A stretch of 33,137 nt of DNA from Verrucomicrobiota bacterium (GTDB lineage Bacteria; Verrucomicrobiota; Verrucomicrobiia; JADLBR01): NCBI GenBank assembly GCA_029560585.1, contig JAKQKQ010000027.1, positions 1 to 33,137 on the forward strand, read 5' to 3'. Each line of letters starts with the position of its first letter. Position 1 is the stretch's first letter. Both the position numbers and the translations under genes were made by a program. Below are positions 1 through 33,137 of this stretch, one piece after another. Under the pieces are notes generated by a model that did not search any database, was not told the origin of the DNA, and saw only the letters and a list, made by a program, of their open reading frames with translations.

Positions 1-61
1 AATCAATGCCCATCTGATGATAGAGGGGACGTCCAATGGCGTGCGGCGTGCGACAAAGGGC

Positions 62-114
62 GGCGTCTCGCAGAGACGCCCTACAAAATTTGTAGGCCGC
101 CTGTGTCAGGCGGC
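62..114. repeat. Paired GTAGG-hairpin repeat, head to head
   Basis: Two perfect 8-bp hairpins (arms 62-69/73-80 and 96-103/107-114, 3-nt loops) face each other across the palindromic core CTACAAAATTTGTAG at 81-95. The reverse complement recurs at 14829-14881 with 50 of 53 positions identical. It resembles REP/REPIN palindromes of other bacteria, but no partner transposase is present in the window. Confidence 0.8.
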
Positions 115-145
115 GCTGTTCAGAGATTTTGAGACACTTTCGCCC

Positions 146-225
146 CGCGGGCCGGGTCGGCCCTGGTGTCGCGGGGTCGGTGGATCGCGGACGCCGGGGA
201 CGGCGCCCCTCCCGGCTGATGCGGG
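146..225. repeat. Dispersed GC-rich intergenic repeat (copy 1)
   Basis: Positions 146-209 match the reverse complement of 3131-3196 at roughly 57 of 66 positions, and 201-225 match the reverse complement of 32802-32826 at 24 of 25. The segment ends in an imperfect hairpin of the form GGACGCCG...CGGCG. It lies in the gene-free stretch 1-228, where I see no convincing coding frame. Confidence 0.65.
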
Positions 226-228
226 CGA

Positions 229-1662
229 CTAGAGCGGCACCCTGGCGCCGGGCGCCGGGATCGTGACGCGCATCGTGGGCCGACGTCCGACTATCTCGCC
301 CCGGAACCACTCGAGCGCGGCCGGATCGCCGTGGACGAGGACGACGTGCTTCGGATCAACCGAGAGAATGTATTCGAGGATATCTTCCCTGAGGGCGTGT
401 GCGGTCAGTTCAAAGTGATCCACCTCGCAATGGATCGGCTGGGGGCCGAGGCGCGGGTCGAGTTCCACGCGCGTGCCATCGGCATGGGCCGCGCGGAGGC
501 GGCCCGCGGGCGATGCCGGATCGCAGTAGCCGATGAAGAAGATGGCGTGACGTTCTTCGGCGAGCATCCGCTGAGCGAGCAGGTTTGAGAGCGTGCGCTC
601 GATCATCATGCCGGAGGACAGGAGATAGATGGCGCCTGGGATGAGGCGATGGGAGCCTATCTCGCGCCCGGTGAGCAGGCGCGGCCCGATGTGCTCGATG
701 ATGCGGAGCTTCGGGAGATCGCGCGGGTATTCGTCGGCGAGCCCATCGTGCAGGGCGGTCAGGCGCCAGCTCAGGCCGCCGATGAAGACCGGGCACTCGG
801 GAATCTCATCGCGGCGGATCATGGCGTGGATTGCCGAGATCGCCTCCTGCGTTTTGCCGAGCGCGAAGGCCGGCATGAGGATCGCGCCCTTCCGTTCGAA
901 GACCGCGCGGATCTTTTCGGCCAACCGGCTCAGTTCGGCCTTGCGCGAAAAGTCGGGGGGGGCGGGCGCGGCGCCCCGCGTGGTCTCGACGATCAGCGCG
1001 TCGACCCGGTCGTGGGGGAAGGCCGCCTTGCGCGAGAGCGTCTGGTCGCGGAAGTTGACATCGCCGGTGTAGAAGAGCGTGGAGCCGCCACCCTCGATGC
1101 GGATGCCGGCCGCGCCGAGGATGTGCCCCGATGCGAAGAACTGGAAACGCAGATCGCCCAGCGCGCGCTCGCGCTCAAGGGGGCAGGAGCGCCAACGCTT
1201 CACCGACTGCGACACCTCCGCGTGGCCAAAGAGGCGCACGACCGCATCTCGCCCCTCTTCGGCCCGCTTGTGCATGACGTTGGCCGCGTTGTGCAGCAGC
1301 GGGTCCGCGAGAAGTCCCGTTGGCTCCGTCATCAGCACGTGTGCCTCCGGCTGGTTTCGCATCAGCACCGGCAGGGAACCGACGTGGTCAAGGTGCGCGT
1401 GACTGACGAAAAATGCGTCGATCTCTCCTGGCGGCAACAGCGATGTGTCAGGAAGCGCCGCTGGCCCATCCAGTCTCGGGTGCAACCCGGCGTCCAGCAC
1501 GAGCTTCAACCCATCCCATTCGATCAGGTAACAATTCGCGCCGATCTCGTTGGCGCGCGTCAGGTTTATCAGATGCACGGTTTCATGCCGATGGGACTGC
1601 TTGTGGCCGCCATGGCGTAGGACGAGCTTGCGGGAATGTGCCAGAGGTTCAAGTCGCCTCAT
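229..1662 (-). CDS. Beta-CASP metallo-beta-lactamase fold nuclease
   Basis: This 477-residue protein has the zinc-binding motif HAHLDH at about residues 88-93, preceded by a short beta-strand with DAGLHP and followed by the fold's TGDVNFRD segment. A beta-CASP insert with PAFALGKTQEAI follows, and the C-terminus holds the RMMBL-type strand VLVHGDP. Family members are metal-dependent RNA or DNA exo/endonucleases (CPSF-like, RNase J-like); I infer an RNA-processing role in the cytoplasm. No signal peptide is visible. The start at 1662 is supported by a GGAG about 8 nt upstream. It is transcribed away from the FHA gene, and a hairpin repeat sits just upstream. The exact substrate cannot be read from sequence. 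Confidence 0.85.
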   Translation of the reverse strand: MRRLEPLAHSRKLVLRHGGHKQSHRHETVHLINLTRANEIGANCYLIEWDGLKLVLDAGLHPRLDGPAALPDTSLLPPGEIDAFFVSHAHLDHVGSLPVLMRNQPEAHVLMTEPTGLLADPLLHNAANVMHKRAEEGRDAVVRLFGHAEVSQSVKRWRSCPLERERALGDLRFQFFASGHILGAAGIRIEGGGSTLFYTGDVNFRDQTLSRKAAFPHDRVDALIVETTRGAAPAPPDFSRKAELSRLAEKIRAVFERKGAILMPAFALGKTQEAISAIHAMIRRDEIPECPVFIGGLSWRLTALHDGLADEYPRDLPKLRIIEHIGPRLLTGREIGSHRLIPGAIYLLSSGMMIERTLSNLLAQRMLAEERHAIFFIGYCDPASPAGRLRAAHADGTRVELDPRLGPQPIHCEVDHFELTAHALREDILEYILSVDPKHVVLVHGDPAALEWFRGEIVGRRPTMRVTIPAPGARVPL

Positions 1663-1685
1663 TGCCGATGCTCCAGTCCCCAGTT

Positions 1686-1757
1686 GGCCACCTGTGTCAG
1701 GCGGCGACGGCGTCGAGTTTTCCCATGAATGATGCGGCGCGCCCGGAATCAGGCTGA
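1686..1757. repeat. Dispersed repeat carrying the GCATCATTCATGGG module
   Basis: The reverse complement of this stretch aligns with 14785-14848: both contain GCGCCGCATCATTCATGGG, a few bases reading GAAACT or similar, then the hairpin GCCGCCTGACACAGG. It lies in the gene-free 1663-1927 interval between the nuclease and the FHA gene. The GCGCCGCATCATT module also occurs at 11648-11673. Confidence 0.65.
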
Positions 1758-1927
1758 GCCGTTGACCGACGGTCGCCGCGGCCTTTTATGTTCGCAATCA
1801 GCTCAACCACAGATGGATGCGATGGCACTTGAGACGTGAGTCTCGTCCAAATCCAACGTTAAGTTCGGTCAGTCCTTTACGTGTTGCGCCGAAGGCAGTA
1901 AGTTTTGTCTTTCAGGCTTTCCATCGA

Positions 1928-2782
1928 ATGAGCACGGCGCTTATGGGGTCAGATACCGGAACGGCACGGCCGGGGGCGTCGGGTGCCGTCGCGAATCAGA
2001 TCCAGGCCTATGCGGAAGGGCGAACCACGGGGGTCCTCCACATTTTCCACAACAATGATCGCGGGAAGATATTTCTGTTGAAGGGCGAGGTGGTGGATGC
2101 CGTGTTCGGGGGTCGCAGGGGCGTGCAGGCGGCCATCGATATGATCAACCTGCCGGACCCTCCCACCGCGTTCACACTCGATGAGGGCACGCGCTTCCGG
2201 ACGATCCAGATGTCGTACGCGGAATTGCTGCTCGACGCGGCGCGCTATACGGACGGGCGGACACCATCGGCTCGCAAGGCCCGCCCCACGGACCGGATGA
2301 TGCGCCAGTCGCTGCCCAGCCTGAAATTCTGGCTGCACGGTCAGGAGCATGTTGTCCGGCTGGACAAACCGATGGTCCGGATCGGGCGGGCGAAGGACAA
2401 CGATCTGATGATCGAGGAGCCATCGGTGTCGCGCGAGCACGCGCGCGTGGAACGGCATGACTTCGGGGTGATGCTCCACGATGTGGGTTCGGCAAACGGG
2501 ACGTATCTGGCCGGGCATCGCATCAAGGACGCCGTTCTACAGGCCGGCGATGAGATTCGCCTGGGCCAGGTCCCCGCGAAATTCCTCGTGGACGAACTCG
2601 TGGAAGTCACGTCGGCCAAGCCGACGATGCGGCCGCCCGCGCCAAGCCCGGATGCGGGCGCGGAACGGGGCGAGATCAACCGCGCAGAGACCGTGCCGCT
2701 GGCGCAGAGCCTGGGCCTCGAGGCCATTCATTTTCCCATCATCCCGGCGGCGCCGGTCGCCGAAATGCGTCGCGCGGGATGA
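1928..2782 (+). CDS. DUF4388 and FHA domain protein
   Basis: From the ATG at 1928 the protein has 284 residues. The N-terminal part (about 15-110, with GVLHIF, GKIFLLKGEVVDA and a following helix) resembles the DUF4388/PATAN-type module. The second part is a clear FHA domain (about 143-222) with the phosphothreonine-binding signature residues: GR at 153-154, SREH at 168-171 and NGT at 190-192. FHA domains bind phosphothreonine peptides, so I infer a signalling adaptor in the cytoplasm. An upstream ATG at 1817 would add 37 residues that lack domain character, so 1928 (or 1943) is preferred; neither has a strong ribosome binding site. The C-terminal 60 residues are Pro/Ala-rich. It converges with the small membrane protein gene, 4 nt between stop codons. 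Confidence 0.82.
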   Translation: MSTALMGSDTGTARPGASGAVANQIQAYAEGRTTGVLHIFHNNDRGKIFLLKGEVVDAVFGGRRGVQAAIDMINLPDPPTAFTLDEGTRFRTIQMSYAELLLDAARYTDGRTPSARKARPTDRMMRQSLPSLKFWLHGQEHVVRLDKPMVRIGRAKDNDLMIEEPSVSREHARVERHDFGVMLHDVGSANGTYLAGHRIKDAVLQAGDEIRLGQVPAKFLVDELVEVTSAKPTMRPPAPSPDAGAERGEINRAETVPLAQSLGLEAIHFPIIPAAPVAEMRRAG

Positions 2783-2786
2783 GCGC

Positions 2787-3083
2787 TCACCGAGCGGGGT
2801 GAGTCTTTCGGGACCGTCTCTGGGGTTCCTCCAACTGAAGAACTTCGGGCGTCTCCTTTTCGGACGCGCCACCCGGGCCTGGGGCGAGCACCTCTGCCGA
2901 GGGATTCTCCCGGATCATCTCCATGACCTGATCATCGACGGATGGAGCGGGGGGCCTCCGAAGTGCAAACCACGCGATGGCGGCGAGCAGCCCGACGAAT
3001 ATCGCAAATCCCACAATGCCTCTTGTGGTATTCGGGCGTTTTCTCCGTCGTCGCCTGCCCGCGGCCCCCGTTCGGCGTGCCAT
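2787..3083 (-). CDS. Small single-pass membrane protein with basic N-terminus
   Basis: This short frame encodes 98 residues. An Arg/Lys-rich N-terminus (residues 3-22, run of five Arg) is followed by one hydrophobic segment (about 22-41) and an acidic, Pro-rich tail with SVDDQVMEMIRENPSAEVL. That layout predicts an inner-membrane anchor with a charged soluble tail. A longer open frame to 3359 runs through repeat DNA and is not needed. The family is not recognised. The gene is convergent with the FHA gene and lies downstream of pnp on the same strand, 226 nt away, separated by repeats. The composition could also arise by chance in GC-rich DNA, but the transmembrane segment and acidic tail favour a real gene. 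Confidence 0.5.
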   Translation of the reverse strand: MARRTGAAGRRRRRKRPNTTRGIVGFAIFVGLLAAIAWFALRRPPAPSVDDQVMEMIRENPSAEVLAPGPGGASEKETPEVLQLEEPQRRSRKTHPAR

Positions 3084-3130
3084 GGTTGCTTGATAGCAGA
3101 TCGGGGCACGTCGTGCGAGTCTCCACCGGG

Positions 3131-3196
3131 GGGGACGCCGTCCCCGGCGTCCGCGATTGACCAGCCCGCGCGACACCTGGGCCGACCCGGCCCGCG
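3131..3196. repeat. Dispersed GC-rich intergenic repeat (copy 2, inverted)
   Basis: The reverse complement closely matches 146-209. It contains the hairpin GGACGCC/GGCGTCC at 3133-3152. A second hairpin of the same type (GGACGCCG, loop AGGC, CGGCGTCC) lies nearby at 3254-3273, and the 9-mer CACGTTGGC is tandemly doubled near 3201-3220. All lie in the non-coding 3084-3309 interval after pnp. Confidence 0.65.
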
Positions 3197-3309
3197 AGAC
3201 CACGTTGGCCACGTTGGCCACGGAACAGGGATCAACGCATACGGGTGGGCTGCGGACGCCGAGGCCGGCGTCCCTCCCAAACCCATCGCACTGGTGTGGC
3301 GTGCGGGCT

Positions 3310-5484
3310 TTACTGCGACGCTTCGGCGGGCTTCTCGCCGCCCTCGGCGGGTTTGCCACCCTCGGCGGCGGCCTTCGCCTCGCGCAGCGCGGCCTTGCGG
3401 CTCAGTTTGACGCGGCCCTTGTCATCCACACCGATGCACTTGACCTTTATCACGTCGCCCATTTTCAGGACGTCCTCGACGCGCTCGACGCGTTTCTCGG
3501 CAAGTTCGCTGATGTGCACGAGCCCATCTTTCCCTGGGAAAATCTCGACGAAGCAGCCGAAGTCTTTAATGGTGACGACTCTGCCCTGATAGGTCTGACC
3601 GACCTCGATGTTTCCCGTGAGCCCCTGGATGAGTTCGACGGCGCGCTCCATGCCTTTGACATTGGTGCAGTAGACCTGGACGGTGCCGTCGTCTTGGACG
3701 TTGATCTCGCTGCCGGTCTCGGCGGTGAGGGCCTTGATGTTCTTGCCGCCCGGACCGATGAGGGCGCCGATCTTGTCCGGATCGATCTTGAGCGTGCGGA
3801 TGCGCGGCGCGTGGGGCGAGAGCTCGGCCCGCGGGGCCGCGAGGCTCGAGTCCATCGTGTCGAGAATCTTGTGCCGTGCGACCCGGGCGCGCTCCAGGGC
3901 CTCGGCCATGATATCGAGGCCGACGCCGCCGAGCTTGAGGTCGAGCTGGAAGCCCGTGATGCCTTGGCGGGTGCCGGCGATCTTGCAGTCCATGTCACCG
4001 TAGTGGTCCTCGCTCCCGATGATGTCGGTGAGCAGCTCATAGCGCTCGACGTGCCCCGCCCCATCGAACTCGGTCACCAGGCCGACCGAGATGCCGGCCA
4101 CCGCCGCCTTGAGCGGCACACCGGCATCCATGAGTGCCAGACTGGCCGCGCAGACCGATGCCATGGATGTCGAGCCATTGGATTCCACAATCTCCGAGGA
4201 GACGCGGATGGCGTAGGGGAACTCTTCCTCGAGGGGGACCATCGGCTCGATGGAGCGCTCGGCGAGCGCTCCGTGGCCGATCTCGCGGCGCCCCGGGCTG
4301 CCGAAGCGCCCGGTCTCGCCGACGGAGAACGGCGGGAAATGGTAGTGGAGAATAAAGCGCTTCTCGGGCTCGCCGCCGGTGTAGGCGTCGAGCATCTGCA
4401 CCTCGGTCAGCGGGGCCAGGGTCGCCAGGCAGACGGTCTTCGTCTCCCCGCGCGCGAACAGCGAGGAGCCGTGGGGCCGCGGCAACAGGCCGACTTCCGC
4501 CGTCAGCGGCCGCACGTCCTCGAAGCCGCGCCCATCGCAGCGCTGCTTCCGCTCGAAGATGCTCCGCCGGAACGCCTTCTTTTCCATTTCGCCAAACGCC
4601 TGTTCGATCTCGAATCTGGTGGCCTCGGGATACTTCTCCTTGATCTTGGCCTCGACCTCGGCCTGCAGTTCGGCAACGGCCTTCTGGCGCTCGACCTTGC
4701 CGGGCTTATAGATGGCCGACTCGATGCGGTCGCCCGCAACGGCGTAGGCGATGGCCAGGAACTCCTCCTTGACGGGCCAGAGCACTGGGTCGCGCTTGGG
4801 CTTGCCGGCGAGCCGACGCAGCTCGTTCTGCATCTCGATGAGCTGGGCCACTTGCTCCTGCGCGAAGTGCATCGCCGCGAGGAAATCTGCCTCGGAGATC
4901 TCCATCGAGCTGCCCTCGAACATGAGGGGCTGCTTCTCGGTGCCGCAGTAGACTAGATCGATGTCTGACAGATCCATCTGGCTGTGGACGGGGTTGGCCA
5001 CCCACTTGCCCTCCACGCGGCCGACGCGCACCGCGCCGATCGGTCCCGCGAACGGGATATCCGAAATCGTCAGGGCCGCCGACGCGCCATTGATGCTGAG
5101 GATATCGGGATCGACCTCGCCATCGGCCGAGAACAGCGTCGAAATGACCTGCGTGTCGCAGAAGTAACCCTTGGGGAAGAGCGGCCTCAGCGGCCGATCG
5201 GTCATCCGGCAGGTGAGAATCTCCTTTTCGCTGGGGCGACCCTCCCGCTTGAAATAGCCGCCCGGGATCCGGCCGACGGCGGCTGCCTTCTCCCTGTACT
5301 CGACGGTCAACGGGAAGAAGCTCTGGCCTTCCTTGGGTTTCGCCGCGGAGACGGCCGTGACGAGCACGATGGTCTCGCCGCAACGGACGGTGACGGCCCC
5401 GTCGGCCAGGTTGGCCAACTTGCCGGTCTCGATGGTGATTTCGTTCTCGCCGATCTGGCGGGAAATGCGATGGATTTCAGACAT
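3310..5484 (-). CDS. pnp: Polyribonucleotide nucleotidyltransferase (PNPase)
   Basis: PNPase degrades RNA 3' to 5' by phosphorolysis as a trimeric ring. The 724-residue product has the full family layout: first RNase PH core (about 10-145, with GRIPGGYFKREGR at 71-83), alpha-helical PNPase domain (about 195-310), second RNase PH core (about 320-555), KH domain (about 560-620, GxxG loop GPGG at 577-580) and S1 domain (about 627-697). The catalytic acidic cluster is present as GDMD at 496-499 in the context SEDHYGDMDCKIAGT. A short Ala/Glu/Gly-rich tail follows. The start at 5484 is chosen because the canonical N-terminus begins there and GAGAGGG (5491-5497 complement) lies 6 nt upstream; a longer frame to 5547 is unnecessary. 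It follows rpsO, as in many bacteria, after a structured leader. Confidence 0.97.
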   Translation of the reverse strand: MSEIHRISRQIGENEITIETGKLANLADGAVTVRCGETIVLVTAVSAAKPKEGQSFFPLTVEYREKAAAVGRIPGGYFKREGRPSEKEILTCRMTDRPLRPLFPKGYFCDTQVISTLFSADGEVDPDILSINGASAALTISDIPFAGPIGAVRVGRVEGKWVANPVHSQMDLSDIDLVYCGTEKQPLMFEGSSMEISEADFLAAMHFAQEQVAQLIEMQNELRRLAGKPKRDPVLWPVKEEFLAIAYAVAGDRIESAIYKPGKVERQKAVAELQAEVEAKIKEKYPEATRFEIEQAFGEMEKKAFRRSIFERKQRCDGRGFEDVRPLTAEVGLLPRPHGSSLFARGETKTVCLATLAPLTEVQMLDAYTGGEPEKRFILHYHFPPFSVGETGRFGSPGRREIGHGALAERSIEPMVPLEEEFPYAIRVSSEIVESNGSTSMASVCAASLALMDAGVPLKAAVAGISVGLVTEFDGAGHVERYELLTDIIGSEDHYGDMDCKIAGTRQGITGFQLDLKLGGVGLDIMAEALERARVARHKILDTMDSSLAAPRAELSPHAPRIRTLKIDPDKIGALIGPGGKNIKALTAETGSEINVQDDGTVQVYCTNVKGMERAVELIQGLTGNIEVGQTYQGRVVTIKDFGCFVEIFPGKDGLVHISELAEKRVERVEDVLKMGDVIKVKCIGVDDKGRVKLSRKAALREAKAAAEGGKPAEGGEKPAEASQ

Positions 5485-5490
5485 GGTGTA

Positions 5491-5497
5491 CCCTCTC
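5491..5497 (-). promoter_or_regulatory. Ribosome binding site of pnp
   Basis: On the minus strand GAGAGGG is followed by 6 nt and the ATG at 5484. This fixes the PNPase start over the alternative 63 nt upstream. Confidence 0.7.
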
Positions 5498-5506
5498 GAT
5501 GTTTGA

Positions 5507-5617
5507 CGCGGCCCGGGCGACTGCCTCCGCGAAAGAGGACGCCTCATGGGTCAAATGCCCCGTGATGTGGACCCACGAGGCGTGCCCTTGTCGCAGGCGG
5601 CGGACTGCCCGGCCGCG
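5507..5617 (-). other. Structured RNA leader of pnp (three-way junction)
   Basis: The minus-strand transcript between rpsO and pnp can fold into a closing stem (5607-5617 with 5507-5518, one bulge), a 14-bp arm with a single mismatch (5570-5583 with 5539-5552) and a short arm CCTC/GAGG (5535-5538 with 5524-5527). In E. coli the rpsO-pnp intergenic stem is an RNase III site used for PNPase autocontrol; equivalence here is inference. Confidence 0.6.
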
Positions 5618-5630
5618 TATTTCTCTTCTC

Positions 5631-5660
5631 ATAAAGGGCGAGGACCCCATGTCCCCGCCC
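5631..5660 (-). terminator. Terminator-like hairpin after rpsO
   Basis: On the minus strand GGGCGGGGAC, loop ATGGG and GTCCTCGCCC form a 10-bp stem with one G-U pair, followed by TTTAT. It sits 33 nt beyond the rpsO stop. It may attenuate rather than fully terminate, since pnp lies downstream without an obvious promoter of its own. Confidence 0.6.
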
Positions 5661-5693
5661 AAAACCAAAAACCTTTCTCGCCAGTCGTCCGGC

Positions 5694-5960
5694 TCAGCGC
5701 CTGAGCCCAAGGGCGCCCACGAGCTTCGTGTAGCGCTCGTTGTCCTTCCCCGCGAGGTAGTTGAGCAACTTGCGGCGGCGGCTGACCATCTTCATCAGAC
5801 CCCGGTGTGAGGAATGGTCCTTCCGGTTGGCCTTGAGATGCTCGGTCAGTTGGGCGATCCGCGACGAAAGCAGCGCCACCTGAACCTCCGGTGACCCGGT
5901 GTCCGTCTTATGGACCTGATGCTTGCCGATCAGCCCGCTCCGCTCTTCGCGATTCAACAT
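5694..5960 (-). CDS. rpsO: 30S ribosomal protein S15
   Basis: The 88-residue product has the complete S15 sequence pattern: [18 protein letters not shown] near residues 18-36, [18 protein letters not shown], and the C-terminal [12 protein letters not shown] helix that contacts 16S rRNA. S15 is a primary binder of the central domain of the small subunit. Length and start are normal for the family. An AG-rich ribosome binding site (GAGGAG) is immediately upstream. The gene heads the rpsO-pnp unit and has a recognisable sigma-70-type promoter at 6001-6028. Nothing is unusual in the protein itself. Confidence 0.97.
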
Positions 5961-6000
5961 GACTCCTCGTTCCTCGATTCTTTGACGACAGTGAAGAGGA

Positions 6001-6028
6001 ATGCTAGCGCGCCAGGGCGATCGGTCAA
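6001..6028 (-). promoter_or_regulatory. Sigma-70-like promoter of rpsO
   Basis: On the minus strand TTGACC (complement of 6023-6028), a 16-nt spacer and TAGCAT (complement of 6001-6006) lie 41 nt upstream of the rpsO start. The -35 box is part of a 9-bp inverted repeat, GGTCAAGGC at 6023-6031 and GCCTTGACC at 6052-6060, which could be an operator. Confidence 0.5.
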
Positions 6029-6132
6029 GGCATTTTGATGGGGGTCCCTGAGCCTTGACCGCGGGCCTCTGCTGAGATTAGACTTCCAGATCGTGAACGC
6101 GACGGGCGTCATAGGAATCGCCGTGATAATTA

Positions 6133-6152
6133 CACGGCCCCGCGGGGCCGTG
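6133..6152. repeat. Perfect 20-bp palindrome between rpsO and ileS
   Basis: CACGGCCCCGCGGGGCCGTG is fully self-complementary. It lies in the 313-nt divergent region 5961-6273, which otherwise holds the rpsO promoter and a smaller palindrome, CGGCCCATGGGCCG, at 6202-6215. I see no gene there. A protein-binding site or a structural hairpin is possible. Confidence 0.55.
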
Positions 6153-6273
6153 CGCGCCTGATCGTGCGTCACGCTCCCCGGGCGGGGCCATCCGGCGGAT
6201 CGGCCCATGGGCCGACGAACCGAATCAAGCACCGCGTCCCGAGATCCACGGTGGCGCCAACCCGATCACAGAC

Positions 6274-9099
6274 ATGACTGCAGAGAACGAAAAGAATCGA
6301 TACAAGAACACCCTGAACCTGCCCAAGACCGGTTTCGCGATGCGCGCCAATCTCGCGCAGAACGAGTCGCTCAGCCAGAAGCGCTGGACCGAGGGGCGGG
6401 TCTACGAAAAGGCCACGGCGGCGCGCGCGGGGGCTCGGGCTTTCGTGTTTCACGATGGCCCGCCCTACGCCAACGGTTCGATCCACGTGGGCCACCTGCT
6501 GAACAAGGTGCTCAAGGACATCGTGGTGCGAAGCCGGCTGGTGATGGGCCGCCAGTGCCATTACATCCCCGGCTGGGACTGCCACGGGTTGCCCATCGAG
6601 CACAAGGTCCTGTCCGGGCTGATGGAGTCCGGCAAGATCGCGAAACTGGCCGCGTTGCCCGAGGACACTCGCCGCATGGCGGTCCGGCGCGAGTGCGCCA
6701 AGTCCGCCGCCGAGTTCGTGAAGCTGCAGTCCGCCCAGATGCAGCGGCTGCTGACCCTCGCGGACTACCCGAATCCGTACCTGACGATGGCGCCGGCCTA
6801 CGAGAGGGCCGTGCTGGAGGTGTTCGCGGACCTAGTCGCGCAGGGCATCGTCTACCGCGATCTCAAGCCCGTGCACTGGTCCATCGCCAACCAGACGGCG
6901 CTCGCCGATGCGGAACTCGAATACATGGACCGGGAGGACACCTCGGTCTTCGTGAATTTTGACGCCGACGATCCCGCGGCGGTCGCGGCGGCCTTCGGCC
7001 TCAAGGCGATCGCCGGAAAGCCGTCTTTCATGATCTGGACGACGACCCCGTGGACGTTGCCCGCGAACCTCGCGGTGGCGGTGCACGGGCGGTTCGAGTA
7101 CGCGCTGGCCCGCATTGGCGACAGGCCGTGCGTCGTGGCGAAGGAACTGCTCGCCGCCGTCGCCAAGGGGGCGGGCGAGGCCAACCCCCAGGTGCTGGGC
7201 ACGGCGCGGGGCGAGGTGCTCGTCGGCCTGAAATACCGGCATCCCTTCTGTGATCGCGTGAGCCCGGTGGTCGTGGCCGACTACGTGACCCTCGAGGACG
7301 GCACCGGCCTCGTGCACACGGCGCCAGGCCACGGCGTCGAGGATTACATGACGGGTCTTCGCGAGGGGCTGGAGATCTACTGCCCCGTGCGCGACGACGG
7401 GACCTTCGATGACACCGCACCGGAATGGCTCCGCGGCCAGGTCGTTTGGGCCGCGAACGACCTCGTGGTGGAGCGCCTGCGCGACTCCGGCCATCTCGTG
7501 CACGCGCACAAGTTCACGCACAGCTACCCGCACGACTGGCGCGGCAAGACGCCGGTGATCTTCCGGGCGACCGAGCAGTGGTTCGTTTCGGTGGACCGGT
7601 CGCTGAAGGGCCACGGCAAGAGCCTGCGGCAGATGGCGATCGCGGCGGTGGAGGCCGACGTGCGCTTCGTGCCCGACTGGGGCCGCAATCGCTTGCGCGG
7701 CATGCTGGAGTCACGCCCCGATTGGTGCATCTCGCGGCAGCGGTCGTGGGGCCTGCCCATCCCGGCGTTCCATGTGCCGGGGGGCGGCGTGCTGCTGACC
7801 GCGGCGTCGGCCCGCGCCGTGGCGGCGGCCTTCGGCGAACGCGGTAGCGACGCGTGGTTCACCGAGCCGCCCGCGCGACTGTTGGAAAAGTATGACCCGG
7901 CGCGCGATCCCGATGCCCCCGAGGGCCTCGATATTGGGAAGCTGGAGAAGACCTATGACATCTTCGATGTCTGGTTTGAATCGGGATCGTCATGGAACGG
8001 CGTGATGCGCGCCCGCGGGGAGGGGTATCCGACCGACCTGTATCTCGAGGGTTCCGACCAGCACCGCGGATGGTTTCAGCTTTCGCTGTTGCCGGCTCTC
8101 GGCGCCACGGGCCAGCCGCCATTCCGGACGCTGCTGACCCACGGGTTCATGGTCGACAAGGACGGGCGCAAGATGAGCAAATCGCTCGGCAACACGCTCG
8201 AGGTCGATGAGTTGCTCAAGGATTTCGGTGCCGACATCTGCCGTTGGTGGGTCAGTTCCCTGGCGTTCGAGAACGACATCAAGGTGGATCGCCAGTTCTT
8301 TGAGCTGGCGGGCGAGTCGTACCGCAAGGTGCGGAACACGCTTCGATTCCTCCTCAGCAACCTCTACGATTTCGATCCCGCGAGCGATGCCGTCGATCTC
8401 GCATCGCTCCCGGCCACGTCCCTGGATCTCCACGCGCTGGAGCGCGCGGCGGGCGTCCAGCGGGAGGTGCTGTCGGCCTACGACGCGTTCGATTTCAGGC
8501 GCGCCCATCTGACGCTCTTCGATTTCTGCAACGAAACCCTCTCGGCGTTCTATTGCGCGTCGATGAAAGACCGGCTCTACTGCGACCGTCCCGATTCGCC
8601 GCGGCGGCGGGCGACGCAGACGGTCATGCGGCAGATCCTCGAATCCCTGCTTCGGCTCCTGGCCCCGATCCTTCCACACACCGCCGACGAGGCCTGGCGC
8701 GCCCTGCGCGGCGACCCCGATGCCTGCATCCATTTGGAGACCGCGAGGGATCTCCCCGCGGTGGCCACCGATCCGGATTGGCCGAAGGCCCTCGAGGCGC
8801 GCGATCGCGCCCTGAAAGCCATCGAAGCGGCCAAGGCACGAGGGATCGAAAACCGCCTCGATGCCGGGGTGATTATCCCGGATGGCGACGGCAGCCTGGG
8901 AAAGTTTGCGCCGGATTTTGCCGATATGCTCGGAGTCTCAAGGGCGACGTTCTCGCCTGGGGCGGGAGAGGTCGAAGTGCTGGACCTTCGGGGAGAGCCC
9001 CGCTGCGAGCGATCATGGAAACGCGACGGCACGGTGCGCCGACGCTCCGACGGGGGGGTGCTCAGCGACCGCGACGCCGAAGCGGTGGGGGTCTCCTGA
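6274..9099 (+). CDS. ileS: Isoleucyl-tRNA synthetase with degenerate zinc knuckle
   Basis: This class I aminoacyl-tRNA synthetase charges tRNA-Ile in the cytoplasm. The 941-residue protein starts with the usual NTLNLPKT-type N-terminus, carries the HIGH signature as HVGH at 71-74 after PPYANGSI, the CP1 editing domain with the Thr-rich WTTTPWTLPANLA (about 255-267), and KMSKS at 633-637, then an anticodon-binding domain. Length is normal for the form with a C-terminal zinc finger. Oddly, that finger reads C911-x2-S914 and S931-x2-D934: the spacing of C-x2-C...C-x2-C is kept but three of four cysteines are replaced. The 6274 start has no strong ribosome binding site but fits family N-termini. 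The glycosyltransferase gene follows 40 nt downstream on the same strand. Confidence 0.96.
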   Translation: MTAENEKNRYKNTLNLPKTGFAMRANLAQNESLSQKRWTEGRVYEKATAARAGARAFVFHDGPPYANGSIHVGHLLNKVLKDIVVRSRLVMGRQCHYIPGWDCHGLPIEHKVLSGLMESGKIAKLAALPEDTRRMAVRRECAKSAAEFVKLQSAQMQRLLTLADYPNPYLTMAPAYERAVLEVFADLVAQGIVYRDLKPVHWSIANQTALADAELEYMDREDTSVFVNFDADDPAAVAAAFGLKAIAGKPSFMIWTTTPWTLPANLAVAVHGRFEYALARIGDRPCVVAKELLAAVAKGAGEANPQVLGTARGEVLVGLKYRHPFCDRVSPVVVADYVTLEDGTGLVHTAPGHGVEDYMTGLREGLEIYCPVRDDGTFDDTAPEWLRGQVVWAANDLVVERLRDSGHLVHAHKFTHSYPHDWRGKTPVIFRATEQWFVSVDRSLKGHGKSLRQMAIAAVEADVRFVPDWGRNRLRGMLESRPDWCISRQRSWGLPIPAFHVPGGGVLLTAASARAVAAAFGERGSDAWFTEPPARLLEKYDPARDPDAPEGLDIGKLEKTYDIFDVWFESGSSWNGVMRARGEGYPTDLYLEGSDQHRGWFQLSLLPALGATGQPPFRTLLTHGFMVDKDGRKMSKSLGNTLEVDELLKDFGADICRWWVSSLAFENDIKVDRQFFELAGESYRKVRNTLRFLLSNLYDFDPASDAVDLASLPATSLDLHALERAAGVQREVLSAYDAFDFRRAHLTLFDFCNETLSAFYCASMKDRLYCDRPDSPRRRATQTVMRQILESLLRLLAPILPHTADEAWRALRGDPDACIHLETARDLPAVATDPDWPKALEARDRALKAIEAAKARGIENRLDAGVIIPDGDGSLGKFAPDFADMLGVSRATFSPGAGEVEVLDLRGEPRCERSWKRDGTVRRRSDGGVLSDRDAEAVGVS

Positions 9100-9139
9100 A
9101 GAAGATTCCCCTTTCGCTCCCACGATAGTCCGTGCTTTG

Positions 9140-11077
9140 ATGGGCTCAAGCGTACGGCGATTTTGGAGGGAGCCGCCCGCGGCAAGTGATGCGGACGTGA
9201 GCGATCTAGCGCCAGATTCCAGAAATGACATCGCCGGAGGCAGAGCGGCAACCGGCGGCTGCGGACCTCGCGTTGTCTTCGCTTGGCCCGATTTTGAGCC
9301 AGAGGACCTCTTTGCTGGCCTGACGGGCTCGCGCCTTGCGCTGGCCGAAACGCTCGCGGCACGGGGCGCGGAGGTGGTGATGGCCTGGGCCGGGCGGTCC
9401 GGCGGCGCCGGGGAGACGCGATTGCGGGAGTGGGTGGCGGGCCGTGGAACAGGTGCGATCACCGTCGAGGCGGTGCCGGTGGCGTGTCGCCTGAACCACC
9501 CGTGGCGGCTGCGGTGGGAACGGGCGTTCGATTTCCGCCAGTGGCTCCGCGCCTTTGCGCTGCGCCATCCTGTGGCGGTGGTCAACGTGCCGGACACCGG
9601 AGGGGTTGCCTATTATGCGCTCTTGGCCAAGCGGGGCGGGGTTGACTTCGAGGGCGTGCGATTCGTCGTCGAGGCGTCCGGGCCGCTGCGCCGCCTACGG
9701 GCGCTAGGCCATCTCGCGATCGATAACCTCCAGGACTTGTACCAGGATTTCCTCGAGCGGCGCTGCATCGAAATGGCCGACGCGCTGATCGCACCGGATC
9801 CAGTGATCCCGGATTGGCTGGCGAGCCATGGCTGGGCGATGCCCGCGCAAGTCGCCGTGGCCGAGCCCGTCAGTGATGCATCGGTTGCCGTGGCGCCGGC
9901 CGGGCGGGTGTCGCGCATCGTGTTCATTGCCCCCCTGAGCATGGGGGGCCAACTCCCTCGTGTCTGCAGGACCCTAGGCCAAGATTCGGTCAAGGATCGG
10001 CTCCGGGATGTTGAAATCGTATTCTGGGGACCATCGGAGGGAGTGCGCGACAAGGCGGCCATGGCGCATATCGAGGCGAGCGCTGCGAGTTGGCCGTTTC
10101 GTTGGCGGGTGGAAGGGGATCTCTCGGCGCGCGCGGCGGAACGACTTTTTGGCGACGGGGCGGGAGTGGCCATCTTCCCGACGGGGCGCTCGATGGGCTG
10201 GCTGCCATACCAGTGGTGCCGGGATTCGGGCGTGGCCTGCGTTGAACCTGTCGGGCTGGGCGCGCAATCCAGGCGCATGCACATGGATGCTGCCGATCTG
10301 AGAAGGCTCGAGGAGATCCCGGATCCCGAGGCCATCGGGCGAGCCCTTCACGCCGCCCTGGACGGCACGACGAACACCCAGGGGACGCCGCCATCGCCCG
10401 GCGGCGGACGGGTGGAGGCCCGCGTGAAGCTGATGCTGGAGCCCCCGACGCCCGCCCGCGCCCAGGCGATGTCAACGGCCGAGGCCCCGCTGGTTTCGGT
10501 CTGTATCGTGACGCGCAATCGCGCCCGGCTGCTGCCGCAGGCACTGGCGTCGATCGAGGCACAGGATTATCCGGCGATCGAGGTCGTGCTCGTGGATGAC
10601 GGCAGCACCATGAAGGGGGCGCTGGCGATACTCGACGATCTCGAACCGCGGTTCCGCCAGAAAGGATGGAGGATGTTCCGTCAGGAGGAGCGCACCTTCC
10701 ATGCGGCGGCGCGCAATCGCGCCGTGCGCGAGGCCCGCGGAGAGTGGGTCATGCTCTTCGATGACGACTGTGTTTCCGAGCCCCACCAGATCCGCACGAT
10801 GCTCGCGTTCGCCACCAACATCGGCGCCGATATCGTGACCTGCCCGAGGCACGTCTTCATCGGCGATCACAGGCCTGCGACCGGGGACCGCTCCGGCTCT
10901 GTTTGGGTACCGCTTGGCGCGGTCCCGGCCGCCGGACTCTTTGAAAACTGCCTTGGGGACACCAATCTGCTGATAAGGCGCCGCGTTTTCCTCGAACTCG
11001 AGGGCCTGCGCACCGATTTCGGTGTGCCTTCCGCCGATCGGGAGTTTCTGATCCGGGCGGCCACGGCCGGCCTGTGA
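9140..11077 (+). pseudogene. Two-domain glycosyltransferase, 5' part up to in-frame TGA
   Basis: From the ATG at 9140 the frame runs 645 codons. Residues about 43-420 look like a GT-B-type glycosyltransferase (Rossmann-like strands RVVFAWP and RIVFIAPLSMGG, and an Arg-rich acceptor region), only distantly recognisable. Residues from about 450 form a family 2 glycosyltransferase: PLVSVCIVTRNR, the nucleotide-binding VLVDDGST, and the metal-site motif FDDDC. The frame stops at TGA 11075-11077 in the middle of the GT2 fold, immediately after DREFLIRAATAGL, and the next codon is an ATG in the same frame whose product is the missing GT2 end. The likely role is assembly of a surface polysaccharide or protein glycan. 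Start choice is uncertain, since the frame is open further upstream inside ileS. Confidence 0.75.
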
Positions 11078-11452
11078 ATGGAGGTCGTGCCGGAGGTCCT
11101 CTATCACTATCGGATCACCGGCGACTCTGTCTCTCGCGGTCTCACGCCGGAAACCGAGGCCCTCAGGGACCTGCGATACGCAAGGCCGTTTGTCGAAGCA
11201 CTGCCGCCGGCGTTGGCGGACCTGCCCAGGATCGCGTCCGGCTGGGTGCACCGCTGTCGCCTCCTCGAGAAGGAGTTGTCCAAGAACAAGGCGCGGATCG
11301 CGAAACTCGAGGCGCGCCTGCGACGGGATGGGCGAAAGGGGTTGGAGATCCATATCCGTCTGACGGCGCAATCCCTGCGAGCCTGGTTTGCAAGGCTCAT
11401 GACCTCGATCCGCAAGCGTTTGCCCCGGCGCGAATCGGATCGTCGACACTGA
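11078..11452 (+). pseudogene. Glycosyltransferase 3' part after the in-frame TGA
   Basis: The 124-residue continuation begins MEVVPEVLYHYRITGDSVSR, the typical distal segment of GT2 enzymes that normally follows a DxEFLxRAxxAG block. It then has a basic, coiled-coil-prone helix (LLEKELSKNKARIAKLEARL) and a cationic C-terminus. It is in the same frame as the upstream portion with no lost or gained base, so one substitution, for example CGA to TGA, explains the break. TGAATG could allow re-initiation, giving two chains. Natural pseudogene, sequencing error and split expression remain open. Confidence 0.72.
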
Positions 11453-11541
11453 TCGCCGCCTTGGCGTCGACCGCCCGCCCGATAGAGATTCCTGCTGTCG
11501 GGCAGGTTCCATCCGGCGGCTGCCGGACCACCGGGGAAAAG

Positions 11542-11626
11542 AATGGGACGTAGGAGCGCGCTTGCGCGCGACTCGAATCCCCTGCAAGCGGGCTCCTACG
11601 ATCCGGTGTCTGGATTTTCGAGCCAG
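11542..11626. repeat. 85-bp two-copy REPIN-like repeat (copy 1)
   Basis: The core 11550-11599 is two inverted hairpins, each beginning GTAGGAGC. The whole 85 bp aligns without gaps to the reverse complement of 22990-23074 with 77 identities. It lies in the gene-free stretch 11453-11900. A further repeat module, GCGCCGCATCATT, follows at 11648-11673. Confidence 0.75.
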
Positions 11627-11687
11627 CGCCGCCCCCGGCGCGCAGACGCGCCGCATCATTTATGTGGAGACTTCTGATGGCGGGGCC

Positions 11688-11835
11688 GTTTTGGACTGCG
11701 GTGGCAGAGCGAAGCGGCGACACCGCTTTTGCCCCCGGCGGAGCCGAAGCTTATGGCCCCGGCTCGCGCTTCGTGCGCTGCCAAAGCGGTGGCACCGTCC
11801 GGCGGTTGCCGGGTTCTGCCACCGCAGTCCAAAAC
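11688..11835. mobile_element. 148-bp MITE-like element with 21-bp terminal inverted repeats
   Basis: The ends 11688-11708 and 11815-11835 are perfect 21-bp inverted repeats beginning GTTTTGGACTGCGGTGGCAG. The interior holds several smaller hairpins (AGCGG/CCGCT, CCGGC/GCCGG, GAGCCG/CGGCTC). There is no open frame of note and no obvious target duplication. It sits between the convergent glycosyltransferase and PHP genes, so a role as a bidirectional transcript-end structure is an alternative. Confidence 0.6.
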
Positions 11836-11900
11836 CCTCCGGGCCCGGATCCTGGGTCGGGGCACGAGCCGCGCCCGAGAACAGCGCCCGATGTTTCTGG

Positions 11901-12920
11901 TCAGGGCGTCAGGAAAATCGGATTCGCCCAGGCGGTGCGCCCCTCCGCATCGATGACCTCGAGGCGCACGTACTTCTCCCGACCCCGCAGCTTGTGGTGC
12001 GCCTCCGTCAACAACGATCCCTTCGGGGCGGTGAACCTCTCGCCATAACCGCGTCCTCCGTCCGCAGCGATCGTGATCGTCTTGGCGGCCGACGTGCGGA
12101 CGTGGGCTTGGCCATCGGCGACCCAGAAGTCCAATATCTTCGGCCCACCGCCCGGACCGGAACACGCGTAGAATTCCCCCTTGCGCAGGGCCCCGAAGAT
12201 CGCCTCCTCCGTGAGGGTGGCCGCCTTGACCATGAGAAACGCACAGGCGACATCCGTGGGCCGATGCTCGTTGAAGTGGCCGTGGCTGTCGTCATGCGCG
12301 AAACCCATCACGCGCCTGCCGCGGACCAGGAGGTCATCCCATTGCGCGAGCGAATGCCCTTTGCCGATTGAGAGGGCACATGACGCGTTGTAGATCTCGA
12401 TCCCGAGAAAGCCATCGAGGCGCAGAAGCTCATTCACGGTCAGCCCCGACCAATAGGGGTGGGAGACCACCACCTCGCCCCCCTGCGCGCGGACCGCATC
12501 GAGAATCTCTTGCGGCCCACCATATGCCCTCGGATCGATCCGCTCCACCAGGTTGAATGCGACAAAATGGATCTCGCCACCGATCTCGGAGTGGCCAGCC
12601 GTGATCTCCTCCCCATCGATCAGCAGGAATGGTTTCGCAGAGATCGCTTTGGCCCGCGTGAGCCGGTTGTGATCCGAGAGGGCGAGGAAATCATATCCCG
12701 CCTCCTGATAGCGGGCGATCATCACCTCCGGTGCAAGATCCCCATCCGAGTTCGTGGTGTGCGTGTGCAGGTTGCCCTTGTACCAATTGCCGGGAGCCTG
12801 CCAGAAGCGTTCAGCCTCGGTCGTGCCTGCGGCGATCGAAAACGCGACAAGGGCTTTGTAAACGAATCCCGCAACGAACAAGGTCGAAAGTGTCCGGCGA
12901 ACGAGGCGATCCTTTGTCAT
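11901..12920 (-). CDS. Exported PHP-domain metallohydrolase (CehA/McbA-like)
   Basis: The 339-residue protein has a basic N-terminus and hydrophobic segment (about 10-31) that suggest a signal peptide or anchor. The PHP fold follows with metal-ligand motifs HTHTTNSDG (His52, His54, Asp59), LSDHN (Asp83, His84), a Glu in DGEEIT, a later SHPYW and FAHDDSHG. This pattern is of the CehA/McbA-type PHP hydrolases, which act on phosphoester or carbamate bonds; the true substrate is unknown. The C-terminal 70 residues look like a beta-rich add-on. The gene ends beside the MITE-like element, and a gap of 209 nt without a visible gene separates it from the upstream metallophosphatase. Confidence 0.8.
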   Translation of the reverse strand: MTKDRLVRRTLSTLFVAGFVYKALVAFSIAAGTTEAERFWQAPGNWYKGNLHTHTTNSDGDLAPEVMIARYQEAGYDFLALSDHNRLTRAKAISAKPFLLIDGEEITAGHSEIGGEIHFVAFNLVERIDPRAYGGPQEILDAVRAQGGEVVVSHPYWSGLTVNELLRLDGFLGIEIYNASCALSIGKGHSLAQWDDLLVRGRRVMGFAHDDSHGHFNEHRPTDVACAFLMVKAATLTEEAIFGALRKGEFYACSGPGGGPKILDFWVADGQAHVRTSAAKTITIAADGGRGYGERFTAPKGSLLTEAHHKLRGREKYVRLEVIDAEGRTAWANPIFLTP

Positions 12921-13129
12921 ATCGCCCGAAGTGTAGTTACGCGGAGATGCAGAGTCTATTCATCATCTGGTTCGAGAATTCAAGACGTGGACCCGCTCTG
13001 CCTAAAGGCGGTACTTCAGGCGCGCTTCAATGATTCACGATAAGGCGTTTGTGACGGCTCCCGCGGCAAGCACGAGCCGCAAGGCGATCCAAAAGCCGCG
13101 CCGACTTCTTCTCTTGGTGGGCGTGCGGT

Positions 13130-14659
13130 TCATTTGGGGTTGGTTCTTGCGGCACCGGCAGCCCCGCCTTTGGGAATGGTGTAGGAGCACGCGATTCGGC
13201 GGTTCTTCCGGTTGGATGTCCCCTCTCCCGGCGGGCAGGAGAGGATATAATCCGCGGTGACTTTCTCGGGCGACACCGTGATCCTCATGTGGCCGGGGCT
13301 ACCGAGGATCGTGCCCTCGACATACCCGTACTCCGCGGCGCTGCGCGGCGCCCTCCCGTCGCCGGGAAATCCTGGCTGTGGCACCTCTTGATAAATGATG
13401 CCGCCGAATTCCTGCTTGGCGAAAAGGTGATCGTGGCCGTGGAAGACGATGTTGACATGATTGCGCGCGAGCAATTCGTGGATGGGAAGCGGCCAGCCGG
13501 GGCGGTTCTGCTTGAAGCCGTCGCTGCCATCCCGATTCTTGCCTCCCCACTCGTAATAGGGGGCCGTCTCTGAGCCTCCGCGGCCCTCGGGGGTGATGCC
13601 GCCGACGAGGTGGTGAATGAAGACGAGGCGGAATTTCGCCCTGCTCTGTTCCAGGGTGCGCTTCAGCCATTGGTATTGCGCGAGACCCAGCGTGCGGTTC
13701 CAATTCTCGTCGGAATCGCGGCCGCCCGCACTGCTCGGCCAGAACGGGTCGAGCATCACGAAGAGGGCATCGCCCCATTCCCATGCGTAGTAGTTTTCCA
13801 AGAGGCCCGCGGTCTCGTGTTTGATCTCGTTGCCGGTGTAGAAACTGTCAGGGACCGGGTTGGAGAAATACTTCTTTCGCATCATGTTCGCCCAGACGCT
13901 CGCCTCCTCCTCGCGCCGCCGCTCACCCTTTTCGCCATCGTGGTTGCCGAGCACGAGGAAAACCGGCGCCGAGTGCCCGATGAGCCCAAAATAATACCGC
14001 TGCGCCAGATACTGTTGGGATGCGGCGGGCCGATCATCCCGATATTTGCCCGTCATGAACGTGTCGCCGAGATCGATGTGAAAATCCGGCGCGTCGGCCA
14101 AGGCGTTGGCGAGGGTGCGGGTGTAGACCGACGGTTCGGTGTTACTATCGAGGTGCGAGTCCGCTTGCACGGTGAAAGTGAACGTCGCGCCGGGCGGACG
14201 CTGGGTGTGGAAGGTGTGCTCAGGGCTTTTTTCAAATGTCGCCGATCCCTGCACACGCGAGCAGAACTGATAATAATAGCGGGTGTTCGGCTGGAGGGGG
14301 GCGACGGCCATTTCGGAGGGCTGGCCTGCCTTGAGGGCACACGTCGGCGTCTTTTGGGAGCACCGGCCGGGTTGCGTGCCGTAGGCGATGTAGCATTCGG
14401 CATTGGTGTAGGAGAGCACGCTGAGCGTGGTGGCGTTCTTCGTGGGCCGAGCGAGGACGAGATCGTAAGGATGAGGCGGCACCTCGGTCCGGAATCCCCC
14501 TTGGGGACCGCCGCGATGCCCTTCGTGACCGCGCCCACCCCTGCCAGTGCCGCGCGGCCGCTGTTCCTTGCCAGAGCCATCCTGCGGCGCGCAGACGACC
14601 GGGATGGCGATACCCAGGAATATCCATGCCGTGAAGGCAGCAATGGTGGTGCGGATCAT
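13130..14659 (-). CDS. Secreted purple-acid-phosphatase-like metallophosphoesterase
   Basis: With the start at 14659 the 509-residue product opens with a signal peptide (TTIAAFTAWIFLGIAIP) and a Gly/Arg-rich tract (about 36-56). An N-terminal fibronectin-like domain (about 60-152) with PLQPNTRYYYQF follows, then a calcineurin-like phosphoesterase domain with all metal motifs: D167-S-H169, GD at 198-199, GNHD at 238-241, FIHH at 347-350 and GHDH at 408-411. Purple acid phosphatases of this plan hydrolyse phosphomonoesters outside the cytoplasm. A longer start at 14719 would put 20 non-hydrophobic residues before the signal and is rejected. It follows the sulfatase operon on the same strand, separated by about 250 nt of hairpin repeats. 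Metal type and substrate are not determinable. Confidence 0.85.
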   Translation of the reverse strand: MIRTTIAAFTAWIFLGIAIPVVCAPQDGSGKEQRPRGTGRGGRGHEGHRGGPQGGFRTEVPPHPYDLVLARPTKNATTLSVLSYTNAECYIAYGTQPGRCSQKTPTCALKAGQPSEMAVAPLQPNTRYYYQFCSRVQGSATFEKSPEHTFHTQRPPGATFTFTVQADSHLDSNTEPSVYTRTLANALADAPDFHIDLGDTFMTGKYRDDRPAASQQYLAQRYYFGLIGHSAPVFLVLGNHDGEKGERRREEEASVWANMMRKKYFSNPVPDSFYTGNEIKHETAGLLENYYAWEWGDALFVMLDPFWPSSAGGRDSDENWNRTLGLAQYQWLKRTLEQSRAKFRLVFIHHLVGGITPEGRGGSETAPYYEWGGKNRDGSDGFKQNRPGWPLPIHELLARNHVNIVFHGHDHLFAKQEFGGIIYQEVPQPGFPGDGRAPRSAAEYGYVEGTILGSPGHMRITVSPEKVTADYILSCPPGEGTSNRKNRRIACSYTIPKGGAAGAARTNPK

Positions 14660-14697
14660 ATCATCGGCCTGCGCTCGATGCCGGATTCCGGTCGGCT

Positions 14698-14757
14698 GTA
14701 GGGCGCCTGTGTCAGGCACCCCCCGGCACCCACTGCCGTCTCGCAGAAACGGCCTAC
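14698..14757. repeat. Paired GTAGG hairpins, tail to tail
   Basis: Hairpin 14698-14720 (GTAG, then GGCGCCTG/CAGGCACC with one mismatch) and inverted hairpin 14735-14757 (GCCGTCTC/GAAACGGC then CTAC, one mismatch) have the same stem sequences as the 62-114 element but the opposite relative orientation. Confidence 0.65.
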
Positions 14758-14762
14758 ATTTT

Positions 14763-14881
14763 TCGAGTCAGCCCCGCCGCTGGCGTCCAGAGGCGCCGCA
14801 TCATTCATGGGGAAACTGGACACCCACTGCCGCCTGACACAGGCGGCCCACAAGATTTGTAGGGCGTCTCTGCGAGACGCC
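14763..14881. repeat. Composite repeat: GCATCATTCATGGG module plus head-to-head hairpins
   Basis: It starts with CGAGTCAGC, also present at the border of the 85-bp repeat, then the module GCGCCGCATCATTCATGGG (14793-14811), then the 53-bp hairpin pair 14829-14881 that matches the reverse complement of 62-114 at 50 of 53 bases. It fills the 14660-14909 gap upstream of the metallophosphatase. Confidence 0.75.
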
Positions 14882-14909
14882 AAACACGGGCGAAGTTTCA
14901 GGTCAGTGC

Positions 14910-16349
14910 TCACGGTGCCTCGGTGGGGTTATCGCGGCGATTGCCACCTTTTCCCTTGCCGCCCCTATCACCCTTCTTGCCTTTGACACGCTGTTCTTGG
15001 CTCGGCGGTTTGCTGGGGTCGTAGTCGGGATTGGGTGTCGGCAATTGTGCATCGAGGGCCTTGAGGTACTCGGCGAGACGCCGGTCTAGCTCGTCAACCT
15101 TTTGGGGCATCTGTTTCGCCAGATCCTCTCGTTCAGCTATGTCCTTCGACAGATCGAGGAGCATGCGTTCGCCGGTCTCGTAGAAGCGGATCAATTTGTA
15201 GTTGCCGAACAGCAGGGCCGAGGCCGGGCCGAGCGCGTCCTTGTCGTAGTGCGGGAAGTGGACGACGAATTCCTCGCGGGGTCTTTTCACGATGCCCGTG
15301 CCCCCGTTCATCAGCACCTGCGCGAAACTCCCGCCCTCGATGGCCTTCGGGAGCGACTCCTTTACACCGGCCAGTTCGGCGAATGTGGGAAACATGTCCG
15401 TCCCGGTCACGCGCACGTGCGAGCATGCGCCCGCCTTGACGCCCGGCCCGGAGACGATGAATGGCACGCGGATGCCGCCCTCCCAAACCGAACCCTTCCC
15501 GCCAGTCAGCGGCGCATTGCGGCCGGGCGAACCGTGGTCGGTCGTGAAGAAAACGTAGGTGCTGCCTTTGAGTCCGAGCCGATCCACGGCGTCAAGGATT
15601 TGTCCCAGGCTCTGGTCGGTAGAACTGATCTCCTCCTCCTGATTTCCCGGCCCTCGTTTTCGTCCGCCGCCCCCGCCCTTCCCCTCCTGGCTCGGATAGT
15701 GCGACATCTGGACGTAGAATGGCCGACGGGCTTTCATCTGCCTCCCCATGAAATCGATGCCGTGCTCGGTCATCGCGATCGCCTGTTTGGGATTTGGGTC
15801 AGCGACGTTCTCTGGACCGCCGTTGCCGGTCGGACCGTCGCTCTCGTCGAATCCATGCTCGGACGGATCTTCCCGGCCAACGTGCCATTTGCCGAAGTGG
15901 GCGGTGGCGTAGTCCGCCCGCTTGAGCAACTCGGCGATGGTCGTCTCCTCCATCGGCATCTCAAGGGACGCGCGCGGCGGGATGACCTTGATGTTCGCCC
16001 CCCCGTCGCCGCGCGCCCCCTCCGCGCCGACGAAGGTCATGTGCAACGACGCGGGGCTCCGGCCGGTGAAGAGGGCCGCGCGAGAGGGCGTGCAGCGCGG
16101 TGAGGCGGCGTAGCCGTCGGAAAATCGCATGCCAATGGCGGCGAGCCGCTCCACATTGGGCGTCTTGATTCTGGAACCTTTCGAGGCGGGATTGCGGTCG
16201 TCCATCTGCACGGAGCAGCTGGTCCAGCCTGCCCCCTCGCCGAGGATGACGACGAAGTTGGGGTGTTGATTCAACGCCGCAGACCGATCAGCGGAAACAG
16301 TCAACAGGGCCGCCGCGAGAAGACTTGGCCATCTGGTGATTTGTTTCAT
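14910..16349 (-). CDS. Secreted sulfatase, formylglycine type
   Basis: The 479-residue protein has a signal peptide (residues 1-26) and an alkaline-phosphatase-superfamily sulfatase fold. The formylglycine site is C86-T-P-S-R90, followed by AALFTGRSP. HFGKWHVG near the middle and FFTTDHGSPG further on supply the other active-site and metal residues. Type I sulfatases hydrolyse sulfate esters and need Cys86 oxidised to formylglycine. Unusually, the first metal-ligand pair (normally Asp-Asp after the PNFVVIL strand) reads GEGAGW here. A Gly/Arg-rich insert follows SQEGKGGGGG, and the C-terminal tail is Lys/Gly-rich. Its start is 6 nt after the stop of the arylsulfotransferase-SMP-30 gene, so it is the last gene of that operon. 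The substrate is unknown. Confidence 0.87.
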   Translation of the reverse strand: MKQITRWPSLLAAALLTVSADRSAALNQHPNFVVILGEGAGWTSCSVQMDDRNPASKGSRIKTPNVERLAAIGMRFSDGYAASPRCTPSRAALFTGRSPASLHMTFVGAEGARGDGGANIKVIPPRASLEMPMEETTIAELLKRADYATAHFGKWHVGREDPSEHGFDESDGPTGNGGPENVADPNPKQAIAMTEHGIDFMGRQMKARRPFYVQMSHYPSQEGKGGGGGRKRGPGNQEEEISSTDQSLGQILDAVDRLGLKGSTYVFFTTDHGSPGRNAPLTGGKGSVWEGGIRVPFIVSGPGVKAGACSHVRVTGTDMFPTFAELAGVKESLPKAIEGGSFAQVLMNGGTGIVKRPREEFVVHFPHYDKDALGPASALLFGNYKLIRFYETGERMLLDLSKDIAEREDLAKQMPQKVDELDRRLAEYLKALDAQLPTPNPDYDPSKPPSQEQRVKGKKGDRGGKGKGGNRRDNPTEAP

Positions 16350-16355
16350 TTTGTT

Positions 16356-18869
16356 TTACGGTTTTGACTGTCGGCATTTCAACGTGCCCGGCGTCTGCAT
16401 CTGCACGGAGTAGAGCGCCGGCCGGGTTGTGATGAAAAGGGTTCGGCCATCCTTGCCACCGAAACAGAGATTCGTCGGCTGCTCGGGCACCTCGATCGTC
16501 GCGATCCGTTTGCCGGTCGAATCGTAAACAAGCACGGCGTCCTCCGCGAGATAGACGTTGCCCTCGCTGTCCATGCACATGCCGTCGGCGCCCACGGGCG
16601 CGAAGAATCGCTTGTTCGAGAGCGCGCCATCGGGGCCGATGTCGTAGGCGTAGATCTTCCGTATGCCGTGGTCGCTGACATAAAGGGTCTTGCCATCGGG
16701 CGTGCCGATCAGGCCATTCGGCCGGACCATATCGTCGATGACGCGGACCACGCGCTTGCGGTCTGGGGCAAGGTAGTAGACACACTCCCCGTCCTGGACC
16801 GGGCGGGTGCCATAGGCCGGATCGGAAAAATAGATGCCGCCGGAGGGCGCGATCCAGAGATCGTTGGGTTTGTTGAAGCGCTTGCCGTTATACTCTCCGG
16901 CGAGCACAGTGACCTGGCCGCGGCCGTCGATCGAAACCAATCGACCGCGGTCGCCCTCGCAGGCGACGAGGTTTCCCTTGCCGTCGAAGAAGAGGCCGTT
17001 GGCGCCACCGGTATCCGTTCGGTAAGTGGAGAGCTTTCCGTCGATGGACCACTTGTACGTCTTGCTGGTCGCCAGATCGGAGAAGTACAGATTGCCAGCC
17101 GCGTCGGCGGCGGGGCCTTCGGCGAACTGGAATTCCCGCGCCAATTCCTTGGCCGTTGCTCCCGACGCCAGTGGGCTGTTCGCGGCGGCGCCTTGCTCAA
17201 CGGGTCGTCGATCATCGCTGGGTGGCATGGGGTCGTCCCCGTCGGCGCGATCGCCATCTCTGGGGGGAGGACGATCACCGCCACGATCACCGCCACGGTC
17301 GCCGCCGCCTCCCTTTCCGCGACCCCCACCTTTTCCTTTCTTCTGGCCGCCTTGTCCGGGAGACGGACGGTCTTTCGCGCGGGGATCGGTCTGGCGCGGA
17401 AACGCGTCGGTTATAGTCCCAAGGGGTTTGAGATCCTTGCCCTTTAAGGCCGGGTGATCTGGCGAATAACGATAGGCGCGAAAGGCGCTGTTAACCATCG
17501 GCAGCACATCGGGCATCATTTTTACCGTGCCAAGCTCTTTCGTCACGGGGTTGATGTATTCCCAGACCAGTTTGCCGGCGCCTGTGACCTCGAAGAAGTG
17601 GCCTTCGGTGTCGGAACAAATCAGGGTGTTGCCATTAGGCAGACGTTGGCCGCTCGAACCAATCTGGCTGAAAAAGCCGTGATTATTGATAGACCGGTAA
17701 CTCCACACCACATGCCTGGAGATTTGCCGGGGGGAGTTGTGCGTGTCGTGGTCGTACTCCTCGCGGACATAACCGGCGTCGGGCGGGTTGACATATTTGC
17801 CGGTATCGCGGCCGCTGGAGTCGAGAAATGGGTTAATCTCTATGATGGATGACTGGGGTGTCCTTTGGAAGAGATACTGGCCATTGTTAAACACCATGAT
17901 GTGGCCGGCGCCGGGAAGTCCGGGCCTGATCCAGTGCGCGTCATGGGAACCGCCCATCTGCTTGTGGCCGGAAGTCGCGTTGTCCCAGTTTTCCAGCACC
18001 TTGGGCGGGTCGCCCTGGCCATAGCGGGCCGGATCGCCGAATCGGTAGAGAAAATCGCCCGCGGGCCCAGCGGCTTTGGCGATGCTGGTGTTCGCGTCAC
18101 CGGGGACGAAGGTGCCGTCGTGATCGATGACGTACAGTTCGCCCTGCACGGAATTGATAACGATGTGCCCCGACTCGGCGTTGTAGTCCATGGAATTGCA
18201 GTGGAGCCAGTCCCGTTTCAACGGCCGTCCCGGCATGTTGATGTTGATCTTGTTCGGATAATCGGATGCGGTCTTCCCCTGTCCGGCGTAGTTGGCCTTC
18301 GACGGATCGATGTCCTGCACGACGTGGTCGAAGAACCACCATTCCCAGACGACGTTGCCCTTCATGTCCACTTCAACCACGGCGTCCATCTGTCCGCCCT
18401 CGTACGGACCCTTTTTGGGGTCTGCGCCGGCGGCGATGGCCTGCTCGTGCGAGATGGACTTGTTGGCGATGTACATCGTGGTCGGGGCCTTGAGCTTCTT
18501 GTTGAACGTCCTCACCCAGTCGTGGTGGGGCGCGTAGTCCTCGCGCTTCTCGGTATATTCCCAGACCTTGTTGCCATCCCAGTCCACCTCGACGAATCCC
18601 TGGAAGCCGCTGGGGTCATCCTTCGAGGCATCCAATAGATTGCCATTGTCGAGAAAGCGCGGGTTGGTGCCCTGGCGCCCCGTGTGGACCACCTGGCCGG
18701 ACATGTCGATGAGGTAAGTGGTGCCGTGCGTGCCAAACAGCGTGTAGCCGTTGAAGGCGTTGGTGCTATCCCAGTAGAGTAGCTCCGTTGGGCCCTGCAG
18801 GCGCTCGTAGGCGATGGCCGAGGTCGCCATCAAGCAGCAACAAATCAGAAATAGTCTTGTGGTTTTCAT
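16356..18869 (-). CDS. Secreted arylsulfotransferase-like / SMP-30 fusion
   Basis: This 837-residue protein starts with a signal peptide (cleavage near Ala20). Residues about 25-490 match the arylsulfotransferase (ASST) beta-propeller pattern: AFNGYTLF near 38-45, repeated DWDGNKVWEY-type blades, APHHDWV, GSHDAHWIRPGLPGAGH and RLPNGNTLICSD. A low-complexity linker (about 510-565) rich in Gly, Lys, Arg and Asp joins it to an SMP-30/gluconolactonase propeller (about 577-837) with the metal-site segments EGP (Glu584), KPND (Asn669) and YVSD (Asp733). ASST enzymes move sulfate between phenolic compounds; SMP-30 enzymes open lactones. Whether either half is active is unknown. It starts 15 nt after the EF-hand frame of the upstream gene and ends 6 nt before the sulfatase. 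Confidence 0.82.
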   Translation of the reverse strand: MKTTRLFLICCCLMATSAIAYERLQGPTELLYWDSTNAFNGYTLFGTHGTTYLIDMSGQVVHTGRQGTNPRFLDNGNLLDASKDDPSGFQGFVEVDWDGNKVWEYTEKREDYAPHHDWVRTFNKKLKAPTTMYIANKSISHEQAIAAGADPKKGPYEGGQMDAVVEVDMKGNVVWEWWFFDHVVQDIDPSKANYAGQGKTASDYPNKININMPGRPLKRDWLHCNSMDYNAESGHIVINSVQGELYVIDHDGTFVPGDANTSIAKAAGPAGDFLYRFGDPARYGQGDPPKVLENWDNATSGHKQMGGSHDAHWIRPGLPGAGHIMVFNNGQYLFQRTPQSSIIEINPFLDSSGRDTGKYVNPPDAGYVREEYDHDTHNSPRQISRHVVWSYRSINNHGFFSQIGSSGQRLPNGNTLICSDTEGHFFEVTGAGKLVWEYINPVTKELGTVKMMPDVLPMVNSAFRAYRYSPDHPALKGKDLKPLGTITDAFPRQTDPRAKDRPSPGQGGQKKGKGGGRGKGGGGDRGGDRGGDRPPPRDGDRADGDDPMPPSDDRRPVEQGAAANSPLASGATAKELAREFQFAEGPAADAAGNLYFSDLATSKTYKWSIDGKLSTYRTDTGGANGLFFDGKGNLVACEGDRGRLVSIDGRGQVTVLAGEYNGKRFNKPNDLWIAPSGGIYFSDPAYGTRPVQDGECVYYLAPDRKRVVRVIDDMVRPNGLIGTPDGKTLYVSDHGIRKIYAYDIGPDGALSNKRFFAPVGADGMCMDSEGNVYLAEDAVLVYDSTGKRIATIEVPEQPTNLCFGGKDGRTLFITTRPALYSVQMQTPGTLKCRQSKP

Positions 18870-18884
18870 AGTTTCGCCAGTCCT

Positions 18885-19376
18885 TCAGTTTCGTGGGGGA
18901 CCGTCCATCCCTCCCTGCTCAAGGCCGCGCCTGTCACCACCGCCATCAACCTCCTCGCGCGTGAGGCGGCCATCGCGATCGCGGTCGGCCGCCTTCAGTG
19001 CCGCGGGGGCGTTGTCGATCTCCGCGGGGGAGAGGGAGCCATCACCGTCGGCGTCGAGGGTTCGCATGAGCGGCCCGCCGGGGCGGCGCTTGCGGCCATC
19101 TTTGCCGGGCTGGCTTGTGCCCGCGTCATCGATCTCAGAAACGACCAGTTTGCCGTCGCGGTCTTTGTCGAGGGTCGTGAGGGTCTTCGCGGCATCGGCC
19201 ATCTCGGAGGCGTTCAGGGTGCCGTCCCCGTCGGCATCGATCGCGGTCGCGAGGGGGGATCGTCCGAAGCCTTGGCCGCCCCCGCGGCCTTGGCCTGTGC
19301 TGTTGCTGCCATCGCGGGGTGGGGGGTTTTCACCGCCGCTGCGCGACGCCTCCTCCGAGGGTAGGGTTGGCTGCAT
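18885..19376 (-). CDS. EF-hand protein; probable frameshifted tail of the SUMF1 fusion
   Basis: The 163-residue frame has a Pro/Gly/Arg-rich N-terminus and four canonical EF-hand loops: DADGDGTLNASE, DKDRDGKLVVSE, DADGDGSLSPAE and DRDRDGRLTREE. Each has the D-x-D-x-DG-x-L-x3-E calcium-binding pattern. There is no signal peptide and no ribosome binding site at the ATG. The same frame continues upstream, without a stop back to about 19483, into Arg/Asp/Pro-rich sequence of the same kind as the end of the overlapping large gene, which is in another frame. I infer it is the C-terminus of that protein displaced by a 1-nt indel near 19450. A separate small calcium-binding protein is the alternative. 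Confidence 0.72.
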   Translation of the reverse strand: MQPTLPSEEASRSGGENPPPRDGSNSTGQGRGGGQGFGRSPLATAIDADGDGTLNASEMADAAKTLTTLDKDRDGKLVVSEIDDAGTSQPGKDGRKRRPGGPLMRTLDADGDGSLSPAEIDNAPAALKAADRDRDGRLTREEVDGGGDRRGLEQGGMDGPPRN

Positions 19377-22300
19377 GTTCTGGCGGTCATCGCGGCCGCG
19401 ACGGGAATCTTCTTCACGCGGGGGTGGCGCAGACCGGCGATCGTCTTCACCCGGCCACCTTTTCCATCGCCGGGTCCGCGTTCGTCACGTCCCCTCCCCT
19501 TGCCCCGACCGTCTTTCTGCTGGAAGCGCTCGCGGTCCTCGGGCGGGGCGTCTGCGGCATCGAGGCCGGTCTTGCCCTTCTGTGAGGCGGGCAACTCGAT
19601 GACATCGCCCCGGCTGAGGTTCCGGCCCACGAGGCCGGGGTAATCGGGGGCGTAGCGGTGGACCTTGAAGACGGCGTTCCAGAGATGGCCCCTGACGTCT
19701 TTTCCAGGCACCTCGCCCTGGGCGAGGATGCCGCCCCGCACCATGGGGTTGACATATTGCCAGACGGTCTCGCCCGCGGCTGTGACCTCGAAGAGGTTTC
19801 CGATGACGCCTGCGCAGATCAGGGTGTTGCCGTTGGGCAGACGGTGCGCACCGGAGATCTCCGAGGAGAAGAAGTCCTCCCGATTCTTGGCCTCATAATG
19901 CCAGACGGGTTTCTCCGGGCCATATGCCTTTCCGGAGCGGATGATGTAACGGCCATTGGAGTCGGTGGGCGGCTCGATTTCCTCCACGCTCGAGTAACCG
20001 CGGTCGTAACCGTTGTTGAAGATCGTGATGTGGCCCGCGCCGGGGTAACCGTCGGGTATCCATTGTGCGTCATGCTGTTGGACGAGCTGTTTATCCGTGG
20101 CGGTGCCGCGTCCATATGCGGCGGGATTGCCCCAGCGGTAGATCAAATCGCCACCTTTGCCATGCTTGCCGCCGGAGTGGCCCCCGGCCTCCTTCGTGGT
20201 GGTGCTGTGGTCGAGGACCCAGATCTCGTTGCAGCCGCGGACACTCAGCATGATCTGGTCGAGCTTCGGGTTGTAACTGATGGAATTCATGTGATTCCAG
20301 AAGGCGGGGACCGCGCGCCCGTTGCAGTCCACGTCGATCCGTTCCGGGTGTTCGGACGGCTCGCCATAGTTCGGCTTGGATCGATCGTTGTTCTGGAGCA
20401 GGTGGTCCCAGGCGCGCCACTGCCAGACGATCTTGCCGCCCTTGGACCGCGTTGGCTGGACCTCGATGACGGAGTCCGGGAACAGCTGCCGGTCGCGCAG
20501 CATCTGCGGATTAAAACCCGCCTCGATGCACTCCTCGTAGGATTTCTTTTCCACGACGAGGAAAAGGATGTTGCCGTTCGGCATCGGGGCGACATCGTGG
20601 TGCGAGAGGTAGGTGTCGGAGGAGTAGTCAAACTCCCAGATGAGATTGCCGTCCCAGTCGAATTCCTCCAGCCGGCCGCCTTCGCCGCCGCTCGTGAAAC
20701 CCTTGTTCTTCGTGAAACAGCAGTGGAGCAGATTGCCGTTGGGCTCCAGGTAGACGGACTGGCCCGGCTCGTACTGGCTCTTCCACGAGTGGACCGCGCG
20801 GCCCGCGTTGTCCATGAGATAGATCACCGTGTTGTGCTTCGGCGCGAAGAGCGTGTAGCCGTTGAAGGCTTTCTGGGTATTGAGGAAAAGCCCGACGGTC
20901 TGGCCGGGGTTGGGCGAGGTCGGGATCTTGTTCGCGTGCATGGTCGCGCCTCCGCCGCCGCCCTCTGGCCGACCCTGACCTCTTTCTTCTCGTCGGCCTT
21001 GGCCGTCCCCGTCGCGTCGGTCCTGGTTCCGCCCATCGCGTTGGTCACCCCGGCGATCATCGCCCTCGCCCGGCCGGCGGCGCTCCCCCCCACTTTCAGG
21101 GGGTGGCGGCGGGCGCTCGCCATCAGGCGGGGAGAGACGATTTTCCCGACCCTGCCGCTCGAAATCGCGGGGCGGACGGTCATCCGCCTGTCTGGGCTGG
21201 CCTTCCCCTTGGGCAGACGCGAGGCCTTCTCGCGTATAAGTCACATGCAGTTCCGCGCTGGCGAGGACGCGATCCTTCATGGCCGCGAGCAGGGTGTCGC
21301 GGTCAACCTCGGCGGGAGGAACCATGATCTGGGGGGGAGCCGAAAGCGCGTAGAGCGTGTACACGTAAATCTTGGCGCCGGGTCCTTTGGAATGCGGCGG
21401 GGCGTATTCCGTGCGGCTGTTGACGCTGTTATTTCCCAAGGTCCCGACCCCTTTCACATTCTTGGGGAGGCTTCTGACAGTCGGCGGAATGTTGTAGAGG
21501 GTCCAATACCACTTGGCTTCGCCGGCGGGGTCGATGTGGTGCATGATGAGCGCGTAGCTCTTGGTCCCCGCTGGCGCTCCACTCCACTGGAGGGGAAGCG
21601 TCGCGCTCTCGCCATCGCCGGTGAACTCCTTCGGCAGGGTTCCACCATCCGTCACTTCGGGGCTGGTCAAAGCGAAACCGGCCGCTTGCTCCTCGCGTCT
21701 CACCTTCGGGGATGCGGGTGCCGAGGTGGCGCGCGTTGACGTTGAGGAGGCGGATGGGAGGACGACGCGGAAGCCGACGTGATAATAGGGATGGTTCGGG
21801 TCCTGTGGGCCGCGGAAGTACGAGGGGTCACGATTTGAAACACGGCTGTGGCCGTACTCTCCATTGAACCAGTTGCCACCGCGCATCACGCGGTAGGGTT
21901 TTCCGTCGGGCATCGGGCTTCCGCGCTCGGGGCCGGGCGGATTTAGGGACGGACTGTTGCGGTAATAATTTCGTTCGTACCAGTCGTTGCACCACTGCCA
22001 GACATTGCCGACCATGTCGTAGAGGCCGTATCCATTTGCCCCGTCCTTGGTCTGATAGGTGTCCTGCGAGCCGGGCCAGCCGGAATCCGATTTGCGGTGG
22101 AGCTTGCCGTCATAGAAACCGACCGGAGTGGTCCAGGGCTGGGGGCCGCTCTCGTATGGGTCACCGGAATTTGGCCAGTTTGCCCGGGTGACATCGGGCT
22201 CATCGCCCCAGGGGAAGTTGTAGTAAGGATCGTGGTGTCCACCGCGCGCGGCGTATTCCCATTCGGCCTCGGTGGGGAGACGATAGCCGCCGGCAGCGAG

Positions 22301-22792
22301 GTCACAGGCCCAGCCATCGGCCTTGTAGCAAGGGCGTAAATGCGCCCACTCGCTGAGCCAATTGCAGAAGGCCGCCGCCCCATGCCACCGCACGCAGACC
22401 ATCGGATGGTCTTCCTTGCCATCGAGGACGGCGAATCTCTTGCCGTCCCAATCGATCCGGCTGTGGGGGGAGGCGGCGCGCGTCTCGCATAGAATGTCCT
22501 GACCGCCAGCGAGGTAGACGTTCCCATCCCGCACCTCGACCGCGCGCTTCGCCAAGGAGGCATTGAGAAACTCGCAGTACTCGCGGGTGGTCACGTCATA
22601 GACGCCCATCTGGAAGGTCCCCAGTCGGACCTTGTGGAGCGGTATCTCGTCGCTCCCGTGCTTGGGATCGACGAACCCATGATGGTCGCCCATCTCGAAT
22701 TCCCCCGCCGGGATCGCCGCCATCTTCGGAGCGCCACCCGCGGCCAGCGCGGGAAGGAGCGCCATCGCGCATATCCAATGTCCACGTGTCAT
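19214..22792 (-). CDS. Secreted SUMF1-PEBP-arylsulfotransferase fusion protein
   Basis: From the ATG at 22792 (AGGAG 7 nt upstream) the frame encodes 1192 residues. In order: signal peptide (1-20); a SUMF1/FGE-sulfatase fold domain (about 24-346, with RLPTEAEWEYAARGG, NVWQWCNDW and VMRGGNWFNG); a PEBP/YbhB-type Raf-kinase-inhibitor-like domain (about 372-520, with LQWSGAPAGTKSYAL and WTLYNIP); a Pro/Arg/Asp-rich linker (522-615); and an arylsulfotransferase-like propeller (about 620-1080, AFNGYTLFAP, RLPNGNTLICAG). The last 80 residues change to Ala/Arg/Pro-rich nonsense-like sequence where the frame appears shifted away from the EF-hand tail. The FGE catalytic cysteine pair is absent: the equivalent segment reads NWFNGEYGHSR. 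It heads the operon with the ASST-SMP-30 and sulfatase genes. The function is not established. Confidence 0.8.
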   Translation of the reverse strand: MTRGHWICAMALLPALAAGGAPKMAAIPAGEFEMGDHHGFVDPKHGSDEIPLHKVRLGTFQMGVYDVTTREYCEFLNASLAKRAVEVRDGNVYLAGGQDILCETRAASPHSRIDWDGKRFAVLDGKEDHPMVCVRWHGAAAFCNWLSEWAHLRPCYKADGWACDLAAGGYRLPTEAEWEYAARGGHHDPYYNFPWGDEPDVTRANWPNSGDPYESGPQPWTTPVGFYDGKLHRKSDSGWPGSQDTYQTKDGANGYGLYDMVGNVWQWCNDWYERNYYRNSPSLNPPGPERGSPMPDGKPYRVMRGGNWFNGEYGHSRVSNRDPSYFRGPQDPNHPYYHVGFRVVLPSASSTSTRATSAPASPKVRREEQAAGFALTSPEVTDGGTLPKEFTGDGESATLPLQWSGAPAGTKSYALIMHHIDPAGEAKWYWTLYNIPPTVRSLPKNVKGVGTLGNNSVNSRTEYAPPHSKGPGAKIYVYTLYALSAPPQIMVPPAEVDRDTLLAAMKDRVLASAELHVTYTREGLASAQGEGQPRQADDRPPRDFERQGRENRLSPPDGERPPPPPESGGERRRPGEGDDRRGDQRDGRNQDRRDGDGQGRREERGQGRPEGGGGGATMHANKIPTSPNPGQTVGLFLNTQKAFNGYTLFAPKHNTVIYLMDNAGRAVHSWKSQYEPGQSVYLEPNGNLLHCCFTKNKGFTSGGEGGRLEEFDWDGNLIWEFDYSSDTYLSHHDVAPMPNGNILFLVVEKKSYEECIEAGFNPQMLRDRQLFPDSVIEVQPTRSKGGKIVWQWRAWDHLLQNNDRSKPNYGEPSEHPERIDVDCNGRAVPAFWNHMNSISYNPKLDQIMLSVRGCNEIWVLDHSTTTKEAGGHSGGKHGKGGDLIYRWGNPAAYGRGTATDKQLVQQHDAQWIPDGYPGAGHITIFNNGYDRGYSSVEEIEPPTDSNGRYIIRSGKAYGPEKPVWHYEAKNREDFFSSEISGAHRLPNGNTLICAGVIGNLFEVTAAGETVWQYVNPMVRGGILAQGEVPGKDVRGHLWNAVFKVHRYAPDYPGLVGRNLSRGDVIELPASQKGKTGLDAADAPPEDRERFQQKDGRGKGRGRDERGPGDGKGGRVKTIAGLRHPRVKKIPVAAAMTARTCSQPYPRRRRRAAAVKTPHPAMAATAQAKAAGAAKASDDPPSRPRSMPTGTAP

Positions 22793-22799
22793 CGCCGTT

Positions 22800-22804
22800 C
22801 TCCT
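22800..22804 (-). promoter_or_regulatory. Ribosome binding site of the SUMF1 fusion gene
   Basis: AGGAG on the minus strand lies 7 nt before the ATG at 22792, which is followed by a good signal peptide. This rules out the in-frame ATG 51 codons upstream as the main start. Confidence 0.75.
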
Positions 22805-22989
22805 GTACGTCCCCATCGCCGGGGCTCTGTTGCCTCTCTGATAACGTTTAACCAGAGGGAGATGACCGGCAGATGACGCAAAGATTACGGCGTTGTCATG
22901 TTGGGCGGACGAACCGCAAAAGCCGGAAACCCGGCACCCGTTCAAATGGGTGCCCGTCGAAAAACCGCGATGGTGACACCGTATCGCGG

Positions 22990-23074
22990 CTGACTCGAGA
23001 ATTCAGACACCGAATCGTAGGAGCCTGCTTGCAGGCGAATCGAATCGCGCGCAAGCGCGCTCCTACGTCCCATT
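22990..23074. repeat. 85-bp two-copy REPIN-like repeat (copy 2, inverted)
   Basis: It is the reverse-complement partner of 11542-11626 (77 of 85 identical). Core 23017-23066 has GTAGGAGCCTGCTTGCAGGC facing its inverted counterpart with a different stem. It lies in the 22793-23113 gap between two same-strand operons. Apart from this repeat and the ribosome binding site I see no gene or clear promoter in that gap. Confidence 0.75.
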
Positions 23075-23113
23075 ATCTGACCCGCCGCCGGCGCGCGGGC
23101 GCGGCGTGAAGTT

Positions 23114-24325
23114 TCAGTCGCGCAGCTCAGCCAAGGCCACCCGCAGCACCTCCACGGCCTCCTTTTGGCGCGAGACGACCACGTAAAGGTGGTCACCGTG
23201 GACGATGCTGTGCGGATAGCCGTATTCGCCGCCCTTGGATTGCCCGGATCGGCGCGCCTCGTAGTGGGTGTCGCCCAAGATGTAGTGCCGGTCAAACCGG
23301 GTCCCATCGCGCGAAAGTGACAAAACCAAAGGCGTACGCGCGCGGCCAACCGGGTTCCCAACGTAATAGAAACGCCCGTCGGGCAGACGGCCGAAGTGGA
23401 ACTTGGCGTTGGTGTCGCTGAAATCTGTCTCACCGGGTTTGGACCACGTCGCCCCGCTGTCCCGACTCTCGGTCAGCCAGAGGCGGTGGGCGTTCTGCTT
23501 GGCAGCGTTGCGAAGCAGCATGTGCAGCACGCCGTCGCCCGTCTGGTAGAAAGAGCCTTCGCAGAGCGCCGCCGGCCAACCCTGGTGCTTCGCGACCTCC
23601 CAAAATGACGCCGGGTCGTCCTTGATCGTGGCGGCCATGTCATCCGGGTAGATGCCGGTCATGCGCCAGCCGGCGAGACCGGTCGGATCGTCCGTGTAGG
23701 GGAACGAAATGTTTCCTGAGATGATGAGTCGGCCCGAGGCGGTGCGCTGCGGGCCATGGTTGGGATTGATCGGGACGCCCATTTCGCGCACGGCGCTCCA
23801 GCGCTCCCCATCCACCGTGGTCACGGCCTGCAAATGTGTGGTCTCCTTGTGCGGCCCGTAATTGCCGAAGTATGCAACGAGCGTTTCCTCGGCCTGGTGA
23901 AACCCGGAGGCGGTCAGCACGCGCTCGACGCCATCCGCATCCTTCACCGAATCCACCAGCGGGCGCGGGGTGGTCCAGTGTTCAAAATCCTCCGATGCGG
24001 CCACCAGCACCCGTTGGCCCGGCGCATCTTCGTCCTGACGACCATTTGACCAGATCGCGTAGAAGCGACCATTGAAGAACGTCAGGCTCTGATGATGCGA
24101 GTACGTCCATTCCGCCGTCGGCTGGTAGATAAACGCGCTCTCCACCCTCGGCCGCCTTATTCCGGGCAGCGAGACCGGCCGGTCGTTCTTCCATTCCACG
24201 CAATTGGTGATGGGATTGCGCGGCCCTCCCTCGGCGTGAAGTCCCAGGTGCGTCAGGGCGACGACAATCATCGCCGCAGTGATTTTCCGAATGTCGCCTG
24301 ATTGCATGTGCTGGTATTTCCTCAT
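23114..24325 (-). CDS. Secreted BNR/sialidase-type propeller protein
   Basis: The 403-residue protein begins with a short basic stretch and a hydrophobic signal (ITAAMIVVALTHLGLHA). The body is a beta-propeller with an Asp-box, SRDSGATW (S-x-D-x-G-x-x-W), and related turns such as TVDGERWS and SEDFEHW. This places it among sialidase-like or exo-acting glycan-binding/hydrolysing proteins; catalytic residues were not assigned. The start at 24325 overlaps the stop of the upstream UroD-like gene as ATGA, indicating translational coupling; a longer frame to 24466 lies inside that gene and is not used. It is the last gene of the minus-strand operon starting at 28731. The substrate is unknown. Confidence 0.72.
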   Translation of the reverse strand: MRKYQHMQSGDIRKITAAMIVVALTHLGLHAEGGPRNPITNCVEWKNDRPVSLPGIRRPRVESAFIYQPTAEWTYSHHQSLTFFNGRFYAIWSNGRQDEDAPGQRVLVAASEDFEHWTTPRPLVDSVKDADGVERVLTASGFHQAEETLVAYFGNYGPHKETTHLQAVTTVDGERWSAVREMGVPINPNHGPQRTASGRLIISGNISFPYTDDPTGLAGWRMTGIYPDDMAATIKDDPASFWEVAKHQGWPAALCEGSFYQTGDGVLHMLLRNAAKQNAHRLWLTESRDSGATWSKPGETDFSDTNAKFHFGRLPDGRFYYVGNPVGRARTPLVLSLSRDGTRFDRHYILGDTHYEARRSGQSKGGEYGYPHSIVHGDHLYVVVSRQKEAVEVLRVALAELRD

Positions 24326-25398
24326 AGGGGCATGGTCAATTCGTGCCACAGGTCGCGCATGGCGGCGCATTCGTCCCGTCCCGCCGGAAAGACGAGCGGC
24401 CGAAGAATGACTCGCGCGCCCGTCTCCCGGACCAGAGCCGCCAGGCGTCGCACGTAGACCTGCCAACCTTCTCCCGGCTCTGCCGCCATGCGGCTATAGA
24501 GCACGGTGCGGCTCTCGGCGCAACGCTCCAGCAGCCAGCGCGTGTCGTACATTTCCGGATTGCCGAGGTCGATGGCGCGCACGGCCTCCGATCGGCAGAG
24601 CTGTTCAAAGAAGTTCGTGTGTTTCCCGCAGAAATGCGCGAACGTGCCGCCGAACCGCGCTGCCGCCTTTTCGATGCTCGGAACGATCAGCCGCTCGATC
24701 ATCGCGGGTGACAGCAGCGTGGCCGTGTCCTCCGCCATCCGCACCCCGGCGTTCGGAAAGAACACGCCCTGCGACGTGCCGTGGCCGTGAATCATGCTCG
24801 CCGCAGGTTCGCCCATCATGCATTTCACGTGACCCGTTGCTTTGAGATAAAGCTCGAGCGAAAGCGCCAGCAGTTCATCGATCCAGTCGGACTGCTCCGG
24901 GTCGGCGATGTCGCAGAAGAGGTCGTCGCCCCACAGCAGATGAGCGATGTCGAACACGCCCTGCGTATCGGGGTGATAGGGGGCGATGTCCTGGCAACCG
25001 GATGCGGCGTGGATCGCATAGAATTCCGCCGCGAGCCGCATTGTCTCACTCCGGCCGACCTCCATCGTACGAATGGCGCGGATGGCATCGCGCGTCAACG
25101 GTTCGCCCGGCCACGGCATGGCGTCGCCGGGCAGCTGGTAGTTCTGCCCGGCCATCGCGGGAACGAAAATCACCCCGAGATTGGGCCGCACGGTGAGGAT
25201 GCCATCCGTCGGCCACCCCACGAGCGGCTCGGCCCGGCGCATCTCAGACTCCCACATCGCCCGCGGGTCGTGAAAGCGCGATGGGTAGTTGTTCAGGTCG
25301 TAGAGATCCTGTCTGGCTGCCGGAATCAAGATCAGGCTCGGCCCCTCCCCGCGCCAGAAGGCCCCGTGCGATTCCCTCTTGTGGGCGATGCCGTTCAC
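24322..25398 (-). CDS. Uroporphyrinogen decarboxylase/methyltransferase-family protein
   Basis: The GTG at 25398 forms a GTGA overlap with the upstream stop, giving 358 residues; the upstream part of the frame to 25497 shadows the preceding gene. The sequence has the UroD-like TIM-barrel pattern: DIAHLLWGDD, LLALSLELYLKATGHVKC, MAEDTATLLSPAMIERLIVPS and a C-terminal VILRPLVFPAG strand. HFCGKH matches the His-x-Cys zinc site of the corrinoid methyltransferase branch (MtaA, CmuA types) rather than haem biosynthesis. Such paralogues often lie beside glycan genes in this group of bacteria. The actual reaction is unknown. It lacks a signal peptide, unlike both neighbours, so it should act in the cytoplasm. 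Confidence 0.72.
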   Translation of the reverse strand: MNGIAHKRESHGAFWRGEGPSLILIPAARQDLYDLNNYPSRFHDPRAMWESEMRRAEPLVGWPTDGILTVRPNLGVIFVPAMAGQNYQLPGDAMPWPGEPLTRDAIRAIRTMEVGRSETMRLAAEFYAIHAASGCQDIAPYHPDTQGVFDIAHLLWGDDLFCDIADPEQSDWIDELLALSLELYLKATGHVKCMMGEPAASMIHGHGTSQGVFFPNAGVRMAEDTATLLSPAMIERLIVPSIEKAAARFGGTFAHFCGKHTNFFEQLCRSEAVRAIDLGNPEMYDTRWLLERCAESRTVLYSRMAAEPGEGWQVYVRRLAALVRETGARVILRPLVFPAGRDECAAMRDLWHELTMPL

Positions 25399-26537
25399 TG
25401 CGCCTTTCCGGCCGAGGCGCCCGACGACGTCACCGGCGATCGCAGCGCCTTGCTGGTGATCAGGCCGATCCCCCGGCCCTGGTTGCCACAGGCACAATAG
25501 TAGAGATAGAAGGTCTCGGTCTTCGGCTGGTACACCAGCGAGATCTTATGCGCGTACTTCTTATCGAGGCCGCCCGGATGGCCGCCTGCTTTGTACAGCG
25601 GTTCCGGGTGCGCCGCCCAATGCGTCAGGTCCCGCGAGAACGCTACCATGATGTGGGCTCCGCCTCGCCCGACCCCGAAGTAGAACATGGTCCAGTGGTC
25701 TCCATCGCGGAAGACCTTTCCGTCCGAGCAGAACTTGCTGTCGTAACAGTCGGCGCGAACGCGGATGACTGGGTTGTTCGCGTGGCGCTTCCAGGCCAAC
25801 AGGTTACTGGAAGTGGCGACGCCCATCTGCTCGATCCACTCCGGCATGCGCTTGGCATTATAGAAATTATAAAAGCGGCCCCCGTGCTCCACCAGCCACG
25901 GCTGGTAGATGCAGTCCCTCTCCCAGTCACCGCAATCCGAGTCGTGGACCGAGAGAATCGGCGCGTCCTTGGCCCGCCGCCAGACGAGGCCGTCATCACT
26001 GGTGGCAACGCCTTCGTAACCGGGGTCCACCTCATAGCCGCCCTGCTTGGCGTAGCAACCGTAGAGCGTCCAGAATCTGCCATCGCGTCGCTTCAGCACG
26101 CGCGGCGCCCGGATGTCATAAGAGTCGTAGAGGTAAGCGCCGATGACGCACCCGCCAAAATCAAACTCGTTGGACGCGCCAAAGCCCATCGCCAGGCGCG
26201 GGTTAGTCCAGCGAACGAGATCCGTGCTTTCGGCCACAAACGAGTTGTAGCCCCGCCCATTGAAGGCGATGAAGCTCATGAACCACTTGTCCGGCTCATC
26301 GGGCAGTTGATAGACGCACGGCACGTCCGTGTTGTGGAAATCCTCATGGCCCGGGATTCCCGGTTCCGCCGGGATCACGTGCTCCGGCCAGTAGTGCCAC
26401 CCCCGATAGGGCGCGGACCATTCATCGAGCGTCGCGCGCCCGATGGGAGGCGTCGCCCCAGAACTGGTTTCCGTGTCCAGCGCCACGGCCGATGCCACGA
26501 GCAGGCAGAGCGATGTGCCGAAAAAAACGGACTTCAT
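25395..26537 (-). CDS. Secreted five-blade glycosidase-like protein (GH43/GH32 type)
   Basis: From the ATG at 26537 the protein has 380 residues with a clear signal peptide (KSVFFGTSLCLLVASAVA). The body shows repeated blade motifs of the glycoside hydrolase 43/32/117-type five-bladed propellers: RGYNSFVAESTDLVRW, RAPRVLKRRDGRFWTLYGCY, GVATSDDGLVWRR, GRFYNFYNAK and GDHWTMFYFGVG. These enzymes trim side chains or ends of plant or algal polysaccharides. I did not assign catalytic acids, so a binding role is possible. A GTG at 26597 overlapping the kinase stop is an alternative start but would precede the signal peptide by 20 residues. It follows the sensor kinase gene by 56 nt. Confidence 0.75.
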   Translation of the reverse strand: MKSVFFGTSLCLLVASAVALDTETSSGATPPIGRATLDEWSAPYRGWHYWPEHVIPAEPGIPGHEDFHNTDVPCVYQLPDEPDKWFMSFIAFNGRGYNSFVAESTDLVRWTNPRLAMGFGASNEFDFGGCVIGAYLYDSYDIRAPRVLKRRDGRFWTLYGCYAKQGGYEVDPGYEGVATSDDGLVWRRAKDAPILSVHDSDCGDWERDCIYQPWLVEHGGRFYNFYNAKRMPEWIEQMGVATSSNLLAWKRHANNPVIRVRADCYDSKFCSDGKVFRDGDHWTMFYFGVGRGGAHIMVAFSRDLTHWAAHPEPLYKAGGHPGGLDKKYAHKISLVYQPKTETFYLYYCACGNQGRGIGLITSKALRSPVTSSGASAGKAQ

Positions 26538-26593
26538 CAAGGTGGTTCCGTAAGCGGCAGGCACGCGGGTCGAAAGAATCCCTTGGTGCGCGT

Positions 26594-28051
26594 TCACTTT
26601 TCCCCGACGGGTAAACGGAGGCGAAACGTCGTGGTGCCATCGGGCGAGGGAGCATCAAGAACGAGGGTGCCGCCGTGCGCGAGGACGATTTCTCGGGCGA
26701 GGCTGAGGCCGAGGCCGGCGCCATTCGTCGGTCGAGCCTTGGCGTTGGCACCGCGATAGAATCGCTGAAATACCGACTCGCGGTCCGCGGGCGGGACGGG
26801 ATCGCCAGTATTGGTCAGGACGAGTTCGGCAAAGCCGTTGACTCGGGCGAACCGGCAGTCGATCCATCCGCCCTGCCGATTGTGTTTTACCGCGTTTGAG
26901 AGGAGGTTTTCGACCGCGCGGCGAAGCAATGTCGCGTCGGCTGAAACCGCGATGTCAGGTTCGATTTTTCGGTGGATTTCTATTTGCCGTGGTTCGGCGT
27001 GCAGCTCGGTATCCTCGAGGAGGGAGATGAGCATTTCACTGAATTGGATGGACTCACGATGAAGGGGTAACTTTCCCGCATCGGCCCGGGAGAGAAGGAG
27101 CAGACTGTCCAGAGTGCGCCGCTGTCGGACAACTTCATCCAGCAATTCGCTGAATGCCTGCTGCGATTCCGATCCGGCGGGGAATTTGGACAGGGCGCGC
27201 TCGATCGTGCCCTGCATGACCGCGAGCGGCGTTTTCAGTTCGTGCGAGGCGTCGGCGGTGAAGCGGTTGGCCTGGCGGAAACTGCGCTCGAGACGCTCCA
27301 TCATCGCGTTGAAAGCACCTATGATCCGCCGGAATTCGGCATCCGCCCGCTCGATCTCGATGCGCTGGTCGAGGCCGCGGGCGGAGAGGGTCTCCATGCG
27401 GGCGCTGAGCGCGTCGATGGGTTGAAGCGCCCGGCGCGCAACGACGAGCGCGCCCAGGGCGATGACAATCAGGGCGCCGGGCAAGGCCGCCCCGAACGCC
27501 ACACCCAGCGCGCGAAGGTCCGTTTCCATGGGGCGCAGGTCGGCGCCGAGCACGACGAGGACCTCATCGTTGCCAAAGGCGGCGATCCGGGCGCGCGCGC
27601 TGGCGTTGCGCACAAATTGAAACCGGGGCTCACATTGCAGGCGAGGCGGGGGTTGTTTTCCGTCGTCGCGCGGGCGCATGTCCTGGACCACCGGCTGGGG
27701 ATCCATCAGGCGATCGCCGGGCCGATACGCGCGAGGGTCGAGGGCGGTCGGCCAATTGGCATCTTTGTACAGCACGCTCCCGGGGCGGGTGATCAGGCAC
27801 AAGAAGCGGTGCGCGGCCCTTTCTTCGCCGATGCGGTCGGTGAGTGAAAGCCGGATCTGGGCGCCGCTCACGTTGCGTCCGGCGCGTCCCGCCACCCGAC
27901 AACCAAAATCCAGCAGTTCCTGATCCAGCATGCGGAGGCGGTCCTGATACAGGATCCAACCCGAGACCGCGCCGAATGCGAGCAGCACGAGTCCGGATGT
28001 CGCCACCGAGATGGCCGCGAGGCGGAATCGGAAGGAGCGCGTCGGCTTCAT
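26594..28051 (-). CDS. Sensor histidine kinase
   Basis: This 485-residue kinase has two membrane segments (about 11-35 and 183-206) enclosing a periplasmic sensor region of some 145 residues, a HAMP linker (about 203-255), the dimerisation/phosphoacceptor helix with ASHELKTP (His270), and an ATPase domain with the N-box ENLLSNAVKHN (381-391) and glycine-rich GAGLGLSLAREIV (444-456). The layout is that of EnvZ/CusS-type kinases paired with OmpR regulators. The sensor region shows no ligand-binding signature I recognise. Its ATG overlaps the regulator's stop codon by 4 nt (ATGA), so the two are cotranslated. It is followed by the glycosidase-like gene. Confidence 0.93.
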   Translation of the reverse strand: MKPTRSFRFRLAAISVATSGLVLLAFGAVSGWILYQDRLRMLDQELLDFGCRVAGRAGRNVSGAQIRLSLTDRIGEERAAHRFLCLITRPGSVLYKDANWPTALDPRAYRPGDRLMDPQPVVQDMRPRDDGKQPPPRLQCEPRFQFVRNASARARIAAFGNDEVLVVLGADLRPMETDLRALGVAFGAALPGALIVIALGALVVARRALQPIDALSARMETLSARGLDQRIEIERADAEFRRIIGAFNAMMERLERSFRQANRFTADASHELKTPLAVMQGTIERALSKFPAGSESQQAFSELLDEVVRQRRTLDSLLLLSRADAGKLPLHRESIQFSEMLISLLEDTELHAEPRQIEIHRKIEPDIAVSADATLLRRAVENLLSNAVKHNRQGGWIDCRFARVNGFAELVLTNTGDPVPPADRESVFQRFYRGANAKARPTNGAGLGLSLAREIVLAHGGTLVLDAPSPDGTTTFRLRLPVGEK

Positions 28052-28731
28052 GACGGATCACCCGGTTTCCGGATGCGATAGCCGACGCCACGGATCGTCT
28101 CAATCAGTTTAACCTGTGCGCCCTCGTCAACCTTCTTCCTGATCCTGGCAATCGCGACGTCCACGACATTGGTCCCGGTGTCGAAGTGCGTGTCCCAAAC
28201 GTGCTCGTTGATCTGCGTGCGCGTATAGACGCGGCCGGGCGAACGCATAAGGTAGGCGAGGAGGTCGAATTCCCTGGCGGTCAATTCGATCTTGGATCCG
28301 CCACGTCGCACCTCGCGCGTGATGAGGTCAAGGGTCAAATCGGCAACCTTCAGTTGGCTGGGGGGTGTGCCCGAAGCCCGGCGGAGCAGGGCGTTGAGGC
28401 GGGCGGCGAGTTCCTCGACGAAGAACGGTTTCGCCAGATAATCGTCCGCTCCAAGGTTAAGCCCCTCCACCCGCTCCTCCAGGCCATCGCGCGCCGTGAG
28501 CAGGATGACGGGTGTCGCGATGCGGCGCCCTCGCAATTCCCGGAGGACGCTGAGTCCGTCGCGGCCGGGTAGCATGATGTCGAGCACCATCGCGTCATAG
28601 GGTTCGCGGCATGCGCGCTCGAATCCGTCTTCGCCGGTGCGACAAACGTCCACGCGGAAGCCGTGCTCCTCCAGACCCCTCCGGATAAACTCGGCGATCT
28701 TCTGCTGATCTTCGACAACGAGGATCCTCAC
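28048..28731 (-). CDS. OmpR/PhoB-family response regulator
   Basis: The 227-residue regulator has a receiver domain with the acidic pair in VVEDQQ (residues 5-8), phosphoacceptor Asp51 in MVLDIMLPGRDG, Thr79 in LLTA and Lys101 in YLAKPF. It is followed by a winged-helix DNA-binding domain (about 130-223) with LTAREFDLLAYLMRSPGRVYTR and the recognition region VDVAIARIRKKVD, ending VGYRIRKP. The start is GTG. It most likely controls its own operon, including the downstream secreted enzymes, and perhaps the divergent gene at 29060. The 28732-29059 region holds the candidate control sites. Confidence 0.94.
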   Translation of the reverse strand: MRILVVEDQQKIAEFIRRGLEEHGFRVDVCRTGEDGFERACREPYDAMVLDIMLPGRDGLSVLRELRGRRIATPVILLTARDGLEERVEGLNLGADDYLAKPFFVEELAARLNALLRRASGTPPSQLKVADLTLDLITREVRRGGSKIELTAREFDLLAYLMRSPGRVYTRTQINEHVWDTHFDTGTNVVDVAIARIRKKVDEGAQVKLIETIRGVGYRIRKPGDPS

Positions 28732-29059
28732 GGTGGCGCGCCTCGCGTTCCAGCCTATCGATCGATCGCTTGAAAGCCAGCTTTGCCGAGGATGTATTCC
28801 GATTTGGTGCCCTGCGAGGCTGGCACCACCGTTGCGGAGAATTTAGCCGGGCCACGCGTCCCGAGCCTTGATCGGCCAACGCGATTCGGATGGAATAGGA
28901 GTATCTCTGTGAGCCGAACCAGCCACCTCCTCGTTCTCAGCTTCGCCAACGTTGAGCGCGATGAAAACCTCTACACGAGCTGCAGGCACGGGCAGGAGGG
29001 CTGCGCGCTCCCGATCATTTCCCTGCCAACGCTCGCGATCCATTAGGAGGAAAAGAGAA
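28732..29059. promoter_or_regulatory. Divergent control region between regulator and FG-GAP gene
   Basis: This 328-nt gene-free stretch must carry promoters for both directions. Visible structure: the tetranucleotide run ATCGATCGATCG near 28758, and the inverted repeat GGTGCC (28806-28811) / GGCACC (28822-28827). A possible plus-strand TTGATC with TGGAAT 17 nt later (about 28868) is weak. None is proven. Confidence 0.4.
29045..29050 (+). promoter_or_regulatory. Ribosome binding site of the FG-GAP gene
   Basis: AGGAGG lies 9 nt before the ATG at 29060, the strongest Shine-Dalgarno in the window. It selects that start over an in-frame ATG 36 codons upstream. Confidence 0.8.
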
Positions 29060-31855
29060 ATGGTACCGATACCTACGACCTGTCGGGCGGCGCTCATCGC
29101 TGCACTTTGCACATCAATGGCCGGCGCCGCGGTCGAGATCCTGCCCACAGGCGGCCGCAATATCTATCGGCTGGTCTCCGCGGAATTGGATGGCCCATCC
29201 GACGCGAGGGAGATCGTTGGCTCAGCCTACGACAATCGCGTGTGCGCGTTCGGCGCCCGCGGCAATCACCTCTGGGATGCGCCGACCGGCGGGTTCGTTT
29301 TCGACCTGGCGGCGGGCGATCTCGATGGTGATCGCAGGGACGAGATCCTCGCCGCATGCGCGGACGGATTCGCGTACGCCTTCGGCGCCGACGGAAAACT
29401 CCGTTGGAAATATGACCTGGGCGCGCCCGTGTGGCAGGTGGCGACGGCGCGACTCGATGGCAAGACGCCCATCGCCTTGGCCGGGGGAGTCAGCCGCCGG
29501 GTGGTTGCGCTCACGGCGGATGGCAGGGCCCTCGGCGACGCGCGCGCGGGCGCGGTCAATGGCGTGGTTCGTTTGCTCCGCGCGGGCGACTTCGATGGCG
29601 ATGGTGCGGACGAAGTCGCGGTCCTGCCCGTGCGCGGCCAAGCACAAGACCTTGTTTTCTTCAAGGGCCCCCAACTCGCCCAGCTCAAGGAGCGGATAAC
29701 ATTTGAAAAAGTCCCGTGGGACTCCTCGTCGGCAGCGGCCAAGAAGTCGGGAGCGGACTTCCGCAAGGGCAAGCAGACTTGGACGGCCAAGAGCCTGCTG
29801 GCGGCGAACGGCACGGCCGCCGATTTCGATGGCGATGGGGCGAGCGAACTCGTCTATAACCCCGGGGCTTACGCGCTCAAGGGCGGTCTGCGGCAGATCG
29901 TCGCCTTGCCCGAGGCCTTCAAGGCGGCGAGCTATGACCAGTTCTACCGCATGCGGCTCGTCGCGGCCGGGGATCTGACTGACGATCCCGGCGCTGAGAT
30001 CGTGCTGCTCGAGGGACCCGAGATTCGGATCTACGGCAGCGGCGGCAAGCAGCTCGCTGCCGCGAACGCTCCCTTCGGTTTCACAGACGTGATCTACGTG
30101 CCCGGCTCACCCCATGGCCACGTGCTCCTGGGCTCGAGCCCCAATGGCGACGACAACCTCTATCGCCTCACGTTCGAACGGGGCTGGGAGAAAGAGATCG
30201 CCGCCCTGCAACGCCGGGGGCTCATGGCTGGCATTGGCACGAACCTCGTGCAGCTGGCGGAAGCGATGGGCAAGTGGCGCGGCGCGCCAATGACGGGCGC
30301 GCCGGGGCCCTATGACGTCGTGGTCAATCATCACCTCTGGAGCGGACCGGATCCGGCGAAGTGCGAGCCATGGATCGCCGAGGTCCGTCAGTACGAGAAG
30401 GAATTCCCCTATCCCAACCTGCGCTTCTCGACGTGTTTCTGGCCCGGGGAGGACGCGCCCCTGCTCCGGCCCGACGGCAAGCCATGGGAGCGCGACAGGC
30501 GCCTTGCGCACGATCTGTCGCGCGCGGACATCGTGGCCGCGGCGAGGCGCTTCGAGTCCGCCCAATGCCACTTCTGGGTTCAGGTCGGTCACGGCTGCGC
30601 CCCACATTGCGAGGTCGCCACCGTCGCCGCCATCCTCGATGTGGCGCCCAAGACCTGCCTCGGCTTTATCAGTGCCGAGGACGAGCAACTCGACGGCGTT
30701 CCTTACTACATCGAGCACCACATCCGGCCCATCCTCAACCTCTGCCTCAAGCACAAGAAGCGGTTCATTCCGCGCAACAAAGACGTCTGGTGGCTCCACT
30801 GGCCCGCAGACCCGCAGGTGAAGAGATTAATGTTCGACGGGCGATATCGCTCCGTGATCCTGCCGGGCGTCGAGGATAGCAACTCGAGAACGACGGACGC
30901 CCAGCTCGCCGCACGCGTCGGCCTCTGGCTCGACGGGCAGGTGGACGACTGGTGCAGCAGGGTCTCCGCCGATTGGTTCTGCGTCAGCCGCGCGTGGGAG
31001 TGGGAATACGTCATGACCGGCCATCCGCACCTGCGCTATCTCACATCGCAGGCGGCCCTCGGCGCACGCGTGTTCATGCTCTTGAGCGGCGAGCGCGGTC
31101 GCGGCACTGGCGAGTGGACCCGCGTCGGCCAGGAGGGCGCCTCGAATTTCCTTCATCTTATCGGCAAGGGCATACTCGCCCCGCCGCGCCGCGAGCAGCT
31201 CCGGGCCATCTCGCCCTTGGCGCTTGTCATGGAGGGGCCCACGAAGCGTTTCGAAGAGCACGGCGCGAACGGGCATCATCCGGAGCGCTGGGGCGACGAC
31301 GGTACAGATAGCGAGCCATGGGCCTTCGACCGCCTCGATTGCTACTGGGCCATGGCCCCGCTGCCTCAGACGGACATCTCCACGCTGCTCTGGGGGCGCT
31401 CGCGCCGCACATCCGAGAATCTCACCATCACCGCGCCGCACGGTTTTGTCTGCCTCGTTCCCGGAGGAAAACCGTTAACCCCCGGCCGCTGGACTTCCCT
31501 CTGGACCACCGACGGCGACCGGCTCACCAAAGACGGCAAGACTTACACCCTCCCCGACGCGCGCGCAGCCATCGCGGCCGAACTCACCGAAGGCGCGCAT
31601 ACCCTCCCATTTCGCGTCGATGGCCACGTCTTTCATCAAGTCATCGAGAACTCCCCCGACCGCTTCACCATCGCCCTGATCGATCCCGGCTGGCTCGACC
31701 CGGCCGACCGCGATGCGAAGATCATCCCCAACCGCGCCGGCAATTGGCGCGTCATCGATCGGCTCACCGGCGAGAAACTCGGAGACCTCCGCCAGCCTCT
31801 CGCCCTCAGGATCCCGGCAGGCGTCTTCCGATTGCTCGATATCCAGCCCGAATGA
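29060..31855 (+). CDS. Large secreted FG-GAP protein with uncharacterised C-terminal half
   Basis: The 931-residue product has a signal peptide (CRAALIAALCTSMAGAA). Residues about 30-380 are FG-GAP/VCBS-type propeller repeats with calcium-loop motifs DLDGDRRDEI, DFDGDGADEV, DFDGDGASEL and a degenerate DLTDDPGAEI. The following 450 residues are not recognised; they contain LGFISAEDEQLDGVPYYIEHH, aromatic-rich NKDVWWLHWPADP and WFCVSRAWEWEYV, which could be a TIM-barrel-like glycosidase or carbohydrate-binding part. The last 100 residues look like a beta-sandwich. FG-GAP repeats are known from integrin-type and lectin-type extracellular proteins. It is divergent from the two-component operon, so the same signal may control it; I infer a polysaccharide-related role. 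Confidence 0.75.
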   Translation: MVPIPTTCRAALIAALCTSMAGAAVEILPTGGRNIYRLVSAELDGPSDAREIVGSAYDNRVCAFGARGNHLWDAPTGGFVFDLAAGDLDGDRRDEILAACADGFAYAFGADGKLRWKYDLGAPVWQVATARLDGKTPIALAGGVSRRVVALTADGRALGDARAGAVNGVVRLLRAGDFDGDGADEVAVLPVRGQAQDLVFFKGPQLAQLKERITFEKVPWDSSSAAAKKSGADFRKGKQTWTAKSLLAANGTAADFDGDGASELVYNPGAYALKGGLRQIVALPEAFKAASYDQFYRMRLVAAGDLTDDPGAEIVLLEGPEIRIYGSGGKQLAAANAPFGFTDVIYVPGSPHGHVLLGSSPNGDDNLYRLTFERGWEKEIAALQRRGLMAGIGTNLVQLAEAMGKWRGAPMTGAPGPYDVVVNHHLWSGPDPAKCEPWIAEVRQYEKEFPYPNLRFSTCFWPGEDAPLLRPDGKPWERDRRLAHDLSRADIVAAARRFESAQCHFWVQVGHGCAPHCEVATVAAILDVAPKTCLGFISAEDEQLDGVPYYIEHHIRPILNLCLKHKKRFIPRNKDVWWLHWPADPQVKRLMFDGRYRSVILPGVEDSNSRTTDAQLAARVGLWLDGQVDDWCSRVSADWFCVSRAWEWEYVMTGHPHLRYLTSQAALGARVFMLLSGERGRGTGEWTRVGQEGASNFLHLIGKGILAPPRREQLRAISPLALVMEGPTKRFEEHGANGHHPERWGDDGTDSEPWAFDRLDCYWAMAPLPQTDISTLLWGRSRRTSENLTITAPHGFVCLVPGGKPLTPGRWTSLWTTDGDRLTKDGKTYTLPDARAAIAAELTEGAHTLPFRVDGHVFHQVIENSPDRFTIALIDPGWLDPADRDAKIIPNRAGNWRVIDRLTGEKLGDLRQPLALRIPAGVFRLLDIQPE

Positions 31856-32032
31856 ATCTTTCATGATGGCTTCGTTGCGACCTCCAATCGGCCCCGCTGG
31901 ATAGTGGCCCCCCGGCCGATGCGCAGCGCGCCCTCCTTTCCTGCTCGACGGCGTCGAAAGTTCAATGCAAATTGACATTTAATGCCCCTATCGAGCCCAG
32001 GGTACACCCCCAGAAAGGGAGGGACTCACGCC

Positions 32033-32722
32033 ATGAGAAAACACGCATCCATTGTTCTGTCCGCGGCGCTTCTGTTGGCCGCGGCATCCGCGAACTCGGC
32101 CGAGGAAGGGTTTGTCCCGATCTTCAACGGCAAAGACCTGACGGGCTGGCAGGGCATCGGCGGTGACACCAGCAGCTACTACGCGGAGGATGGCCAGCTC
32201 ATCTGCAAGGACACCGGCAAGGTCCACATCTTCACCGTGGGGGAATACACAAACTTCATCCTGCGGCTTGAGATCAAACTGGACCCGGGCGGCAACAACG
32301 GCGTCGGCGTCCGCACAAAGGTCAGCAAGCAACCGCACATCGAAGGCAACGAGATCCAGGTGCTCGACGACCCCTATTACGACCGCGGCATCCCGCGCGA
32401 GGGGAAAGACCCCAAGGAGTGGGTGCCGCTCAAGGATTACCAGCACCATGGTTCGATCTATGGCGTTGTGCCCGCCATCCCCGGCCACCTCAAACCGGCG
32501 GGCGAGTGGAATCAGGAGGAGATCGCCTGCGAGGGTCGGCATCTCAAGGTCACGCTCAACGGCACGGTCATCGTCGATGCCGACCTCGATAAGGTGAAAC
32601 CCATCGACCACCTCGAGCACCCGGGCCTGTACTACGTCGGGGGCCACATCGGCTTGCACGCCCATGGCAATTATGGGGCGAAGGTCTACTTCCGAAACCT
32701 CCGGGTCAAGGAGTTGAAATAG
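32033..32722 (+). CDS. Secreted DUF1080 protein (3-keto-disaccharide hydrolase family)
   Basis: From the ATG at 32033 (GGGAGGG about 9 nt upstream) the protein has 229 residues with a signal peptide ending near ANSA. The DUF1080 beta-sandwich is clear: FVPIFNGKDLTGWQG at the start, FILRLEIKLDPGGNNGVGVR, NEIQVLDD, and the closing GGHIGLHAHG and VYFRNLRVKEL. The fold is concanavalin/LamG-like; characterised members hydrolyse 3-keto-glycosides in the periplasm. This family is strongly expanded in Planctomycetota and relatives, which supports the taxonomic guess. It follows the FG-GAP gene after 177 nt. Confidence 0.9.
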   Translation: MRKHASIVLSAALLLAAASANSAEEGFVPIFNGKDLTGWQGIGGDTSSYYAEDGQLICKDTGKVHIFTVGEYTNFILRLEIKLDPGGNNGVGVRTKVSKQPHIEGNEIQVLDDPYYDRGIPREGKDPKEWVPLKDYQHHGSIYGVVPAIPGHLKPAGEWNQEEIACEGRHLKVTLNGTVIVDADLDKVKPIDHLEHPGLYYVGGHIGLHAHGNYGAKVYFRNLRVKELK

Positions 32723-32801
32723 TCAGGCGCCCCCCGGCAGGGCACCGAGGGTGGGGAAAGCGCCGGATGTCGGCGTCATTCCCGAAATCTCGCAGTGAGG
32801 G

Positions 32802-32826
32802 CCCGCATCAGCCGGGAGGGACGCCG
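32802..32826. repeat. Dispersed GC-rich intergenic repeat (short copy)
   Basis: Twenty-four of 25 bases match the reverse complement of 201-225. It lies in the 32723-33137 stretch, where no convincing gene is seen; an ATG at 33004 opens a frame to the window edge, but its codon use is not persuasive. Confidence 0.55.
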
Positions 32827-32946
32827 CAAAGGAAGGCGAACACCATGTGCCGCCCAATCGGTGCCGTCCCCCGACAGGCTCAGGACCAAAGGGAATGGGG
32901 CCTGTGCTGACATACCGCATCGCGACCGCCCCCAAGCCGTGGCTAA

Positions 32947-32985
32947 CCCGGATATTTCACAGCCTGCCGGCTGTGAAATTCCGGG
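32947..32985. repeat. 17-bp palindromic hairpin
   Basis: CCCGGA, a bulged T, ATTTCACAGCC, loop TGCC, GGCTGTGAAAT and TCCGGG form a near-perfect 17-bp stem. No T-run follows on the plus strand, so a simple intrinsic terminator is less likely than a palindromic repeat. Confidence 0.6.
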
Positions 32986-33137
32986 CTCTGGGAAAACCGC
33001 GCCATGAAAGCCATTTATTGGGAAAGGTCAGGCAAAGACTGGGTTTTTTCGCGGTTGCAGAGCGTGTTTCGCGAACCGGGCGCCCCAGACCCTCCAAAGT
33101 CGCGTCTTTCGGAGCGCGGTTTTCCTTTGAGCCTGCA

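Follow-up and report, generated by a model that had tools for sequence, protein, structure and literature searches.

Can a domain related to the formylglycine-generating enzyme (FGE, or SUMF1), a PEBP domain and an arylsulfotransferase (ASST) propeller truly belong to one secreted protein and, if so, what might that protein do? The question is raised by a locus of a Verrucomicrobiota bacterium, within a stretch of 33,137 nucleotides that we refer to as ‘the window’. A preliminary description placed the three domains in one frame behind a signal peptide, with four EF-hands directly downstream in a shifted frame and a second ASST fusion and a sulfatase adjoining. Its author knew of no described protein with this set in one chain, and proposed, as a possibility, a secreted sulfo-transfer or scaffold complex. 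The features of the locus are these:

19214..22792 (-): main fusion gene, 1192 aa, comprising signal peptide, FGE/SUMF1-like domain, PEBP domain, charged linker and an ASST propeller, here termed ASSTa
21761..22732 (-): SUMF1/FGE-like domain, residues 21-344, without the catalytic cysteine pair (Pfam FGE-sulfatase, PF03781, E 9.3e-49)
21236..21640 (-): PEBP (YbhB-like) domain, residues 385-519 (Pfam PBP, PF01161, E 9.4e-23)
19532..20917 (-): ASSTa propeller, residues 626-1087, with H731/H732, H834, N836, R852 and H907, from profile and fold match (Pfam Arylsulfotrans, PF05935, at 654-1000, E 1.1e-23)
19400..19460 (-): probable single-base frame break, from linker continuity and codon usage
18885..19484 (-), stop to stop: four EF-hand loops in a shifted frame (Pfam and loop inspection)
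16356..18869 (-): exported fusion of a second ASST (ASSTb) with an SMP-30/gluconolactonase (SGL) domain, without an Arg374 equivalent (Pfam and alignment)
14910..16349 (-): type I sulfatase with signal peptide and CTPSR motif at 16094-16080 (Pfam and motif)
13130..14659 (-): exported purple-acid-phosphatase-like (PAP) metallophosphoesterase, with homologues in 49 of 84 related loci

SUMF1-like domain, PEBP domain and arylsulfotransferase propeller really are joined in one exported protein. Its frame runs on the minus strand from an ATG at 22792 to a stop at 19214, and its N-terminus, MTRGHWICAMALLPALAAGGAPK, is signal-peptide-like when judged by eye, as are the starts of the window's products. 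All three Pfam matches lie far above their gathering scores (166.8 bits against 23.3 for the SUMF1-like domain, 81.5 against 24 for PEBP, and 84.3 against 24.2 for ASSTa), and the two whose lack of significance had been named as refuting, PEBP and ASST, are both significant (E 9.4e-23 and 1.1e-23). The span first given to the whole, 18885-22792, is correct, and the second ASST fusion and the sulfatase do adjoin it (18869..16356 and 16349..14910).

The four EF-hands lie, as first described, outside this frame. Theirs is the -1 frame relative to the fusion, one base off, and it contains four canonical 12-residue calcium-binding loops (at 19238, 19169, 19055 and 18986), one of which reads DADGDGTLNASE. 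A codon-usage scan prefers the main frame as far as ~19400 and, from ~19410 onward, the EF frame, which puts the switch between ~19460 and ~19400; the last ~80 codons of the 1192-aa frame are out of natural frame. Beyond ...GPGDGKGG the main frame no longer resembles the charged linker of the family, and the EF frame carries that linker onward, as GEDDRRSAPPPREEDSRRGRDDRQN, and then into the EF-hands. The simplest and likely reading is therefore a single-base indel near 19400-19460, whether a true one in the genome or one introduced by the assembly. We prefer it to a programmed -1 frameshift because no canonical slippery heptamer is found by eye at the switch. A separate EF-hand gene, rather than a C-terminus of the fusion, could be argued from the difference in frame and from an ATG at 19376, but we think it improbable: the EF frame lacks a signal peptide, the ASST linker passes into it seamlessly, and relatives have EF-hands in frame (L039 and L042). 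In a further relative, from Planctomycetia (L020), FGE, PBP, four EF-hands and ASST share a single frame (the ASST is partial, near a contig end), and its EF module is homologous to that of the window, at 59% identity. Most likely, FGE-PBP-ASST and the EF-hands form a single chain.

Nor is the fusion unique. We searched the GTDB genome collection at the protein level, with the full-length fusion as query, and obtained 77 distinct loci. The gene set is spread among bacteria of about ten phyla, as read from carriers that are nearly all metagenome-assembled genomes, with phylum labels from single contigs and some frames possibly wrong. The labels are Verrucomicrobia, Lentisphaerae, Planctomycetes, Hydrogenedentes, Acidobacteria, Bacteroidetes, Ignavibacteria, Chloroflexota, Armatimonadetes, Desulfobacteraceae, Sumerlaeota and Gemmatimonadota. 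Besides the window, ten contigs have FGE-PBP-ASST in one open frame, and two have FGE-4xEF-ASST; other one-frame arrangements are FGE-ASST, FGE-EF-ASST, ASST-FGE, ASST-PBP and ASST-FGE-SGL-ASST. ASST occurs alone in 49 frames, usually adjoining an FGE gene. A 3536-aa protein (L054) combines ASSTb, two PAPs, Lcl_C, FGE, SGL and ASSTa, and nearly the same parts, distributed over separate genes, make up the window's operon (FGE-PBP-ASSTa-EF, ASSTb-SGL, sulfatase, PAP). Proteins of 2,400-3,700 aa with FGE, SGL and ASSTa occur at L054, L056, L078, L032 and L046; four also carry a second ASST. On a tree of ASSTa, the presence or absence of the FGE-PBP-ASST label requires at least six changes, and the nearest relatives of the window encode the parts in separate genes that lie side by side; as far as the tree can tell, therefore, fusion and separation are both repeated events. 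Separate homologues together with an assembly join had been named as what would undo the fusion. The parts are indeed separate in the closest relatives, but the join is contradicted by independent fused copies. Chimeric assembly of unrelated genes, for which one could cite a carrier genome in 336 contigs and the frame break within the locus, is extremely improbable, since the same order and fusions recur in independent contigs of other genomes and studies; for FGE-PBP-ASST these copies rule it out.

The pairing of ASSTa with FGE is strict. On contigs from the full-length query, 67 of 71 ASSTa frames either include FGE or have it no more than 3 kb away, and the other four are all at or near contig ends. 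Because loci found with a full-length query lean towards complete sets, we also carried out an ASST-first survey, in which an ASST profile (A1) was run against 289 Verrucomicrobiota and 395 Bacteroidota genomes and the matches were then searched for FGE (24 of 39 in Bacteroidota; the window's genome was left out). The FGE subfamily was present in all 14 genomes whose best ASST reached 640 bits or more (9 Verrucomicrobiota, 5 Bacteroidota), and in none of the 26 tested genomes below this value (Fisher p 4e-11, for a cut-off set after the scores were seen). In G289, one of the genomes without an FGE partner, the sole ASST is an ASSTb that lies near a contig end. Each of the 12 strong FGE matches in Verrucomicrobiota adjoins an ASST. 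Strong ASST matches of any kind occur in 17 of the 289 Verrucomicrobiota genomes, and this patchiness suggests that the gene set has spread horizontally. Sulfatase homologues are present in 19 of 84 related loci, and Lcl_C proteins in 35 (e.g. L111:16174-17562 and L021:13615-14964); an Lcl_C protein was sought in the window and not found. LytTR response regulators (L057:8522-9250) recur in five loci and His_kinase proteins (L077:11028-12116) likewise in five, Bacteroidota clusters being represented for both.

ASSTa appears to be an enzyme. In E. coli ASST, the sulfuryl group is coordinated by H252, H356, N358, R374 and T501 (review, PMC13426309). The ASSTa profile aligns with this protein (E 9e-8), and its active-site residues align to E. 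coli H252, H356/N358, R374 and H436; H282 of the domain, which is H907 of the protein, falls on the histidine that the H436N entries replace by Asn. In domain numbering, H106, H107, H209, N211 and H282 are kept in 83 of 83 ASSTa sequences, and R227 in 82. The best fold match of the predicted ASST part is Cpz4 (Z 29.9, rmsd 3.0 over 324 residues), followed by ASST H436N with p-nitrophenyl sulfate (Z 23.0), and ASSTa shares no more than 20% sequence identity with characterised ASSTs. Judged from these alignments, ASSTa keeps its sulfohistidine active site intact; by itself, a conserved active site leaves donor and acceptor unfixed.

In the SUMF1-like domain, catalytic residues are missing. Its top fold matches are FGEs, obtained with a predicted model of modest confidence (mean pLDDT 62 for the domain alone; low confidence for this part of the full-length model). 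The copper-binding catalytic cysteine pair (CxxxxC, RGGNWF region) is absent from all 77 aligned SUMF1-like domains; the subfamily has three conserved cysteines, and a conserved block of its own, RGGNWYNGExGHxRVSNR, replaces the cysteine region. Because the catalytic cysteines are absent, formylglycine-generating activity is ruled out, and the automatic label ‘sulfatase-modifying factor’ is wrong for this subfamily. A maturation unit, with the SUMF1 domain producing formylglycine on the sulfatase next door, would suit the strong SUMF1-family matches and that sulfatase's CTPSR motif, but the missing cysteine pair, and the lack of a sulfatase in most related loci, largely refute it and make it very improbable. 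The strict pairing with ASSTa suggests, rather, that the SUMF1-like domain is a working partner of the propeller, most simply one that binds or positions the acceptor. The PEBP domain has a clear fold match (3n08, Z 22.9, rmsd 1.8), scores below the NCBIfam TIGR00481 cut-off (45.2 against 57.75 bits), as a divergent PEBP would, and is dispensable in many relatives.

Downstream of the fusion, the propeller of ASSTb-SGL belongs to a family whose key His persists in 50 of 55 members, and in 51 of them a Gln or His stands in the position of the Arg; ASSTb may therefore be altered or inactive. The PAP-like gene comes next after the sulfatase, and is also part of the conserved set. Directly upstream of the fusion is a BNR/sialidase-like gene (23114-24331, -), and further upstream, on the operon's strand, are a histidine kinase and an OmpR-type response regulator (26594-28731, -). 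A lambda-carrageenase-like gene (28952-31855, +; Pfam CGLA_M E 8e-32, with CGLA propeller and C-terminal domains) is followed by a 3-keto-disaccharide hydrolase (31982-32722), and the two are a possible link to sulfated polysaccharide. The BNR and carrageenase-like genes have homologues in none of the 84 related loci, which rules out a conserved role for either.

From this wholly computational analysis, we consider it probable that the locus encodes a fused version of a conserved exported set, in which a PAPS-independent sulfotransferase, ASSTa, works with an obligate, catalytically dead SUMF1-like partner. Sulfo-transfer, as originally proposed, is thus the best-supported reading, given the intact ASST active site, with the amendment that the SUMF1 domain is no formylglycine-generating enzyme. 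The sequences themselves show the domains and how they are conserved, the strict pairing, the intact active-site residues and the signal-peptide-like starts; the activity, its substrates, the direction of transfer and a physical complex are what we infer. The mechanism we propose follows E. coli ASST and Cpz4. H907 would take the sulfuryl group of a phenolic sulfate ester, with H731/H732, H834, N836 and R852 holding it. From there the group would go on to an acceptor that the SUMF1-like domain, with its C-type-lectin fold, delivers or orients; a sugar hydroxyl might serve. Cpz4 is PAPS-independent and prefers sugar hydroxyls (PMC13426309), so a glycan acceptor is plausible for ASSTa. The PEBP and EF-hand modules would be optional additions, ASSTb-SGL a second propeller unit, probably altered, and the sulfatase and PAP-like phosphoesterase would act on the same material or on something akin to it, stripping off sulfate and phosphate esters. 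Against this reading stand the lack of a sulfatase in most loci, the low identity to characterised ASSTs, carriers that are nearly all metagenome-assembled, and the modest confidence of the SUMF1-like model.

A more ambitious version is possible, if doubtful: a distinct, horizontally spread extracellular ester-remodelling machine, in which SUMF1 fold and ASSTa together constitute the sulfotransferase, the former as its acceptor-binding half, and ASSTb-SGL, sulfatase and PAP round off a surface system for moving or removing sulfate and phosphate groups on a shared glycan. At the other pole, propellers, lectin-like SUMF1, PEBP and EF-hands might only bind ligands or calcium at the cell surface, as a non-catalytic scaffold or adhesin. 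The giant fusions, charged linkers and EF-hands do resemble the architecture of surface proteins, a Bacteroidota form has a Por secretion tail, and ASSTb has lost the Arg374 equivalent. Binding alone, however, would not require that every tested catalytic residue be kept in 83 ASSTa from many phyla, and we regard a purely binding role as unlikely. A physical scaffold complex, the other half of the original proposal, is likewise something that we infer.

The individual families are well known. For the combined set and the fusion, we found no description in open-access PMC text, and no equivalog in NCBIfam matches. One paper takes arylsulfotransferase genes, present in genomes of Hydrogenedentota and Sumerlaeota, as support for the making of sulfated polysaccharide (PMC10866078), and for most bacterial PAPS-independent sulfotransferases natural acceptors and physiological roles are unknown (2026 review, PMC13426309). 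The locus brings to light a large, multi-phylum ASST clade with an intact active site; gene order and repeated fusion link it both to ester hydrolases and to one specific partner, a dead SUMF1-like domain. Fusions hint at which proteins cooperate, and the role of the partner is directly testable.

Among known systems, YbhB/YbcL-type PEBPs share fold and Pfam family with the window's domain (Z 21-23); their canonical ligand-pocket motifs are DPDxP and GxHR, and the window's family has other conserved residues there. AssT of E. coli CFT073 (PDB 3ELQ and 4P05) shares the six-bladed propeller fold with ASSTa (Z 22-23, ~19% identity), and its active-site His, Asn and Arg, including sulfated H436, are all aligned; it is a single enzyme with an N-terminal beta-sandwich, for which no SUMF1, PEBP or EF-hand partner is described. 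The closest structural match, Streptomyces Cpz4 (the caprazamycin sulfotransferase; PDB 9KF4 and 9KF6), is 19-20% identical to ASSTa, and is an antibiotic biosynthesis enzyme, likewise with no such partner domains described. FGE (SUMF1) and its paralogue SUMF2, finally, are of the same fold family as the window's domain; FGE has catalytic cysteines whereas the window's domain is without them, and in that respect it resembles SUMF2.
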